Below, piece after piece: positions 1 to 64,000 of a DNA stretch of 64,000 nucleotides. The stretch comes from Bacillales bacterium. Its GTDB lineage: Bacteria; Bacillota; Bacilli; Bacillales; DASSOY01. The DNA lies in assembly GCA_035700025.1 (NCBI GenBank), contig DASSOY010000003.1, positions 1-64,000 of the forward strand, read 5' to 3'. The notes beneath the pieces were generated by a model, which saw only the letters and a list, made by a program, of their open reading frames with translations, did no database searches and was not told the DNA's origin. Every line of letters starts with the position of its first letter. Position 1 is the stretch's first letter. The translations under genes were made by a program, and so were the position numbers.

Positions 1-793
1 GTTTCCTGTTCATGGCGACACCGACGTACAGTACATCAATGACAGCCAATTGAACGAGACGCGACGTTAAAGCTTCCGAACGATACAAGGTCTCGCGCGA
101 TTTCGTATGCAAGACGAGATCGCACAGTTTCGTCAACGGAGAGACGGAAAATTGCGTCAAACCGATCGTGTATGCGCCGGTATCCTTTGCTACTCGCAAA
201 GCTTCGAGCACATCTTTGTTGCTGCCGCTGTGGGAAACGGCGAAGGCCACACATGATTCGTCAAGCATTGCTGCCGACATGACCTGCATGTGGCCGTCGT
301 CAAAAGCCTGGCAACGCAACCCGGTTCGCATAAATTTATGGACCGCATCGCGAGCGATGACGGCGGAACCACCTGAACCGTAAAAATCGATTCGCGAAGC
401 GCCCGCGATTTTCTCGATTGCCGTTTCAAACCGGCCATTTTCATACAACTGCAACGTATCTTGCAAGCCTTGGATATGTCCAGAAAACACTTTTTGCATT
501 AAAGTTTCAGCCGAATCGTTTTCTTCGATCTCTTGATAAATGTTTTCGATCGGTTTAACGACGTCACGGGCCAAAGAGATTTTGAAGGCTTGATAACCGT
601 CGAAGCCGATCTTCTTGCATAGACGAAAAATCGTTGATTCCGCGACTCCGACACGTTCGGCCAATTCGGTGATCGATTGATGGATCACTTCATCCGGATG
701 AGTCAACACGTAATCCGCAGCAAGCCTTTCCTTCTTGGAAAGCGTTGAAGCGACGGCTCGCAAGCGGAGCAGCGATCCATGTTGCTCGGTCAT
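1..793 (-). CDS. RpiR-family transcriptional regulator (3' end cut by window)
   Basis: An open frame of 264 codons runs off the left edge without a stop, so the C-terminus is missing (family length is about 280-290 aa). The N-terminal ~75 residues form the RpiR helix-turn-helix (ESTIFRLCKKIGF is the recognition-helix region). From about residue 120 comes a SIS sugar-phosphate isomerase fold with the glycine/serine-rich FYGSGGSA and AVSHSGSN segments that bind phosphosugars. Start chosen at ATG 793 because AGGAGG lies 9 nt upstream; an in-frame ATG at 802 abuts the Shine-Dalgarno. It is the last gene of the left-hand sugar-acid island, so it may sense a phosphorylated intermediate such as KDG-6-P; the ligand is inference. 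Confidence 0.9.
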   Translation of the reverse strand, partial: MTEQHGSLLRLRAVASTLSKKERLAADYVLTHPDEVIHQSITELAERVGVAESTIFRLCKKIGFDGYQAFKISLARDVVKPIENIYQEIEENDSAETLMQKVFSGHIQGLQDTLQLYENGRFETAIEKIAGASRIDFYGSGGSAVIARDAVHKFMRTGLRCQAFDDGHMQVMSAAMLDESCVAFAVSHSGSNKDVLEALRVAKDTGAYTIGLTQFSVSPLTKLCDLVLHTKSRETLYRSEALTSRLVQLAVIDVLYVGVAMNRK

Positions 794-871
794 TTTTGTC
801 ATTCCTCCTGATCTTTCGGCAATCCTCGGTTCCGTTAATTTCATTTCATCACATTAGCCAAGTCATTTTCC

Positions 872-2104
872 TTAAAATGCCCAATTTCCGTTTCTGAAAA
901 TCGGTTCCGTCTCTCCCGACGACGTAATTCCATCAATGTCGAGATTTTCGCATCCGATCATAAAATCAACGTGAGTAAGACTATGATTCACGCCTTTTTC
1001 TTCCAGTTCTTTGCGGCTCATCGAAGTCCCGCCTTTCAAACTTGCCGGGTACGCTTTGCCGACAGCCAAATGGCACGAAGCGTTTTCGTCGAACAAGGTG
1101 TTGAAAAAGATCAGACCTGCTTGCGAAATCGGAGATTGATGAGGAACAAGCGCGACTTCTCCTAAATAACGGGAACCTTCATCCGTTTCGATCAGTTTCT
1201 TGAACGTTTCGTAACCTTTTTCGGCAGTAAAATCAATGATTTTTCCGTTTTCAAACGTCACCGACAACTGTTCGATGACTTGTCCGTTGTAATTGAGCGG
1301 TTTTGTGCTCGCCACCGTCCCGTTGACACCATATTTGTAGGGAAGCGTAAATACTTCTTCGGTCGGGATGTTCGGCAAGAAATCGTCACCCTCATCATTG
1401 GTTCCTGAAGCTCCCGCCCATACATGATTGTCGGGAAACTCGATCGTCAAATCAGTGCCGGGCGCGCGATAATGAAACTTTTTATATTGTTTGTCATTTA
1501 AGTATGCAGCTTTCGCCGTCAACGTTTCTTTATGACGTTGCCACGCTTCTACAGGGTTTTCCGTATCCGCACGTGTCATCGTAAAAATGTGCTCCCAAAG
1601 CTTGCGAACCGCTGCTTCTTCGGGCTCGTTCGGAAAAACTTTTTTCGCCCATTCCTTTGTCGGCACCGCGATGATCGACCAGCTAACGCGGTCGGCCATC
1701 TGATATTCTGCAAACGTTTCGAGCGCCTTCCTTGCGGTTTTATTGTATGTGGCCATTCGCCTCGGATCTACGTCTTTCAGCAAATCCGGATTTGGACAAT
1801 CGAGGTATAAAAAAGCCGCTCCGTTCTTTGCGAGTTCTTCCCTGCCCCGTGCTTTCCATTTCGGATAGTCCTTGAAAGCCTCTTCCGGAGCCATTTTAAA
1901 TTTGGTCAGCGTCAAATGGTCGTCCGCCCAATCGACATACACATGTTTCGCTCCTGCCCGATAAGCCTTTTCCACGAGATTCCTCACAAATTCAGCTTTG
2001 GAAATCGGGGCAATGATCACAAGTGTCTGTCCTTTTTGAACGTTGACACCGTTTTCAACCGCCAATCTTGCATAATTTTCGAGTTTCTCCGCAAAAGATA
2101 ACAT
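872..2104 (-). CDS. M29-family metalloaminopeptidase (copy 2)
   Basis: 410 aa, a cytoplasmic M29 (AmpS/aminopeptidase T) peptidase that removes N-terminal residues from peptides using a two-metal centre. The family metal-binding landmarks are present near the C-terminus: LGEVALVP, ASCHLAVGKAYP and HVDFMIG. ATG 2104 was chosen because GGAGG lies 7 nt upstream; a longer open frame to 2215 lacks a ribosome site and runs through a terminator. It is a tandem paralogue of the gene at 2212-3444, with exactly the same length. Why two aminopeptidases close a sugar-acid operon is unknown. Confidence 0.93.
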   Translation of the reverse strand: MLSFAEKLENYARLAVENGVNVQKGQTLVIIAPISKAEFVRNLVEKAYRAGAKHVYVDWADDHLTLTKFKMAPEEAFKDYPKWKARGREELAKNGAAFLYLDCPNPDLLKDVDPRRMATYNKTARKALETFAEYQMADRVSWSIIAVPTKEWAKKVFPNEPEEAAVRKLWEHIFTMTRADTENPVEAWQRHKETLTAKAAYLNDKQYKKFHYRAPGTDLTIEFPDNHVWAGASGTNDEGDDFLPNIPTEEVFTLPYKYGVNGTVASTKPLNYNGQVIEQLSVTFENGKIIDFTAEKGYETFKKLIETDEGSRYLGEVALVPHQSPISQAGLIFFNTLFDENASCHLAVGKAYPASLKGGTSMSRKELEEKGVNHSLTHVDFMIGCENLDIDGITSSGETEPIFRNGNWAF

Positions 2105-2161
2105 AGCCATTCCTCCCGAATGTATGGTTTCGACAATGATGGAGATGAATCCTTTTTTACG

Positions 2162-2191
2162 CGAAAAACGCCCGCATTGTTGCGGACGTTT
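2162..2191 (-). terminator. Intrinsic terminator between the two M29 genes
   Basis: On the minus strand an 8-bp stem (CGTCCGCA/TGCGGGCG, one G-U pair) with a 4-nt loop is followed directly by a run of five T. It sits just after the stop codon of the upstream aminopeptidase (2212), so the downstream copy should be expressed by read-through or from its own promoter. Confidence 0.8.
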
Positions 2192-2211
2192 CCTGCAGTT
2201 TCGCGAACAAC

Positions 2212-3444
2212 TCAAATCACCCAGTTTCCATTGCGGAACAATGGAACGGTTTCGCCGTTATCGGTGATGCCGTCAATGTCCAAATCAGCTGAGCCAATCA
2301 TGAAGTCCTCATGAACAAGGCTGTTGTTGGCACCGCGATCCTTCAACTGCTCCGCACTCATCTTCGATCCGCCTTCAAGTGTCGACGGATACGCTTTACC
2401 AATCGCCAAATGGCAAGAAGCATTCTCGTCGTACAACGTGTTGTAGAAAATGAGCCCGGATTGCGAAATCGGGGAGTCGTACGGCACGAGCGCCATTTCC
2501 CCTAAATAATGGGATCCTTCGTCCGTGTCAATCAGATTTTCGAGAATTTCCTCGCCCGTTTCCGCTTGGCACTCAACGATTCGGCCGTTTTCAAACGTCA
2601 GCGTGAAACCGTCGATTAAACTGCCGTGATAATTGAACGGTTTCGTGTTCGTGACTTTACCGTTCGCGCCGGTTTTCAACGGCATTGTGAAAACTTCCTC
2701 GGTTGGAATGTTAGCAAAAAAATCGACGCCGTCCTCATTTGGACCGGCTCCTCCGACCCAAAGATGACCTTCCGGCAATTCAATCGTCAAATCCGTTCCC
2801 GGCGCGGTATAGTGAAGCTTTCTAAACTTCTTTTCGTTGAGATAATTCACCTTTTCATTAAGCGCCGATTGATGCTCGCTCCACGCAGCCACTGGATCTT
2901 CTCGATCCACGCGCGTCATTTTGAATATCGTCTCCCAAAGCTTTTCGAGCGCTTCATCCTCCGGGAGATCCGGAAACACTTTTAAAGCCCATTCCTTGGT
3001 TGCTGCAGAAATGACGCACCAACTCACTTTGTCTTTCATGCGAGCGTCTTTGTAGTCTGCGATCGCTTGCGCTTCCGCTTTGTTTGCGGCGGAGATTTTC
3101 TTACTGTCAATTCCCGTCAACAAATCCGGATTCGGCGTACGGATGTTTAGGAAAGTTGCCCCGTTTTCTGCCAATTCTTCGAACCATTTGGCTTTCCATT
3201 CAGGGTATTCATGAAAAGCTTCGTCCGGAGCGAGTTCGAATTTCGTTCGCTTGATGACATCGTCTTCCCAATCAAAATAGACATGTTTCGCTCCGGCTTC
3301 GTATGCCTTTTCGGCTATCTTTCGTACAAATCCGATGGTTTCGATCGGCGCATGCACCAAGAGCGTCTGCCCTTTTTGAACATTGTTCCCGATGCGAACG
3401 ACAAGTTCGGCATATTTTTCAAGGTTCTTTTCAAAGGTCGACAT
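2212..3444 (-). CDS. M29-family metalloaminopeptidase (copy 1)
   Basis: 410 aa. Same architecture as its downstream paralogue: an N-terminal domain, then the M29 catalytic part with LGEMALVP, ASCHLAIGKAYP and HEDFMIG carrying the Glu/His/Asp metal ligands. Start ATG 3444 has GAGGAGG 7 nt upstream; an in-frame GTG at 3450 lies too close to the Shine-Dalgarno. It follows the D-galactonate dehydratase gene by 24 nt and is probably co-transcribed with it. Substrate peptides cannot be predicted. Confidence 0.93.
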   Translation of the reverse strand: MSTFEKNLEKYAELVVRIGNNVQKGQTLLVHAPIETIGFVRKIAEKAYEAGAKHVYFDWEDDVIKRTKFELAPDEAFHEYPEWKAKWFEELAENGATFLNIRTPNPDLLTGIDSKKISAANKAEAQAIADYKDARMKDKVSWCVISAATKEWALKVFPDLPEDEALEKLWETIFKMTRVDREDPVAAWSEHQSALNEKVNYLNEKKFRKLHYTAPGTDLTIELPEGHLWVGGAGPNEDGVDFFANIPTEEVFTMPLKTGANGKVTNTKPFNYHGSLIDGFTLTFENGRIVECQAETGEEILENLIDTDEGSHYLGEMALVPYDSPISQSGLIFYNTLYDENASCHLAIGKAYPSTLEGGSKMSAEQLKDRGANNSLVHEDFMIGSADLDIDGITDNGETVPLFRNGNWVI

Positions 3445-3468
3445 GTACACCCCTCCTCAAAAACCATT

Positions 3469-4626
3469 CTACCACTCAGCGAACGTTCCGTCATCGTTGC
3501 GCCATATCGGGTTCTTCCAATCATGCCCTTCGCTGCCTGCCGATTTCACCCGTTCCTCGTCGATTTCAATGCCGAGACCCGGGCCGTCCGGTATCGCTGC
3601 ATACCCATTCTCATAGCGGAACACTTTCGGATCGACTAAGTAATCGAGCAGATCGCTGCCTTGATTGTAATGGATGCCAAGGCTTTGCTCTTGAATGATG
3701 CAGTTCGGCGTGCACGCATCCAACTGCAACGATGCGGCCAAATTGATCGGTCCGAGCGGGGCGTGAGGAGCGACAGCAACATCGAATGTTTCCGCCATCG
3801 TCGCGATTTTCTTCGCTTCAAGGATGCCTCCGGTATGGGACAAATCCGGTTGGATGATGTCTACATACCCGTCCTGCAACATTTGCTTGAATCCCCATCT
3901 TGTATAATTCCGTTCACCGGATGCGATCGGAGTCGCCGTATGTGCCGCAATGTCACGCAAAGCCTCAATGTTTTCAGCCAATACCGGCTCTTCAATGAAC
4001 ATTGGACGGTAAGGTTCTAATTCTTTTACAAGAATTTTCGCCATTGCTTTATGCACTCGGCCGTGAAAATCAATTCCAATTCCGAAAGCGCCGCCGACCG
4101 CTTCGCGGATCGCCGCCACGCGGCTCACCGCAGCATCGACCTTTTCATAGCTGTCGATATAATTCATTTCTTCCGTACCGTTCATTTTGATCGCCGTGAA
4201 TCCAGCTTCTGCTTTTTCTTTCGCAGCCGTCCCGACATCCTCCGGACGGTCGCCGCCAATCCAAGAATAAACGCGAATTTTTTCGCGCGCGGCGCCTCCA
4301 AGCATTTCATATACCGGCATGTTGTAATATTTGCCCTTAATGTCCCACAACGCCTGCTCGATTCCTGAGATCGCGCTCATCAATACTGGACCTCCGCGAT
4401 AGAAACCCCCGCGGTAAAGCACTTGAAAATGGTCCTCGATTTTGCGCGGATCTTTCCCGATTAAATAATCCATGATCTCCTCGACGCAAGCTTTTACCGT
4501 ATGAGCACGCCCTTCGACAATCGGTTCTCCCCAGCCGGACACACCTTCATCGGTTTCAATCTTTAAAAACAACCAGCGCGGCGGCACTTGGTACAAAGAA
4601 AAATTTGTGATTTTCAAAGCTTTCAC
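3469..4626 (-). CDS. dgoD: D-galactonate dehydratase
   Basis: 385 aa, enolase superfamily. It dehydrates D-galactonate to 2-keto-3-deoxygalactonate (EC 4.2.1.6), the entry step of the De Ley-Doudoroff pathway. The sequence matches E. coli DgoD along its length, including PPRWLFLKIETDEG at the start and the final AEW. Catalytic residues line up with a constant +3 offset: Asp186 and His188 (DFHGR), Glu212 (IEEP), Glu238 (GERN), His288 (PHAPLGP). The stop overlaps nothing downstream, but the start overlaps the aldolase stop by 4 nt (ATGA), so the two are translationally coupled. Specificity for galactonate over gluconate rests on this close resemblance and on the neighbouring kinase and aldolase. 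Confidence 0.95.
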   Translation of the reverse strand: MKALKITNFSLYQVPPRWLFLKIETDEGVSGWGEPIVEGRAHTVKACVEEIMDYLIGKDPRKIEDHFQVLYRGGFYRGGPVLMSAISGIEQALWDIKGKYYNMPVYEMLGGAAREKIRVYSWIGGDRPEDVGTAAKEKAEAGFTAIKMNGTEEMNYIDSYEKVDAAVSRVAAIREAVGGAFGIGIDFHGRVHKAMAKILVKELEPYRPMFIEEPVLAENIEALRDIAAHTATPIASGERNYTRWGFKQMLQDGYVDIIQPDLSHTGGILEAKKIATMAETFDVAVAPHAPLGPINLAASLQLDACTPNCIIQEQSLGIHYNQGSDLLDYLVDPKVFRYENGYAAIPDGPGLGIEIDEERVKSAGSEGHDWKNPIWRNDDGTFAEW

Positions 4627-5252
4627 CCTCCGATCTTATCGTGAAATTGTTTCGCTCTTTCTGTAAGTTCGGCTAATGTTTGTTCATTGATCGGCTGTTT
4701 TGCATTGACGAGTGCGCTGCCGAGCCCAGCGGCAACAGCACCATTTGCAAAATAGTCCTCAATGTTTTCCAGGCTGACCCCGCCGGTCGGCATGAGCGGA
4801 ATGTGCGGGAGCGGTCCATGGATATCTTTCAAATAACGAGGTCCGAGCACATTGGCGGGAAAAACTTTGATAATGTCGGCCCCATGTTCATAAGCAGATA
4901 AAATTTCCGTCGGTGTCATCGCGCCGGGAATACTGACTGCGCCGTAACGCTTCGTCATTCGAATCGTATCAGGATTCACCGTCGGTGAAAAAATAAATTG
5001 CGCCCCCGCCATGATCGCTGCTCTTGCCGTTTCCGGATCGAGCACCGTCCCGGCGCCTACCGTCACCTCATCGCCGAGCTCGTTCGCCACCTTCTCGATC
5101 AACCTGAGTACGCCCGGTGTTTCCGCCGTAATTTCCAACACTTTCACGCCGCCGTTGCTCAGCGCCTTTGCAATCGCCAACACTTCTTCACCTTTCGCGC
5201 CGCGGATGACGGCTACGAGTTTATTCTCATAAATCGATTGCAACGTTTCCAA
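4623..5252 (-). CDS. eda: 2-dehydro-3-deoxy-6-phosphogluconate/galactonate aldolase
   Basis: 209 aa class I aldolase (KDPG/KHG family). It cleaves 2-keto-3-deoxy-6-phospho-sugar acids to pyruvate and glyceraldehyde-3-phosphate. Lys129 in IIKVFPA is the Schiff-base lysine, and Glu40 in VLEIT corresponds to the general acid/base glutamate. The phosphate loops are MPTGGV and GLGSALV. Starts with TTG at 5252, 9 nt after AGGAGG. Located between KDG kinase and dgoD, so the physiological substrate is probably the galacto epimer (DgoA role). Confidence 0.94.
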   Translation of the reverse strand: METLQSIYENKLVAVIRGAKGEEVLAIAKALSNGGVKVLEITAETPGVLRLIEKVANELGDEVTVGAGTVLDPETARAAIMAGAQFIFSPTVNPDTIRMTKRYGAVSIPGAMTPTEILSAYEHGADIIKVFPANVLGPRYLKDIHGPLPHIPLMPTGGVSLENIEDYFANGAVAAGLGSALVNAKQPINEQTLAELTERAKQFHDKIGG

Positions 5253-5264
5253 TGTGATCGCCTC

Positions 5265-6218
5265 CTATCGTTTGACATCTTCACCGTTTTCGCTGCTCAT
5301 GAAAGAAACGAGACGTTCCTTGTCCGGCAGCCCTTCCACATCTCCGTGTACCATTGTCACGATCGCCCCGACCGCGGCACCTCTTCTGACGGCTTTCGCC
5401 AACGGCAACTGATCCAACAAACCCGAGAGAAGTCCCGCCGCAAAACCGTCCCCGGCGCCAACCGGATCAACCACGCGCGGCACCTTGAAGGCATCGACCG
5501 TTCCACTTTCTTGATCTGCGGAATAATACGCCCCTTGTTCGCCAAGCTTAACCACAACAGTGGCCGCGCCAAGTTCATGAAACCGGCGGGCAAGCGTTTC
5601 CGGCTCGCGGCTGCCGAACAAAAAATCACCTTCATCAAGACCCGGCAATACGATATCTGCGCGTCCGGAGAGATCGAGCAACGCGTTTCGCGCCTCTTCC
5701 TCTGACCATAACTTCCGACGCAAGTTCGGATCAAAAACGACCTTTACGCCATGTTGTTTCGCCGCTCGAATCGCGTGAAGCATTGTCTCATAACAACTCG
5801 CACTTAAGGCCGGTGTGATGCCGGACAAATGAAGAAAGTCGGCCTGCGCAACATATGATTCGTTCACATCGTCGGGCGTCAGCCGGCTGGCGGCCGACCC
5901 GGCCCGATAATACTGCACACGCATTTCTTCCTCACTGATTTGTTCCTTGAAGTACAAACCCGTTGCTGCGTCAGGGTCGAACGTCACTTCGCTAACGTCG
6001 ACCCCTTCACCGCGTATAAAGGTTAAGATTTTTTTTCCGAATTCATCATTTCCCAATTTGCTGATCCATCCAGTTCGGTGGCCGAGCCTCGCCAATCCGA
6101 TTGCTACATTCGATTCGGCACCGGCGACCTTCGCAGTAAATCGATCGGCATACCTCATGAATCCGGTCGATTCTGCAGACAACAAAACCATGGTTTCTCC
6201 CATCGTTACGACGTTCAT
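5265..6218 (-). CDS. kdgK: 2-dehydro-3-deoxygluconokinase / galactonokinase, PfkB family
   Basis: 317 aa ribokinase-fold sugar kinase. It phosphorylates 2-keto-3-deoxygluconate or -galactonate at C6 with ATP. PfkB signature 2 is seen as DPVGAGDGFAAG (~residues 248-259), with the catalytic Asp in GAGDG. The N-terminal substrate lid includes AGAESNVAIGLARLG. It is the first gene of the distal sub-operon (kinase, aldolase, dgoD, aminopeptidases). The 508-bp gap in front of it contains an IclR pseudogene and must also hold its promoter, though I could not identify a convincing -35/-10 pair there. Confidence 0.93.
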   Translation of the reverse strand: MNVVTMGETMVLLSAESTGFMRYADRFTAKVAGAESNVAIGLARLGHRTGWISKLGNDEFGKKILTFIRGEGVDVSEVTFDPDAATGLYFKEQISEEEMRVQYYRAGSAASRLTPDDVNESYVAQADFLHLSGITPALSASCYETMLHAIRAAKQHGVKVVFDPNLRRKLWSEEEARNALLDLSGRADIVLPGLDEGDFLFGSREPETLARRFHELGAATVVVKLGEQGAYYSADQESGTVDAFKVPRVVDPVGAGDGFAAGLLSGLLDQLPLAKAVRRGAAVGAIVTMVHGDVEGLPDKERLVSFMSSENGEDVKR

Positions 6219-6344
6219 AGTTCAAGCTCCTTCTTCTTTAACACTTGTGGAATTCTCAAATGGCTCGGTCGTTCCCCGTTCCTTGCGCTTAAAAATGATC
6301 TGCAATTGAACACAGCAGCTTTCATAAGCTGCGTGAGTTAATTA

Positions 6345-6616
6345 CTAATTTTTTACAAATCGGTTCGTTATCGAAGACGTCAAAAATGACCCATCTTCAT
6401 TGTCCGCGCGGTCGAAAATGAACAAGAATGGCTTTTCCGACGCCGGTACGCAGGCTGGCGCTCTATTCCTATTTTCAACTTCCAGTAAGTCAGCACCCTT
6501 TTGTGCATCCAACGAATCCATGACCGCATGGCCCCGCTCCTGCAGTTTCAGGCCTAACCTGTACCTTTCGGCAGTTGGATCAATGGAAGTATACGTAAGG
6601 CGCGATCAACGGACGT
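6345..6616 (-). pseudogene. Decayed IclR-family regulator
   Basis: Two fragments in different frames match the beginning and middle of an IclR protein in the right order. Frame A, starting near 6613, reads SVDRALRILPLI, the typical N-terminus. Frame B, from about 6581, reads DPTAERYRLGLKL followed by HAVMDSLD, the hinge after the helix-turn-helix. Only ~24 nt separate pieces that are ~45 residues apart in intact proteins, so the DNA-binding helix is deleted and the frame shifted. Frame B then stays open to TAG at 6345 without recognisable IclR sequence. It sits just upstream of the KDG kinase operon, as would be expected of that operon's former local regulator. Confidence 0.75.
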
Positions 6617-6651
6617 ACAGAACCGCAAATATTGGAGGATCCCCCGAAACA

Positions 6652-6684
6652 ACAACACTGCTCCTTTATAAGGAACAGTGTTGT
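6652..6684 (-). terminator. Strong hairpin terminator after the metallo-hydrolase gene
   Basis: A 15-bp stem with one mismatch (ACAACACTGCTCCTT / AAGGAACAGTGTTGT) and a TAT loop lies about 40 nt after the stop of the UlaG-like gene. T-rich sequence follows on both strands, so it could act in both directions. It separates the transporter/oxidation operon from the kinase/aldolase/dgoD operon. Confidence 0.75.
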
Positions 6685-6726
6685 AAAATATATTTTTCCA
6701 CATCATAACCTGCGATACTAGTGGAG

Positions 6727-7572
6727 TCAATATCGACTGGAAAAATACACAAACCGCTCCCCGGCAACCATCATATGAAACTTTTGGTTCGGATACGTAT
6801 GAAATAAGTAATCTACAAAATAAGCAGGATTATCCGTATTGTTCGGAAACAAATCAAAGTGAATCGGGATGAGCATGTCGGCTTGCACGCAGTCACTGAA
6901 ATCGCAAGCTTCCCGAAAATTCATGTTCCCGATGATGCCGCGGCGCGTACGCGCGTAATCTCCGCCGTTGATCGGCAAAAAAACGATGTCCGGAGCAAAA
7001 GCTGCCACTGTTTCCACGATTTTTTCGTCAACAATCGTGTCCCCGCTATGAAACAACTTAACACCATTTCCTTCGATCAAATAACCTAAATGTTCTGCGT
7101 TTCCATCGGCATCAAATACATACGTATCATGCGCGACAGCGATCGGTGTGATTCGAAAACCGCCGATTGAAAACCTTTGGTTTTGACACGCAGCAATGAT
7201 TCGCTCTTCGCCGATCCTTTCCGGCAGCAGATGACGATGGGCGGGCGGCACAGCAAATTTCGCCGCTTTCGCCGTTTTCGCAATGCCCTTTAACGTACAG
7301 GGATCTAAATGGTCATCGTGTTCATGAGTGATGATTACCCCATCAAGCGCCGACAATTCTTCCGGCGCAAACGGCGCGGGAAATGCACGAACAAATTCCG
7401 TCCCCGGCTTATTTTTCTCAATGCAATCGGTCAAATACGGATCAATGCAAATCGCTCCATCATCTTTCGATCCTTTGATGATCACACCCGATTGCCCTAA
7501 GCTCCAAATCGCAACCGATCCGCACGGCAGATCGGTTGCATCCATTTGCTTCTTAAGCGACTTCACTTTCAA
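6727..7572 (-). CDS. Metallo-beta-lactamase-fold hydrolase, UlaG-like (possible sugar lactonase)
   Basis: About 281 aa. The metal-binding motif HEHDDHLD (~residue 85) and later FHSGDT and PIHFDLFPNNTDNP identify the UlaG branch of the metallo-beta-lactamase fold; UlaG itself opens L-ascorbate-6-phosphate lactone. Beside a transporter, sugar dehydrogenases and galactonate dehydratase, a lactonase that opens galactono-lactone is a reasonable inference. The start is uncertain: TTG 7572 has AGGAGG 5 nt upstream, while GTG at 7578 overlaps the Shine-Dalgarno. Last gene before the terminator at 6652-6684. Confidence 0.85.
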   Translation of the reverse strand: MKVKSLKKQMDATDLPCGSVAIWSLGQSGVIIKGSKDDGAICIDPYLTDCIEKNKPGTEFVRAFPAPFAPEELSALDGVIITHEHDDHLDPCTLKGIAKTAKAAKFAVPPAHRHLLPERIGEERIIAACQNQRFSIGGFRITPIAVAHDTYVFDADGNAEHLGYLIEGNGVKLFHSGDTIVDEKIVETVAAFAPDIVFLPINGGDYARTRRGIIGNMNFREACDFSDCVQADMLIPIHFDLFPNNTDNPAYFVDYLFHTYPNQKFHMMVAGERFVYFSSRY

Positions 7573-7599
7573 TGGCACCTCCTGCCTCCGTTTTCCATT

Positions 7600-8358
7600 T
7601 TACCTTCCCATCCAACCCCCGTCTACGACGATCGTTTCTCCGTGGATGTAGTTCGATGCTTCGGAGGCAAGAAACAGCGCTGCACCGGCAACATCTTCCG
7701 GTTTCCCCCACCTGCCTGCAGGAATGCGTTCAAGAATTTGCCGATTTCGCGTTTCATCTTCCATTAAAGCCGTGTTCATGTCCGTTGCCATGTAACCGGG
7801 GGCAATTGCATTAACATTGACGCCATGCTTTGCCCATTCGTTCGACAGAGATTTCGTAAATTGAGCGACCGCTCCTTTGCTCGCCGCATAAGCCGGGACG
7901 GTGAGACCGCCTTGAAACGAAAGCAATGAAGCAAGATTAACAATCTTTCCTTTTCCTTGCTTCAACATCGCTTTCCCTGCAGCTTGACAAAGAAAGAAAA
8001 CGGTTTTTGCGTTCACGTTCATTACATCGTCCCAATATTGTTCGCTGAATTCAACAGCTGGCGCGCGTCTTTGAACGCCGGCATTGTTGACCAATATGTC
8101 CAATTTCCCAAAATGGTGAATCGTCTCGTCGACGATCGTTTTCACTTGCGATGCGTTGGTTAAATCAAAACGAATCGTCACACACTTTTTTCCTAACTTT
8201 TCAATCTCCGCAACCGTATCCGATTCTTGTTCGGATCGTTGCACGATTGCGATATCCGCCCCTGCGCGAGCGAGGCCGAGCGAAATTCCTTTCCCCAGCC
8301 CCCGGTTCCCTCCGGTTACAACCGCAACTTTCCCTTCAAGGTTAAATAATTCGAGCAT
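7600..8358 (-). CDS. kduD: 2-dehydro-3-deoxy-D-gluconate 5-dehydrogenase-like SDR
   Basis: 252 aa classical short-chain dehydrogenase/reductase. It has TGGNRGLGKG for NAD(P) binding, NNAG, a serine in NLASLLSF, the catalytic YAASK and a C-terminal VVDGGWMGR. The sequence is of the KduD type, which interconverts 2,5-diketo-3-deoxygluconate and 2-keto-3-deoxygluconate with NADH/NAD, so it would feed or drain the same KDG pool as the kinase. ATG 8358 follows AGGAGG by 6 nt. No kduI partner is present in this window, so the substrate may instead be a related keto-sugar acid. Confidence 0.85.
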   Translation of the reverse strand: MLELFNLEGKVAVVTGGNRGLGKGISLGLARAGADIAIVQRSEQESDTVAEIEKLGKKCVTIRFDLTNASQVKTIVDETIHHFGKLDILVNNAGVQRRAPAVEFSEQYWDDVMNVNAKTVFFLCQAAGKAMLKQGKGKIVNLASLLSFQGGLTVPAYAASKGAVAQFTKSLSNEWAKHGVNVNAIAPGYMATDMNTALMEDETRNRQILERIPAGRWGKPEDVAGAALFLASEASNYIHGETIVVDGGWMGR

Positions 8359-8387
8359 GCAGGTCCTCCTCGTTCGATCATAGCATT

Positions 8388-8409
8388 CACCCCCTCGGAA
8401 AAGGGGGTG
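8388..8409 (-). other. Intercistronic hairpin between ALDH and kduD
   Basis: CACCCCCT and AGGGGGTG form a perfect 8-bp G/C-rich stem with a 6-nt loop between the two genes. No T-run follows on the minus strand, so it is more likely an mRNA stability or processing element than a terminator. Confidence 0.55.
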
Positions 8410-8417
8410 ATGAGAAA

Positions 8418-9878
8418 TTAAGACAAAATGTTGCGGAACGTAATGTTTTTCACTTGCGTCAATTCTTCAAGCGTAACCGACAAGCCTTCTCGGCCAAGTC
8501 CGCTCTTCTTGTAACCGCCGAACGCCGCCACATCTGGACGATACAAGCCGGTTCCGTTAACCGCGACAGATCCTGTTTGCATTTTATAGGCCGTGTTCAT
8601 GGCGCGCGCCATATCTTGAGTGAACACTGAACCGCTCAAGCCGTAAATCGACTGATTTGCAATTTTCACGGCTTCTTCATCGGATTCGAACGAGATGATC
8701 GGCAAAACCGGACCGAAGATTTCCAAGTCTCCGGCGACCTCCATTTCCGGTGTCACTCCGCCTAATACGGTTGGCGTAACAAAACATGGATCGAGACGCT
8801 CCCCGCCGTATAAACGATGAGCACCAGTTTTTACCGTCGCTTCAATTTGCTCCGCCACTGTTGCTGCCGCTTTTTCGCTGATAAGCGGCCCTACTTTCGT
8901 ATCCCGCTCCATCGGATTTCCTACTTTATAAGTCTCTAAAGCTTGAATCAATTTATGCGTGAACGGTTCTACGACATTTTTTTGCACAATAAACCGTTTG
9001 CTGGCACAACAACATTGCCCGTTTGCGATCGTTCTTCCAAAAATCGCATGATCGACGACCTCATCAAGGTTTGCATCATCGAAAACAACCATTGCGTCGT
9101 TGCCTCCGAGTTCGAGGAAGACGCGCGAAAGATGTTTGGCCGCATTTTGCGCCACTCGCACCCCAGTGTTCGTATCGCCGGTCATACTCACAATGTCGAC
9201 TTTAGGACTCAATGCCAAAATTTCGCCGACAACCGATCCACGGCCCGTAACAATTTGCATGACATTCCCCGGGACCCCTGCTTCATACAACAACTCGGTT
9301 ACACGAATCACCGTTAATGGGGCTTCGGTTGCCGGTTTTAACACGACAGCATTGCCGGCTGCCAAGGCAGGAGCAACTTTATGTGAAAACAAATCAATCG
9401 GAAAATTGAATGGTAGAATCGCACCCATGACTCCGATTGGCTCACGCCTCGTCATGTACACGTCTTTTTCAAGCCCAGGCTGCGCGTCGAGCGGCGCTGT
9501 GATGCCGTATAAGCTTTTCGATTTTTCCGCGAATCCTTTAAACAGTCTCGTTCCCGTATCGATTTCCCATTCGGCTTGCTCAAAAGGCTTGCCGTTTTCT
9601 TTTGTCAAAATCTCCGCCAATTCCGCTTTATGGTCTTGGAGCAAGTCAGCAAATTTAACCAAAATTTCATAACGTTCATGTGTCGGCGTTTTCGCCCAAA
9701 CTTCTTTACCGGTTTGCGCAATATCGAGTGCCTCTTCGACATCTTCAGGCGTTGCCATCGGAATGTAGTCGATCACTTCCTGTGTAGCTGGATTCGAAAC
9801 GGCAGTTCTTTCGCCGTCACGAGCGGTTCTTGCTTCCCCGTTAATGAGCATTTTTCCTAATCCGTTCATTGATGTCAT
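8418..9878 (-). CDS. NAD(P)-dependent aldehyde dehydrogenase
   Basis: 486 aa, the usual length of the ALDH superfamily. Oxidises an aldehyde to the acid. Visible catalytic elements: Asn in LPFNFP (~157), Glu in LELGGND (~255) and the nucleophilic Cys in GQCCCASKR (~290); three adjacent cysteines there are unusual. The cofactor-binding KPATEAP segment is present. The start overlaps the permease stop by 4 nt (ATGA). Substrate unknown; in this operon a sugar-derived aldehyde (glyceraldehyde, lactaldehyde or a ketoglutarate semialdehyde) is possible. Confidence 0.93.
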   Translation of the reverse strand: MTSMNGLGKMLINGEARTARDGERTAVSNPATQEVIDYIPMATPEDVEEALDIAQTGKEVWAKTPTHERYEILVKFADLLQDHKAELAEILTKENGKPFEQAEWEIDTGTRLFKGFAEKSKSLYGITAPLDAQPGLEKDVYMTRREPIGVMGAILPFNFPIDLFSHKVAPALAAGNAVVLKPATEAPLTVIRVTELLYEAGVPGNVMQIVTGRGSVVGEILALSPKVDIVSMTGDTNTGVRVAQNAAKHLSRVFLELGGNDAMVVFDDANLDEVVDHAIFGRTIANGQCCCASKRFIVQKNVVEPFTHKLIQALETYKVGNPMERDTKVGPLISEKAAATVAEQIEATVKTGAHRLYGGERLDPCFVTPTVLGGVTPEMEVAGDLEIFGPVLPIISFESDEEAVKIANQSIYGLSGSVFTQDMARAMNTAYKMQTGSVAVNGTGLYRPDVAAFGGYKKSGLGREGLSVTLEELTQVKNITFRNILS

Positions 9879-10882
9879 GTGGACAACCTCCTGCTATTCT
9901 TTCTTGTAAGTAGCCTCGACTGAAGGATAACGATAACGATCAAAAATACGCCGCGAATGACCGGCTGCCACCATGAATTGATGTCGCCTTCCAGATTGAT
10001 AATGTTCAAAATGACACCGAGTAACATGACGCCGTAAAAAGTACCGGAAATATTGCCTTTACCGCCGGTAAGAATCGTTCCGCCAATGACGACGGCAGCA
10101 ATCGCATCCAGTTCCCAAGTATTTCCCGCCACGGCTTGAGCAACTCCTCCGAGCCGCGAAGCGAGCACCACGCCGGCAAGACCGGAGAGCGCTCCATTGA
10201 TCACGTAAACCCAGATTTTTATACGATCGACTTTCAATCCCATCAATTTGCTCGCCTCTTCATTTCCGCCGACCGAATAAATATGGCGTCCAAATCCCGT
10301 TTGTTTCAACATCCACGCCGCAACAGCCGCCAGCAAAACAAAAATCCAAATAGGCGTCGGTACACCAAAAAACGACCCGCGGCCGAAAAATTTATAGATT
10401 TCATGGATGGAAGAGTCGACCGTCAATGAATGCTGATTCGTTACGGCATAAACCAATCCGCGTATACCGATCATCGTTGCGAGCGTAACGATGAAAGGAT
10501 CGATTTTGCCTTTCGTAATGAAATATCCGTTGACAAACCCTAAAGCACCGGTTATTACCAACGGTACGAGCAAAGCGGCCACTAGTCCATATTGGGAAAA
10601 GTACGCAGATACGATGCCGCCAAGCGCAAGCAAAGAGCCGACAGACAAATCGATACCGCCCGTTAAAATGACAAGCGTCATGCCGATCGCCACAATCCCG
10701 AGCATGCTGTTTTGCCGCAAAACATTCAAGATGTTCATTTGAGTTAAAAATGAATCATAGCGAATCGAAGCGGCGATAACAATCAAGATAAGCGCTGTGA
10801 GTGCGCCGTGTTTTTGCAAAAAATGGCTGACTTTCGCAAAGCCGGATCGGCTTATCGGCGGATGTTTGATATCGGTAGCCAC
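9875..10882 (-). CDS. Sugar ABC transporter permease, RbsC/YjfF-like
   Basis: 335 aa with about 9-10 hydrophobic segments and the CUT2 permease hallmark GMTLVILTGGIDLSVGS (~residues 65-81). The GTG start at 10882 follows GAGGAGG by 8 nt; the longer open frame to 10933 is not supported. With the next gene it makes a two-permease CUT2 importer. Gene order (binding protein, ATPase, permease, permease) equals E. coli ytfQ-ytfR-ytfT-yjfF, and the C-terminal SWWQPVIRGVFL resembles YjfF. Confidence 0.92.
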   Translation of the reverse strand: MATDIKHPPISRSGFAKVSHFLQKHGALTALILIVIAASIRYDSFLTQMNILNVLRQNSMLGIVAIGMTLVILTGGIDLSVGSLLALGGIVSAYFSQYGLVAALLVPLVITGALGFVNGYFITKGKIDPFIVTLATMIGIRGLVYAVTNQHSLTVDSSIHEIYKFFGRGSFFGVPTPIWIFVLLAAVAAWMLKQTGFGRHIYSVGGNEEASKLMGLKVDRIKIWVYVINGALSGLAGVVLASRLGGVAQAVAGNTWELDAIAAVVIGGTILTGGKGNISGTFYGVMLLGVILNIINLEGDINSWWQPVIRGVFLIVIVILQSRLLTRKNSRRLST

Positions 10883-10895
10883 GGTGCAAACCTCC

Positions 10896-11882
10896 TCATG
10901 CCTGATTTCCTCTCTGTAAATAGACGGCAACAATAATAATGGCGGCCTTCAACACTAACGAATAGGAATGCGGGATATCGTTCATATTGAAGGTTGTCGT
11001 AATCAAACCCATTAAGATCGCGCCAATTACCGTTCCCCAAATGTATGGCCGGCCTCCGGTCATTAACGTTCCGCCGACGACGACAGCCGCGATTGCGTCA
11101 AGTTCGATTAACTGTCCAATGTTGGTTGCATCTGCCGCAGCAAGCCTTGATGTTTCAATAATTCCCGCAAAACTCGCTAACACCGCAGCAATGACGTAAA
11201 CAGATATTTTCACGAAGTTGACTTTGACACCGGCAAGTTGCGCCGCTTTCTCGTTGTCGCCGATCGCCTCAATGTATCTCCCGAAAGACGTATATTTAAC
11301 AACCAGGTAAAACAACAATGCCGTTATTAGCATGATCAAAACCGGAATTGGAATGGCTCCGATTTCTCCTTTTCCAATCGTTTCAAAGCTAGGCTTGTCA
11401 AACGACACAAGGTAGCCGTCCGTCGCGATTTGTGCAATGCCGCGCCCGGCAATCATCATCGCAAGCGTGACAATAATTGGTTGGATTCGGAAATAGGAAA
11501 TAATCGTTCCGTTCAGTAAACCGATGATGGCAGCAACGACTACAGCGCCAAGGACCATCATCCACATGCTGCTGTGTAAGAAAAATGTTGTCGTGACGGC
11601 TGCGATTGCCATGATCGCGCCGACGGAAAGATCGATGCCGCCGGTGGCGATCACGAGTGTCATGCCGATCGAAACAAGGACTGTCGTAGATACATGAAGC
11701 AGCACGTTCCATAACGTTTGCATGTCGAGGAAATTGTTCGTCACGATTGAGTTAAAAATCACCAAGGCTACGAGAACCGCGACTGCCCCGTATTTACGGC
11801 TCACTTCCCGAAAGGACGGGAGTTCGCGCTTCGGTTTTGGAGATTCAACCACTGGCTTTTGCTCAACTTTTAAATCTTTCAT
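10896..11882 (-). CDS. Sugar ABC transporter permease, YtfT-like
   Basis: 328 aa membrane protein with ~9 hydrophobic segments. A cytoplasmic N-terminal tail of ~35 residues precedes the first membrane helix. GMTLVIATGGIDLSVGA, IQPIIVTLAMMIAGRG and ELDAIAAVVVGGTLMTGG closely resemble E. coli YtfT. Start overlaps the ATPase stop by 4 nt. Forms the membrane channel with the permease at 9875-10882. Confidence 0.93.
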   Translation of the reverse strand: MKDLKVEQKPVVESPKPKRELPSFREVSRKYGAVAVLVALVIFNSIVTNNFLDMQTLWNVLLHVSTTVLVSIGMTLVIATGGIDLSVGAIMAIAAVTTTFFLHSSMWMMVLGAVVVAAIIGLLNGTIISYFRIQPIIVTLAMMIAGRGIAQIATDGYLVSFDKPSFETIGKGEIGAIPIPVLIMLITALLFYLVVKYTSFGRYIEAIGDNEKAAQLAGVKVNFVKISVYVIAAVLASFAGIIETSRLAAADATNIGQLIELDAIAAVVVGGTLMTGGRPYIWGTVIGAILMGLITTTFNMNDIPHSYSLVLKAAIIIVAVYLQRGNQA

Positions 11883-13426
11883 GACACAACCGTCCCCTTT
11901 TGTTCGGACTCGATCCTCGAACTTGAAGCAATCATTTGCATGATTTGTTTTTCGTTGCGGTCTTCTCCAGTGAGTTCCCCGACTTTTTCACCGTCGCGAA
12001 TGACGGCAATGCGATCCGTATGATGAACCAATTCCTCGAATTCCGACGAAATCATTAATATGCTTAAACCCTCTTTTGCCATATCCGCAATAAGAGAATG
12101 GATCTCCGCTTTTGCACCAACATCAATTCCTCGTGTTGGTTCATCAAGGATCAACAATTTCGGATTCGTTGCCAACCATCTAGCCAACAACACTTTTTGC
12201 TGATTGCCGCCGCTCAAGTTTTTGATTTTTTGATTGGCATTTGGCGTTTTGATGCCCATATTGCGAATGTATCGTTCGACAATTTCATTTTGTGTTTTCC
12301 GCGATAGGATGCCCCACTTTGAAATTTTCGGAAGCATTGAAATCGTTAAGTTTTCCTTCACCGACATGTTCGGAATGATGCCTTCAGACTTTCTTTCTTC
12401 CGAACAATAGCCGATGCCGAGTTTCACCGCGTCATAAGGAGCTTTCAAATGTTTTTCTTCACCCATAAACAACACTTGGCCTTTATCTGCCCCGTGTACG
12501 CCGAAGATCACTTGTGCCGTTTCGGTGCGTCCCGATCCGAGCAAACCGGCCAATCCAAGCACTTCCCCTTTCCGAATGTGCAAGTCGACGGATTTTACTT
12601 TGTTGCCTTGGGAAATGCCTTTCAATTCTACAATCACTTCTTCATCATCGCTGATATTGGCTGCTTTTTGCTTCGATAGTTTCTCGACTTCTTCTTCCGT
12701 CCTGCCGATCATATGGGAAATTAATTGAATTTGGTTGAGTTCCTGCACGAGCCAGGTGCCGATGTAATGACCGTCTCTCAACACGGAAATGCGGTCGCAA
12801 ACCGAGTAAATTTCATCAAGACGATGACTAATGTAAAGAATCGACACACCTTCGCTTTTCAGTTTCCGGATGACTTTAAACAAGATTTGCACTTCTTGGT
12901 CGTTTAACGAAGACGTCGGTTCATCCATGACAACCAATTTCGCTTTCATCGAAATTGCGCGAGCGATTGACACCATTTGTTGCACCGCCGCACTTAATTC
13001 CGATACAGGCGTTCGCACATCGACTTCAATGCCCATGTCTTTCAAGATCGCTTCCGATTCTTGATGCGCTCTTTTCCAGTCGATCGATCCCCATCGTTTT
13101 TTCGGTTCCCGTCCCATGAAAATGTTTTCCGTAACGGAAAGGAACGGACTCAAACTAATCTCTTGATAAATCGTGCTGATTCCGTTCAATTGTGCATCGA
13201 GAGCAGATTGAAAGTTCACTTCTTCACCATCGAAGACGACGGTCCCTTCATCTTTGCCGTAAACGCCGGTCAAAATTTTGATCAACGTTGATTTGCCCGC
13301 ACCGTTTTCCCCCATGAGCGCATGCACTTCGCCTTTTTCCATTTCGAAAGTAACGTCGTCAAGCGCTTTAACGCCGGGGAAACTTTTCTTAATATGGTCC
13401 ATCTCCAGCAATTTCCGTTTTGACAT
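11879..13426 (-). CDS. Sugar ABC transporter ATP-binding protein, RbsA/YtfR family
   Basis: 515 aa fused double nucleotide-binding protein. The first domain has a full Walker A, GENGAGKST (~39-47), Walker B VVMDEPTSSL and a degenerate signature (LSAAVQQM). The second has a degenerate Walker A (LLGSGRTE) but a canonical signature LSGGNQQKV and LLILDEPTRGID. This asymmetry is normal for RbsA/MglA-type ATPases. It powers the two permeases encoded downstream. The 58-nt space to the binding-protein gene contains a hairpin. Confidence 0.95.
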   Translation of the reverse strand: MSKRKLLEMDHIKKSFPGVKALDDVTFEMEKGEVHALMGENGAGKSTLIKILTGVYGKDEGTVVFDGEEVNFQSALDAQLNGISTIYQEISLSPFLSVTENIFMGREPKKRWGSIDWKRAHQESEAILKDMGIEVDVRTPVSELSAAVQQMVSIARAISMKAKLVVMDEPTSSLNDQEVQILFKVIRKLKSEGVSILYISHRLDEIYSVCDRISVLRDGHYIGTWLVQELNQIQLISHMIGRTEEEVEKLSKQKAANISDDEEVIVELKGISQGNKVKSVDLHIRKGEVLGLAGLLGSGRTETAQVIFGVHGADKGQVLFMGEEKHLKAPYDAVKLGIGYCSEERKSEGIIPNMSVKENLTISMLPKISKWGILSRKTQNEIVERYIRNMGIKTPNANQKIKNLSGGNQQKVLLARWLATNPKLLILDEPTRGIDVGAKAEIHSLIADMAKEGLSILMISSEFEELVHHTDRIAVIRDGEKVGELTGEDRNEKQIMQMIASSSRIESEQKGTVVS

Positions 13427-13450
13427 TGTGTCACCTCCGGTGCAATTGCA

Positions 13451-13472
13451 CTGCCGGCCCTTCAGCCGGCAG
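13451..13472 (-). other. Hairpin after the binding-protein gene
   Basis: CTGCCGGC and GCCGGCAG make a perfect 8-bp stem with a 6-nt loop between the binding protein and the ATPase. No T-tract follows. Such hairpins commonly stabilise the binding-protein message so it is made in excess over the membrane parts. Confidence 0.65.
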
Positions 13473-13484
13473 TCTGTTCAAATT

Positions 13485-14492
13485 TTAAAATGCGGAATCA
13501 ACATATTTTTTCGCGTTGCTCTTGTCGTAGAACAAATCTTCGTTGATGATTTTCGTTGGGACTTCTTCCCCATTTTCAAGCTTTTTGATGACATCGAAGG
13601 CCACCGGTCCGAAATCGGGGCTGCACTGGACGATTGCATTGATTTTTCCGTCGATGATTGCTTGCAAACCATCTTTCGTTCCGTCGATGGAGACAATTTT
13701 GATGTCTTTGCCCGGTTTTTTGCCGTACGCTTCGATCGCGTTGATTGCGCCGAGCGCCATCTCGTCGTTATGGGCATAAACGGCCGTTACCTGGTCACCG
13801 TAGGACTGCAACAAGTTTTCCATAACCTTCTGTCCTTTGGCACGAGTGAAATCGCCGTCTTGTGAGGCAATAATTTCCATTCCTGGGACATCTTTGATAA
13901 CGCTTACAAAGCCTTCATGACGATCTTTTGCGACGGAAGAACCTGTCGTTCCGAGGAGCTCAATGATTTTGGCTTTACCTCCGGTTTCCTCTTTCAACCA
14001 TTTAGCGGCCCGCTTTCCTTCTTGAATGAAGTTGGAACCGATAAACGTCACATAATCTTCACCTGGGGTTCCCTTTGCTTCGCGGTCGATCAAGATAACC
14101 GGAATACCTGCTTTTTTCGCAGCATCCAAAGCCGGAGCCAACCCGAGATATTCACGCGGCGCAAGCAAGATGTAATCGACCCCTTTGGCAATCATGTCTT
14201 CAACATCGGAAACTTGCTTGGCGGTATCGCTGTGCGCGTCCGTGTAAACCAACTTGATGCCGCGTTTTTTGGCTTCCTCTTTAATGCTTTTCGTTTCCGC
14301 CACGCGCCACGGATTGTTGTTTTCCATTTGCGAAAATCCAACAACGAGTTGACCGTCGTCTTTCCCAGCGTTTCCGGAATCGTTGCTGTTGGATGCATCG
14401 CTGTCCGATACGCTGTCCGTGCTCGCGCATCCAGCTAGTGCGAAACTAAAAACCATCATGATAGCCAAGACGAAATTAAGCTTTTTCAACAT
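13485..14492 (-). CDS. Sugar-binding lipoprotein, YtfQ (galactofuranose-binding) type
   Basis: 335 aa. A signal peptide ends in a lipobox (LAGC, Cys22), so the mature protein is membrane-anchored outside the cell. After a Ser/Asp-rich linker comes a periplasmic-binding-protein type I fold (RbsB family). Diagnostic stretches shared with E. coli YtfQ, the galactofuranose-binding protein, include VGFSQ, NPWRVAETKSIKEEAKKRG, QDGDFTRAKGQKVME and VYAHNDEMALGAI. First gene of the transport block; the upstream alcohol dehydrogenase ends 28 nt away. Ligand assignment to a furanose sugar is inference from this resemblance. Confidence 0.9.
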   Translation of the reverse strand: MLKKLNFVLAIMMVFSFALAGCASTDSVSDSDASNSNDSGNAGKDDGQLVVGFSQMENNNPWRVAETKSIKEEAKKRGIKLVYTDAHSDTAKQVSDVEDMIAKGVDYILLAPREYLGLAPALDAAKKAGIPVILIDREAKGTPGEDYVTFIGSNFIQEGKRAAKWLKEETGGKAKIIELLGTTGSSVAKDRHEGFVSVIKDVPGMEIIASQDGDFTRAKGQKVMENLLQSYGDQVTAVYAHNDEMALGAINAIEAYGKKPGKDIKIVSIDGTKDGLQAIIDGKINAIVQCSPDFGPVAFDVIKKLENGEEVPTKIINEDLFYDKSNAKKYVDSAF

Positions 14493-14520
14493 TTCCCATA
14501 ACCTCCGTTAGTACATATTT

Positions 14521-15537
14521 TCACATTGTAATGAGTACCTTCACTGCGTTTCCGCTTTTTAAGGCGTCGAATCCTTTTTGTGCATCCTGCAGCGAAAATT
14601 CATGCGTAATGATGTTGTCGAAACCTTCGTTATTGACCATTAGATCCAAAGCAATCTCGTAATCACGTTTTGTATAAACCCTCGTACCCGTTATCGAAAT
14701 TTCTTTGAAAGTGATGGATTGCAAATCCAGCGGTGCTGGTTGTTTGTAAGTTCCGACAAGCACGATTTGCCCATTGACTTTAGTGACTTCCGGCAAGATA
14801 CTCGCCACCGATGGATGCGCGGCGCAATCAAAGACTACATCGGCATGACCCCCTTTAAAGTGATCGTTCAACAAGCTAAGAAAATCTTTATCTTGTGGAT
14901 GAAGGACAGCAAATCCAAGTTGTTCCGCCAGTTCACGGCGAAACGGATGAACCTCGACGATCACGAGATTTCGGACGCCCATATGACGCAATGTATAGGC
15001 GGTACATAAGCCGATCGGTCCGGCCCCAAAAACAAGGCATTGATCCCCCGGCTTAAACTTCGATTTACGAACAGCGTGCACGGCAACAGCGTAAGGTTCA
15101 ATAAGCGCCCCTTGTTTGATCGACAGCGAAGCCGGCAACTGAAAAACTTCATCCGCAGGCACAGACACATACTCGGCCATCCCGCCCGCACGGTCGATGC
15201 CGACAAGGCGAAGATTTTCGCAAACGTGAGGAATTCCGTCCAAGCAAGAAGAACAAGTGCCGCATGATAAAATGGGCCGGGCGGTCACCGGCGCCCCCGC
15301 GGTCAGTTCGGGATGGCTTACAATTTCTCCGGCAAATTCATGACCGAGGACAAGAGGACCTTTCGCCCTCGGATGCCCTCCGCCGTATATGTTTAAGTCG
15401 GTTCCGCAAATCCCGCAATAGTGCACTTTCACGATCGCCCAACCGGATTCCGGTTCGGGGATGCCGCACGATTGCAGCGATATTGTCTCTGGCTGTTCGT
15501 ATACGACCGCTCGCATTTTCTCAGACAATGAATTCAC
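14521..15537 (-). CDS. Zinc-dependent MDR-family alcohol/polyol dehydrogenase
   Basis: About 338 aa medium-chain dehydrogenase. The catalytic zinc site is CGICGTD plus GHEFAGE. The structural zinc lobe has four cysteines in CGTCSSCLDGIPHVC. The Rossmann motif is VFGAGPIGL. It resembles threonine/sorbitol/galactitol dehydrogenases and probably oxidises a sugar alcohol or sugar hydroxyl group with NAD(P). The start is uncertain: GTG 15537, TTG 15528 and ATG 15516 are all possible, and the region overlaps the 3' end of the upstream dehydrogenase by up to 17 nt. Confidence 0.9.
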   Translation of the reverse strand: MNSLSEKMRAVVYEQPETISLQSCGIPEPESGWAIVKVHYCGICGTDLNIYGGGHPRAKGPLVLGHEFAGEIVSHPELTAGAPVTARPILSCGTCSSCLDGIPHVCENLRLVGIDRAGGMAEYVSVPADEVFQLPASLSIKQGALIEPYAVAVHAVRKSKFKPGDQCLVFGAGPIGLCTAYTLRHMGVRNLVIVEVHPFRRELAEQLGFAVLHPQDKDFLSLLNDHFKGGHADVVFDCAAHPSVASILPEVTKVNGQIVLVGTYKQPAPLDLQSITFKEISITGTRVYTKRDYEIALDLMVNNEGFDNIITHEFSLQDAQKGFDALKSGNAVKVLITM

Positions 15538-16501
15538 CCCGATCAGAAGCTACACGATTGACGGGATAACGGATCGGTTCTCCTTCGATCAATCGAGCCG
15601 CTTCTTCCGCCGCTTTTCGTTTCAAGTCGTATGCGGACTCTTCGGCATACCAAGCCGAGTGCGGCGTAAGAATGACGTTGTCATACGCGAATAACGGATG
15701 ATCGGCCTCGGGAGGCTCGTTTTCAAGAACGTCCAAACCGGCACCCGCGAGCTTGCCGCTCCGAATCGCTTCTATGAGCGCCGTTTCTTCAATGATCGGT
15801 CCTCTCGCTGTATTGACGATGATCGAACCGTCTTTCATTTGTTTAAACGTTTCCCGTCGAAACATGTGCTTCGTTTCCTCGGTAAGCGGCACGTGAATCG
15901 TAATCATGTCCGCTTCCTTCAATAAGGTCGCAAAATCGACTTGACGGACGTAAGGATCGTCGGAATAGTCCTTATGATCGACTCCAATTACGTTCCAGCC
16001 CATGACCGAAGCTTTTTTGGCAACGTTATATCCGATCCGCCCCAACCCGATGACACCGAGCGTTAATTCGCTCGTGCGCCGGATCGGCCGGGAAACTTGA
16101 AAATCCCAGTTCCCTTTTTTAACGTCTTCGGAAAGCAAACTCACTTTCCGAATCAAGTTAAACAGTAAAGCGAGGGCGTGATCAGAAACCTCTTGTACGC
16201 CATAATCAGGCACATTGCAAATTTGCACGGCAAACTCCGTTGCCGCCTCAACATCCACATTGTCCACGCCCACACCGTAGCGAACGACAAACTTTAATTC
16301 TTTCAATTCAGCAAGGACTTTTCGAGTGATCGGCGCATACTGATTGATCAACCCTTGAGCGTCTTTACACTTTCGAATGACATCTTCTTCTGTCAAGCAC
16401 TGTTCCAACTCAACTTCGATGTTTTGGCGGCGCAAAACATCCTTTTCAATATCGACGGAAGGATGGTCACAATCAGTGATTTTTATGAGTCGTTTTGGCA
16501 T
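15521..16501 (-). CDS. D-isomer-specific 2-hydroxyacid dehydrogenase
   Basis: 326 aa. Typical two-domain NAD-dependent 2-hydroxyacid dehydrogenase of the phosphoglycerate dehydrogenase/CtBP type: VVRYGVGVDNVD, Rossmann GVIGLGRIG (~150), NTARGPIIEE with the substrate-binding Arg, LENEPP with the catalytic Glu and LTPHSAW with the catalytic His. It interconverts a 2-keto acid and a D-2-hydroxy acid. ATG 16501 has TAGGAG 8 nt upstream. Serine biosynthesis is unlikely given the operon; a 2-keto sugar acid is a plausible substrate. Confidence 0.92.
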   Translation of the reverse strand: MPKRLIKITDCDHPSVDIEKDVLRRQNIEVELEQCLTEEDVIRKCKDAQGLINQYAPITRKVLAELKELKFVVRYGVGVDNVDVEAATEFAVQICNVPDYGVQEVSDHALALLFNLIRKVSLLSEDVKKGNWDFQVSRPIRRTSELTLGVIGLGRIGYNVAKKASVMGWNVIGVDHKDYSDDPYVRQVDFATLLKEADMITIHVPLTEETKHMFRRETFKQMKDGSIIVNTARGPIIEETALIEAIRSGKLAGAGLDVLENEPPEADHPLFAYDNVILTPHSAWYAEESAYDLKRKAAEEAARLIEGEPIRYPVNRVASDRGEFIV

Positions 16502-16528
16502 AAATGGCACTCCTAACCGATATGAGAA

Positions 16529-17308
16529 TTAGCTTAAAACGTTTCCTCCGTCGACATTCACTGTTTGTCCGGTCATGTAATCCGAATCCGGCCCTGCCAA
16601 GAAAGCAACCACTTTGGCAACGTCTTCCGGCTGCTCCATCCTTCCTAACGGAATCGCTTCGACGGCGCGTCGCTTCGGTTCCCCTAATGGAAGATTTTGC
16701 AATTCTGCAAATTTTTTATCGACTTTTTCCCAGAAAGGCGTATCCACGACTCCTGGAGCCACTGCATTGACGTTTACTTGATCTTTCGCAAGCGCCAGTG
16801 CCGCCGACTGCGTGATGCTGATGACGGCAGCTTTGCTCATGCAGTATGATAAGGCAAATTCCTCTCCGCGGCGGCCGGCTTGCGAAGCGAGGTTGACGAT
16901 TTTCCCGCTTTTTTGCTTAGCCATATACTCAGCCGCTGCTTGCAACGTGAAAAACAAACCTTTTACGTTCACTTCATACTGGATATCCAATTCTTTCTCA
17001 TCAATGTCAAAAATGCGGTTAAACATGCCGACGCCGGCATTGTTTACGAGAATATCGAGACCACCGAGCTTGTCCGGTACTTGGCTGACCACATTGCGCA
17101 CCGCTTCGCGATCGCGCACGTCTACTTGCAGTGCCAAACTTCTGCGTCCCATCTTTTCGACTTCCGCCGCTACGCTTTTCGCATTATCTTCAACGAGATC
17201 AGCAATCGCAACGTCCGCGCCCTCTTCTGCCAATTTTAACGTGATGGCTCTACCAATCCCTTGACCTGCTCCTGTAACGAGTGCGACTTTTCCATCTAAT
17301 TTTCCCAT
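16529..17308 (-). CDS. SDR-family polyol/sugar dehydrogenase
   Basis: 259 aa. TGAGQGIGRA, NNAG, NLASQAGRRGEE, the catalytic YCMSK and a C-terminal VNVDGGNVLS. The NLASQAGRRGE and APGVVDTPFWEKVD segments are characteristic of the sorbitol/galactitol 2-dehydrogenase (SmoS/L-iditol dehydrogenase) branch, which oxidises polyols to ketoses with NAD. GGGGAGG lies ahead of the ATG. In this operon it could act on the imported sugar itself or on a polyol. Confidence 0.9.
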   Translation of the reverse strand: MGKLDGKVALVTGAGQGIGRAITLKLAEEGADVAIADLVEDNAKSVAAEVEKMGRRSLALQVDVRDREAVRNVVSQVPDKLGGLDILVNNAGVGMFNRIFDIDEKELDIQYEVNVKGLFFTLQAAAEYMAKQKSGKIVNLASQAGRRGEEFALSYCMSKAAVISITQSAALALAKDQVNVNAVAPGVVDTPFWEKVDKKFAELQNLPLGEPKRRAVEAIPLGRMEQPEDVAKVVAFLAGPDSDYMTGQTVNVDGGNVLS

Positions 17309-17335
17309 CGTTTTTCCTCCCCTGAAATCTGTTCA

Positions 17336-18529
17336 TTAAACGAGTGTTGCGCCCGTATCAACCTTGTATTTCTTGACTGTGTCCTCATTCAGTGTAACCC
17401 CGAGACCCGGACGGTTCGGCACGTTGACCCTGCCTTCAGCATCGATCTTAATTTCCTCGTTGAACAACTCGCTGCGCAACGGATTCGGATTTTGATCGAA
17501 TTCCAACAATCCGCCATTTGGAATCGAAGCGATAAAATGCAAGTTAGCAACGAGGCTGACGGCTGAAGAAAAGACATGCGGAATGACCGGGAGACCGTAA
17601 GCATGCGCGAAGGCAGCAATTTTTTTACATTCGGTTACGCCGCCGGACCAAATCACATCCGGTTGAACGATGTCCACAGCACGTCTTGTAATTAATTCTC
17701 TAAATCCGTAAAGACCCACTTCCGTTTCATATCCGGAAACCGGCATGTCCAACTGATGAGCGACGAGCGCACTTCCCTCAATATCCTCGGTGTCAACCGG
17801 TTCTTCGAACCATTCAATGTTATAAGGCTCAAACGCCCGGGCCATTTTTATGGCGAGTGAAGGTGTCCATGCGTTGTTTGCATCAATCGCCAACTTCGTT
17901 TTCGGACCGATTGCTTCTCTCACTTTTGCTACTCTTTCAATATCCTCTTCTAAAGAAACCGTTGCGAAATCGGTGTGATCCATATTGTGAAGCGGATTCA
18001 GCATCGGCTCGAGATTGCGGCCAATCTTCATTTTGACACCTTTAAAACCTGCTTCAACATAGCCGGCCATCTCATTCGCGAGGTCATCCGGACTTTTTCC
18101 TTCCGCATAAAAACCAGCGCTTGCATACGCCTCCACTTTTTCACGATAACCGCCAAGCAAGCGATACAGCGGGGTGTTCGTTGCTTTGCCGATAATATCC
18201 CAGAGCGCGATATCGATACCGCTGACAGCCGTAAATAAAATGCCTTTTCTTCCATGTTGATGGGAAGGAATCGTCATTTTCCGGAACAAACGCTCGACTT
18301 GGAAAGGGTCTTCTCCGATCAAGCGCGGTTTCAATTCATGCAGGATTACGGCTTCCGTCGACTCCATCGGCCCTCCGTAAGAAGCAGCCTCACCGATCCC
18401 TGTCAATCCTTCATCAGTATGCACTTGCACGAGCAGCAAATTTCGCTGCCCCATGTAATGGATCGCGTCCGCCATCGGTCGATCCGGTGTGTAAGATAAC
18501 TTCACTGTTGTTATGTCTGTGATTTTCAT
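17336..18529 (-). CDS. Enolase-superfamily (mandelate racemase group) sugar-acid dehydratase, specificity unknown
   Basis: 397 aa. N-terminal capping domain to ~125, then a TIM barrel with KMKIG (KxK acid/base motif), the metal ligands in AIDANNAW, WFEEPV and GYETE, and IPHVFSS providing the His of the His/Asp dyad. This layout fits acid-sugar dehydratases, but I cannot match it to one substrate. ATG 18529 was chosen for the GGAGG upstream; the longer open frame to 18574 overlaps iclR. It is the first structural gene after the IclR regulator and a second dehydratase beside dgoD, implying that more than one sugar acid is consumed. Confidence 0.9.
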   Translation of the reverse strand: MKITDITTVKLSYTPDRPMADAIHYMGQRNLLLVQVHTDEGLTGIGEAASYGGPMESTEAVILHELKPRLIGEDPFQVERLFRKMTIPSHQHGRKGILFTAVSGIDIALWDIIGKATNTPLYRLLGGYREKVEAYASAGFYAEGKSPDDLANEMAGYVEAGFKGVKMKIGRNLEPMLNPLHNMDHTDFATVSLEEDIERVAKVREAIGPKTKLAIDANNAWTPSLAIKMARAFEPYNIEWFEEPVDTEDIEGSALVAHQLDMPVSGYETEVGLYGFRELITRRAVDIVQPDVIWSGGVTECKKIAAFAHAYGLPVIPHVFSSAVSLVANLHFIASIPNGGLLEFDQNPNPLRSELFNEEIKIDAEGRVNVPNRPGLGVTLNEDTVKKYKVDTGATLV

Positions 18530-18545
18530 CCCTTGCCTCCCCAGG

Positions 18546-19328
18546 TTATTGATTCGAACGCATTGACGGAACATAACCTAACCGCTTTGAAATGTTTTCC
18601 GCTGTATCTTTCAGCCGCGGAATGATCGTTTCCCGTCTTTCATTGATTCTTTGCGTCGGTCCGGCGATGCTGGTCGCAGCAATCACTTGACCGGTGTACG
18701 TAAAAATCGGCACCGCAATACACGACAACCCGCTTTCCGCTTCCTCTTGGTCAAGCGCATACCCGCGCTCACGAATGTTGCTTAATTCTTGTAAAAATTG
18801 CTGCCGGTCCGTGATCGTATTTTCTGTATAACGCGGCATCCCTTTGACGCTTAAGATTTTGTCAACTTCAGCAAGTTCAAAATGAGACACGATCGCTTTG
18901 CCGAGTCCGGTTGAATGGATCGGTTTTCGCGTTCCCAATTGCGCGTTCGTAATCACCGATTGCCACCCTTCCACTTTGTAAACGTATACAATTTCGCCGT
19001 TATCATAAACCGCGATAAAACAAGTTTCTCCGAGTTCCTTCGACACTTGACGTACGTAGTCGGAAGCGATGTCGATCCAGTTCTTTAATCCGCTCATGCC
19101 GACTTCAATCGCCTTGACACCAATTTCATATTTTTCAGTCATTTGTACTTGTTCGACGAAGCCTCTCGCCTTCAATGTTTCCAAAAGGCGATGGGTTGTG
19201 CTTTTGGGAAGGCCAAGCGCTGTGCTGATTTCTCCAACACCTGTTTCCCGGCGCTTCTCAGCCATAAATTCCAAAATCGCCAACACCCGTTCAACGGAAG
19301 AATTGGAATCTACCTTCACTTGCGACAA
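18546..19328 (-). CDS. IclR-family transcriptional regulator
   Basis: 260 aa. Winged helix-turn-helix at residues ~10-75 (LGLPKSTTHRLLETLKARGF), followed by the IclR effector-binding GAF-like domain with HSTGLGKAI and SGLSCIAVPIF. Starts with TTG at 19328 behind GAGGTGG. It leads the operon, whose promoter carries a palindromic operator, so autoregulation plus control of sugar-acid catabolism is likely. IclR/KdgR members usually sense keto-deoxy sugar acids; the ligand here is inference. Confidence 0.93.
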   Translation of the reverse strand: MSQVKVDSNSSVERVLAILEFMAEKRRETGVGEISTALGLPKSTTHRLLETLKARGFVEQVQMTEKYEIGVKAIEVGMSGLKNWIDIASDYVRQVSKELGETCFIAVYDNGEIVYVYKVEGWQSVITNAQLGTRKPIHSTGLGKAIVSHFELAEVDKILSVKGMPRYTENTITDRQQFLQELSNIRERGYALDQEEAESGLSCIAVPIFTYTGQVIAATSIAGPTQRINERRETIIPRLKDTAENISKRLGYVPSMRSNQ

Positions 19329-19368
19329 TGGAACACCACCTCACTTTTTTTAAATAACACTCTATAAT

Positions 19369-19427
19369 CGGAACGATGTTCCGTTTTTTTCTGATTTAAG
19401 ATTAAGCGTTTTCACATCGTTTGTCAA
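19369..19427 (-). promoter_or_regulatory. Promoter, IclR-type operator and cre-like site of the sugar-acid operon
   Basis: TTGACA at 19422-19427 and TAATCT at 19399-19404 are 17 bp apart and read toward iclR. Between them, TGAAAACGCTTAAT (19401-19414) matches the cre consensus at 12 of 14 positions. Just past the expected transcription start lies the perfect palindrome CGGAAC-GAT-GTTCCG (19369-19383), close in design to the KdgR box. This predicts repression by the IclR protein and catabolite control by CcpA. Confidence 0.65.
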
Positions 19428-19480
19428 CATAATTTTTTAAAAACTTTCTCGATTCTCCGTTTTCAAATCGTCCCACAATG

Positions 19481-19529
19481 AAAAAAAGCTTTTCCCCCCG
19501 CTTAAAAACTGCGGAACGGAAGAGCTTTT
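19481..19529 (-). terminator. Terminator of the PspA/spermidine-synthase operon
   Basis: A long imperfect stem (AAAAGCTCTTCCGTTCCGC pairing with GCGGGGGGAAAAGCTTTT) is followed by seven T on the minus strand, ~25 nt after the spermidine synthase stop. Confidence 0.75.
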
Positions 19530-19553
19530 GTTAGCAAAACATCGCTATTTAAA

Positions 19554-21101
19554 TCAGTAATGCCGCCATGCCTGTTGATAGAGCCGGATCAAATTCGGAT
19601 GGCTGAGCGTGTTCGGCTGAAACACATAACGTTCGCCATCATCCACAATGTCAGCATCCTCGTCTTTGCCGAACTTCGTCAGCGAGGGGATCATTGAACT
19701 TTTTAAAAATCTCGTCTTGACAGGAATTTGCCAAGCCTTGACTTGAAACGGATGCCGCGCGGCAAACACAAAGCCCCAATTGCCGAAACTCGGCACGTCG
19801 ACGTGTAAGTTTTGCGTATACAAATCGGCACTCTCGACCGTTTTGTTGATCGTCCAATACACTTTCGTCGCAAAAACCGGACTCGTCGCCTGCACCATCA
19901 TCGCACCTGTCGGCGCTAAATGATTTCTTACGAGTTCATAGAATTCCCGCGAATACAACTTATTGAGTGAAATCGAATTCGGGTCGGGCAAATCGATCAA
20001 GATGACGTCGTAGAGTCCCCGGTTCGTTTTCAAATATTGAAACGCATCCTCGTGAATGACGGACACCCGCGGATCATGCAGCGAATCATGATTAAGCGCC
20101 GTTAGCATCGGATCCGTCTTCGCCAAATGAGTCATCGCCGGATCGAGATCGACAAGCGTCAATTGATGCACGCTTTTGTATTTCAAGACTTCCCTTGCCG
20201 CGAGTCCGTCGCCGCCGCCGAGAATGAGGACGTCATGCGGCTCGTCCGCGAGCGCCATCGCAGGATGAACGAGCACCTCGTGATAACGGAATTCATCGAC
20301 CGAGGAAAATTGCAAGTTTCCGTTTAAATAAAGCCGTAAGTCGCCTTGCTCTTTCGTCATCACGATATGTTGGTATTGGGAATCCTCGGAAAAGATAATC
20401 GGATCACGGTAAAGTTTTTGCTCAAAAGAAAATGCCGCCTCATCACCGAGGAACGCACCGGTCGTCAATAAAAGCAAGACAAGGACACCGATGGTTCCAT
20501 AGGTCCGCGGACGTTTGATTTCGTCACGGAACGTGATAACGGTCCAAAGCGCAACCGCAGCATTCGCGACGGCCACGAGAAACGCCGTTTTCACGAGACC
20601 GAAAGCCGGACGCAGCCATAAAATAAAAAGGATGCCCCCGATCAACCCGCCGGCATAATCCGAAAACAATACGCGCGCAGTACTTTTGTTAACGGCCACT
20701 CCGATTTCGTTGGCCTTCCGAATCAAAATCGGCAACTCGAGGCCGGTGAGAACACCGACAAGCAAGATGACGACATACAAATAAAGGGCGTCCGTACCCG
20801 CAGGCAAATACGCGCTGGCGCCAAACATGAAAAGGGCGGAAAAGCCGCCGATCAAGGCAACGGCAAACTCCACCCAAATGAAGACGTTCATTAATCGACT
20901 CAGCACTTTCTCGCTTAAGAAAGCGCCGATTCCCATTCCGGTCAGGAAAAGCGAAATCGTGATGGTATACTGTTTCACGCCGTCCCCAAGCACGTAAGAA
21001 CCAAGTGCTCCGAACAAAACTTCAAAGATGATGCCGCAAATCGAAACGATGCCGGACGCCCAATAAATTCGTTTCACTTTTTTCAAATCGTTGCGTTCCA
21101 T
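19554..21101 (-). CDS. Membrane-fused spermidine synthase-like protein
   Basis: 515 aa. The first ~215 residues form about seven membrane helices. The remainder is a soluble spermidine/spermine synthase domain: ILGGGDGLAAREVLKY (S-adenosyl binding), LVDLDPAM, and LIDLPDPNS carrying the catalytic Asp. Such fusions transfer an aminopropyl (or related) group at the membrane; the true acceptor is unknown. ATG 21101 was chosen; the open frame extends upstream into the neighbouring gene. Last gene of a PspA-led operon, where DUF350, DUF4178 and DUF4247 are its recurrent partners. Confidence 0.9.
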   Translation of the reverse strand: MERNDLKKVKRIYWASGIVSICGIIFEVLFGALGSYVLGDGVKQYTITISLFLTGMGIGAFLSEKVLSRLMNVFIWVEFAVALIGGFSALFMFGASAYLPAGTDALYLYVVILLVGVLTGLELPILIRKANEIGVAVNKSTARVLFSDYAGGLIGGILFILWLRPAFGLVKTAFLVAVANAAVALWTVITFRDEIKRPRTYGTIGVLVLLLLTTGAFLGDEAAFSFEQKLYRDPIIFSEDSQYQHIVMTKEQGDLRLYLNGNLQFSSVDEFRYHEVLVHPAMALADEPHDVLILGGGDGLAAREVLKYKSVHQLTLVDLDPAMTHLAKTDPMLTALNHDSLHDPRVSVIHEDAFQYLKTNRGLYDVILIDLPDPNSISLNKLYSREFYELVRNHLAPTGAMMVQATSPVFATKVYWTINKTVESADLYTQNLHVDVPSFGNWGFVFAARHPFQVKAWQIPVKTRFLKSSMIPSLTKFGKDEDADIVDDGERYVFQPNTLSHPNLIRLYQQAWRHY

Positions 21102-21117
21102 AGTTTTCACCCGGTTG

Positions 21118-21513
21118 TTATGTAATGGATGCACCGATGACGAGACCGAGTCCAATAGAGATCGACATCGAGATGATTCCGACGGCAACATTGCCTTCTT
21201 TCAACTTCGTTTGCACGGAAAAAGTGCGCGTCAACCATTCGAACAAGAAATAAACAATGATTTGCAACACAACACCGAAAGCTCCCCAGATCATCGTCGA
21301 AGGGATCGAAGCATTTTCGAGAATCGAAAACATTAAAATGACGGAAATTCCAATAATTTTCCCTCCGACCGAAAGCGCTACGGCTGCATTACCTTCCTCG
21401 ATTTCTTTCCAATCTTTGTATTGCGTCGTAATCCACTCAAACACGATGATGCCGACGAGAACAATGACGCCCGCGGCAACGAAATAAGCGAGTGTCGCCA
21501 AAAAAGGTCCCAT
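21118..21513 (-). CDS. DUF350 (UPF0719/YjfL-type) membrane protein
   Basis: 131 aa with four predicted membrane helices arranged as two similar halves, typical of DUF350. Each half carries an acidic/glycine motif after its first helix (EEGNAAVALS, KEGNVAVGI). Start ATG 21513 with AAGGG 9 nt upstream. Function unknown; found next to PspA homologues and polyamine-synthase-like genes in many bacteria, including the E. coli yjf locus. Overlaps nothing; lies 16 nt ahead of the spermidine synthase gene. Confidence 0.9.
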   Translation of the reverse strand: MGPFLATLAYFVAAGVIVLVGIIVFEWITTQYKDWKEIEEGNAAVALSVGGKIIGISVILMFSILENASIPSTMIWGAFGVVLQIIVYFLFEWLTRTFSVQTKLKEGNVAVGIISMSISIGLGLVIGASIT

Positions 21514-21546
21514 AATCTTCAACCCTTTCACATAGTGATGAATTTA

Positions 21547-22122
21547 TTATTTGCCTGCATTCGGTCCGCCGCCCCTGAAAAAGCCGGACATGGATCCACG
21601 AAAAGAAGGAACCGTCTGCGGTCCTTTGTAATGCCCTCCAGAATGAACATAGCCGCCGTAACATGGATTGAAAGCGTGGCGGCACCGCGACGATTGCCTT
21701 TTGCCCCAATCATCGACGTCGAACAATTCGTCCAACAGATAAAGAGCCAACAATCCTTCAAAGAAACTCGGGCGGTAATTGTCGCGCACAAACGTGTAAG
21801 ACGCCACCTCGATTTCCGTATTGTCCGGATTTGCCTTGCTCTTCATCAAAGTGACGAAATAATCGTCGTACACTAACACTTGCTTCCCGTCTTGTTTGTC
21901 GCTGATCCGGTTCGGCTTCTTTTTCTTCGTCAATTGCTGGACGACGTCGTCGATGCTTTGATTCTTCGCCACATAGATCCGTGCGACATCGTTCGCATCA
22001 ATGCTGCTTTGCACGGTGTCTTTCAATGGATACGTCGCCGAAACGATATCTTTCACCGTTTGGCCGCATCCGGCCAAAACGAGAACGAGCAACATGCACA
22101 CGCTCACCGTTTTCCCTTTCAT
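21547..22122 (-). CDS. DUF4247 lipoprotein
   Basis: 191 aa. Signal peptide with lipobox LAGC (Cys19), so anchored on the outer face of the membrane. The body (VYDDYFVTLMKSKANPDN, ASYTFVRDNYRPSFFEGLLALY) matches DUF4247 as I know it. The C-terminal ~45 residues are rich in Gly, Ser and basic residues (GGYVHSGGHYKGP, FFRGGG). Function unknown; member of the PspA operon. Confidence 0.85.
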   Translation of the reverse strand: MKGKTVSVCMLLVLVLAGCGQTVKDIVSATYPLKDTVQSSIDANDVARIYVAKNQSIDDVVQQLTKKKKPNRISDKQDGKQVLVYDDYFVTLMKSKANPDNTEIEVASYTFVRDNYRPSFFEGLLALYLLDELFDVDDWGKRQSSRCRHAFNPCYGGYVHSGGHYKGPQTVPSFRGSMSGFFRGGGPNAGK

Positions 22123-22162
22123 CGAACCCCTCCTCGCAAACAGAAAAAGGGGGAAAGAACGG

Positions 22163-22834
22163 TTATTCTTTCCCGAGCTTTTTCTTTAATGCCGCCAATT
22201 CGTCGTCGACGCTGTCCTTTCCGTCGAGTTTTTCAAACTCGTCGTCCAGACTCCGGTTCGCCGAACGCAAATCTTCGCTCGTTTCCGCTTCCGCTTCATA
22301 CCGCATCACTTTCTCTTCCATTCGTTCGAAGCCGGCCCGCGACGCATCCGACCCGATCCCGGACATCGTCCGGTTGATCTTTGTCTGCGCCTTCGCCGAC
22401 TCCGCCCGCGCTTTCAACGAATCCTGCTTCAATTTCATCTCTTCATACTCGTCTTTCATCTCTTGCAGCTTGCTTCGCAGCGCCGCCGAATCCTGCTTCG
22501 CCCGCTCCCACGCGTCACGAAGCGAATCCGCATGCGAATCATGATGCTTTTTATCTTCGAGCGCGCGTCTCGCCAAATCGTCGTCCCCGGCTTCAATCGC
22601 CTTCTCCGCTTGAAGCTGGCGCTTTTCAACGAGCTTCTGAGCATCTTCATATTTCTTTTTCAACATTTTTTCATTGGCGATCTGTTTCGCTACCGCCGTT
22701 TCCGCTTCATGAATGTCTTCTTCCATGTCGCGCATGAATTGGTCAAGCATTTTCACCGGATCTTCCGCTTTATCGAGAAGCGCATTCAATTCCGAACTGA
22801 CTACGGTTTGCACCCGCTTGAATAATTTAAACAT
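22163..22834 (-). CDS. pspA: PspA/IM30 family phage-shock protein
   Basis: 223 aa, almost entirely alpha-helical coiled coil, the standard length for PspA. The N-terminus FKLFKRVQTVVSSELNALLDKAEDPVKML is the amphipathic membrane-binding helix plus the conserved ALLDKAEDP element. PspA forms ESCRT-III-like oligomers that support damaged membranes. ATG 22834 follows GGGAGG; the in-frame start at 22858 is too long. Second gene of the operon driven by a SigW-type promoter, consistent with the SigW control of pspA known in B. subtilis. Confidence 0.95.
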   Translation of the reverse strand: MFKLFKRVQTVVSSELNALLDKAEDPVKMLDQFMRDMEEDIHEAETAVAKQIANEKMLKKKYEDAQKLVEKRQLQAEKAIEAGDDDLARRALEDKKHHDSHADSLRDAWERAKQDSAALRSKLQEMKDEYEEMKLKQDSLKARAESAKAQTKINRTMSGIGSDASRAGFERMEEKVMRYEAEAETSEDLRSANRSLDDEFEKLDGKDSVDDELAALKKKLGKE

Positions 22835-22858
22835 GTACTTTTTCCTCCCTGCCGCCAA

Positions 22859-23365
22859 TTAGCTTCCGGCAATGATTTTGATTTCAAAGTCTTCGATCGG
22901 CTTGCCGCGGCTCACTTCCACTTCGCCGCCCCAAATTTCAACCGACAACAATCGTTCCTCGTCCTCGTCCGAGTAATCGAAGTAGCGGACTTCTTCCCCG
23001 CTTACATTCTTCCCGCGTCCTTCACCGCGAACCCTTGCCGTCCCGTATTCCGACCGTTGATAACTAACCCCGTCGATGACAAGGCAATCCGGAATCGGCT
23101 CGCTGATCTTATGTTTGATGCGTTCGTACACGGCGAGTTCCAGTTCGTCGTCCATTTCGACACTGAGCCAACGTGAACCGCGGTCGCCTTGAAGCTGGTA
23201 TTCCAGCCATTCGTAACCGCCGTCATGATAAGTCAGTTTTCCGACAACTTGATAGTCCGCCAAATCGTATTCGACGATGTCACCGACTTGAATGTGGAAC
23301 AGGTCACGCTTGATCGGCCCCTGCCTCTCCTCCTTTTTCCCGAACATCTTTGAAAAAAGGCCCAT
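22859..23365 (-). CDS. DUF4178 protein
   Basis: 168 aa, cytoplasmic, no membrane helix. A beta-rich DUF4178 core includes VGDIVEYDLADYQVVGKLTYHD and YQLQGDRGSRWLSVEMDDELELAVYERI. First gene after the SigW-type promoter, with RBS AGAGGTGG. DUF4178 recurs with PspA and membrane spermidine synthases; biochemical role unknown. Confidence 0.88.
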   Translation of the reverse strand: MGLFSKMFGKKEERQGPIKRDLFHIQVGDIVEYDLADYQVVGKLTYHDGGYEWLEYQLQGDRGSRWLSVEMDDELELAVYERIKHKISEPIPDCLVIDGVSYQRSEYGTARVRGEGRGKNVSGEEVRYFDYSDEDEERLLSVEIWGGEVEVSRGKPIEDFEIKIIAGS

Positions 23366-23406
23366 ATCCCCACCTCTATTCGACTCTTGCTGTTACACTT
23401 ACCATT

Positions 23407-23432
23407 TACGATTGAACGGCAAGAGAGTTTCA
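23407..23432 (-). promoter_or_regulatory. SigW-type ECF promoter of the PspA operon
   Basis: TGAAAC (23427-23432) and CGTA (23407-23410) are separated by 16 bp, matching the SigW consensus exactly, and the predicted start lies ~35 nt ahead of the DUF4178 ATG. A second, SigA-like extended -10 (TGTTATAAT) lies about 70 bp further upstream on the same strand. Confidence 0.75.
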
Positions 23433-23499
23433 TTTTTTTTAAAACCTTTTTTTGTCCAACACAGATTTCATTCATTATAACATAGTCGGCGGTTTGCTT

Positions 23500-23528
23500 T
23501 TGCAACGTGAGGCACAATAAATTATAGT
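23500..23528 (+). promoter_or_regulatory. SigA promoter of the Xaa-Pro peptidase gene
   Basis: TTGCAA (23500-23505), 17-bp spacer, TATAGT (23523-23528), about 35 nt before the ATG and reading into the plus-strand peptidase gene. Confidence 0.6.
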
Positions 23529-23562
23529 AAAATGAGAAAAGTCTTTCATCGAGGTGATCGTT

Positions 23563-24666
23563 ATGAACGAACGGCTTACGCCCCTCTGTCAATGGCTGCG
23601 AGAAAACGAGTGCGATTTTGCTTTCATCCATTCCACAGCAAATGTCTTTTATTTGTCCGGCTTTCATTGCACGCCTCACGAACGTTTATTGGGGCTGCTC
23701 GTATTTCCAACAGACGAATCGGTACTCATCTGTCCGCGAATGGAGGTTAACCGCGCGAAAAATTCGGGAGGCACGGATGAAATCATCGGTTATTCCGATA
23801 CGGACGATCCGTGGACGCTGATCGGAGAAACGTTCACGAAGCGCGCGATAAAAAATGCCCGAACAGCAGCAATTGAAAAACAAAAGCTCCCGTTTTCCTA
23901 CGGAGAAGCGCTGAAAAAGCAGTTTCCGCACTTGACTTTCCTCGATGCGGACGAAAAGCTGGGCGAGCTGCGGATGACGAAAGATGCGAACGAACTGCGC
24001 ATGTTGCGGGAAGCGGCGCGTTACGCGGACCTCGCCGTTGAAATCGGGGTGGAGGCAATCGAAGAAGGAAGAACAGAAATGGAAGTGCTCGCGACGATTG
24101 AATACGAGATGAAGAAAAAAGGCATCCGCGAGATGGCGTTTTCGACGATGGTGCTCGCCGGGGAAAACGCGGCGCATCCGCACGGAACCCCGGGAAAGCG
24201 AGAGATTCGCAAAGGCGATTTCGTCTTGTTCGATCTAGGCGTCGTACTCGACGGCTACTGTTCCGACATCACAAGAACCGTGGCGTACGGCCATGTAAAT
24301 GACAAGCAACGGGAAGTATACGAGACGGTTTTGCAGGCGCAAGAAACGGCGTTGGCGTTAAGCCGGCCGGGATTGCGAATCGGCGACCTGGACGCTGCTG
24401 CGAGAAAGGTTATCGACGATGCCGGTTACGGCGAATACTTCCCGCATCGACTCGGGCACGGGCTCGGAATTGAAGCCCATGAAGCACCTTCAATGGGCGG
24501 TAATAATGACGAGACTTTAAAGCCGGGGATGGTCTATACCGTGGAACCGGGCATTTACATCGTGGACGATGCGATCGGTGTGCGCATCGAAGATGATGTG
24601 TATTTAAGCGAAAACGGGCCGGAGTGCTTGACTCGCTTCCCGAAAACGCTGCAAGTCATTAAATAA
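23563..24666 (+). CDS. Xaa-Pro dipeptidase/aminopeptidase (M24 family)
   Basis: 367 aa. N-terminal creatinase-like domain (~1-125), then the M24 pita-bread catalytic domain. The five metal ligands are visible: Asp in DLGVVLDGY, Asp in CSDITRT, His in HRLGHGLG, Glu in VEPGIYI and Glu in RIEDDVY. It cleaves dipeptides or N-terminal residues next to proline. ATG 23563 sits after GAGGTG; GTG at 23554 is inside the Shine-Dalgarno. Monocistronic, with its own promoter and terminator, divergent from the PspA operon. Confidence 0.95.
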   Translation: MNERLTPLCQWLRENECDFAFIHSTANVFYLSGFHCTPHERLLGLLVFPTDESVLICPRMEVNRAKNSGGTDEIIGYSDTDDPWTLIGETFTKRAIKNARTAAIEKQKLPFSYGEALKKQFPHLTFLDADEKLGELRMTKDANELRMLREAARYADLAVEIGVEAIEEGRTEMEVLATIEYEMKKKGIREMAFSTMVLAGENAAHPHGTPGKREIRKGDFVLFDLGVVLDGYCSDITRTVAYGHVNDKQREVYETVLQAQETALALSRPGLRIGDLDAAARKVIDDAGYGEYFPHRLGHGLGIEAHEAPSMGGNNDETLKPGMVYTVEPGIYIVDDAIGVRIEDDVYLSENGPECLTRFPKTLQVIK

Positions 24667-24671
24667 GAAAC

Positions 24672-24703
24672 AGCGCGGAAAAATTGTTTTTCCGCGCTCT
24701 TTT
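24672..24703 (+). terminator. Terminator of the Xaa-Pro peptidase gene
   Basis: Perfect 12-bp stem (AGCGCGGAAAAA/TTTTTCCGCGCT), 3-nt loop, then CTTTTC. The remaining ~210 bp to the response regulator stop at 24913 contain no supported gene. Confidence 0.85.
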
Positions 24704-24912
24704 CACATAATCCGCCGTTAAGGAAAATGGAAATGTAGATAGGAGCCATTTTCTTAATAACAATGGCCGTCTTTCGAGGAAACGGAGGATCAAGAGGAAC
24801 TTACGAGGAGGGTGAACCAATAGAGGTTTCCATCGAAGGCGGATTACCGAAGTTGTAAATTCATTGTACGACAAAATCCCCCCTCCGTAAGGCCCATTTT
24901 TTTATAGGCCTG

Positions 24913-25566
24913 CTACAAAATCCCTAATTTTTTCATGTTTTCTGCGGCTTTTTTCACTCTACTTTCGCCCGTTTTCCGCAAAATGTGATTGATGTGGTTT
25001 TTCACCGTTTTTTCGGAAACGACCATCTTCTCAGCAACTTCTTTCCGTTTACAGCCTTTGCTGATCCATTTCATGACTTCGAGTTCCGTCCCCGTGAACC
25101 TTTTTTTCATTCGTTCAACCTCCATCTGGTGTTCATACGTTTTCAGTCTGCGAAATTCTTCCCTGACTTTCGCAGCCACGTTTCCGCGCAAAGCTGATTG
25201 ATTGTGATAGGCGGCGCGTATCGCATCCGGGATCTCGTGAACGCGATCTTTCACGATGTAATCGACCGCTCCAATTCGCAAAGCTTCAAACAACAGTTCA
25301 TCTTCATCCGACCCCGTCAGCATCACGACCTTTGCTGAGCAACAGCGGATGATTTCCCTCGCCGCTCTCAATCCTTGCGGCTCACCGTGCACGTAAATAT
25401 CAAGAATCGCAACGTCGGGTTTGGATTTTCGAGCTTCGGCAACCCCCTCCGAAAAATTGCCCGTTGCTGCCACGACCTCCATATCATTCTGCTTTCCGAT
25501 GAATAGTTCCAGTCCTTCAATCCAGTCGGGATCATCCTCCATCAACAGCACGCGAATCGTTTTCAT
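24913..25566 (-). CDS. LuxR/NarL-family response regulator
   Basis: 217 aa. N-terminal receiver domain with acidic pocket MEDD, phospho-acceptor Asp ~56 (VAILDIY), Thr in MLTGSDED and Lys in IVKDR. C-terminal LuxR helix-turn-helix (~residues 150-210) with KEVAEKMVVSEKTVKNHINHILRKTG. ATG 25566 is preferred, 6 nt after GAGGGG. It ends 56 nt before the sensor kinase gene's stop on the same strand, downstream of it, so kinase then regulator form one operon. Stimulus unknown. Confidence 0.93.
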   Translation of the reverse strand: MKTIRVLLMEDDPDWIEGLELFIGKQNDMEVVAATGNFSEGVAEARKSKPDVAILDIYVHGEPQGLRAAREIIRCCSAKVVMLTGSDEDELLFEALRIGAVDYIVKDRVHEIPDAIRAAYHNQSALRGNVAAKVREEFRRLKTYEHQMEVERMKKRFTGTELEVMKWISKGCKRKEVAEKMVVSEKTVKNHINHILRKTGESRVKKAAENMKKLGIL

Positions 25567-25628
25567 TGCCATCCCCTCTTAAAGTCAATTGCCCGGCTTC
25601 AAGCCTCTAGTGCGAGTTGTACATGGCT

Positions 25629-27029
25629 TCATTTGCATCCATCCATCTCGTCACCGGCTTCTATCGGCTTCTCGGTTGGCGAAGCCAGACGCTTTTGCAT
25701 GTACGGGAACAAATTCTTAGACTTCGCATATTTCGTTCCAGGAAGCCAAATCTTCATTACCGTCCCTTTCTGCAACCGACTTTCCGCCGTTATTGTACCG
25801 CCGTGTTTGCGAACCACTTCACGGCAATAGGCAAGCCCAAGTCCTTCATTTTCGCCTTGCTTCACTTTCGTCGTGAAATAAGGTTCAAAGATGTGCGGCA
25901 AGTAGTGTTCGGCTATCCCTGTCCCGGTATCCTTGATCATCAAGGTCACTCCGGATTTCGACGGTTTGCTTTGGATGACCAGTTTTCCTCCGTCCGGCAT
26001 GGATTCGACCGCATTTATAATTAGATTCGAGATCACTTCCTGCATATGTTTCAAATCATAACTTAACTGAACATGTTCCACCTTAACGGATACGTCAATG
26101 TTCTCCAACACCGGCTCGAATGTGAACAGCAGATGATCGATCATCGTCGACAAATCCGACTGCGTTTGTTTAATTTGAATTTTCATAATTTTTGCCTTAA
26201 AATGATCGAGCAGTTCGCTCATCCGTCTTCCGGCCTCTTCAATTCGAACAATGTCCGAGCGAATTTGCTGATTCACCTTGCCGGAGTCGTACATTTTAAG
26301 TTTTTCACAAAATAAGCGAATTTTCCCGATGTCATGTTTCAATGCATGATTGACCATCAAAAACTTTCCCGTACTTGCGTCTTTATCATGGTGCATGATT
26401 ATGCGCACCCCGATAATGCCCCGTCTCAGCCATACCACAATAAAAAGCAGCAACGCAGGCACCACCACGGCTCGGTCGTATTTAAACCATTCAAAATCCC
26501 CGAACAGCGGCATGACGTAATGAAACAACAAAATCATCACAACGGGCGGAACAAACACAACAATCGTATAGATGCGATTCTTGCGTATAATGTCATTCGG
26601 TTCGCGAAAAACGGCAACGAGCAGCACCAAACACCCTGCAAGCAAATAAAGGCCGTTCCATGTATATTCGATACGATGAATGACGAGAGGAACTTCCAAC
26701 AGCAATGACTTGACGAACATAACGAAACTCAAGATCACTACGACGAAGGTCGTTTTGGCAATGAACGTTTTCCGAAAAAGAGAGGAATAATGCAGCGAGA
26801 ACAACAAGAATGAGCAAGCAAATCCGTAAAAACTCAATAAACCGAGCGGTCTTTTCAACACAAACAAGAGGGAAGCTGGATAAAATTGATCCGGATGCAA
26901 CGCAGCCGCAAGCATACCGATTCCAGCAAACAAGAATATGGCGCTGGCCGAATAAATGGCGGGGGTTCTCGCCCCGTATGCCAGCAGTCCCCAGGCCACA
27001 AGCACCATTGCTGAAAAAAGAAAGAACAT
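25629..27029 (-). CDS. Membrane sensor histidine kinase
   Basis: 466 aa. The first ~215 residues are seven or eight membrane helices with no large extracellular domain, so the signal is probably membrane-borne or small. The phospho-acceptor is probably the second His in NHALKHDIGKIRLF (~235-250). The ATPase domain has N-box NLIINAVESMPDGG, DTGTGI, the F-box FEPYFTTK and GLGLAYC. ATG follows AAGGAG. Pairs with the response regulator downstream; lies downstream of ald but separated by a terminator. Confidence 0.93.
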   Translation of the reverse strand: MFFLFSAMVLVAWGLLAYGARTPAIYSASAIFLFAGIGMLAAALHPDQFYPASLLFVLKRPLGLLSFYGFACSFLLFSLHYSSLFRKTFIAKTTFVVVILSFVMFVKSLLLEVPLVIHRIEYTWNGLYLLAGCLVLLVAVFREPNDIIRKNRIYTIVVFVPPVVMILLFHYVMPLFGDFEWFKYDRAVVVPALLLFIVVWLRRGIIGVRIIMHHDKDASTGKFLMVNHALKHDIGKIRLFCEKLKMYDSGKVNQQIRSDIVRIEEAGRRMSELLDHFKAKIMKIQIKQTQSDLSTMIDHLLFTFEPVLENIDVSVKVEHVQLSYDLKHMQEVISNLIINAVESMPDGGKLVIQSKPSKSGVTLMIKDTGTGIAEHYLPHIFEPYFTTKVKQGENEGLGLAYCREVVRKHGGTITAESRLQKGTVMKIWLPGTKYAKSKNLFPYMQKRLASPTEKPIEAGDEMDGCK

Positions 27030-27160
27030 TCATCACACTCCTTCCTGACAATGATGAAGACTGCAGTCTTTGCTTTTTATATCGGCAATGGAACTGGGAT
27101 TTTTACCACTTCCCTGAAAATTTTCCTTCTTCTTGATGATTTCTGGTGCAAATTGGCCGC

Positions 27161-27198
27161 AAAAATGGCGTGCATTGGAAAAATTCCTCCGCACACCT
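27161..27198 (-). terminator. Terminator of ald
   Basis: GGTGTGC and GCACGCC (one G-U pair) enclose an inner GGA/TCC helix and are followed by ATTTTTG on the minus strand, ~25 nt after the ald stop. It separates ald from the kinase gene. Confidence 0.6.
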
Positions 27199-27222
27199 CA
27201 GTATGACATCCTTATAAATTTC

Positions 27223-28338
27223 TTATGACAACAGTTCCCCTGCGTTTTTATAGTCGAGCCCGTGAGCTTCGGCTACTGCTTGATACGTGACATAGCCGTC
27301 CAGGGTGTTCAGCCCTTTCATAATCGCTTGATCTGATCGACATGCCGCTGCGTACCCTTGCGTTGCAATTTTATTCGCATAAGGAACGGTTACGTTCGTT
27401 AAACCGATCGTCGATGTTCTCGGAACCGCGCCTGGCATATTCGCTACCGCATAATGCAAGACGCCGTGTTTTACATAAGTCGGATCATCATGTGTCGTAA
27501 TTCGGTCTGTCGTTTCAAAAATTCCGCCTTGATCAATGGCGACATCGACGATCACCGACCCCTCGTTCATCGATTGAATCATTGTTTCCGTCACAAGCCG
27601 AGGCGCCTTTGCCCCGGGAATGAGCACCGCACCGATCACGAGGTCCGATTCAGCGACAGACTCGGCGATGTTCAACGGATTCGACATTAACGTATTAATG
27701 GCGTTCCCAAACATATCATCCAATTGCCGCAACCGTTCAGGGTTGAGATCGAGAATCGTCACATGGGCACCAAGACCCATCGCGATTTTTGCCGCGTTCG
27801 TTCCAACGATTCCGCCCCCGATGATCGTCACTTTCCCTCGATTCACGCCAGGAATGCCGCTCAGCAAAATGCCCTTCCCGCCTTTCGGCTTTTCAAGAAA
27901 TTGAGCGCCGATTTGAGCAGCCATTCGTCCAGCGACTTCACTCATCGGTGTCAACAAGGGAAGTGATCGATTTTCCAATTGTACCGTTTCATAGGCAATA
28001 CCGACCACTTTATTGTCGATCAACGCTTTTGTAAGCTCCGGTGCAGCCGCTAAATGCAAATATGTAAACAAGATCAAGCCTTCGCGAAAAAATGGATATT
28101 CTTCGGGGAGCGGCTCTTTCACTTTCATGACCATCTGCTGCGCCCATGCTTTTTCGGCGGACGGCACGATCGTCGCCCCTGCTTTTTCATACTGCTCGTC
28201 CGTGAAACTCGAACCGAGTCCGGCTCCGGTTTCGATGAACAGTTCATGTCCCGCTTCGACAAGGTGATGTGCGCCTGACGGCGCAAGCGCCACGCGGTTT
28301 TCATTATTTTTTATCTCTTTAGGTACCCCGATACGCAT
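27223..28338 (-). CDS. ald: Alanine dehydrogenase
   Basis: 371 aa. Reversible NAD-dependent oxidative deamination of L-alanine to pyruvate and ammonium; important for alanine use and sporulation in Bacillus. N-terminal [18 protein letters not shown] carries the substrate Arg and the family signature; the Rossmann motif is [15 protein letters not shown] (~170-185); substrate-binding Lys in MKVKEPL (~74); catalytic His in YLHLA (~95). ATG follows AAGGAGG. The leader is duplicated and carries palindromes (28347-28558). Confidence 0.97.
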
Positions 28339-28346
28339 TTTTATTC

Positions 28347-28413
28347 GTCCTCCTTAACATCATCACACATGAACTAGCGTTCATGCCGTTCCAACTTAAG
28401 ATCGGCATTCGTA
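28347..28413 (-). repeat. ald: Leader repeat A of ald, with palindrome CATGAAC-N4-GTTCATG
   Basis: 67-bp unit, about 92% identical to the copy at 28492-28558, 145 bp away. It contains the ald Shine-Dalgarno and, at 28368-28385, the perfect 7-bp inverted repeat CATGAAC/GTTCATG with a 4-bp centre. It could be a regulator site (ald of B. subtilis is activated by the PucR-family protein AdeR) or an RNA hairpin just ahead of the ribosome site. Confidence 0.6.
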
Positions 28414-28491
28414 CGACCAACCCAACGCCTAGGCACAGATGATCATGTTTCCGGTCGGTCTAACACAGCCCTTTCACAGAAGCGTCGTTGA

Positions 28492-28558
28492 GTCCTCCTT
28501 AACATCATCACACATGAACGAGCGTTCATGCCGTCCCAAATTTAAGATCGCATTCGTA
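28492..28558 (-). repeat. Leader repeat B upstream of ald
   Basis: Second copy of the 67-bp ald leader unit. It keeps the palindrome at 28513-28530 with a changed centre base (GAGC instead of TAGC) and keeps an orphan AGGAGG. The rest of the 145-bp interval is not duplicated. No open reading frame follows the orphan ribosome site, so the copy is presumably regulatory or a relic. Confidence 0.6.
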
Positions 28559-28696
28559 TCTTCCATGTTCATGCAAATTCAGTCCCGGCTGAAAACCCAG
28601 CTTGAGTCACGCTTAATGGCTTAAGTAGGTCATACAACAACCAGTAATAGCATAACACGGTTTCCCGAAAAATTGTATTTTTTCCTTGCCCCGCGC

Positions 28697-28720
28697 AAAA
28701 AAACCGCGGCCTCCCGCGGC
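28697..28720 (-). terminator. Terminator of the small secreted protein gene
   Basis: CCGCGG-GAGG-CCGCGG stem-loop followed by seven T on the minus strand, starting directly at the stop codon of the gene at 28721-29110. Confidence 0.88.
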
Positions 28721-29110
28721 TTACTTCTCATTTTTTGCTTTCCAAGCCCACGTATACAGCTTTTCTTCGGAATTGATCCAGCGTACGTCAAGGCAATCGA
28801 TTTGTTCGTGACCGTCCTTTTTCAATTTCGCGACCATGTCTTTCACCTCAGCGCCGGGTGAGATGTTTAAATAAGTGAACATTTTGCTCACGAGCCGCCT
28901 GCCTTGGTCTCCTTTCACGATTTTGTTTCCGTGTTCGTATTCATACTCGTCGGGATTCGAATATTCCCATTGATACTCCACTCCGTTTTCAACGATCGTC
29001 ACTTTAAGGAAAAGACTGTCGGAAAGCGGCTCCGCCTGCGCGTGAGCATGATGATGAGCAAACGGAAGAAACAAGGACAATAGGCAACCGATCACCACAA
29101 GCTTTTTCAT
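28721..29110 (-). CDS. Small secreted protein of unknown function
   Basis: 129 aa with an N-terminal signal peptide (MKKLVVIGCLLSLFLPF, probable cleavage after AHA in HHHAHAQAEP); no lipobox and no further membrane helix. The mature ~105 residues are charged, with acidic YSNPDEYEYEHGN and a C-terminal WAWKAKNEK. I do not recognise the family. ATG 29110 has AGAGGTG 6 nt upstream. It has its own terminator and follows the SDR gene by ~40 nt, so it may be co-transcribed with it. Confidence 0.8.
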   Translation of the reverse strand: MKKLVVIGCLLSLFLPFAHHHAHAQAEPLSDSLFLKVTIVENGVEYQWEYSNPDEYEYEHGNKIVKGDQGRRLVSKMFTYLNISPGAEVKDMVAKLKKDGHEQIDCLDVRWINSEEKLYTWAWKAKNEK

Positions 29111-29152
29111 TGCCATCACCTCTAGGAATAGCTTGCTTTATCGGCCGGATCC

Positions 29153-29932
29153 TTATTCGTTTGTTTCGTTGCGGCGGAATTGATGAACGACATCGACCCC
29201 GCCCGTGACTTCCAAAATCGCTCCGGTAATCAGGTCTGAATGGTCTTCACATAAAAACGCGATCGCTCTTGCGATATCTTCTCCGGTTCCTGACCTTCCG
29301 ACAGGCGTATCCGCGTCAGTTTTCGTGCGCGATTCGGCAATCGTCGCCTCCTTCATTTCACCACGAATGTTGCCGGGACAAATCATGTTCACGGTAATCC
29401 CATTTTCCGCTTCTTCGAGCGCAACGGTTTTTGTAAAACTGACCAGCCCGACTTTCGCCGCCGCAAAGGCCGAACGGTACTTCCACCCGGGAGCCGCTCC
29501 CGCGCTCTGGAAACCGTAAGTAATAATGCGCCCGAACTGTTGTTTCCGCATATGAGGAATGGCGTGTTTCGTCAAATAAAACGCCGCGCTTAAATTTCCG
29601 TCGATCATCGTGTTCCATTCATCGTCGCTGTAATCGGCTAATTTTTTTCTTTCGAATATGTATGGCCCGGCATTATGGATGAGCAAATCGATCCTTCCGA
29701 ACGCGGCAACCGTTTCTTGAACCAACTTGAGGCAATCGCTTTTCGAAGTGACATCTCCTTGAATGAGTTGAATCCGTGATTGCAGACGGGCAGGGAGGTC
29801 GTTCTTGAGGCGCTCGGCGGCGTTTCGGTCGCTCCTATAGTTCACGGTTACCGAGTAGCCATCGTGAAGCAAACGTTCCGTTACTTTTCTTCCGAGTCCT
29901 TTCGTACCGGCAGTAACGAGTGCATGACGCAT
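29153..29932 (-). CDS. SDR-family protein (YtkK-like) lacking the catalytic tyrosine
   Basis: 259 aa Rossmann protein with the cofactor motif TAGTKGLG, HNAGPY and the catalytic Ser143 (GFQSAG). In the YxxxK motif the tyrosine is replaced by phenylalanine (Phe156-AAA-Lys160). It may therefore be catalytically altered or bind NAD(P) without oxidoreductase turnover; this could be a trait of the subfamily. It lies on the same strand downstream of argGH, where B. subtilis has ytkK. Confidence 0.88.
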   Translation of the reverse strand: MRHALVTAGTKGLGRKVTERLLHDGYSVTVNYRSDRNAAERLKNDLPARLQSRIQLIQGDVTSKSDCLKLVQETVAAFGRIDLLIHNAGPYIFERKKLADYSDDEWNTMIDGNLSAAFYLTKHAIPHMRKQQFGRIITYGFQSAGAAPGWKYRSAFAAAKVGLVSFTKTVALEEAENGITVNMICPGNIRGEMKEATIAESRTKTDADTPVGRSGTGEDIARAIAFLCEDHSDLITGAILEVTGGVDVVHQFRRNETNE

Positions 29933-29971
29933 CGGATTCCCCCGCTTTCTTATGAATTGATCTTATTGTAT

Positions 29972-30001
29972 CAAAAATAAACGCCACAGTTAAAAACTGT
30001 G
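29972..30001 (-). terminator. Terminator of the argGH operon
   Basis: CACAGTT-TTT-AACTGTG stem (7 bp, perfect) followed by a T-rich tail on the minus strand. It lies 14 nt after the stop of the small gene at 30015-30182. Confidence 0.8.
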
Positions 30002-30014
30002 ACGCCGATCACCA

Positions 30015-30182
30015 TTATTGCGAGCGGTCTTTCTTCCGTTCGCCATCAACCTCCCCTTGATTTCCGTCAAGCAAACGATCGACCGCTCCACTTTGGTATG
30101 CTTCCGTTACTTGTCTATGAACAACTTCCTCGCCGTCTTTCTCTTCTTCCAAGTCAGTACCTTGATCATTTTCAATCGCCAT
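30015..30182 (-). CDS. Small acidic hypothetical protein after argH
   Basis: 55 codons, too short for the usual gene cut-off, but well supported: GGAGGCG lies 6-8 nt before ATG 30182 and the frame ends just before a terminator. The product is hydrophilic and Glu/Asp-rich (ENDQGTDLEEEKDGEE... near the start), with no membrane helix. It sits 33 nt after argH; B. subtilis has a small gene (ytzD) in the same place. Homology to it is not shown. Function unknown. Confidence 0.65.
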   Translation of the reverse strand: MAIENDQGTDLEEEKDGEEVVHRQVTEAYQSGAVDRLLDGNQGEVDGERKKDRSQ

Positions 30183-30215
30183 GCAACGGACGCCTCCTTA
30201 AACCGTGATCGGTAG

Positions 30216-31616
30216 TTAGGATTCGTTTTCTTGCGACGATTTATGCCCGAGAACGTGTTTCGCCTTATCCAACTGTTGGCGTACTTGCGCGAAACCGGTG
30301 CCTCCAGCGCTGTTTCGTCTTGCAACGACCGTCCGGGGATTCAATACAGAATACACATCCTCTTCAAACAGCGGTGAAACATCAAGAAACGCCTCGAACG
30401 ACAACTGTGCCAACACTTTCTTGTTTTGTATGCTGTAAAGCACAAGCTTGCCGACGGCTTCATGCGCCTCGCGAAAAGAAGCTCCTTTGCCAACAAGGTA
30501 ATCGGCCAATTCCGTAGCATTGGAAAAATCGTTCGCGACCGCTGCTTCCATGACTTCTGTGCGGAAAGTACTCGTTTCGATCATCCCGGAAAAAATACGC
30601 AAGCAGCCTTTCACCGTTTTGACCGCATCAAACATGCCTTCTTTATCTTCTTGCAAATCTTTATTGTAAGCGAGCGGCAACCCTTTCATGACCGTTAACA
30701 AAGAAAAAAGATCTCCATAGACACGGCCGCATTTACCGCGGATCAACTCGGCCATATCCGGATTTTTCTTTTGCGGCATCATGCTGCTTCCCGTCGCAAA
30801 CGTATCGTCAATTTCTACGAAGCGAAATTCTTCGCTCGACCAAAGAATAAGTTCTTCGCAGAAGCGCGAAAGATGCATCATCACGAGCGAGGCGTTGCTT
30901 AAAAATTCAACGATAAAATCACGGTCGCTGACAGCATCCAAGCTGTTTTCATAGATCGATCCGAATCCGAGCAGCTCTGCCGAATATTCCCGATCGATCG
31001 GAAACGTCGTTCCTGCGAGTGCACCTGCCCCGAGCGGCGACCGGTCGATCCGTTTCAAGCTTTCGGTTAGACGTTCGTAATCCCTTTCGAACATCCAAAA
31101 GTACGCAAGCAAGTGATGGGCGAGGGAAACCGGCTGGGCACGTTGCAAGTGCGTATACCCCGGTAAAATATCCTCCACGTGCTCGGCAGCCTTGACAAGC
31201 AAGGTCTCTTGCAGCCCGGCGATTTCCTTCAAAATCGCGGTCACTTCTTTTTTCAAATACAAGTGCATGTCCGTCGCCACTTGATCGTTGCGGCTCCGGC
31301 CGGTATGCAATTTTCCGCCGACAGGACCGATTTCATCAATGAGCATTTTTTCTAAGTTCATATGAATGTCTTCTTCCGTGACGGAAAAAGACAAGGCGCC
31401 TGCCTTCGCCTTTTTCAGCAACGTTTGCAGGCCGCCTTTAATGTCCGCCGTTTCTTCATCCGATAAAATCCCGCATTGGTTCAGCATCGAAACGTGGGCC
31501 AAACTCCCTTGAATGTCCTCTTCGACGAGTTCGCTGTCAAAAGCAATCGAAGCCCCGAATTCGTCGACCCACTCTGCTGCGGATTTCGTAAACCGCCCGC
31601 CCCAGAGTTTCGTCAT
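30216..31616 (-). CDS. argH: Argininosuccinate lyase
   Basis: 466 aa. Cleaves argininosuccinate to arginine and fumarate, the last step of arginine synthesis. Fumarase/aspartase-superfamily signature [12 protein letters not shown] (~280), plus HTGRSRNDQ and TFPIDR. ATG 31616 overlaps the argG stop by 4 nt (ATGA). The frame extends upstream to 31670 inside argG, but that is not the start. Confidence 0.98.
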
Positions 31617-32818
31617 ACGTTCACCTTCTTCTTGTTCACCATGCTGTGCACCTTCGTCGGGAGTCCCCACAACGATGTGAATCCTTTCGCTGCTTCGTGA
31701 TCAAATTCGTCATCGGGCGTATAGGTCGCAAGTTTTTCGTTATACAGCGAGTATTCCGACTTTCTGCCTTCGACGATGGCATGGCCTTTAAACAATTTCA
31801 CGCGCACAACGCCGGTGACCGACTGCTGTGATTGCTCAAGAAAAGCCATCACGGCCGGCTGCAAAGCGGAAAACCAAAGCCCCTCGTAAATCAGTTCGGT
31901 GATTTTTTTCTCGACAACCGGCTTGAAATGCGCGAGCTCTTTCGGCAATGTGAGATCTTCCAATTCTTTATGGGCTGCGATCAATGTCATCGCCCCCGGA
32001 CATTCGTACACTTCACGCGATTTGATCCCGACGAGTCGATTTTCCACGTGATCAATCCGACCGACGCCGTGCTTTCCGGCGATTTTATTCAATTGCATAA
32101 TCAATTCAGCCAACGGCAAATATTGCCCGTCAATCGATACCGGGACACCTTTTTCGAAGGCGATTTCAATGACGTCCGGCTCATCCGGCGTTTTGTCGAG
32201 CGGTGTCGTAATATCATACGCTTCCTCCGGCGGCGCCGTCCACGGATTTTCAAGCACACCGCACTCGTTGCTGCGGCCCCATAAATTTTGGTCAATCGAA
32301 TACGGGCTGTCATGATCGACTGGAACCGGAATGCCGTGATGTTTGGCGAAGTCGATTTCCTCATCGCGCGACCAAGCCCACTCTCTCACAGGTGCGATCA
32401 CTTCCAAATCGGGATTCAACGCTTGAATGGACACTTCAAAACGAACTTGATCGTTTCCTTTTCCGGTGCAACCGTGTGCGACCGCATCCGCGCCGACTTC
32501 CTCAGCCACTTCGACTAATTTTTTCGAAATTAACGGACGGGACAATGCCGAAACGAGCGGATATTTCCCTTCATAAAGCGCATGCGCTTGCAACGCTTTT
32601 AGTGCATATTCCTCAGCAAACTCTTTTTTCGCGTCAATCGAATACGACTGAATCGCGCCTACCTTCAAGGCTTTCTCGCGAACGAAGTCAAGATCTTTGC
32701 CTTCCCCTACGTCAAGACCGAGTGCAATCACGTCATAACCTTTCTGCTGCAACCACTTGATTGCCACCGATGTATCGAGTCCTCCTGAATATGCCAATAC
32801 AACCTTTGGATTTGCCAT
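31613..32818 (-). CDS. argG: Argininosuccinate synthase
   Basis: 401 aa. Joins citrulline and aspartate with ATP. N-terminal PP-loop [16 protein letters not shown] binds [16 protein letters not shown] is the second conserved motif. ATG follows ATAGGAGG. First gene of argG-argH-small ORF; preceded by ARG-box-like palindromes. Confidence 0.98.
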
Positions 32819-32846
32819 AAAATTCTCTCCTCCTATTTATCTCGAA

Positions 32847-32906
32847 TGTATTTATATGCGTTTAAATGTATAAATACACAATAACATGACCCTTAAACGA
32901 ACGCAA
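32847..32906 (-). promoter_or_regulatory. argG promoter with two ARG-box-like operators
   Basis: Extended -10 TGTTATTGT (hexamer 32878-32883) and a weak -35 TTGCGT (32901-32906), 17-bp spacer, read toward argG. Immediately downstream are TGTATAAATACA (32867-32878, arms TGTAT/ATACA) and a related half-perfect copy (32847-32858), 20 bp apart, i.e. two helical turns. AT-rich palindromes with this spacing fit ArgR/AhrC hexamer binding. Confidence 0.55.
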
Positions 32907-32917
32907 GCCCAAATCTA

Positions 32918-32951
32918 CAAAAAAATCACCGCGAATAGGCGCGATGATTTT
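32918..32951 (-). terminator. Terminator of the ecsC-like/moaB operon
   Basis: AAAATCATCGCG pairs with CGCGGTGATTTT (one wobble) around a 6-nt loop, followed by TTTTTTT, just after the moaB stop. Confidence 0.82.
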
Positions 32952-32959
32952 ACACATAA

Positions 32960-33457
32960 TCATTTATGCAATTCAGCGGCGACATGACGAAGCTCAGGCA
33001 AGATGAGCCGATTCATGGCCAATCGCACTGCCCCCGAAGACCCGGGCATCGAGAAAACAGCCGTCCCGTTCCTTCCGCCGGCCGTTGCACGACTCAACAT
33101 CGCTGCCGACCCGATGTCTTCCGTATAACTGAGCATCCGGAAAAGCTCACCGAACCCGGGCATTTTTTTATCAAGTAACGCCTCGATCACTTCCACAGTT
33201 ACATCTCGCGGAGCGATGCCAGTCCCGCCCGTAAGCAGCACGGCATCCACCTCTGCGTCATCGCAACCTGCCAACGCCGCATCACGAATCGGTTGTTCCT
33301 CATCACGTACGATCTCATAAGCGGTGATTTCGTGCCCGTCATGCTCCAACAGCTCGCAAATCAATGCTCCGCTCCGATCCGTCGCTTTCGTTCTCGTATC
33401 ACTGACCGTGATCACTTTGCACGCAAGCCTCGATTTCTTTCGGATCCCCTCGCTCAT
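32960..33457 (-). CDS. moaB: Molybdenum cofactor biosynthesis protein B
   Basis: 165 aa MoaB/MogA-fold protein that adenylylates molybdopterin or a related role. Conserved LLTGGTGIAPRDVT (~75-88), and MPGSSGAVRLAM near the C-terminus. Its ATG overlaps the stop of the EcsC-like gene by 4 nt. Position next to argGH is the same as in B. subtilis. Confidence 0.95.
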   Translation of the reverse strand: MSEGIRKKSRLACKVITVSDTRTKATDRSGALICELLEHDGHEITAYEIVRDEEQPIRDAALAGCDDAEVDAVLLTGGTGIAPRDVTVEVIEALLDKKMPGFGELFRMLSYTEDIGSAAMLSRATAGGRNGTAVFSMPGSSGAVRLAMNRLILPELRHVAAELHK

Positions 33458-34305
33458 TCATCTGCCTCCGCCTGTTTTTTCTCGTACAAATACCGTTTTT
33501 GGTAAAAGTAGTGGGCAAGCTCGCTGATCCGCCGCGAAAATTGATAATTCACCCCGGCACCGAAAGCCATTCCGAGCAACGGAACACCTTGAACCACTTT
33601 CTTTCTCAACAATTGAATCACAACAGATTTTACAAGTTGTTTTAACGTATGTTCCATCCAATGGGCATTCACGAGCAAATGGTCATCTTCGTAAAAATAC
33701 GGGTCATACGTCTGGGCGAACACTTCATCCTCAAGCTCCCGCCACGCCTCACCCCGCAGCCGTTTCGGCAAAGAAGCGGTATGGAAGACTTTCAACGAAG
33801 TCATCATTTCCGCAGGAAGTGCTACTTCGTAACCGTAATTCATGGCAATTAACTGCACAGAACGCAAGTTGATCGCCAAAACCGCCGGAAAATCAATGCC
33901 CAACAAAAAAAATCCGCCGGTGCCGGTCAATCCGCCTTGAGCAAAGGAGATCAGTCTTTGTCTGGCAATGTTTTGGCTCGCCATGTACCGGAGTTGATCA
34001 ATGTCAAGCTTTTTCATATCGCCGATATGGTTGACTCCGGGACGAAACAGTCTTGCTTCATTTAGCAACCGTTCCTTAGCTTCTGCTTGGAACTGAGCAT
34101 TTTGAATGAGAGCATGCAAATGAAAAAGAAGCGTGTCGATCGTTTGCGGCACCTTCTTGCGAACCGGCGCGCTCAACCTGTCAAAACCGGCGCCAAGCCA
34201 ATGTTCGTACGTAAAGGCGATGTCGTTCGGTTCATATGTAAAATACGTATCTTCCCAAGCCTCAATCCGCTTCCAAACCTGTTCGTCGCGCTCCGTCCAT
34301 CCCAT
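33454..34305 (-). CDS. EcsC-family protein
   Basis: 283 aa. The EcsC domain fills most of the length; a glycine-rich amphipathic stretch (FAQGGLTGTGGFFLLGIDFPAVLAINLR, ~142-170) is its best-known feature and may associate with membranes. Function is unknown even in B. subtilis ecsC, and here it is not with ecsAB. Strong RBS (AAAGGAGG). Translationally coupled to moaB. Confidence 0.88.
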   Translation of the reverse strand: MGWTERDEQVWKRIEAWEDTYFTYEPNDIAFTYEHWLGAGFDRLSAPVRKKVPQTIDTLLFHLHALIQNAQFQAEAKERLLNEARLFRPGVNHIGDMKKLDIDQLRYMASQNIARQRLISFAQGGLTGTGGFFLLGIDFPAVLAINLRSVQLIAMNYGYEVALPAEMMTSLKVFHTASLPKRLRGEAWRELEDEVFAQTYDPYFYEDDHLLVNAHWMEHTLKQLVKSVVIQLLRKKVVQGVPLLGMAFGAGVNYQFSRRISELAHYFYQKRYLYEKKQAEADE

Positions 34306-34334
34306 CGAACAAAACCTCCTTTACCTCTTTCTTC

Positions 34335-34363
34335 TATTATACAGCGTTCATCGCAAAATGAAA
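34335..34363 (-). promoter_or_regulatory. Promoter of the ecsC-like/moaB operon
   Basis: TATAAT (34335-34340) with TG just upstream, 17-bp spacer, TTTTCA (34358-34363), ~30 nt before the start codon. Confidence 0.6.
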
Positions 34364-34525
34364 AAACACGGAAAAGAAAAGTCGTGCGAAATCCATTGGC
34401 ATGATGCGCCTTAACTACGTTGCCCATTGAACGTCATCCACTCAAAGGAAATGCTGCAGAAAGGAATTTTATGTTAATATGGAAGAGATTAGAGTCGAAA
34501 ACCAAACTTTCAAGGAGGAATGAAT

Positions 34526-34885
34526 ATGGCGTTTCATAAAATTTACACCGAAGTCACCGGCGGCCCGACAATCGAAATCATACTCTTGGCACTGTTCGTT
34601 GTTGGTTATGTTATTACATCTTTCTTTTTGATAAAAAAATACAAACCTGCCGCGTCCCCGTTGAAATTAGCATTGGGTATTTCCCTTTATTTCGTCATTT
34701 CCGCTGTTGCCACGGATTTTTCATTAAACCTATTCCTGTTTCCCCAAGGCGATTACGTTAATTATGGTCTTGGCGGAGGGCTTTTAAGGCTATTTAGCAG
34801 TATTTTCCTCGGGTTTCTGATTGGATTTTGGATCACACGGCTCAGTTACTTTAAATTTGTCACCCCCCTCTCATCAAGCAGTTAA
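34526..34885 (+). CDS. Small membrane protein of unknown function
   Basis: 119 aa with three hydrophobic segments (~15-38, ~48-75, ~86-105) and a short Ser-rich tail. Not recognised. ATG 34526 lies 7 nt after AAGGAGG; another in-frame ATG six bases earlier touches the Shine-Dalgarno. A weak extended -10 (TGTTAATAT) is visible ~40 nt upstream. It is an isolated plus-strand gene between two minus-strand operons. Confidence 0.75.
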   Translation: MAFHKIYTEVTGGPTIEIILLALFVVGYVITSFFLIKKYKPAASPLKLALGISLYFVISAVATDFSLNLFLFPQGDYVNYGLGGGLLRLFSSIFLGFLIGFWITRLSYFKFVTPLSSSS

Positions 34886-34930
34886 TGCCGTAAACAACCC
34901 CCGCGTCGGCCGCCTGCTCACCGATGAGAT

Positions 34931-34969
34931 AAAAAAAAGTCCGTACGAGGCAATCAAGCCCGTACGAAC
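34931..34969 (-). terminator. Terminator between the ABC operon and the small membrane gene
   Basis: GTTCGTACGGGC pairs with GCCTCGTACGGAC across a 6-nt loop, followed by eight T on the minus strand. It ends transcription arriving from 35.2 kb and lies right after the short reading frame at 34978. Confidence 0.85.
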
Positions 34970-34977
34970 AAAATCGA

Positions 34978-35070
34978 TTAAATCGAAATCCCGTTTTCTT
35001 TTAAAAAGTCGGCAATCTGTACAACTTTTTCGGTTTTCGCCGATTGCTCCGCGGTTGTCGTCGTCTCCAT
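34978..35070 (-). CDS. Possible 30-aa peptide or C-terminal gene relic
   Basis: ATG 35070 to TAA 34978 encodes a hydrophilic, Thr-rich start followed by KTEKVVQIADFLKENGISI, which looks like an amphipathic helix. It ends 9 nt before a strong terminator, as a real gene would. Against it: there is no Shine-Dalgarno and an in-frame stop lies four codons upstream. It could be the tail of a decayed gene. Confidence 0.25.
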   Translation of the reverse strand: METTTTAEQSAKTEKVVQIADFLKENGISI

Positions 35071-35203
35071 CGAGGATGCTAATCATCCGTTTCAAAGGTG
35101 CTTTCCTGTCATGCAGTATACGAAAAAAAGTTTGACATGGATGTCTATTTTTTTCCGTGCAGAAATAAATCGATCTCATTCATTTCAAATACGACCGATA
35201 CAT

Positions 35204-36040
35204 TCACCCTTTTACGGCGCCTTCCGTCATGCCTTTGACGATATGCCGCTGGAAGATACCGTAAACGATCATGATTGGAATAACAGCAATCGTCAGTCCG
35301 GCAAACAAAGCGCCCCAAGCGTTCGTATATTGTGCCTTCTGATTCATCAGGTCCATCGCCACGCCGAGCGTGTATTGATCATCGGACTGCAAAAAGATGA
35401 GCGCCATGAAATATTCGTTCCAAAACGTGATCGCATTCATGATCGACACGGTAATGATGCCGGTCAAGACAAGCGGTGTGACGATCTTAAAGAGAATGCC
35501 GTACGGAGACAATCCATCGATCGCCGCCGATTCTTCCAATTCCTTCGGCACCGTCCCCATGAAACTCGTCAAAATAAACACGCTGAAAGGGATTTGCGTA
35601 ACCGCATAGACGACGCCGAGCCCCCACAAGCTGTTCAACATATGCAGCTTCATGAGCAGGAAAAACAAAGGAATCCAGCCGAGCACCATCGGAATCATCA
35701 TCGCCGACAAATAAACATTGAACAATACTTTGCTGCCGCGGAAGCGAATTCTTTCGATCGCATAGGAAGTCGGAAGCGAGAAGACGAGACAAAGGACGGT
35801 TCCGAGCATCGTCACGAATATGCTGTTCAGAAAGCTGGAGCCGATGTTGAAATCCGTCCAGGCGGTCACGAAGTTGTCGAAGCTGAACGATTTCGGCAGC
35901 GCCCAAGGGGAGGCGAAAATTTCGCCGTTCGACTTGAAGGCGCCGAGAACCATCCAGATGACCGGGTAAATGACCGCGATCGACCAGGCAATCAAAGGAA
36001 TGCGCATCCCGGTTTTTACTAAAATTTTACCGAACCTCAT
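35204..36040 (-). CDS. CUT1 sugar ABC transporter permease, MalG-like
   Basis: 278 aa with six membrane helices. The EAA loop that docks the ATPase is EESAAIDGLSPYGILFKIVTPL (~190). ATG 36040 follows GGGGGGAG; the frame opening to 36061 overlaps the upstream gene. Forms importer A with the next two genes. No ATP-binding subunit is encoded in this operon, so a shared MsmX-type ATPase is probably used. Confidence 0.93.
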   Translation of the reverse strand: MRFGKILVKTGMRIPLIAWSIAVIYPVIWMVLGAFKSNGEIFASPWALPKSFSFDNFVTAWTDFNIGSSFLNSIFVTMLGTVLCLVFSLPTSYAIERIRFRGSKVLFNVYLSAMMIPMVLGWIPLFFLLMKLHMLNSLWGLGVVYAVTQIPFSVFILTSFMGTVPKELEESAAIDGLSPYGILFKIVTPLVLTGIITVSIMNAITFWNEYFMALIFLQSDDQYTLGVAMDLMNQKAQYTNAWGALFAGLTIAVIPIMIVYGIFQRHIVKGMTEGAVKG

Positions 36041-36050
36041 CTTCTCCCCC

Positions 36051-36944
36051 CTAGTACTCAACTTTCTCTTTTCTTAATAAAAATTGCAGGATGAGCACCG
36101 TCGCCAGCGACAAAATCAAAATCATTACTCCGATCGTCGCTCCGTAGCCGAAATGAAATTGCTTGAATGCTTGTTGATACAAATACGAGCCCATCACTTG
36201 TGTGGCGTTGTTCGGCCCGCCTTCCGTCATAACTTGTACAATGATGAAAGACCCGTTCAACGTCGTAATGACGATATATAAAATCGATGTTTTGATTTGC
36301 GGCCAGACGAGCGGAACCGTCACCCGCCAAAATTGCTGCCAACTGCCGGCCCCGTCAATATCCGCCGCCTCATACAAATTTTTCGGCACATTCATAATCC
36401 CGCCCATCAACATGAGCATGAACAAACCGATGCCTGCCCAAACGGACGGCAACACAAGACTCGCCAACGCCCAATCCGGACTCCCGAGCCAAGGTTCTGC
36501 CCAGCTGCCCAGGCCGATCGCTTTCAATCCCGAATTGACGATACCCAAATCCGGATTGTAGATAAACGTCCACAATATCCCGATAATGACGACCGACATG
36601 ATATTCGGAAAAAAGAAAACGATCCGGTAAAACGGCGCTTCCTTGATGCGCAATTGCGTTAAGGCAACAGCGAAATACGTGGACAAAACCATGATGCCGA
36701 CTACTTTCGTGACGACGAGAAAATAATCGTGCCAAATCGTTTTCGGGATGATTGGGTCCTTCAACAGCTGTTTATAGTTGTCCCATCCGATGAAATCTTT
36801 CGTCCCCGACATGCCTGACCAGTCAAAAAAGGATAAATAAAGGCCGTTCAAGAGCGGATACACCGTGAAAATAGCAAAGACGATGAACGTCGGCGCCAAA
36901 CAAAACAGCAAAAACATATATTTTTGATTTTTCGATTGCATCAT
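36051..36944 (-). CDS. CUT1 sugar ABC transporter permease, MalF-like
   Basis: 297 aa with six membrane helices; EAA motif YEAADIDGAGSWQQFWRVTVPLVWP (~195-220). ATG after GGAGAAG. Partner of the MalG-like permease 10 nt downstream and of the binding protein at 37010-38371. Confidence 0.93.
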   Translation of the reverse strand: MMQSKNQKYMFLLFCLAPTFIVFAIFTVYPLLNGLYLSFFDWSGMSGTKDFIGWDNYKQLLKDPIIPKTIWHDYFLVVTKVVGIMVLSTYFAVALTQLRIKEAPFYRIVFFFPNIMSVVIIGILWTFIYNPDLGIVNSGLKAIGLGSWAEPWLGSPDWALASLVLPSVWAGIGLFMLMLMGGIMNVPKNLYEAADIDGAGSWQQFWRVTVPLVWPQIKTSILYIVITTLNGSFIIVQVMTEGGPNNATQVMGSYLYQQAFKQFHFGYGATIGVMILILSLATVLILQFLLRKEKVEY

Positions 36945-36977
36945 ACTGCTTCTCCTCCTCCCATTAAAGTGGAAAGG

Positions 36978-36997
36978 AAGGGTCCGATCGGACCCTT
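36978..36997 (-). other. Hairpin after binding-protein gene A
   Basis: Palindrome AAGGGTCC-GATC-GGACCCTT lies between the binding-protein gene and its permeases. There is no T-run, so it probably stabilises or separates the messages. Confidence 0.6.
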
Positions 36998-37009
36998 TCT
37001 CCGCCTCTT

Positions 37010-38371
37010 TTATTTATTGTTTCGGTATTTTTCGGCCGCCTGTTCGGCTTTTTGGCAAAACTGTTCCGCATCGATTTTGCCTAACAGGAGAGAAACAAGG
37101 GCGTTGCTAATCGGCGTTTCAAGATCGGCGCCCATCGGATGATTTTTATGATGAATCGCAACTTTGTCTGGATTGTTGATCATCTCGTTCGCGTCTTTCA
37201 AATAGTCCGGCACCTTCGGGTTGCTTGAAAGATCAACACCTTTCATGTTCATCATCGCACCCGTCAACTCAGCAAATTTCGAAGCGTATTTTTTCTGAAA
37301 CACAAACTGCACGAACGCCTTCGCAGCTTCGGGATTTTCCGCTTTTTTTGCAATGGCGAGCGGACGCAAATCGGGAACGATGACCATCGGTTCACCCGGT
37401 TCATTCATCGGAGAAGGAATGAACCCGAATTGAAAATCATCCGGCACGTCTTTCGCCATTTCGTTCGGCAGCCAAAAGCCGACAGGAATATAGGCGTTTT
37501 TGTGCAGCAAGAAGTTCATTTGCGACTGTGTATGGCTCAGTGCCGCAAATCCAGGGTCGATGAAGCCTTTTTCCTGCATTTGCTGCACCTTTTTCATGAC
37601 GCCGAGCACTTTGTCGCTCGTCCAAGCACCTTTCTCTCCGTCGATGACGGCATTTAACAGCTCATCCCCGCCGGCCGCAGCAATCGCTGGATACAATACG
37701 CCGCGCAAAAAATAATACGGATATTTCCCGGTCGTCACGAACGGCGCGATCCCCGCTTTCTCTTTAATTTCCTGCATCGAAGCCATCCAGCTCGGGAAAT
37801 CCTTCGGCACATCAAAGCCTTCTTTTTCAAACCAATTTTTGTCGTACCACGTACCCCACGTATCAAACACGAGCGGCAAGCTGAATATCTTTCCTCCGTC
37901 ATACTTGCTTGGCGGAACAATGAAACTGTCTTTCAACGGCGTCCCATCCGGTAATTTTACCGTGTTGATCCATTCCGACAAATCCATCAGCTGTCCGTCT
38001 TCGACCATTTGCGTTTCGCTCGCTCCCGCTCCGTCAATGTAAACGACATCCGGCGGATTGTTCGAAATCCAACGCGTCTTCATTTCCTTGTTTATGTTCG
38101 GACCCGCATATTGCTTCACATCGACTTCTGGATACTTCGCTTGGAAATCTTTGATGACCGCTTTCCACCAAGCATCTCCATATCCACCGACGAAATATTG
38201 TATTTCGAGCGTACCGGATACGGCTTTCCCTTCATTTCCGCCGCCCAATTCCCCTTGTGCGCCACCCTCACTGCCGTCTGACGTCTTTCCGAAAGAACAG
38301 CCAGCCAGCATTCCCATCACCAGCACAACCATCGCAACCAACATGAACGTCTTTCTCTTCAATCCGCTCAC
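37010..38371 (-). CDS. Extracellular sugar-binding lipoprotein A (CUT1)
   Basis: 453 aa. Start GTG 38371 is chosen for GGGGTGA upstream; the 22-codon longer frame lacks support. Signal peptide with lipobox (GMLAGC), then a Gly/Glu-rich linker and an ABC solute-binding fold type 1: IQYFVGGYGDAWWKAVIKDF, WISNNPPDVVYIDGAG, LVFDTWGTWYDKNWFEKEG. Resembles oligosaccharide-binding proteins. In an operon with MurQ and an amino-sugar kinase, a muropeptide-derived saccharide is a likely ligand (inference). Confidence 0.93.
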   Translation of the reverse strand: MSGLKRKTFMLVAMVVLVMGMLAGCSFGKTSDGSEGGAQGELGGGNEGKAVSGTLEIQYFVGGYGDAWWKAVIKDFQAKYPEVDVKQYAGPNINKEMKTRWISNNPPDVVYIDGAGASETQMVEDGQLMDLSEWINTVKLPDGTPLKDSFIVPPSKYDGGKIFSLPLVFDTWGTWYDKNWFEKEGFDVPKDFPSWMASMQEIKEKAGIAPFVTTGKYPYYFLRGVLYPAIAAAGGDELLNAVIDGEKGAWTSDKVLGVMKKVQQMQEKGFIDPGFAALSHTQSQMNFLLHKNAYIPVGFWLPNEMAKDVPDDFQFGFIPSPMNEPGEPMVIVPDLRPLAIAKKAENPEAAKAFVQFVFQKKYASKFAELTGAMMNMKGVDLSSNPKVPDYLKDANEMINNPDKVAIHHKNHPMGADLETPISNALVSLLLGKIDAEQFCQKAEQAAEKYRNNK

Positions 38372-38510
38372 ATTTTTCACCCCGTTTAATTTTTTGACTT
38401 GTCCCTTCGTATTCAAGCGATGATGTTTTGCCGTCAAGACTTCAGCGGAGATTTGCTGTGTGACGAACGGTTGGCAAGCCTCGATAAATTTTATTCGTAA
38501 AAACGGGGAA

Positions 38511-38537
38511 ATATTAGCGAAATGAAATTTTATTTCA
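38511..38537 (-). promoter_or_regulatory. Internal RpiR-type operator/promoter before binding-protein gene A
   Basis: Palindrome TGAAAT-AAA-ATTTCA (38523-38537) upstream of a -10-like TAATAT (38511-38516). The same GAAAT-N3-ATTTC design occurs before the rpiR gene at 46635-46647, so one regulator may control both ends of the operon. Confidence 0.55.
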
Positions 38538-38557
38538 TCGTTTCGTTTCGTCGATTA

Positions 38558-38588
38558 AACAAAACAAGCCGCCGACAACCCGGCAGCT
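38558..38588 (-). terminator. Terminator after murQ
   Basis: AGCTGCCG pairs with CGGCGGCT (one wobble) across a 6-nt loop, followed by TGTTTTGTTT. It divides the salvage operon into two parts: murQ and upstream genes, and importer A. Confidence 0.65.
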
Positions 38589-38593
38589 CGTTT

Positions 38594-39526
38594 TCAACCT
38601 TGCCTATTCAAATGTTTCACGAACGCCATCGCTTCGCGGAAATGGCCATTCGCCGCCTTCAGCGCTTGCGCCGCCCGCTCTTGATCGATGTCGCACATAA
38701 CCATCAGCAACGCTGCCCTGGCATCCCCTTGCGCCCTTTCCGCAACCGCCTTCGCTTCCTCTTCGGAAACCCCTGCAACCTCTTTGACGATTTCAACAAC
38801 GCGTCTTCTCAATTTCTGGTTCGTCGCTTGTACGTTGACCATTAAATTTCCGTAAACTTTGCCGAGTTTGATCATCGATGTCGTGGATATCATGTTTAAC
38901 ACCATTTTTTGGGCGGTTCCGGCCTTTAACCTCGTCGACCCCGCAACAATTTCCGGTCCCACCGGCACTTCGATCGGATATTGCACGCATTCGCTTAATT
39001 TCGTATTTTCATTGCATGATAAGCCGACCGTAACCGCTCCCTTTTCACGTGCCGCCGTCACGGCGCCTATGACATACGGCGTCCATCCGCTTGCGGCAAT
39101 TCCGACAACCGCGTCGCCCTCCTCGACCTCTTCTAGAATTTCCGCTCGCCCAGCATCTTCGTCGTCTTCCGCATCTTCGATCGAATGCTTCAACGCCATT
39201 TCTCCGCCGGCAATTAATCCGTTTACAAGCAAGGGACTTACGCCGAACGTAGGAGGACATTCCGAAGCGTCGAGAATGCCAAGCCTCCCGCTTGTTCCTG
39301 CCCCGACGTAAAACAACCGACCGCCGGAACGCAACGCATCGACAATGCTTTTAATGGCCGACTCAATTTGCGGTAACGCTTTTTCAACCGCTTTCGCTAC
39401 GGTTTTATCTTCATCGTTCATCAATTCAATGATCTCGCCGACTTCACACAAGTCGAGATTCTGAGACTTACGAGATACTTGTTCTGTCGTCCACCTCTGT
39501 TTTGACCGTTCCACGGCATTCAACAA
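38594..39526 (-). CDS. murQ: N-acetylmuramic acid 6-phosphate etherase
   Basis: About 310 aa. Removes the lactyl ether from MurNAc-6-P, giving GlcNAc-6-P and D-lactate. SIS-fold with YVGAGTSGRLGILDASECPPTFG (~75-97, catalytic Glu in ASECPP) and AGGEMALKHSIEDAEDD. The start is uncertain (TTG 39526 or 39523; GTG 39511 also possible) because the RBS TAGGAG lies within a few bases. Only 3 nt after the kinase stop. Confidence 0.96.
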   Translation of the reverse strand: MLNAVERSKQRWTTEQVSRKSQNLDLCEVGEIIELMNDEDKTVAKAVEKALPQIESAIKSIVDALRSGGRLFYVGAGTSGRLGILDASECPPTFGVSPLLVNGLIAGGEMALKHSIEDAEDDEDAGRAEILEEVEEGDAVVGIAASGWTPYVIGAVTAAREKGAVTVGLSCNENTKLSECVQYPIEVPVGPEIVAGSTRLKAGTAQKMVLNMISTTSMIKLGKVYGNLMVNVQATNQKLRRRVVEIVKEVAGVSEEEAKAVAERAQGDARAALLMVMCDIDQERAAQALKAANGHFREAMAFVKHLNRQG

Positions 39527-39529
39527 CTC

Positions 39530-40504
39530 CTATCCTTGAAGAAGTGACCAACTTTGCCTGATTTCTTTTTTCAACGATTCGGTAATCGCCATCCCGGAAT
39601 GCCGCAATGCCAGCACATAAGCACCGACCGCCGGGGAAACAGCAGGGTCAACAACCTTTAAATCGCCGAACGTTACGCCTGCTTTTTCAACGAATGCCTG
39701 TTTGAAGAAAGCATTCGAAAATAATCCACCGCTGAGCACCAAGTTCGTGCCTACCGCCGGCATTCCACAGTAAGCGGTTCGTACCAATTCGAGTAACTCG
39801 GCAACGGCAGCTTCGACGATGGCTTGCGCCTGCGCATCTCCCGTTTTGGCAGCCCGAAACACGAGCGCGGACAAATTTGCAATCGTATTTTTCACGTAGG
39901 GGCTTCCGTAAACAAGCGGGATTAGTTGCTCCGGCTCCGACACTGCAAACGCTTCTAAGACAAATTCCGTTAACGATGTTTTCGGCCCGCGGCCGTCCAA
40001 CTGTTTAAGTACAGCCGACAACGCTTGTCGGCCAATGTCATAACCGCTGCCTTCATCGCCGAGCAAATATCCCCAGCCGCCTACGCGCACCGCTTTTTCG
40101 GAGGAAAAACCATACGCGATCGATCCCGTTCCCGCGATTAAAACCAACCCCGGTTCGCCCCACGAACCTGCGGCAAGCGCCGCCTTTGCATCATTCTCAA
40201 TGACGATATCGACAAATGATCGCTTGTACGGATTCAAGAAAGCGTCGATCCGTTGTTTATCTTCCCGCCGATCGGCACCAGCCAACGCTAGATAGATGAC
40301 TGCCAATTGTTCACGGCGCGAACCGGCTTTTACCAAAACCTCTTCAATGAGTCTGCAGAGCGTTTCTTTCACACGCTCCGGCGAATGAGATTGAATGTTG
40401 CCTGAGTCACCCGCGGCATGAGCGAACAATATTCCGTTTTCGTCTCCGATCACGCACGTCGTTTTTGTTCCTCCCCCATCGATTCCGATCCATTTTCTCG
40501 TCAA
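39530..40504 (-). CDS. BadF/BadG-type amino-sugar kinase (GlcNAc/MurNAc kinase-like)
   Basis: 324 aa ASKHA-fold kinase. Phosphate-1 loop GIDGGGTKTTCVIGD near the N-terminus, DAKAALAAGSWGEPGLVLIAGTGSIAYG (~100-130) and LSGGLFSNAFF (~270). The family includes N-acetylglucosamine kinase and the dual MurNAc/GlcNAc kinase MurK of clostridia. Adjacent to murQ, it very probably makes MurNAc-6-P from MurNAc taken up by the ABC importers. TTG 40504 has AAGGA 9 nt upstream. Confidence 0.88.
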   Translation of the reverse strand: MTRKWIGIDGGGTKTTCVIGDENGILFAHAAGDSGNIQSHSPERVKETLCRLIEEVLVKAGSRREQLAVIYLALAGADRREDKQRIDAFLNPYKRSFVDIVIENDAKAALAAGSWGEPGLVLIAGTGSIAYGFSSEKAVRVGGWGYLLGDEGSGYDIGRQALSAVLKQLDGRGPKTSLTEFVLEAFAVSEPEQLIPLVYGSPYVKNTIANLSALVFRAAKTGDAQAQAIVEAAVAELLELVRTAYCGMPAVGTNLVLSGGLFSNAFFKQAFVEKAGVTFGDLKVVDPAVSPAVGAYVLALRHSGMAITESLKKEIRQSWSLLQG

Positions 40505-40553
40505 TGATGATCTTCCTTTCACAACCTCCACCGTGAGCGACGGTCCGTTCCTT

Positions 40554-41327
40554 TCACAAGAGGCCAGGCAACTCTTCCAGCGTACAAAGAGCGGCGGACG
40601 GCGTAATCTCTTCACAAGCTATTTGTATCGTCAAATGATTTCCTTTAGACCACTTCTCTTTCAATATTCCAACATAGCTTTCGTTCTGCGTACGATCCTT
40701 TGGCGATTGACATCTGACTTGCTCGGGCATGTCACGATCGATGAGGAAAGAGAGACAGCCGAGCCGATTGGCAAAATAAACATCATGATCGACTCGATCG
40801 CCCACGTGGGCAACGAGTTCGTCACCGTTCTCGGTGAACGGATCCGCTGTTCGCAAATCCGGCTTTGCATAGCCCGCATGATCGGGCGTCACGATCTTTG
40901 CGAAGTGATCTTTAAGCTGCAACGTTTCAAGTACCGGCAGTTGATATTTTCCCAATCCGTTCGTAATAATACCGAGCGCGTATCCTTTATCCGACAGCTT
41001 GCGCAATACCTCGCGGATGCCCTCTTCAAGCAAATAAACCTTCGGCACAACCGAATGCTGCTTCACCATACGTTCAACGCTAAGCGCGTGCGATGCGCCA
41101 TAGCAGGCAGCCACCTTGTTCAACATATCATCCCAGTCGTAAGCTTCCCGGTAACGCCTTTCTCCCATTCGAACGCTATGTTCCCGTACCAATTCGTCGA
41201 TAATGTCCGCATCTGGAATTTCGTCCGCCAACGTTTCAGCAATTTCGGGAAACACCCATTTTTTAAAAGGATTCTGCATTAAAGTTCCGTCTAAGTCAAA
41301 AGTAATCCATTTTTGCCCCTTGTTCAC
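40554..41327 (-). CDS. HAD-superfamily phosphatase
   Basis: 257 aa. Motif I FDLDGTL (~12-18), motif II IITNG, motif III Lys in AGYAKPDLR and motif IV HVGDRVDHD. The cap is helical (class I, YjjG/GPH-like). The GTG start at 41327 overlaps the permease stop (GTGA), indicating coupling. Substrate unknown; dephosphorylation of a sugar phosphate in the salvage pathway is possible. Confidence 0.88.
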   Translation of the reverse strand: MNKGQKWITFDLDGTLMQNPFKKWVFPEIAETLADEIPDADIIDELVREHSVRMGERRYREAYDWDDMLNKVAACYGASHALSVERMVKQHSVVPKVYLLEEGIREVLRKLSDKGYALGIITNGLGKYQLPVLETLQLKDHFAKIVTPDHAGYAKPDLRTADPFTENGDELVAHVGDRVDHDVYFANRLGCLSFLIDRDMPEQVRCQSPKDRTQNESYVGILKEKWSKGNHLTIQIACEEITPSAALCTLEELPGLL

Positions 41328-42148
41328 TTTACCGCTCCTGTCGTTAAGCCTTCGACAAACTGACGCGAGGCGAACATGAAAGCGATGATCATTGGCAACG
41401 AAGCGAGCGTAAGACCGGCGAAGAGCAAACTCCAATCCGTGCTGTACTGTCCGAACAACGTTTGCATGCCAAGCGGAATCGTTTTTAAGTTTTCATCGTG
41501 GATAAAAATCAGCGGATAGAAGAAATCGTTCCAAATGCTGATTAGATTGACGATGCCGACGGTCGAAAGCGCTGGTTTCATCAAAGGCAGCACGATTTTG
41601 TAATAAACTTGAAAATCATTGCACCCATCCAACTTGGCCGATTGTTCTAGATCTTTCGGAACCGTTCGGAAAAACGCGTAAAAAATGAAAACCGCAAGCG
41701 GCATGCCGTGCGCCACGTAAATGACCATTAAGGAAGCGAGAGAATTCAGCAGATGCAGATGAATCATCATGATGTACAACGGCAAGATCGCTAACTTCAT
41801 CGGCAGCATCAAGCCGATCATGAAGAAAAACAACAAGAATTTGTTCCACTTGAACGAGTAGCGGGATAAGTAAAAAGCGGCGAGTGAACCGATGAACAAA
41901 ATAAAGAAAATCGATACGCCCGTAACAAGTACACTGTTCCACACATAATCGGAAAACTGCACTTTCTGCCAAACCTCAACGAAGTTTTCAAGCGAGAAAT
42001 GTTTCGGCAATTCCAACGGATGCGTCAAAATTTCGACGTCCGACTTAAAGGACGAAACGATCATTAAAAAAATGGGATATAAGAATATAAACGCGAAAAC
42101 GCCCAATATGACGTAACGCAAAGGTTTCGAATACGAGCTTAGTTGCAT
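41324..42148 (-). CDS. CUT1 sugar ABC transporter permease, MalG-like (importer B)
   Basis: 274 aa, six membrane helices, EAA loop LEQSAKLDGCNDFQVYYKIVLPLMKP (~180-205). ATG follows GGAGGAG. Partner of the permease at 42161-43144. Confidence 0.93.
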   Translation of the reverse strand: MQLSSYSKPLRYVILGVFAFIFLYPIFLMIVSSFKSDVEILTHPLELPKHFSLENFVEVWQKVQFSDYVWNSVLVTGVSIFFILFIGSLAAFYLSRYSFKWNKFLLFFFMIGLMLPMKLAILPLYIMMIHLHLLNSLASLMVIYVAHGMPLAVFIFYAFFRTVPKDLEQSAKLDGCNDFQVYYKIVLPLMKPALSTVGIVNLISIWNDFFYPLIFIHDENLKTIPLGMQTLFGQYSTDWSLLFAGLTLASLPMIIAFMFASRQFVEGLTTGAVK

Positions 42149-42160
42149 CCCCGTCTCCTC

Positions 42161-43144
42161 CTAATAATCGACTTCTTTTTTTCTGAAAAAGACCAACAGC
42201 AAGGCGGATGCACAAGCAACCAACAGAAATAAAATAACAGCCAAGGCCGAGCCCAATCCGATCGATGAGTTACTTCCTATGGAACCAAAGGCAAGTCTGT
42301 AAAAATAAGTTGTTAAAACGTCGGTGGCATAATAAGGCGAGCCTGACGAGCCTTCCATCGCATAAATGAGCTCAAACGTTTCGAAGGCACCTATAAAAGT
42401 CAAGATCACCGTGACCATAATTGATTGCATGACCATCGGAATCGTAATGTTGAAAAGCATTCGCCATCCTGATGCCCCATCAAGTTTCGCGGCTTCATAA
42501 ATTTCCTGCGGGATGGACTGCAATCCGGCGAGGTAGACGAGCATCGAAAAACCGAGGCCATACCAGCTGCTGACAAAAATGATCGCGAATAGTGCCGTGT
42601 CGGGATTTCCGAGCCATGACGCGGTTAAAAAATCGAGGCCGACGGCACGGAGGAATGCGTTCAAAGCCCCATGGATCGGGTTTAAAATCAAATTGAACAA
42701 AAATCCGACGACAATAACGGATAACAGCTTTGGCGCAAAATAAACGAACTTGAAAAACTCGCGCCCTTTCGTCACGCTGTTGATGAGCAAAGCAAGAAAG
42801 AAGGCCAGGCAAAGCTCCGAAAAGAAAACGACGCAAAAGTAAAGGATGTTATGTCCGAAAGCATTGAAAAACCTTTCATTGTACGGCGATTCGGTAAACA
42901 ATTTTACAAAATTGTTGAGGCCGACAAAATGCATGCGCACGTACCCTCTGAAGTCAAAAAAGCTGTTGTAAAACGCGGCAAGGATCGGATAAATCTGAAA
43001 GACGACGTACAGGAGCAAGGCCGGAAGAAGAAACAGATGAACGAGATGCTTTTTGAATTTGAACGGCTTCGATGGTTTTGAGTTCAAGGCTGTGATCGCA
43101 TCCCCACGATGAGGATCTTCTTGTTTCTTATAAGCAGCATGCAT
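42161..43144 (-). CDS. CUT1 sugar ABC transporter permease, MalF-like (importer B)
   Basis: 327 aa with a charged N-terminal tail (~30 residues) and six membrane helices; EAA motif YEAAKLDGASGWRMLFNITIPMV (~225-248). ATG 43144 is 8 nt after GGAGGTC; the longer frame to 43177 runs through the hairpin. Confidence 0.93.
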   Translation of the reverse strand: MHAAYKKQEDPHRGDAITALNSKPSKPFKFKKHLVHLFLLPALLLYVVFQIYPILAAFYNSFFDFRGYVRMHFVGLNNFVKLFTESPYNERFFNAFGHNILYFCVVFFSELCLAFFLALLINSVTKGREFFKFVYFAPKLLSVIVVGFLFNLILNPIHGALNAFLRAVGLDFLTASWLGNPDTALFAIIFVSSWYGLGFSMLVYLAGLQSIPQEIYEAAKLDGASGWRMLFNITIPMVMQSIMVTVILTFIGAFETFELIYAMEGSSGSPYYATDVLTTYFYRLAFGSIGSNSSIGLGSALAVILFLLVACASALLLVFFRKKEVDY

Positions 43145-43170
43145 TGTTTTGACCTCCAAAAAAGAGTGGA

Positions 43171-43208
43171 AGATCACAGTCTTTCCTCCTCGGGACCGAC
43201 TGTGATCT
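43171..43208 (-). terminator. Attenuating hairpin between binding protein B and its permeases
   Basis: Perfect 11-bp stem AGATCACAGTC/GACTGTGATCT with a 16-nt loop starting 8 nt after the binding-protein stop, followed on the minus strand by CCACTCTTTTTT. Likely partial terminator that keeps the binding protein in excess. Confidence 0.7.
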
Positions 43209-43215
43209 TGAACAA

Positions 43216-44511
43216 TTATTGCATCGGTTTAAACCATTTTTCGGCGGATTGCTGCGTCTCTTGAATGACTTGATCGATTGTCACTTGTCCGGTGTACATC
43301 CCTTGCAGCGCATTTTCAAACGTCGTTTTCGTTGACGGCGATCCTCCCGTGAAATGAACGAGCATCAAGTAAGGAGTGGTCGCCTTGTCACTCGCCTGCG
43401 AAATTTTCTTGATGATCGGCTGTTCCGGCGAAACGCCGCTGACCGCGCTTACCCGCGCAAACGTATCCGAGAACATTTGTCCGAACTGTTTCGAAGCAAG
43501 AAACTCCATAAAGACTTTCGCTTCTTCGACGTGCTCCGACTTTTTCACAACCGCATAAGAGCTGTCGACCCATGCGGTAACAGGCGCTTTTCCATTCTGC
43601 GTCTCAAGTGCCGGAATCACATCCACCGGCAAGTCCGGTGCTTTTTCGTGAAATTCCGAAAGACGATAGTCCCCGTTAATGTACATCGCAGCTTTGCCGG
43701 CGTAGAGGAGACCTTGAGCATCGTCATCGCTGATCCCGACAAAATCTTTCGGGAAATATTGAGCAAGATCCTTCATTCTTTGCACGGAAGCTTTGAATCC
43801 TTCATCGGTGAAGTCCGTTTCTCCGCTTGTGATTTTCTCAACGAATTCGTTACCTCCGTAAGCGGACGGCGCGATTACGCTGTGCAACAAAGAAAGCAGA
43901 TAAGCCGCATTGCCCGATTGCGCAATCGGTGTGATCCCCTTACTTTTCAGAGTCTCGCAAACATTGACGAAGTCTTCCCACGTTTTCGGGACTGAAATGC
44001 CATTTTCCTCAAAGATTTTCGTGTTGTAAAAAATGACTGCGTTGTTCAAGGAAAGCGGAACACCGTATACTTTTCCGTCGCTGCCCCTTGCCGCGTCTTT
44101 AAACTGATCCGAAATGTTCGATAATCCTTTAATGTCATCCAGCGGAACCAAATAGCCGTTGTCCGGAATATCTTTGTTATAAGGACGCAATTGAATGATA
44201 TCAGCGCCTTGGCCAGAGACGAGCGTGTTGGACAAAATCGTGTTGTATTCTGTTGATTTAAAAGGCTTGAACTCGACGTGAATGTCCGGATGATCGGCTT
44301 CGAAGGCTTTAATGATCTTTTCGTAGCCGGCTTGATCTTCAGTTCTCCAACTATACATGGTCAGCGTTACAGGCTCTTTACTTTTCTCATTGTTCCCGCC
44401 ATCGCTTCCTCCTGCGCCGGATTCACTCCCTGAATCGTTGCCGGAGCAGCCGGACATAATGAAACAAATCACTAAGAACGGGATAAATAACGACAATATT
44501 TTCTTTTTCAA
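43216..44511 (-). CDS. Extracellular sugar-binding lipoprotein B (CUT1)
   Basis: 431 aa from TTG 44511 (AGGGAG 8 nt upstream). Signal peptide with lipobox FIMSGC, a Ser/Gly-rich linker, and a solute-binding fold type 1: LTMYSWRTEDQAGYEKIIKAFEADHPDIHVEF, GQGADIIQLRPYN, YNTKIFEENGISVPKTWEDF. Family matches N-acetylglucosamine/chitobiose and related oligosaccharide-binding proteins in general form. Second binding protein in the same regulon. Confidence 0.93.
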   Translation of the reverse strand: MKKKILSLFIPFLVICFIMSGCSGNDSGSESGAGGSDGGNNEKSKEPVTLTMYSWRTEDQAGYEKIIKAFEADHPDIHVEFKPFKSTEYNTILSNTLVSGQGADIIQLRPYNKDIPDNGYLVPLDDIKGLSNISDQFKDAARGSDGKVYGVPLSLNNAVIFYNTKIFEENGISVPKTWEDFVNVCETLKSKGITPIAQSGNAAYLLSLLHSVIAPSAYGGNEFVEKITSGETDFTDEGFKASVQRMKDLAQYFPKDFVGISDDDAQGLLYAGKAAMYINGDYRLSEFHEKAPDLPVDVIPALETQNGKAPVTAWVDSSYAVVKKSEHVEEAKVFMEFLASKQFGQMFSDTFARVSAVSGVSPEQPIIKKISQASDKATTPYLMLVHFTGGSPSTKTTFENALQGMYTGQVTIDQVIQETQQSAEKWFKPMQ

Positions 44512-44551
44512 CGTGTTTGCTCCCTTCTTTTTTGAAAAAAACACGGCTTGC

Positions 44552-45667
44552 TTATAGGCGAAACATACTGGCCGCCACTGCGTCATGAAACGCCTTTCTC
44601 AATTTTGCAAGCGGTTGCCGTCTCCCGAAATATACTCGGTTGGTCAGCAATATTACGTATAAACCGGTGTCTGGATCCATCCAAAGACTTGTCCCGGTAT
44701 AACCGGTATGACCAAAGGAACGGGAAGAAAATCGGTTACCGGATACATCGTAACCGTCTCCTTTCAATACCCAACCGTATCCACGGTTCCCGTTCAATGA
44801 TTTCGTATGATTGCGAACGGAGGAACGGATTAATTCAGGTGAAAGAATGCGATGTTCATCTCGACTTCCTTCCTCTAACCACATGGCTGCATACACACCG
44901 AGATCAACTGCTGTCGAAAACAGACCGGCATGTCCGCAAACTCCTCCTAATGCAAATGCACGTTCATCATGAACCTCTCCCCAAAGGCGATAACCAATGT
45001 CTGATCTGAACTCGGTCGCGGCCGTTCGCTCACGCAACGTTTTGGAAGGACAGAACTTGCTGTCCGTCATGCCAAGCGGCCGAAACAAATAGTGATCGGC
45101 GGCCTCGTCCAACGGCTGTCCTAACACTTTTGAAACAATTTCACCTAACGCGATGAATCCTAAGTCACTGTAGATCACCTGCTTTCCCGGCTCATCCGCA
45201 AGGGCTTGCGAGAAGAGGAAATTTTTGATTTCTTCGGATTCCCATCCTAGAAAAGTTTTTTCTACCGAAGGCGGCAGCCCTGAAGTATGTGTCAATAAGT
45301 GATGGATCGTCACCGACGCCTTCTTTCCGTTTCGAAATTCAGGCAAAAAGTCCGCAACGCAATCACTTAGAGTTATCGATTGATTTTCGATGAGCTTCAA
45401 AACTAGCGGCAGCGTCACAACGACCTTCGTCAAAGAAGCACAATCATACAATGTTTGCATGGATGTTTCGTAGCGCTGAGAATCGGCCATTGCGTAATGC
45501 CCCGCCGCATATTGACCGACGATTTGACCGCGTCTCCCGACGAGCGCCGCGACGCTCGGCGTCAACTTTTGCTCTACGGCATCCGTAAGAAGAGAGAACG
45601 CTAGGTCCAACTTCATGGGGTCGATTCCTGACCGTTCCGCAACGGTCTCCGGCACTTCGTTCAACAT
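44552..45667 (-). CDS. Serine beta-lactamase-like hydrolase (class C/YbbE type)
   Basis: 371 aa. Catalytic SxxK is SLTK in YDCASLTK (~75); the second motif is YSD (YxN position) and the third is HTG in GHTGYTG. No signal peptide is evident, so it appears cytoplasmic, unlike secreted beta-lactamases. B. subtilis has the related ybbE in its murQ-murR-murP cluster. A role in trimming muropeptide side chains or esters is inference; resistance to beta-lactams is not implied. ATG 45667 has AAAGGA upstream and lies 20 nt after rpiR. Confidence 0.9.
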   Translation of the reverse strand: MLNEVPETVAERSGIDPMKLDLAFSLLTDAVEQKLTPSVAALVGRRGQIVGQYAAGHYAMADSQRYETSMQTLYDCASLTKVVVTLPLVLKLIENQSITLSDCVADFLPEFRNGKKASVTIHHLLTHTSGLPPSVEKTFLGWESEEIKNFLFSQALADEPGKQVIYSDLGFIALGEIVSKVLGQPLDEAADHYLFRPLGMTDSKFCPSKTLRERTAATEFRSDIGYRLWGEVHDERAFALGGVCGHAGLFSTAVDLGVYAAMWLEEGSRDEHRILSPELIRSSVRNHTKSLNGNRGYGWVLKGDGYDVSGNRFSSRSFGHTGYTGTSLWMDPDTGLYVILLTNRVYFGRRQPLAKLRKAFHDAVAASMFRL

Positions 45668-45686
45668 TCGGCAACGTCCTTTTACC

Positions 45687-46538
45687 CTATAGTTTCGACT
45701 GCCGTACCGCTTTTCTCGTCTTTTCCAACTTTTCGATGCTCGCTTGGTAATTTTCGCTGGCAATACCGATGTATAATATGTCGACAACATTCAACATCGA
45801 AATGCGAGAACTCATCGCGCCGCTTCGGATGCTTTTTTCCAACGAACTGGCATACAATGTAATGTCCGCGAGCTGCGAAACCGGATTATCGCCGAATTTC
45901 GTCAGTGAAATGATCGTCGCCCCGTTTTCCTTGGCGAGTCTCAACGAGCGAATTATATCGTCCGTCTGCCCGGAATTAGAAATACCCAGAACCACATCCC
46001 GTTCATTAAGATTCGCACTTACCGTCGCCATGGCATCGAAGCCATAAGCCGCTTCACACCAGCGATCGATGCGGGTAAGTTTTTGTTTGAAGTCTTCCGC
46101 GATCACGGCAGATGCCCCTATTCCGAAAACGGAGATCTTCCTGGCGGTACACAAACTTTTAATCGCCTTTTCCGTTTCTTCTTCAGACAATACGGACAAT
46201 GTGTCTTTGATCGATTGAATGTTGTTGTGAGAAACCGAGCGAATTAGAGAATGCACGGAAGCATCCGCGGCAATCTCCTCATACGAATGATCCGTGTCGT
46301 TTCGATTGTTCAAATCATAGGCGATTCGTAATTTCAGTTCTTGAAACCCCTTACATTTCATTGATTTAGCGAATCTAACGATCGTCGCTTCACTAACCTT
46401 CGCCAACTTAGCAAGTTTCTGAATCGAGCAGTTGACCATTTCTTCCGGATGATCCAGCGTATATTGCGCAACTTTTTGTTCCGAAGGCTTTAAATGTGCA
46501 AGAGATTCTTTAATGCTTACCAATCCGCCCTTCAGCAC
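45687..46538 (-). CDS. RpiR/MurR-family regulator of the amino-sugar operon
   Basis: 283 aa. N-terminal HTH_6 (LAKLAKVSEATIVRFAKSMKCKGF, ~42-66), then a SIS domain (SVFGIGASAVIAEDF, LGISNSGQTDDIIR). GTG 46538 is 6 nt after GGAGG. First gene of the operon with murQ; MurR of E. coli and B. subtilis senses MurNAc-6-P, a likely effector here too. Confidence 0.92.
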   Translation of the reverse strand: MLKGGLVSIKESLAHLKPSEQKVAQYTLDHPEEMVNCSIQKLAKLAKVSEATIVRFAKSMKCKGFQELKLRIAYDLNNRNDTDHSYEEIAADASVHSLIRSVSHNNIQSIKDTLSVLSEEETEKAIKSLCTARKISVFGIGASAVIAEDFKQKLTRIDRWCEAAYGFDAMATVSANLNERDVVLGISNSGQTDDIIRSLRLAKENGATIISLTKFGDNPVSQLADITLYASSLEKSIRSGAMSSRISMLNVVDILYIGIASENYQASIEKLEKTRKAVRQSKL

Positions 46539-46595
46539 ATAGTCCCTCCATTCCGCATTATTTTTTGTTAATTTTTAATCTTTATAATATAAATG

Positions 46596-46647
46596 AGTAT
46601 ATTAAATTTTATTACATAAGTCAATATATTTTACGAAATAATATTTC
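46596..46647 (-). promoter_or_regulatory. Promoter and RpiR-type operator of the amino-sugar operon
   Basis: TTGACT (46619-46624), 17-bp spacer, TATACT (46596-46601): a near-consensus SigA promoter toward rpiR. The palindrome GAAAT-AAT-ATTTC (46635-46647) lies 10 bp upstream of the -35, a position that could suit activation or looping with the second site at 38523-38537. Confidence 0.7.
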
Positions 46648-46649
46648 AT

Positions 46650-46688
46650 AAAAAGCTCACTAAAACTCATACAGGGTTTTTCAGTGAG
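46650..46688 (-). terminator. Terminator downstream of the LysR gene
   Basis: CTCACTGAAAA pairs with TTTTAGTGAG across a 12-nt loop, followed by CTTTTTATG on the minus strand. About 120 bp after the LysR stop; no gene is supported in between. Confidence 0.6.
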
Positions 46689-46810
46689 AGTTGTGATGAA
46701 CGAAAATTATATCGGGAGTCTCGTTTCATTCATCTATTTTCATCGTCACGATATGAAATTCGTATAGATCGTCCGCGCATAACCGCCCCTTGTTCAATAA
46801 AGTTCCTGTT

Positions 46811-47710
46811 TCAATCAAAAAGATGGAGTCGGGGGGCATTTTGTTCCATCAGTTCCAAAAATACTTTTGCCGCTTTTGTTTGAAATGGGGTGGCTTGCGT
46901 GATCAATGAAAAATTTCTCGTGAACGGAAACTCTTTCAACGGCAACGCCTTTAAAGTGCCGGCTTCCAGATCCCGGCGGATCGTCCACTGCGACAAAAAG
47001 GATACGCCGATACCGGCTGCAACTGATTCCTTGATTAATTGTGTGCTGCCGAACTCCATCGTTTTTTCCGGCTTGAATTGATGAAGCGAAAACATTTTTT
47101 CCGTCATTTCCCTCGTTCCGGATCCTTCTTCCCGTACAATCCATGTTTCCTGTTGGAGATCAGCCAGCTCGACCTGTTTCTTTCGGGCAAACCGATGATT
47201 ATGAGAAACAACGACCATCATGTAATCCTTCACAAGCGGTTGAACCGCCAGCTTTTGGTCATGCACATCCCCCTCAATGATGCCGATGTCCAACTGTCGA
47301 CGAGAAATCTTGTCTGCGACTGAGGCAGAGTTTCCGATCATGACCGAGGGTTTGATTAGCGGATACTGCTGCAGCAAGTCGGCAAGCAGCTGAGGCAGTA
47401 CATATTCCCCAAACGAATAACTTGCCCCGATCGCCAACGGCCCTCCTGCTGTCTGCATTAAATCGACAACCAACGTTTTCATGCGCGCGTATAACCCGAG
47501 AATTTCTTTCGCGTGATGATAGACGACTTCCCCGGCTTTCGTCATCCTCACCATTTTATTGTTCCGTTCCAAAAGCGTCGCGTTTATATCTTGTTCCAGC
47601 GTTTTCACGTATTGGCTCACAGCGGGTTGTGTCATATGTAAAGCTTCGGCAGCGCGGGAGAAGTTTTTCTTCTCAGCGACGGTGACAAACACGAGTAAAT
47701 GTTGATCCAT
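46811..47710 (-). CDS. LysR-family regulator (YeiE/CysL-like)
   Basis: 299 aa. N-terminal winged HTH (FSRAAEALHMTQPAVSQYVKTLEQDINATLLER, ~15-50), then the type 2 periplasmic-like effector domain. ATG 47710 lies 7 nt after GAGGGG (ATG 47713 is also possible). It diverges from a YeiH-type exporter gene, the same pairing as yeiE/yeiH in E. coli, so it likely controls that gene. Confidence 0.93.
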   Translation of the reverse strand: MDQHLLVFVTVAEKKNFSRAAEALHMTQPAVSQYVKTLEQDINATLLERNNKMVRMTKAGEVVYHHAKEILGLYARMKTLVVDLMQTAGGPLAIGASYSFGEYVLPQLLADLLQQYPLIKPSVMIGNSASVADKISRRQLDIGIIEGDVHDQKLAVQPLVKDYMMVVVSHNHRFARKKQVELADLQQETWIVREEGSGTREMTEKMFSLHQFKPEKTMEFGSTQLIKESVAAGIGVSFLSQWTIRRDLEAGTLKALPLKEFPFTRNFSLITQATPFQTKAAKVFLELMEQNAPRLHLFD

Positions 47711-47743
47711 CATGAAACCCCTCGATTCGCTGAATTTGGCATC

Positions 47744-47796
47744 ATTATAACACATTACTTATCGTCACTATATTTATTATTTATTTTACTTATCGT
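47744..47796. promoter_or_regulatory. Divergent control region of lysR and the YeiH-like gene
   Basis: An extended -10 TGTTATAAT reads toward lysR (hexamer 47744-47749). The 11-bp direct repeat TTACTTATCGT occurs at 47755-47765 and 47786-47796, 31 bp (three helical turns) apart, overlapping where the lysR -35 should be. Likely LysR binding sites. Confidence 0.5.
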
Positions 47797-47865
47797 TCCC
47801 TGTGACTTACGCTTAAAAAAGTTTCGTTACGCACGGATGAATAAACAGGGGGCAAGGATTTGAGA

Positions 47866-48915
47866 ATGAAAACTTCAGAAACTACGGCAGCGGCACAGCC
47901 AATAGCCGATACGGTACGTAACCCATGGCCGTTTAGACAGTGGATGGGGGGACTTTTGTTTACCTTCGTCATTGCCGGTCTAGGCTATGGGCTCGCTCAA
48001 CTTCCCGGCCCCGACCATGTCGGTTCGATGGCTTGCTCAATCATTCTCGCTGTCGTTTACAGGCAAATCTGGGGATACCCGGAATCGCTTCGGTCCGGAA
48101 TTGAATTCTCCGCGAAAAAATTGTTGCGATATGCGATTGTATTATATGGTTTAAAATTAAACGTCAACGTGATTTTCAATGAAGGATTGCCGTTGTTGGC
48201 GCGAGGGGCGTTCACGATCGTTTTTGCGATGCTCGTTATGATGATTTTGGCGAAATGGTTAAAAGCCGACCTCTCTCTTTCGCTGCTTCTCGGCGTGGGT
48301 ACCGGGGTATGCGGAGCTTCGGCGATCGCCGCAGCCTCGCCGATCATAAAGGCGAAAGAAGAGGATACGGCAATTGGAGTCGGCATCATTGCCTTCATGG
48401 GCACCGTTTTCGCGCTTAGTTATACGTTCATTCGGCCGTTTTTGCCGCTGTCTCCCGCCGATTATGCGGTCTGGTCCGGAGTGAGCTTGCATGAAATCGC
48501 CCATGTCGCTCTTGCCGCCGCTCCCGCTGGTCAAGATCCGCTTGCGATCGCGCTGCTTGCAAAACTCAGCCGGGTGTTTCTTCTCATCCCGCTTTGCTTT
48601 GTGCTGGTGTTTTGGATGAATCGAGGAAAAAGAAGCGACGATACTCCAGGCACGAAGACGCCATTTCCGTGGTTTTTGCTCGGATTTGTCGCGATGAGTT
48701 TGATCGGCAGTTACCTTATCGGTGATCTAATTGAAATCCCCGATCGTTGGCTGTCGGGGATTTCGGAACTCTCTCACTTTATCTTAACCGCAGCTATGGT
48801 CGGCCTCGGGTTGAATGTCAGCTTCGCGGCATTACGGAAAAAAGCGCTCCGTCCGCTGCTGGCAATGACACTCACTTCTGTTTTGCTGTCGATGATCACT
48901 TACTTGTCCTTATAA
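47866..48915 (+). CDS. YeiH-family (UPF0324) membrane transporter
   Basis: 349 aa with about ten membrane helices. YeiH-family landmarks: GYPESLRSGIEFSAKKLLRYAIVLYGLKLN, GVGTGVCGASAIAAASPII and SLHEIAHVALAA. Annotated in databases as putative sulfate exporters; the transported compound is not firmly known. ATG 47866 follows AAGGA by 7 nt (TTG 47860 is possible). Its stop overlaps the stop of the convergent ytxK gene by 6 nt. Confidence 0.92.
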   Translation: MKTSETTAAAQPIADTVRNPWPFRQWMGGLLFTFVIAGLGYGLAQLPGPDHVGSMACSIILAVVYRQIWGYPESLRSGIEFSAKKLLRYAIVLYGLKLNVNVIFNEGLPLLARGAFTIVFAMLVMMILAKWLKADLSLSLLLGVGTGVCGASAIAAASPIIKAKEEDTAIGVGIIAFMGTVFALSYTFIRPFLPLSPADYAVWSGVSLHEIAHVALAAAPAGQDPLAIALLAKLSRVFLLIPLCFVLVFWMNRGKRSDDTPGTKTPFPWFLLGFVAMSLIGSYLIGDLIEIPDRWLSGISELSHFILTAAMVGLGLNVSFAALRKKALRPLLAMTLTSVLLSMITYLSL

Positions 48916-49896
48916 ATGCGGTTTCTCCTTTCGAAACCAATCATCGATTTGCTGAACGATGCTTTGCATCGCACGCTCGTTCGAAAAGCTTGGCAAATGG
49001 ACGAGCAGTGTCTGCGAGGGGGGATGCGCGTTTTCCCCGTGTTTTTGCAAAATCATGATGCTCTTGGCATAATGTTCTTTCTTGAACATCGTAAGCGGCA
49101 GCTGAAGAAGACCTTGAATGGCGGCCGTTTTCGAAATGAATGTTTTTAATGCTCCCGCCTGGTCGCTTTCAAAAAGGCCGTTTGGAATAAGGAAAATGGC
49201 GTATCCGCCATCCTTCAAGTGCCGCAAGCTTTGTTCGATCAACAAATGGTGGGCAAAAGAACGACCGCTTTTCGCTCGCACATCATAGCCGGCGGCAATG
49301 GCTTCATGCGGATAATACCCGATCGGAAGATCACAAACAATACAATCGACAGGATCGATCAACAAAGGCTGGATGCTGTCTTGATGAAAAAATTGCGTTG
49401 CGTGTTTTTGCAAGTTGCTGCTGACGTATGCCAATTTTAACAATAACTCGTCGGCATCCACAGCGTAACTTTGGTCAACCTTTGTTTGCGCGCTATTGAG
49501 CACAGCGGTCAATAAATTGCCGGAACCGACCGCTGGATCGAGGATAGTTACTGAGTCGCGTTCGGACGACAACTTGTTGAACAAATAGCCGATAAACAGA
49601 GAGACGGCATCCGGCGTCATTTCATGGTTCGGCTGCGTCGCTGCTTTCATCCCTTTTAACACTGCCAACTGGAACGCTTTGCGGATCTCTTCCGCTTTCA
49701 GTTGTTCGATGTCGATGTTCGAATAAAGGTCCTCAAGTTTTTTGACGACTTCCGAACGGACCGGTTGCAAGACTGCATGCTGAAACAAGTTTTCCCCTGT
49801 TTCCGCCAGTGCTTCCAAATAAGGAACGTCTTCGGTTTCTGACAACAAAACGCTCGAATCATCCAACACTTGAAAACATTTTTCTGTATTCGTCAT
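48910..49896 (-). CDS. ytxK: YtxK-like class I SAM-dependent methyltransferase
   Basis: 328 aa. N-6 DNA methylase-type fold: motif I DPAVGSGNLLTAV (~165) and motif IV as DLPIGYYP in place of NPPY, as in other YtxK proteins. The altered motif IV leaves its substrate uncertain. ATG 49896 is after GGAGGGAAAG and overlaps the upstream phosphotransferase stop by 4 nt. In B. subtilis ytxK follows ackA; here the preceding gene is different. Confidence 0.93.
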   Translation of the reverse strand: MTNTEKCFQVLDDSSVLLSETEDVPYLEALAETGENLFQHAVLQPVRSEVVKKLEDLYSNIDIEQLKAEEIRKAFQLAVLKGMKAATQPNHEMTPDAVSLFIGYLFNKLSSERDSVTILDPAVGSGNLLTAVLNSAQTKVDQSYAVDADELLLKLAYVSSNLQKHATQFFHQDSIQPLLIDPVDCIVCDLPIGYYPHEAIAAGYDVRAKSGRSFAHHLLIEQSLRHLKDGGYAIFLIPNGLFESDQAGALKTFISKTAAIQGLLQLPLTMFKKEHYAKSIMILQKHGENAHPPSQTLLVHLPSFSNERAMQSIVQQIDDWFRKEKPHL

Positions 49897-50666
49897 GCTT
49901 TCCCTCCGTTTTTCAAGACTCCCATGCATTTGGCGAAACCGTTGCTGTCCGTCCGATCGCTTTTTGCGAGTTTGGCCGCTTTTTGCAGCGCAACAAACCA
50001 TACGTGCGCATCCGCTTTCGCAACATCTTCAACACCGTATGCCTCGTAAAAACGACTTTTGCAACGCGCCGATTCAAAAGCATACTGAGCGACGTCCCAA
50101 TAAGGGTCGCCGATCATCGAACGATCGAAATCAAACAGTAATAATCGCCCGTTTCGTTCGCCGATGTTCGCGAACCTAAAGTCGCCGTGAATGTAAGCCA
50201 AAGGGGTATACGGCGAGTCTTTCAATTGCGCAAGTTTTTCTTCAAGGCGTTCACCAACGGCAATCCAGTCACGTAACGATTCCACCGGTTTTCGAAAAGC
50301 GTGCGCCAAATAATCTTTCCATGTCGTGAAATGTTCGCCTGTGCCGGGGTCATAAACCGCTCCATACCTTCTCGTCGTATGGTGCAACTGCTTCATAAGG
50401 GCAGCGGCGGCAAGGTCTTTGTTCGCGCAATCAAAGGCTTCCTCAAGCGGTTGATAAGACATGTACAAACAGCGGCGGCGGACATCGATTTTGTAGACGA
50501 CCGGCCGCATCGTACGGTCGATAGCTTTAACAGCTTCGATTTCTCTTTTGAAAGTTACCGGATCGAAAAACGTTTTTTTGACAATTTCCCCGTGTTTCGG
50601 ATGCTTGACGAGATGCACCCGATGCGTTGAATCTTTTTCGGAAAGTTCTCTCACCACTTCATCCAT
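49893..50666 (-). CDS. APH/choline-kinase-like phosphotransferase
   Basis: 257 aa. Catalytic Brenner loop HGDFRFANIG (~165-174) and DFDRSMIGDPYWD (metal-binding Asp). N-lobe is short and lacks an obvious signal. Such proteins phosphorylate small molecules (aminoglycosides, choline, thiamine, sugars) and the substrate here is unknown. An extended -10 (TGTTAAAAT, hexamer at 50702-50707) sits ~50 nt upstream. Coupled with ytxK by a 4-nt overlap. Confidence 0.88.
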   Translation of the reverse strand: MDEVVRELSEKDSTHRVHLVKHPKHGEIVKKTFFDPVTFKREIEAVKAIDRTMRPVVYKIDVRRRCLYMSYQPLEEAFDCANKDLAAAALMKQLHHTTRRYGAVYDPGTGEHFTTWKDYLAHAFRKPVESLRDWIAVGERLEEKLAQLKDSPYTPLAYIHGDFRFANIGERNGRLLLFDFDRSMIGDPYWDVAQYAFESARCKSRFYEAYGVEDVAKADAHVWFVALQKAAKLAKSDRTDSNGFAKCMGVLKNGGKA

Positions 50667-50753
50667 CTTGATAACCTTCCTTTGTCCCGACTTCCTCTAG
50701 CATTTTAACATAGAAAAGAGAACAGCGGCTTAAGGGGCGCCTGAAGAGCAGCG

Positions 50754-50785
50754 CAAAAAAATCACCCGAGAAGCGTATCGGGTGA
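50754..50785 (-). terminator. Terminator of ytfI-ytfJ
   Basis: TCACCCGA and TCGGGTGA (8-bp perfect stem, 8-nt loop) followed by seven T, immediately after the ytfJ stop. Confidence 0.88.
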
Positions 50786-50789
50786 GAAA

Positions 50790-51248
50790 TTATTGTACGG
50801 GCGTTTGATTTGTTTGGCTGGCTTGATTCGCTTGATTGGATGGTTGGCCTTGGTTCGCTTGCGGTTTCTTTCCTTTCAACATTTGTTGAATTTTCTCCGC
50901 CGCTTGCGGCGCCAAGTTCAGCATTTTTTCATAAAGATGCGTTGTGTTGTCGAGATGAATCAATTGAATGTCGTCTTTTTTCACAATCAAGAAAGCGATC
51001 GGCGTTATGGAAACACCGCCTCCGCTTCCACCGCCGAAAGGGAGTCCGCCCCCATCTTTCGAGCCGCTCATCTCACTTCCGCCCGCAGCGAACCCGAAGC
51101 CGACTTTGGAAACGGTCAAGATGATACTGCCGTCCGGCGTCTCCACGGGATCTCCGATTACGGTATTGACACTCGTCATTTCCTGCAAATTTTCAAGCGC
51201 GGTGTTCATCAACCCTTGAATCGGATGTTCCTGTTGCTGTTCCGGCAT
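50790..51248 (-). CDS. ytfJ: Sporulation/germination protein YtfJ (GerW family)
   Basis: 152 aa. Family core HPIQGLMNTALENLQEMTSVNTVIGDPV, a Gly-rich loop (LPFGGGSGGGVSI) and PIAFLIVKKDDIQ. The last ~30 residues are a Gln/Asn-rich tail (GQPSNQANQASQTNQ) not typical of the core. GerW is made in the forespore in B. subtilis and is needed for normal germination. Strong RBS AAAGGAGG. Its start lies inside the end of ytfI. Confidence 0.95.
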   Translation of the reverse strand: MPEQQQEHPIQGLMNTALENLQEMTSVNTVIGDPVETPDGSIILTVSKVGFGFAAGGSEMSGSKDGGGLPFGGGSGGGVSITPIAFLIVKKDDIQLIHLDNTTHLYEKMLNLAPQAAEKIQQMLKGKKPQANQGQPSNQANQASQTNQTPVQ

Positions 51249-51834
51249 CGCCGTTGCCTCCTTTCAAGGACTTGAAAATGCGTCTCGCTGCGAGCATAGC
51301 ATGCCCGATTCTGAAAGAAAACATGCAGGCGATCGTGGTCTCAAACCGTTGTTTCTGCCACAGCGGTTCAACGGAAAGTTCCGGTTCCGTCTTCCATTGA
51401 AAAAAACGATCCAATACGCCGAGTGCATTTCCCTTCAACGCCCATAGCGACCCAGCCGTCATACCGGTAACGGCTGCATCGGCGCATCCGATCCGGCTGT
51501 GCCAAGCAAAATCGACAAAAGTGACTTTACTCGCAAACCGGCGAACCGCAGCCACTGCATTTTCAAGTTTTCTTACCATTCTTTGCGTAAGCTTTAAACT
51601 CTCGTCAAGACCTGATTTTTCTTTTTTCGCCGATTCGTTCCCCTCTTTCGCCGGATAACCGTTTAAATCAACGGAATGATGCCGTGAATAAACCTTAATG
51701 CCCCATACGCGCATCGTGATCGTCATATCATTCGATTGATCTTGAAGGCAAAATTGAATTTCGACGTAAAGCCTTGAACACAGCAACGCGAACAGGCCGA
51801 TGACGACTGCAATAAGCGCCGCATACGCAACCAT
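51193..51834 (-). CDS. ytfI: DUF2953 protein YtfI
   Basis: 213 aa. One N-terminal membrane helix (AYAALIAVVIGLFALLCSRLY), then a DUF2953 region (VWGIKVYSRHHSVDL... FASKVTFVDFAWHSRIGCADAAVTGMTAGSLW). Its last ~18 codons overlap ytfJ by 56 nt in another frame, giving a Gly/Thr-rich tail that is probably non-conserved. ATG 51834 follows GAAGGGAA. Function unknown; a constant partner of ytfJ. Confidence 0.9.
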   Translation of the reverse strand: MVAYAALIAVVIGLFALLCSRLYVEIQFCLQDQSNDMTITMRVWGIKVYSRHHSVDLNGYPAKEGNESAKKEKSGLDESLKLTQRMVRKLENAVAAVRRFASKVTFVDFAWHSRIGCADAAVTGMTAGSLWALKGNALGVLDRFFQWKTEPELSVEPLWQKQRFETTIACMFSFRIGHAMLAARRIFKSLKGGNGDAGTATGTSDSRVDEHRA

Positions 51835-51883
51835 TTCATTCCCTTCTTTCCATTTACAGTATCTCCGCCTGTGAAGGGAAATA

Positions 51884-51912
51884 AACAAAACCGCCTCGAT
51901 AGCGAGACGGTT
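51884..51912 (-). terminator. Terminator of ytcJ
   Basis: CCGTCTCG-CTAT-CGAGGCGG (one wobble) followed by TTTTGTTT on the minus strand; it begins at the ytcJ stop codon. Confidence 0.82.
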
Positions 51913-53507
51913 CATTCGTTGTCATACATGATGCTGTCGTCGACGACCGTTTTCATCACATTGGCGTTGGGGATCTCCTCGATGTCGACAGCAAACAAGT
52001 CTCGATCCAAAATGGTAAAATCGGCGGTATAGCCCGGGGCTATTTGGCCGCGTTCCAATTCTTTGCCGATCACGTATGCGCTCCCTTTCGTATACAAAGA
52101 AACTGCTTCGTACACGGATAGGGATTGTTCGGGGTAAAATCCTTTCCCCGGCTCTCCCGGCTGTTTCCTAGCCACGGCCGCATGGATGCCGAGCAACGGA
52201 TCGGGAATCTCGATCGGCGCATCCGATCCTCCTGCGCAAGCAATGCCGGCTTCGAGAAGCGTTTTCCAGGCAAACGAGTGCTTCATTCGCGGCTCGCCGA
52301 GCCGTTCGATCACCCAAGGGAAATCAGACGGAACGAATTGTGGTTGAATATCGAGTACGACGGGCAGCGCCCGCAGTCGATTAATCAAATCGGGAGGTGT
52401 TACTTGCGTATGCACGAGCCTGTCCCTCATCCCCTCCGGAACCGGAAAGGCTTCAATGGCTTCCACCGCAAGCTCAAGAGCCCGGTCGCCGATCGTGTGA
52501 ATGACAACAGGCATATCGCAAGCTCGCGCCTTCCTCACAAGCGACTTCAATTCGGGCAAATCATACATCGCCACGCCTGACGTGTCGGGAGCATCGTTAT
52601 ACGGGTCCCTGAGCAACGCCGTCCGCCCTCCGAAAGCTCCGTCGGCGAAAATTTTCATCGCGTCGAATTTGACGAAGGATGTCCCTTCTCCATACCGGCC
52701 GCCTTCCTCGTACATTTCTCCCACCACTTGATTGTGCACGAGCAAATGCGTACGAAATTTAATCCTTTTCCCGTCTATGACCTCACGGAAAGCATTCCAC
52801 GTTCGCTTGAAACCGCCATGGTAATACAAATCCTCCGTATGCCCGCCGACTAGTCCCCGCCGTAACAAATCGTTCACCGCAATTCGTAAAGCATACCGCA
52901 ATTCGGTATCGCTTTGTTTTGGAACTTGATTTTGCACGAGTTGTTGCGCATTATCGAGCAAATAGCCGGTCGGTTCTCCTTCGTTGTCGCGCACGATCAC
53001 CCCTCCAGGCGGATCTGGCGTATGCGCGTCGATCCCCGCCGAGGCGAGCGCCTGTGAATTGGCAAGCAAAGCATGGCGGCATACCCTCGTCAAGATTAAC
53101 GGCTTGTCGGGGGCGATGTCGTCAAGTTCTTTCTTATGAAAAATTTTCCGATCGGGAAAATGGTTCTCATTCCACCCTTCGCCGATTACCCATTCGCCGG
53201 CAGGCACCCCGTTTGCTTTTTCGCGTATCCTCCTGGCCATTTCTTCGGAAGAATATACGTCTGACAAATCCAGCCGCAACAACTTCTCTCCGTAACCGAT
53301 CATATGCAAATGGCTGTCGACAAATCCCGGATACATCACATTTCCGTGCAAATCTATTTCCCGGGTAATTTTTTTGTCGACAGCCTCGCGAATCGCTCGT
53401 TCTGTGCCGATTCTTACAATTTTACCATTTTCCGTATAAATGGCTTCCGTCTTTTCGTTCTCTTTGCGCATCGTGTATATTTTTCCGCCGAACCATAATG
53501 TTCCCAC
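51912..53507 (-). CDS. ytcJ: YtcJ-like metal-dependent amidohydrolase
   Basis: 531 aa amidohydrolase_3 protein. N-terminal beta domain, then VDSHLHMIGYG (HxH metal site, ~60), WVIGEGWNENHFP, the Lys-containing FADGAFGGRTA (~280), HTIGDRALELAV, and GGSDAPIEIPDP carrying the catalytic Asp (~435). GTG 53507 is chosen (GGGAGAGA 6 nt upstream); upstream in-frame codons up to 53582 overlap the tad terminator region. Substrate unknown. Followed in B. subtilis directly by ytcI; here the tad locus intervenes. Confidence 0.92.
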   Translation of the reverse strand: MGTLWFGGKIYTMRKENEKTEAIYTENGKIVRIGTERAIREAVDKKITREIDLHGNVMYPGFVDSHLHMIGYGEKLLRLDLSDVYSSEEMARRIREKANGVPAGEWVIGEGWNENHFPDRKIFHKKELDDIAPDKPLILTRVCRHALLANSQALASAGIDAHTPDPPGGVIVRDNEGEPTGYLLDNAQQLVQNQVPKQSDTELRYALRIAVNDLLRRGLVGGHTEDLYYHGGFKRTWNAFREVIDGKRIKFRTHLLVHNQVVGEMYEEGGRYGEGTSFVKFDAMKIFADGAFGGRTALLRDPYNDAPDTSGVAMYDLPELKSLVRKARACDMPVVIHTIGDRALELAVEAIEAFPVPEGMRDRLVHTQVTPPDLINRLRALPVVLDIQPQFVPSDFPWVIERLGEPRMKHSFAWKTLLEAGIACAGGSDAPIEIPDPLLGIHAAVARKQPGEPGKGFYPEQSLSVYEAVSLYTKGSAYVIGKELERGQIAPGYTADFTILDRDLFAVDIEEIPNANVMKTVVDDSIMYDNE

Positions 53508-53572
53508 AACATCTCTCTCCCGTTCTTTATGCTTCATGCACCAGTTTAACATGATCGTCCATAGCTGCGCAC

Positions 53573-53628
53573 AAAAAAACACTGATCATGTCACACGAGC
53601 ACGAAGCTCTTGGACCGATCCGTGTTTT
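53573..53628 (-). terminator. Terminator of the tad operon
   Basis: Outer stem AAAACACGGATC/GATCAGTGTTTT (11 of 12 pairs) with an inner GAGC/GCTC hairpin and a T7 tail on the minus strand, directly after the tadC stop. Confidence 0.7.
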
Positions 53629-54544
53629 AATTGTTTGCAAACGCGTCCATGAATTGTAAAACCGCCGGTCCTAACAAAACGATAAAGAGACTAGGAAAGA
53701 TAAACAGCACGAGCGGAAAAAGCATTTTGATCGGCGCTTTCATCGCCTTTTCTTCGGCTCGTTGTTTTCGCTGCTCCCTTACTTCTTCGGATTGAATTCG
53801 CAGTACTTTCACTAGACCGATGCCTAATTTCTCTGCCTGTAAAATGTTGCTGATCAACACCCGCAGTTCGTTCAGCGTCAAACGCTCCCTTACCCCGCTC
53901 AAAGCATCCTTTCTCGTTTTCCCGAGTCGAATTTCCTCCAGGCAGCGGTGAAATTCCTCCGGCAGAACCCCGCTTTTGCGCGAAACCACCTTGCCAAGCG
54001 CCGAGTCAAACCCGAGTCCGGCTTCAAGGCTGACGGTCAGGAGATCAAGGATATCCGGAAGTTCTTTCAAGGCTTTTTCATTTCTCGATTTCGTCTTCAT
54101 TCGCAAATAAAAACCGGGCAAAGCCGCAGCGACCGGAACTGAGAACGTGACGAACAGGATTGTGATCGACGAACGATTGCCGAGCAATTCCCCGTAAAAA
54201 AATGCGATCACCGGAAAAATTAAAAGCAGCGTAAGCTTGAACAAGCGGTACTCCACCGGTCCCATCCCAAGTGGACTTCCGGCTCGCAACAACTTGATTT
54301 CCAGTTTCGCTGCCTGTTCGCGTTTCATTTTCCGCTGGAAATTCCGTCTTATTTCACCCCAGAGTGGAGATCCGACTCTTTCCCACAACGATTGTCTCTC
54401 ATTCTCGTCGCTGGGGACAGCCGCTCCGTCTTGATGAAAGACGGAGGAAATGCGCGATTGCACGAGTTTTCTTCTTTCTTCGCGAACCGTGGTCCAAAAC
54501 ATGCAAATCAGCAGGAATGTGCAAAAGAATGTGATGTAAAGCAT
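53627..54544 (-). CDS. tadC: Tad/Flp pilus inner-membrane protein TadC
   Basis: 305 aa. T2SS-F domain protein with an N-terminal helix, paired central helices (~100-145) and a C-terminal helix (FPLVLFIFPSLFIVLLGPAVLQ). ILDLLTVSLEAGLGFDSALGKV is the family T2SSF segment. With TadB it forms the membrane platform for pilus polymerisation. Last gene of the tad operon. Confidence 0.93.
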   Translation of the reverse strand: MLYITFFCTFLLICMFWTTVREERRKLVQSRISSVFHQDGAAVPSDENERQSLWERVGSPLWGEIRRNFQRKMKREQAAKLEIKLLRAGSPLGMGPVEYRLFKLTLLLIFPVIAFFYGELLGNRSSITILFVTFSVPVAAALPGFYLRMKTKSRNEKALKELPDILDLLTVSLEAGLGFDSALGKVVSRKSGVLPEEFHRCLEEIRLGKTRKDALSGVRERLTLNELRVLISNILQAEKLGIGLVKVLRIQSEEVREQRKQRAEEKAMKAPIKMLFPLVLFIFPSLFIVLLGPAVLQFMDAFANN

Positions 54545-54547
54545 GCA

Positions 54548-55510
54548 CTACACCTCAATTTTCGTCAATTTCCTTATCATCAAGAATCCAACCGTGCAAG
54601 AAACGGCGCCGGCGGCAACCATAACGATGCCGATTGGATTAGTAAACAGTGCCCCAATGTATTGCGGCTGGATCAAATACAGAACGAAGCCTAAGATGAC
54701 CGGCATTAAACCGATAATCAAACCGGACAACCGGCCTTGCGCCGTCAACGTCAAAATATTCCTTTGGATCCGGTTGCGGTCCCGAATCGTTTGAACGATT
54801 TTGTCTAGAACTTCTGCCAAATTGCCGCCGACTTGGCGTTGGATTAAGATCGCTTGAATCATTAGCTCCAAATCTTCACTCGGCATACGGTCTTTCAATT
54901 CCCCGAGCGCACTTTCCATTGAATTTCCATACTGAATTTCTTTCAATAACGTTTTTATCTCATCTTTCATCGGTGGATCCGCTTCTTCGATGACCGTCAT
55001 GAGCGCTTGTGAAAAACTGAATCCGGCACGAAGCGACCCGATGATCGTCGTCAACATGTCGGGAAGCTGCTCATTAAAGGCTGTCAGCCGGTCCCGTTGT
55101 TTCTTTTTCAGCCACCATTTCGGCATCATCCAACCTGCGAATGCGCCAGTAATCAATAGAATCCAGTTTCCGGCCAATAAATAAAAAATTCCTCCTCCGA
55201 GCAGCACCGCCATCCAGCGAAACAACACATATTCTTCTGGTTTTAACGGAATCCCTGAACGAGACAGCATCTTTTCTAGTTTTGCATTGTGTCTTTTGTT
55301 GCCGATCTGTCCCTTCAACCGTTGTTTGAACAGTTGTATAGTAACGAGTTGACTAAACCGTTTGCGATCGAACCCTTTTTGATCTTGCAGTTCCAAATAA
55401 TGCTGAATCCGTTTCGTCAAGCGTTTGTCGGAAGGGGCAAATAACCGGGATATCGCAAAAACCCACAAAAAGGATGTAAAAGAAACGAACAACAAAATCA
55501 ACAGTTTCAT
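54548..55510 (-). CDS. tadB: Tad/Flp pilus inner-membrane protein TadB
   Basis: 320 aa. N-terminal helix, central helices at ~100-140, T2SSF region LPDMLTTIIGSLRAGFSFSQALMTVIEEADPPMKDE (~150-185), and two C-terminal helices. ATG overlaps the cpaF stop by 4 nt. Partner of TadC. Confidence 0.93.
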   Translation of the reverse strand: MKLLILLFVSFTSFLWVFAISRLFAPSDKRLTKRIQHYLELQDQKGFDRKRFSQLVTIQLFKQRLKGQIGNKRHNAKLEKMLSRSGIPLKPEEYVLFRWMAVLLGGGIFYLLAGNWILLITGAFAGWMMPKWWLKKKQRDRLTAFNEQLPDMLTTIIGSLRAGFSFSQALMTVIEEADPPMKDEIKTLLKEIQYGNSMESALGELKDRMPSEDLELMIQAILIQRQVGGNLAEVLDKIVQTIRDRNRIQRNILTLTAQGRLSGLIIGLMPVILGFVLYLIQPQYIGALFTNPIGIVMVAAGAVSCTVGFLMIRKLTKIEV

Positions 55511-56943
55511 TCAGACCAATCTCCTTCGGCAACAAAAACGCTTGTCGGGATTTTCATGCCTGATTGTTCCAACCGCTCGTAGAACAAAGGTCTTACCCCG
55601 GTCGGCATCATTTGCCCGATGATTTTGCCTTCGGCGTCAACGCCCTCCTGTTTAAAGACGAAAAGATCTTGCAGAACAATAACGTCCCCTTCCAACCCTT
55701 GCACTTCCGTAATTTTAGTAATTTTCCTCGTTCCGTCTTTTAAACGGGCCTGTTGAATAATCACATCAATGGCCCCGGCGATTTGTTCGCGAATCGCTTT
55801 GACAGGCAAATCAACACCCGCAAGTAAAACCATCGTTTCCAGACGAGCGACCATGTCGCGCGGACTGTTTGCATGTCCGGTCGTCAACGAACCGTCGTGA
55901 CCGGTATTCATTGCTTGAAGCATGTCCAAAGCTTCTCCGCCGCGCACCTCGCCAATAACAATTCGGTCCGGACGCATGCGCAAGGAATTTCGTACGAGAT
56001 CACGAATCGTTATGCTTCCTTTTCCTTCAATGTTCGGCGGCCGCGATTCCAATGACACGACGTGATCCTGACCGAGTTGAAGCTCGGCTGCATCCTCAAT
56101 CGTGACGATGCGCTCATCGTTTGGAATGAAGGAGGACAATACATTCAGCGTGCTCGTCTTCCCTGAACCGGTTCCGCCGCTGACAAACAAGTTCAGACGC
56201 GATTTCACGCATGCTTCGATGAAAGTCGCCATTCCCCTCGTCATCGTTCCGAACCGAATCAAATCTTCGACTTGAAACGGATCTTTCGAAAATTTTCGGA
56301 TCGTAACGGTCGGACCATTCAACGCCAGCGGCGGCACGATGGCATTGACACGTGATCCGTCGGGAAGGCGCGCATCGACCATCGGACTGCTTTCGTCGAT
56401 TCTCCTTCCGAGCGGTGCAACAATTTTTTCAATAACATTTAACACGTGTTCGTTATCTCTGAAAAAAACGTTGGACAGTTCGATTCGTCCCTTTCGCTCG
56501 ACGTAAACGCGGTTTGGACCGTTCACCATCACTTCAGATATTTCTGGATCCAACAAAAGTGGATTGATCGGTCCATATCCGGTCAAGTCGTTGATCAACT
56601 CTTCAACGACTTTCTTGTGGCTGACCACTCCGCGCAGCGACTCGTCTTCTTTAATCATTTCAATGGCGATGGCATCCAGTTTCGGAATGATCTGTTCGAC
56701 TTCTTCCTCATTTAATTCGTCGAGCACTTTTTTATGCAAGCGATTCTTTAATTGTTGCTGCTTCTTTTGCAATTCGACGTTTACTTGAGGTTTCGGCCGC
56801 GGTTCACCATGCTTGCCTTCGCGCAAGCTGGAAATCAAGTCTTGCACTTGTGCACCCGGTTTTGGCACACTACCGTGATTCGGCTGCTCACTGCCGTTCC
56901 CCCGTTCCTCCCCCATCTTTTGCATGCGTTCCAAAAGACTCAT
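55507..56943 (-). CDS. cpaF: Tad secretion ATPase CpaF (TadA)
   Basis: 478 aa. N-terminal variable region to ~85, then [31 protein letters not shown]. Walker A is [13 protein letters not shown] (~255-267), Asp box [11 protein letters not shown] and Walker [28 protein letters not shown]. It is the hexameric ATPase that drives Flp pilus assembly and retraction. The ATG overlaps the cpaE stop by 4 nt. Confidence 0.97.
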
Positions 56944-57746
56944 CGTTTCTTCTCCTTCTTCGCATTTCGATTCGGCAACATTTTCGGAAATATCCGCTTG
57001 TTTTTTGACGGGACCGTCGTGATCACATGATTGGTAGTAAGCAGTTCCGCCATTTTGAAAACGGACTTGGCCACCTCAGTTTTTCCTTTGTTAACAACGA
57101 AAGGCACCCCGATATTCAACGACTGGGATACCGTTTTGAAATCATTCGGAAGATAAAATAGATCATTTTCGTCTTCCCCTAAAATAGCTGGTACGTCCGA
57201 CGCCTTAATGACGCTTTCCATCGTCGATCGATTGACAACGACGCTCGTTTTCTCACGAAAACCTAACGTAGTTAACGTTTCCAACATCAATTTCGTGTTT
57301 TTCAATCCGGGCATGACCAAGTCCGTCGTCAACAGCACTTCGTCGGCTTGTTCAATGAGAAACAAATTGCTCTCCTGCAAACCGGAGGCAGTGTCGACGA
57401 GGACGTAATCATTTTTCTCACGCAGCCAACCGAGAACGGCCGTGATCACCTTCTCGGTGACAAGATCCGCATATTCGGGCTGATCCGGTGCGGTCAGCAC
57501 TTTCACGCCGCTGTCGTGCTGGCTTAAATAGCTCGCGAAACTAACAAGTTCCATATGGTCAAAATTTTCGACGACATCTTTGATGGTAAACGGTGATTGA
57601 AGATCCAAAGCCAAGCCGACGTCGCCGAATTGGAAATCCCCGTCGAGAACGCCGACCTGCATGTTTTTTTTGCAAAGCGCCACCGCCAAATTGACGGTCA
57701 GAACGGTCTTTCCGATTCCTCCTTTTGCGCTGCATACGGCAATCAT
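56940..57746 (-). CDS. cpaE: CpaE-like ParA/MinD ATPase of the Tad system
   Basis: 268 aa. Deviant Walker A SAKGGIGKTVLTVNLA at the very N-terminus, LDGDFQFGDVGLALDL and VLVDTASGLQ. The N-terminal receiver-like domain of longer CpaE proteins is absent. It likely positions the pilus machine in the cell. ATG 57746 has AAGGGGG 5-6 nt upstream; ATG 57779 is a weaker alternative overlapping cpaB. Confidence 0.9.
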   Translation of the reverse strand: MIAVCSAKGGIGKTVLTVNLAVALCKKNMQVGVLDGDFQFGDVGLALDLQSPFTIKDVVENFDHMELVSFASYLSQHDSGVKVLTAPDQPEYADLVTEKVITAVLGWLREKNDYVLVDTASGLQESNLFLIEQADEVLLTTDLVMPGLKNTKLMLETLTTLGFREKTSVVVNRSTMESVIKASDVPAILGEDENDLFYLPNDFKTVSQSLNIGVPFVVNKGKTEVAKSVFKMAELLTTNHVITTVPSKNKRIFPKMLPNRNAKKEKKR

Positions 57747-57765
57747 CTTTCCCCCTTGCCGTCTT

Positions 57766-58461
57766 TTAGCTGCCGCCATCGTTGTTCCCGCCCTCGTTCG
57801 GAAGCAGCCTGCTGTTCAAAATGAGTTGGAGTTTGCCTTGTTCCGCCGCACGAATGACTTTCAGCGCATCTTCCGGTTTCAGCTCGAGCGTTACCGCTTC
57901 ATATTTTGTTCGACCATCTTTTGAATCCGGTTCGATCATCGTGCTCCCGACAGCCAAAACCCGTACATTGGAGACAAGGGTTTCAGTCTTTGTTTGTTTC
58001 TTTTGATTGACTTGCGTGGTAATGCTGACGACGACGTCAACTTTATCCTCCGGCTCAATTAAATTCGATACCGACCGAACGTAATCGACCCCGACCGAGA
58101 CTGCGCGAAAACCGGGTGTGATTTTTCGGGAGACAAAGACGTTTTCATCCAGGTGACTGCGAACGTGGTTCGTTAACACTGGTTCGCCCGCCGCCATGTC
58201 GACAGTTGCGTAAAGTCCGGCAACCGCATCGAATTTCGGCGTCATAGACTCGAGTTCCCGGGTTTCAGGATATTGGACGATAGTCAGTTTCTCTTTCGTG
58301 ATGCGTTCGTTCTTTTTGATCGCTTCTTTGGCGACGACAACATTGACCGTGTTCCCGTCGGAAGCTTGTCCAGTATCGAGGTGCTGCATATAACGATAAA
58401 ATAAATAAGTTGTAAACCCGGCCATCACGATTGCCAGTACCAAAATCAACTTCGATTTCAT
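57766..58461 (-). CDS. cpaB: Tad pilus assembly protein CpaB (RcpC)
   Basis: 231 aa. N-terminal membrane anchor (LILVLAIVMAGFTTYLFYRY), then a SAF domain (VVAKEAIKKNERITKEKLTIVQYPE) and the RcpC/CpaB region (RAVSVGVDYVRSVSNLIEPEDKVDVVVS). Located outside the membrane; in Gram-negatives it supports the secretin, whereas in this monoderm it may act at the cell wall. Confidence 0.92.
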   Translation of the reverse strand: MKSKLILVLAIVMAGFTTYLFYRYMQHLDTGQASDGNTVNVVVAKEAIKKNERITKEKLTIVQYPETRELESMTPKFDAVAGLYATVDMAAGEPVLTNHVRSHLDENVFVSRKITPGFRAVSVGVDYVRSVSNLIEPEDKVDVVVSITTQVNQKKQTKTETLVSNVRVLAVGSTMIEPDSKDGRTKYEAVTLELKPEDALKVIRAAEQGKLQLILNSRLLPNEGGNNDGGS

Positions 58462-58472
58462 GAGTTCAACAC

Positions 58473-59381
58473 CTATTCCGTTAATCGAATCGCATAGGCA
58501 CCGCGATTCGATCCTTGTGAATTGATATACCCCGTACCCGTTCTTCTAATGAAAATTCCGTGAATCGTCTTTCGTTGACTGTCCAATGGTTCCGTAATGT
58601 AAAAATAAGCAAAACCGGTGATTTTCACGGTTTTTAATTGATTTTGATCGACTTGGTAACGCTCATAGACCGGGATCAAAATCACCCGCGGACAGTCGCG
58701 GTCTTCATAATTGCCGTCCGGGCATGCGTCAATGAGCTCTTGCACCGCCTGTTTCGTTTTCCCGGCAATGTTTCCGGTTTCTGTTTCAACAATATCGCCG
58801 ACTCGCAATTCCCCATCGAACCCATAGCGCAAATTGTCATAATACCGATCCGCCCCGCCGCCGCCCAATGACAACACGCCGAAATTCCCGGTATCCTCCA
58901 GCGTTTGATCGACTTTCAACTCATATACTTTGTTGTAGATCAAATCGACGGAATCGTCGATGCCGAGTGGTGCCGCTCCTGCGGCCCGTCCCATTGTGCC
59001 GATCTCTGCGGTCGCATTGGCCGACACTGTTCCCGTATCGATTCCGAATATGGACATGAAGGACAAAGGTACGGTCTTCTTCAATACGATGCTCACTTGG
59101 TCGTTCATGACGATATCCAAATGTTCCACATCATTTTCATTTCCGTGAGCAACCAAAATCCGTTCAACGACTTGTTGAACGTCGGATGGAGTGTCGGTCA
59201 GTTCCTGCGCCCCTGACAATACTGCGGCATCAGCCGCTTTTTGCAATGCAGCTCGTCTTTCGTACAGCATTCCCCCGTCCAGTGCCAAACCCGTGATCAT
59301 TAACATTCCTACCAAAGCTAAGGAAAACAGAAGCAACGTACTTCCTTGTTGTTGTTGAAACAGCCGTTTAATGATTTTCAT
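58473..59381 (-). CDS. TadG-like pseudopilin/adhesin protein
   Basis: 302 aa. N-terminal QQQGSTLLLFSLALVGMLMITGLALDGGMLYERRAALQKAADAAVLSGA is the TadE/TadG-like membrane segment followed by the conserved helical region. The extracellular part (100-302) has no recognised domain; it lacks the VWA domain of some TadG proteins. RBS GGGAGG. Probably a minor pilin. Confidence 0.85.
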   Translation of the reverse strand: MKIIKRLFQQQQGSTLLLFSLALVGMLMITGLALDGGMLYERRAALQKAADAAVLSGAQELTDTPSDVQQVVERILVAHGNENDVEHLDIVMNDQVSIVLKKTVPLSFMSIFGIDTGTVSANATAEIGTMGRAAGAAPLGIDDSVDLIYNKVYELKVDQTLEDTGNFGVLSLGGGGADRYYDNLRYGFDGELRVGDIVETETGNIAGKTKQAVQELIDACPDGNYEDRDCPRVILIPVYERYQVDQNQLKTVKITGFAYFYITEPLDSQRKTIHGIFIRRTGTGYINSQGSNRGAYAIRLTE

Positions 59382-59394
59382 CTAGACCACCTCC

Positions 59395-59778
59395 CTATTC
59401 GACCCGGATTGTGGAATCGACCGAAATTACGAGGGGAGAAGGTATGATGGCAGAAATGAACGGCGTGATCAAATGAAAGGGATATCGCAAGGTCACCGTG
59501 ACATAGTCGCCGGATTCGCGATCCGCTTCGGACGGCGAAATCGCAACGTTTAATGAGGAAGGATCTGAAAGCTCGACATCTTCCCTCGCAAAAGAAACGA
59601 TTCGGTCGTCCCCTTCTCCCAAACCCGCCATTCGAACCGTATCTTGTGCGACCGACTGAAGGTTCAAATATGTGAACAACACTCTCCCCATATCAAAAAT
59701 GCCGGAGAACAGCAAAAGCAGCAACGGCAAAATCAACGCCATTTCTACTAAAGACTGTCCTCGTTCGTTTCGGATCAC
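59395..59778 (-). CDS. tadE: TadE-family minor pseudopilin
   Basis: 127 aa. RNERGQSLVEMALILPLLLLLFSGIFDMGRVLF contains the prepilin-like cleavage site (Gly before Gln-Ser-Leu-Val-Glu) and hydrophobic helix typical of TadE. GTG 59778 has GGGAGG upstream; the longer frame to 59862 is rejected because it overlaps tadV. Confidence 0.92.
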   Translation of the reverse strand: MIRNERGQSLVEMALILPLLLLLFSGIFDMGRVLFTYLNLQSVAQDTVRMAGLGEGDDRIVSFAREDVELSDPSSLNVAISPSEADRESGDYVTVTLRYPFHLITPFISAIIPSPLVISVDSTIRVE

Positions 59779-59782
59779 TTCA

Positions 59783-60322
59783 TCACCTCCCATTAAACAT
59801 AAGACAAATGATCGTCCCTGCAGCAATTGCGATACCGTACGGATATGTAAGCGTAAGCGCATGTTTGTCGATGTTCAACGGCATCCTCAAACCGTGCAAA
59901 TGCGAAAATAAAAACCACGTCATTGATTTTAACCGTTTCGCCGCGCCTTTCCTGAAGACGAGGATTCCAACAGCGACGGCTGCGCCGGCAAGTGCCATGT
60001 ATATAGCGGAATGAAACACAAATACGGAGCCTTTTGCCGCTCCGACGAAAGCCAACAACTTAACATCACCCGCGCCCATCCCTCCAAACAAATACGGGAC
60101 GATTAATATTCCGAATCCGACCAACAACCCGCCGAAAGCGGTTCCGAGCTCCGGAACCCCCCCGTTCATAAAATGTAGAAGAAAAGCCGCTAAAAACGCA
60201 GGATAAACGACGATGTTATAAATTTTTCGCGTTTTCAAATCCGTCACCGTACAAATAATCAAGACGATGATCAACATCGCGTCCAACATTACGGCAATGT
60301 TGCGCACAAATTCAACAATCAT
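59783..60322 (-). CDS. tadV: Prepilin peptidase TadV (CpaA, A24 family)
   Basis: 179 aa, six membrane helices. The two catalytic aspartates are in CTVTDLKTRKI and GMGAGDVKLLAFVGA (GxGD motif). It processes the Flp, TadE and TadG prepilins. ATG 60322 after GAGGGATG. It follows flp but is separated by a terminator. Confidence 0.94.
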   Translation of the reverse strand: MIVEFVRNIAVMLDAMLIIVLIICTVTDLKTRKIYNIVVYPAFLAAFLLHFMNGGVPELGTAFGGLLVGFGILIVPYLFGGMGAGDVKLLAFVGAAKGSVFVFHSAIYMALAGAAVAVGILVFRKGAAKRLKSMTWFLFSHLHGLRMPLNIDKHALTLTYPYGIAIAAGTIICLMFNGR

Positions 60323-60344
60323 AATGAACCATCCCTCATGTTTC

Positions 60345-60376
60345 AAAAAAAGGGTCTTGCGCAAACGACAAGACCC
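60345..60376 (-). terminator. Terminator between flp and tadV
   Basis: Perfect 8-bp stem GGGTCTTG/CAAGACCC with a 9-nt loop and a seven-T tail, just after the flp stop. It should cut most transcripts here, giving many more pilin messages than assembly messages. Confidence 0.85.
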
Positions 60377-60390
60377 CTTCCCTTTTCTTC

Positions 60391-60579
60391 TTATGTCGTC
60401 GTGCCTCCGTTAGCACCCGTGATGGCGGTAAGTACTTTCTCAAAAAGAATGACGATCTGTTCTCTCAAACTGACGAGAATCGTCACGACGCCAACCGCAA
60501 TCACACCGAGGACAAGCCCGTATTCCGTCATCCCTTGTCCTTCTTCTTCCTTGAACAAATCAATGAATTTCTTTAACAT
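60391..60579 (-). CDS. flp: Flp major pilin
   Basis: 62 aa. Short basic leader with EEEGQGMTEYGLVLGVIAVG: processing after the Gly preceding QGMTEY leaves the conserved Glu at +5 and Tyr at +6 of the mature pilin. The hydrophobic helix is ~40 residues long and the tail is Gly/Thr-rich. RBS AAAGGAG. Structural subunit of the pilus. Confidence 0.95.
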   Translation of the reverse strand: MLKKFIDLFKEEEGQGMTEYGLVLGVIAVGVVTILVSLREQIVILFEKVLTAITGANGGTTT

Positions 60580-60596
60580 GTGAATCGCTCCTTTTT

Positions 60597-60938
60597 TTAA
60601 ATAAATTGGACCGTTTGACCGACTTTTGTTTCCGTTGCCGAGATCGTTCCCGGCGGAAGTTCCACTACGGCGAGAGTTTCCTTCGAACCTTTTGCCAGCT
60701 TGCCTGGCCGTAAATGTTCTGCAACCGCTCCAACGCGATTGTTCGAATCGAGATACAAAACATCAATGGAATAGTTCATAAAAAACGTGTGAATCGAACG
60801 GCATGGTTTAATGAGCAAGGCCTCTCCCGGCGGAAATTGCTTTGTAAACATGAGCCCTTTCAGTCTTTCAACAAACTTGCGAGCTTGGTTGACATTTTCC
60901 GCGATCGTTTCCCCATTATCGACGTTGAGCAGTTTCAT
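60597..60938 (-). CDS. DUF192 protein at the head of the tad operon
   Basis: 113 aa, whole-length DUF192 (ERLKGLMFTKQFPPGEALLIKPCRSIHTFFMNYSIDVLYLD). ATG 60938 has GAGGAGG 8 nt upstream; the longer frame to 61094 would run through the riboswitch terminator. No signal peptide is visible. Function unknown; DUF192 genes are often next to Tad loci. First gene behind the c-di-GMP riboswitch. Confidence 0.9.
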   Translation of the reverse strand: MKLLNVDNGETIAENVNQARKFVERLKGLMFTKQFPPGEALLIKPCRSIHTFFMNYSIDVLYLDSNNRVGAVAEHLRPGKLAKGSKETLAVVELPPGTISATETKVGQTVQFI

Positions 60939-61004
60939 CGCCTTCACCTCCTCGCATTTGATGACTTCGCAATTTATTTCCGAATCTTCCGACAAGAAAG
61001 AGAT

Positions 61005-61040
61005 AAAAAAACCCCCCGCCAATTCCCGAAGGCGGGGGTG
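61005..61040 (-). terminator. Riboswitch expression-platform terminator
   Basis: ACCCCCGCC and GGCGGGGGGT form a 9-10-bp G/C stem with a 10-nt loop and a T7 tail, ~15 nt after the c-di-GMP aptamer and ~65 nt before the DUF192 ATG. Its position marks it as the switchable terminator. Confidence 0.88.
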
Positions 61041-61054
61041 TATCACAGTCCCAT

Positions 61055-61145
61055 CTTTCGGCAGCTGGCTGACATTGTGCGGTTGACCCCGCACTTTAGT
61101 CCCTGTAGCTTTGCGTCGCTGGCTTTCGCCAGTTTTGCCTTTATC
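61055..61145 (-). promoter_or_regulatory. c-di-GMP-I (GEMM) riboswitch controlling the tad operon
   Basis: Read on the minus strand, it carries the GEMM-I landmarks in order: AAAGGCAAAACTGG, a helix capped by a GAAA tetraloop (CTGGCGAAAGCCAG), the invariant GACGCAAAGC, a central GGGACTAAAGT, the second hairpin (GTGCGGGGTCAACCGCAC) and the closing GTCAGCCAGCTGCC. A strong terminator follows at once. Binding of c-di-GMP probably switches termination, coupling Flp pilus production to the sessile/motile state. Whether ligand turns the operon on or off cannot be told by eye. Confidence 0.92.
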
Positions 61146-61208
61146 GCGAATATTGTCGTATTTGCTGTGTCCTTACCATAATCGAGATGGAACATGTTTA
61201 AAACCCGA

Positions 61209-61290
61209 CGAACAGCCTATTTTTTCCTGTCATTCTCACAAAAGAGGGACTAAAGTCGGATGCAGCCGGCTTTTTTGAATAGGCTGTTCG
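61209..61290. repeat. 82-bp element bounded by 13-bp inverted repeats
   Basis: CGAACAGCCTATT (61209-61221) and AATAGGCTGTTCG (61278-61290) are perfect inverted copies around a 56-bp core. It lies between the ytcI terminator and the riboswitch. It could be a long hairpin in the tad leader or a small mobile-element relic (MITE-like); no flanking target duplication is obvious. Its core holds a 12-nt stretch complementary to the riboswitch. Confidence 0.55.
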
Positions 61291-61311
61291 AATCATTTTG
61301 CGTGAAGAGCG

Positions 61312-61346
61312 AACAAAGCCCTCTCGAATACGTGATTCGAGAGGGC
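61312..61346 (-). terminator. Terminator of the acyl-CoA synthetase gene
   Basis: Perfect 12-bp stem GCCCTCTCGAAT/ATTCGAGAGGGC, 5-nt loop, followed by TTTGTTCG on the minus strand, 11 nt after the stop codon. Confidence 0.85.
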
Positions 61347-61356
61347 AACTGATCGT

Positions 61357-62931
61357 TTACGCATCCTTTTCCATTTGTCGAAGTTCAACGCGGCGAATTT
61401 TTCCGGAAGTTGTTTTTGGCAATTCGTTGACGAACGTGATTTGGCGGGGATATTTATACGGCGCCGTCATTTTTTTGACATGATCTTGCAGTTTCGCGAC
61501 AATCTCGGGATCTTCGCTATCTTTGTTGTTCTTAAGTACCACGTAAGCTTTGACAATATGACCGCGTACTGGATCAGGACTTGCGACGACTGCACATTCT
61601 TTCACATCCGGATGCTTCACGAGCGCATCTTCCACTTCGAACGGTCCAATCGTATAGCCCGAACTAATAATGATGTCGTCACTCCTGCCTTCGAACCAGA
61701 AATAACCGTCCTTGTCTTTCTTTGCTTTGTCTCCGGTCAAATAATAATTCCCTCGAAATGCTCGGTTCGTCCGTTCGGGATCTTTATAATATTCTTTGAA
61801 CAAGGCTGGGGTATCTTTATGTACCGCTATATCACCAACTTCACCGACATCCGCGGCATCCCCTTCCTCCGTAATGATCTCCACCCGGTTTCCCGGCGTC
61901 GGCTTTCCCATCGAACCCGGTTTGATTTTCATCCCTTCCCTGTTGCAAACGAGCAACGTATTTTCTGTTTGCCCGTAACCGTCCCGCACTTGGATACCGA
62001 AAACGTTCCGGAACGTGTCGATCACTTCCCGGTTCAACGGCTCGCCCGCCGAGACGGCACTCTTCAAATCCGTCAGCTTAAACCGTTGCAAATCGTCGAC
62101 TTTCGCCATCAAACGATACTCCGTCGGCGTGCAGCAGAGCACTTGGATTCGATATTCATCTGCTAAAGCCAAATACGTCTCGGGGTCGAATTTCCCATAA
62201 TAAACGAACCCGACTGCCCCGGAACCGAGTGTCGACAAAAACGGGCTCCATACCCATTTGGCCCAACCCGGTCCAGCCGTTGCCCAAACGCGGTCGCCTT
62301 CGGAAACGTTCATCCATTTTTCAGCAGCTGTACGCAAATGCGCATACGCCCAGCCGTGAGTATGGACAACTCCTTTCGGTTGTCCGGTCGTTCCGGAAGT
62401 ATAGGAAAGGAACGCCATGTCATCGCGTGACGTATCCGCCGCTTCGAAGACGTGACTTTCTCCATCAGTCAATTCATTTACGGGAAGCCAGCCTTTATTC
62501 CTGCCGCCGACAACCACTTTCAACGAAAGTGAAGGTACCTGTCCGATTCGTTCGAACTCTTCAATCAATGGGGCGAATACGATCACCGCGCTTGCCGACG
62601 AGTGGTTAAGGCGATAGGACAAATCTTTCGCTCGCAACATTTCCGACGAAGGAATCACAACTAGACCTGCTTTCAAACAAGCCAAATAAGCTGTGTACGC
62701 CTCCGTGATTCGGGGCAGCATGATGAGCACGCGGTCGCCTTTTTTAAGTCCACGGTTTTTTAAGCCGTTCGCCATTTGATTTGCACGCTCAAAAAGTTTG
62801 GCGTAAGTGACCGTCTTCTCCTCGCCGCTTTCATTTTTCCAAATCAATGCTTGACGCGCGGGATCAGCCGCATGCTTTTCCATTTCCTCGGTCAAATTGT
62901 ACGCTTCCGGTGCCAGCAAATTCGTTTCCAA
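61357..62931 (-). CDS. ytcI: Acyl-CoA synthetase, YtcI/MbcS-like
   Basis: 524 aa ANL-superfamily enzyme. Converts a fatty or branched-chain acid plus CoA and ATP to acyl-CoA. P-loop FLSYTSGTTGQPKGVVHTH (~175-193), GYGQTEN (~340), YFWFEGRSDDIIISSGYTIGP hinge (~418) and the C-terminal catalytic Lys in PKTTSGKIRRVEL. In B. subtilis MbcS activates methylbutyrate for anteiso fatty acids; the position next to sspA and thiI agrees. TTG 62931 after GGAGGAG. Confidence 0.93.
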   Translation of the reverse strand: METNLLAPEAYNLTEEMEKHAADPARQALIWKNESGEEKTVTYAKLFERANQMANGLKNRGLKKGDRVLIMLPRITEAYTAYLACLKAGLVVIPSSEMLRAKDLSYRLNHSSASAVIVFAPLIEEFERIGQVPSLSLKVVVGGRNKGWLPVNELTDGESHVFEAADTSRDDMAFLSYTSGTTGQPKGVVHTHGWAYAHLRTAAEKWMNVSEGDRVWATAGPGWAKWVWSPFLSTLGSGAVGFVYYGKFDPETYLALADEYRIQVLCCTPTEYRLMAKVDDLQRFKLTDLKSAVSAGEPLNREVIDTFRNVFGIQVRDGYGQTENTLLVCNREGMKIKPGSMGKPTPGNRVEIITEEGDAADVGEVGDIAVHKDTPALFKEYYKDPERTNRAFRGNYYLTGDKAKKDKDGYFWFEGRSDDIIISSGYTIGPFEVEDALVKHPDVKECAVVASPDPVRGHIVKAYVVLKNNKDSEDPEIVAKLQDHVKKMTAPYKYPRQITFVNELPKTTSGKIRRVELRQMEKDA

Positions 62932-63003
62932 GGGCCACTCCTCCTATGTTGGCGTTTCCTCCATTATAACAAATTCGCCAATTTTTTGAATCATCAAAAT
63001 CGC

Positions 63004-63032
63004 AAAAAGGGTGATACCCACTGGTACCACCC
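63004..63032 (-). terminator. Terminator of the SASP gene
   Basis: GGGTGGTACC... pairs with GGGTATCACCC (outer GGGTG/CACCC stem) and is followed by TTTTT on the minus strand, 30 nt after the stop. Confidence 0.75.
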
Positions 63033-63061
63033 AAGCCAATAATATCAAATTGTAAAAATGA

Positions 63062-63265
63062 TTAACGTCCCAATTGTTGTTGAGCAGCGGTGACAAGACG
63101 TTTCGTGATTTCTCCTCCTACCGAACCGTTGGCGCGGGATGTTTGATCAGCACCCAGTTGTACGCCGAATTCTTGAGCGATTTCGGTTTTCATTTGGTCG
63201 ATGGCTTGAGACGCGCCTTCGACGAGCAATTGGTTCGTGTTCCGGCTTCTTTCGTTTTGTGCCAT
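63062..63265 (-). CDS. Alpha/beta-type small acid-soluble spore protein
   Basis: 67 aa. It coats and protects spore DNA. Family features: the GPR cleavage site TEIAQEFG and the DNA-binding [15 protein letters not shown] 63265 has AAGGAGG upstream; extension to 63319 is not needed. Expected to be forespore-specific (SigG); I see only a loose match to a SigG promoter. Orthologue of sspA by position between ytcI and thiI. Direct evidence that the host sporulates. Confidence 0.97.
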
Positions 63266-63386
63266 GTCTTTCACCTCCTTACGAAGGTAGCATTTGAAGA
63301 AACCGGTTCGATCATGCAACTTGACGATGGTAAATGTTGAAAACTACGAACAAGACGTCTAACGTGCCATTCGCGGCCAGCGATCG

Positions 63387-64000
63387 TTAAAACAACTCGT
63401 GAAACTCTTCACTTGTTGCATCTTCTCGATCAAACGACAAGATCTCCGTTTGCGCAACCGCTTCTTCGATAAGCTTTTCCGTTTCCAAGTGGCGTTCGAA
63501 ATGATTGGCTTTATCCCTTCGCGGTTTTGTTTTCGGAGCAGCCGGAACAAAAATTGTGCAGCAATCCTCGTAAGGACGAATGGAAATGTCATACGTGCCG
63601 ATTTTCTTCGCAATTGCGGTAATTTCCGTTTTATCCATCGCCAACAAAGGGCGCAAAACCGGCATGTTCGTCACTTCATTGATGGTGTTCATGCTTTCGA
63701 GCGTCTGACTGGCGACTTGTCCTAAACTTTCTCCCGTCGCCACGGCTAACGCTCCATGTTGCTGTGCGATTCTTTCACTGATTCTTAGCATCAATCGGCG
63801 CATAATCGTCATCCGATAATTGTCCGGAACCGAGCGGTTGATCGTCTCTTGCGCGTTCGTAAACGGCACAACATGGAGGCGAATCGTTCCTCCGAATTTC
63901 GTGAGCTCACGGCACAAATCGACGACCTTTTGTTTTGCGCGTTCGCTCGTATACGGCGGGCTATGGAAATGCACGGCTTCGACGACAGCTCCTCTTTTCA
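63387..64000 (-). CDS. thiI: tRNA 4-thiouridine synthetase ThiI (5' part outside window)
   Basis: The frame is open to the right edge; the last ~204 residues are present. They are the C-terminal half of the PP-loop domain: [29 protein letters not shown] and [18 protein letters not shown] with its cysteine pair. The protein ends shortly after this, so it lacks the rhodanese domain found in E. coli ThiI, as usual in Bacillus. It sulfurates U8 of tRNA with a NifS-type partner. Confidence 0.96.

Follow-up and report, generated by a model that had tools for sequence, protein, structure and literature searches.

Among described systems, the closest to the leader considered here is Cd1 (Cdi-1-3) of the C. 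difficile flgB operon, a c-di-GMP-I riboswitch with a terminator independent of the aptamer, an antiterminator in which the aptamer 3' strand pairs with the 5' strand of the terminator, and OFF logic (PMC9262584, PMC6366702); in this layout the structures [PA][TH] coexist and AT constitutes the antiterminator (PMC9262584). All seven functional class I switches of C. difficile are OFF switches, with flagella among their targets (PMC6366702). In the Bacillaceae, class I aptamers with terminator-based platforms are represented by Bc1 and Bc2 of the Bacillus cereus group, of which Bc2 precedes a collagen adhesin gene and is an ON switch in B. thuringiensis (PMC6366702), and Bc1 showed no response to c-di-GMP in vivo (PMC11218506); both serve genes other than those of a Tad pilus. 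As Bc2 belongs to class I and is yet an ON switch, the class of an aptamer alone cannot give the sign of control. Pilus genes are preceded by related elements in two further cases, namely Cdi-2-4 of the Gram-positive spore-former C. difficile, where a c-di-GMP riboswitch with a terminator lies upstream of the pilA1 type IV pilus genes (PMC6366702), and the pilM riboswitch of Geobacter metallireducens, which has a homologous GEMM-I aptamer fold and an ON layout with the aptamer 3' strand sitting inside the terminator (PMC9262584).

The 64,000-nucleotide stretch of DNA analysed here (hereafter referred to as the window) carries a leader that we read, with a probability of roughly 0.8 and on the basis of its sequence, as a c-di-GMP-I riboswitch that turns transcription of a Tad/Flp (type IVc) pilus operon OFF. 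It resembles Cd1 in the class of the aptamer, the independence of the terminator, the composition of the proposed antiterminator and the predicted OFF logic, and differs in that Cd1 controls flagella and the window switch pili, the sign of the latter being a prediction. Cdi-2-4, in contrast, is of the c-di-GMP-II class, serves a non-Tad pilus and has ON polarity, whereas the pilM switch responds to cGAMP, is ON and belongs to another pilus system in a Gram-negative organism. The aptamer, the terminator, the operon, the conservation of their association and the conserved strand complementarity were all obtained computationally. The elements of the leader are as follows.

61057 to 61149, minus strand: c-di-GMP-I riboswitch aptamer, full-length match to the RF01051 model
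61050 to 61064, minus strand: A strand, the end of the aptamer with the following GGG (CUGCCGAAAGAUGGG), 5' half of the proposed antiterminator, from folding and from complementarity kept in relatives
61006 to 61040, minus strand: intrinsic terminator (ACCCCCGCC-UUCGGGAAUU-GGCGGGGGG, U run), from sequence, inner-stem prediction and folding

The preliminary description, which had recognised the landmarks of a GEMM-I aptamer in the sequence alone and proposed a covariance search, was borne out by cmscan against Rfam, in which positions 61149-61057 of the minus strand match RF01051 end to end (model positions 1-87) with 78.7 bits and an E-value of 8.7e-14, well above the gathering cut-off of 35 bits. 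The interval of 61005-61145 assigned to the whole element was right within a few bases. RF01051 is the single Rfam family matched in the 64 kb window and has two matches in the genome as a whole, the Tad-leader aptamer and one other. The landmarks found include the GAAA tetraloop, GACGCAAAGC, GGGACTAAAGT and CAGCTGCCGAA, and the ligand-contact bases are kept in AAGGCAAA, GCAAAGC and GCCGAA; we take these bases to be equivalent to G20, A47 and C92 of Vc2. The G before the C in AAGGC, presumably Vc2 G20, separates c-di-GMP from cGAMP aptamers; the window has it, as does every one of 91 distinct leaders except L085. By sequence and covariance model the element is confirmed as a bona fide c-di-GMP-I aptamer, for which binding of the ligand is predicted. 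The exceptional leader, L085, carries a divergent aptamer at 3676-3762 (GACACAAAGC, GGC lost; 47.7 bits), with an otherwise normal Tad operon behind it.

The first gene of the operon begins at 60938, 3' of the terminator, and the ten genes, as identified with Pfam, follow in the order DUF192, flp, tadV, tadE, tadG, cpaB, cpaE, cpaF, tadB and tadC.

60597 to 60938, minus strand: DUF192 gene, first of the operon (PF02643, E 3.3e-18), ribosome-binding site GAGGAGGTGA just upstream
60391 to 60579, minus strand: flp, major pilin (PF04964, E 2.4e-4, below the curated cut-off; GQGMTEYGL motif)
59783 to 60364, minus strand: tadV, prepilin peptidase (PF01478, E 1e-16)
59395 to 59862, minus strand: tadE, minor pilin-like (PF07811, E 9.8e-14), true start probably 3' of the listed start of the reading frame
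58473 to 59381, minus strand: tadG-like gene (PF13400, E 2.4e-10)
57766 to 58461, minus strand: cpaB/rcpC (PF16976, E 9.2e-27; PF08666)
56940 to 57779, minus strand: cpaE/tadZ (PF13614, ParA-type ATPase)
55507 to 56943, minus strand: cpaF/tadA, motor ATPase (PF00437, E 9e-68)
54548 to 55510, minus strand: tadB, platform protein (PF00482, E 2.4e-21)
53627 to 54544, minus strand: tadC, platform protein (PF00482, E 2.3e-19)

The corresponding Pfam matches, in gene order, are DUF192, Flp_Fap, Peptidase_A24, TadE, Tad, RcpC/SAF, ParA/AAA_31, T2SSE, T2SSF and T2SSF. The gene set of a monoderm Tad/Flp system, comprising the Flp pilin, an A24 prepilin peptidase, TadE/G-like pilins, the CpaF/TadA ATPase and TadB/TadC, is present, and no secretin is expected in a monoderm Tad system; by gene order and Pfam identities, the operon is complete, as had been proposed, in the monoderm sense. 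The DUF192 gene accompanies Tad operons both with and without the riboswitch and was rejected as a marker of the switch, being also present in the switch-free Tad operons L043-L046, L086 and L088-L091.

The expected intrinsic terminator was found just 3' of the aptamer, at 61040-61006 of the minus strand, as CCCCCGCC-UUCGGGAAUU-GGCGGGGG followed by a U run; its inner stem (61032-61013) was predicted by a program and the full stem obtained by inspection and folding. Its 5' arm and loop are hereafter called the T strand and its 3' arm the H strand. The window sequence, the leaders of relatives and folding agree that the terminator hairpin does not include the aptamer 3' strand. That strand (CCGAAAG, then GGG) has its complement instead in the 5' arm and loop of the terminator (CCC, then CUU(U)CGG), and in the window the pairing even extends to GCCAGCUGCCGAA with UUCGGGAAUUGGC. 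On folding, A:T pairing has a probability of 0.92-0.97 in window transcripts stopping short of the terminator 3' arm, and is displaced by T:H pairing once that arm has been transcribed. The window antiterminator is weaker (-13.8 kcal/mol, z -1.5) than those of relatives, and in the full-length leader the terminator is thermodynamically favoured over it, so that the switch must be kinetic.

It follows from this complementarity that the free RNA is predicted to antiterminate and the bound RNA to terminate, which gives a direction to the control that the preliminary description had left undecided. At low c-di-GMP, the aptamer 3' strand (CCGAAAG and GGG) would pair with the emerging terminator 5' arm and loop, and the resulting antiterminator would let RNA polymerase enter DUF192-flp-tad. 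At high c-di-GMP, the bound ligand would hold the CCGAAAG/GGG strand inside the aptamer, leaving the terminator to fold alone and transcription to end ahead of DUF192. Pili would be produced at low c-di-GMP and repressed as its level rises.

The same arrangement is seen in relatives, where the typical aptamer 3' end, ...UUACCGAAAG-AU-n-GGG, is complementary to a terminator of the form CCC-n-CUUUCGGUAA...GGGG-U. Over 77 leaders, the A:T duplex has a mean z of -3.3 against shuffled terminators; leaders folded short of the terminator 3' arm form a median of 11.96 A:T pairs, against 1.0 with a shuffled T strand, and the A:T probability exceeds 0.5 in 66 of the 77 as against 36% of the shuffled, several of the 11 that fall short being cases of terminators misplaced by the script. 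Some Paenibacillaceae terminators misplaced in this manner (L094, L096, L119, L131) were read by eye. Covariation of the A:T antiterminator was not found in the Tad set, where cognate pairs were no better than swapped ones, as the A strand hardly varies. The distance from aptamer to terminator in relatives ranges from about 20 to over 120 nt. A terminator that lacks the aptamer 3' strand and lies at a variable distance beyond the aptamer agrees with the OFF layout of Cd1 and not with the ON arrangement of pilM. The layout recurs, with different sequences, in other c-di-GMP-I leaders of the order that carry a terminator. In two leaders, L060 and L061, the aptamer is retained and the terminator 3' arm lost; control may have been lost there, or may act at another level.

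The association of aptamer and operon was examined by comparing RF01051 positions with those of CpaF in 60 relatives of the order, none of which belongs to the same family. In all ten relatives with a CpaF at least 70% identical, as well as in the window, RF01051 lies upstream of cpaF on the same strand, at a distance of about 4.1-4.8 kb. With about five aptamers per 4 Mb genome, we estimate the probability that one falls by chance into any such 6 kb of that strand at well under 1% in each case. A wider search of 397 genomes of the order yielded 52, the source genome included, with a close CpaF ortholog; upstream DNA was examined for 50 operons of the other genomes, one of which (L087) was too short to judge. 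RF01051 scores above the gathering cut-off in 44 of the 49 assessable orthologous operons, one of them weakly (L085), and was not found in the remaining five (L086, L088-L091), whose CpaF proteins are among the least similar of the set (67-72% identity), nor upstream of eight more distant Tad operons. Three changes account for the distribution of the switch over the CpaF tree, against a mean of 9.4 with shuffled labels. The E-value of the window match and the kept position in these 44 operons rule out a chance match to RF01051, and the kept orientation and distance, with the absence from other Tad clades, rule out an accidental neighbour. Among the genomes collected in GTDB, a DNA pattern for the aptamer end matched 72 stretches, 61 of them with the aptamer core, and Flp or DUF192 motifs occur in the downstream DNA examined for 45 of these 61; among the rest, some lead straight into a cpaF-like gene, some break off at the end of the available sequence and a few precede other genes. 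The genera represented include Neobacillus, Mesobacillus, Rossellomorea, Anoxybacillus, Halobacillus, Pontibacillus, Aquibacillus, Paenibacillus and Cohnella; as Paenibacillaceae are among them, the arrangement is not confined to one family.

Upstream of the aptamer, comparison of 46 leaders of relatives brought out TATNAT, which resembles a -10 element, and, 21 nt further upstream, the box TTTGnnGGATT, with no clear -35 element. The window has a similar layout, GGGTT-N21-TATGGT, at 61206-61175 of the minus strand.

61175 to 61180, minus strand: putative -10 element TATGGT, placed by the TATNAT layout of relatives
61206 to 61202, minus strand: GGGTT, 21 nt upstream of TATGGT, the counterpart of GGATT in relatives, with a presumed function

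A TATNAT element without a clear -35 and with a conserved TTTGnnGGATT box makes an activator site or an unusual promoter quite possible, which speaks against the earlier suggestion that no protein regulator is needed. About six nt after TATNAT, the leaders of relatives begin with a 5' hairpin, P0 (GAGAUCAGU...ACUGAAUCUC and variants), the 3' arm of which lies directly 5' of the aptamer. Its arms change together, as in GAGAUCAGU/ACUGAAUCUC, GAGAACAGU/ACUGUAUCUC and AGAUUCAAC/GUUGAAUCU (e.g. L066, L081, L034, L041, L145), and in an arm-swap test cognate arms paired better than swapped ones in 2000 of 2000 shuffles; P0 was not recognisable in the window leader. Directly upstream of the putative promoter, the window contains a near-perfect inverted repeat (61205-61292; GAACAGCCTATT...AATAGGCTGTTC) around a GGGACTAAAGTC stretch on the plus strand, which occurs in a single copy in the genome and was rejected as a mobile element.

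The genome (2.84 Mb, 90 contigs) contains a paralogous Tad operon (L032, contig C32 of G000, 7000-14349), the CpaF of which is 79% identical to that of the window, and in which no riboswitch was found even at a permissive Rfam threshold. As the two CpaF proteins are sisters in the CpaF tree, the switch was probably lost from the C32 operon after duplication. The second c-di-GMP-I riboswitch of the genome (L001; G000:C34:8592-8678) lies before an EAL phosphodiesterase gene, with GGDEF-EAL genes adjoining. With eight GGDEF and five EAL domains encoded, the organism is, as judged from its gene content, one that both makes and degrades c-di-GMP. Flagellin is also encoded, as is Spo0A, in line with the spore-forming member of the Bacillota that had been supposed.

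The proposed OFF switch has to be weighed against three other readings. An ON switch, in which c-di-GMP blocks termination and activates the pilus genes, has precedents in the type IV pili of C. difficile (class II) and in cap/cbpA of B. thuringiensis (class I) (PMC6366702), and would agree with the usual tie of pili and adhesion to high c-di-GMP and the sessile state. It is nevertheless unlikely, since a terminator that does not use the aptamer 3' strand cannot be blocked by the ligand-bound aptamer; the conserved complementarity instead joins this strand to the terminator 5' arm and loop, and the wide range of spacings in relatives indicates a terminator that stands alone.

A little less probable still is a decayed or locked element, which binds the ligand ahead of a constitutive terminator and leaves the operon mainly to its promoter. 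Bc1 of B. thuringiensis, for which such constitutive termination is reported and which showed no in vivo response to c-di-GMP (PMC11218506), would be a parallel, and the lower score of the window antiterminator, the lack of a recognisable P0 and the switch-free paralogous operon point in the same direction; against this, the window has preserved both aptamer and antiterminator well, with a pairing that is even extended. That the true ligand is another cyclic dinucleotide, the element being a 3',3'-cGAMP variant of the RF01051 family, is very improbable. The cGAMP riboswitches were indeed originally annotated as c-di-GMP-I, but reports of them come from Gram-negatives (PMC9262584), and the c-di-GMP-type G of AAGGC is kept in the window and the leaders of relatives, L085 excepted.

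The OFF switch so favoured consists of known parts, the combination and the predicted polarity of which appear to be undescribed: in the open-access literature searched we found no paper that connects Tad/Flp pili of Bacillota with a c-di-GMP riboswitch, though Weinberg 2007 or Sudarsan 2008 may list such genes. It predicts that, across a large group of spore-forming Gram-positives, c-di-GMP acts directly on the transcription of Tad pilus genes, and does so in the reverse sense to the pilus switch best known from Gram-positives, that of C. difficile, where c-di-GMP activates type IV pili. The switch-free sister operon in the same genome provides a natural control. If the prediction is true, Tad pili would, like flagella, belong to the lifestyle that goes with low c-di-GMP. 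The chances are about even that the Tad pilus is, in Bacillales and Paenibacillaceae generally, a low-c-di-GMP organelle of the motile state, its operon being switched OFF on sessile commitment; such pili would then serve the motile cell, for instance in first surface contact or DNA uptake.
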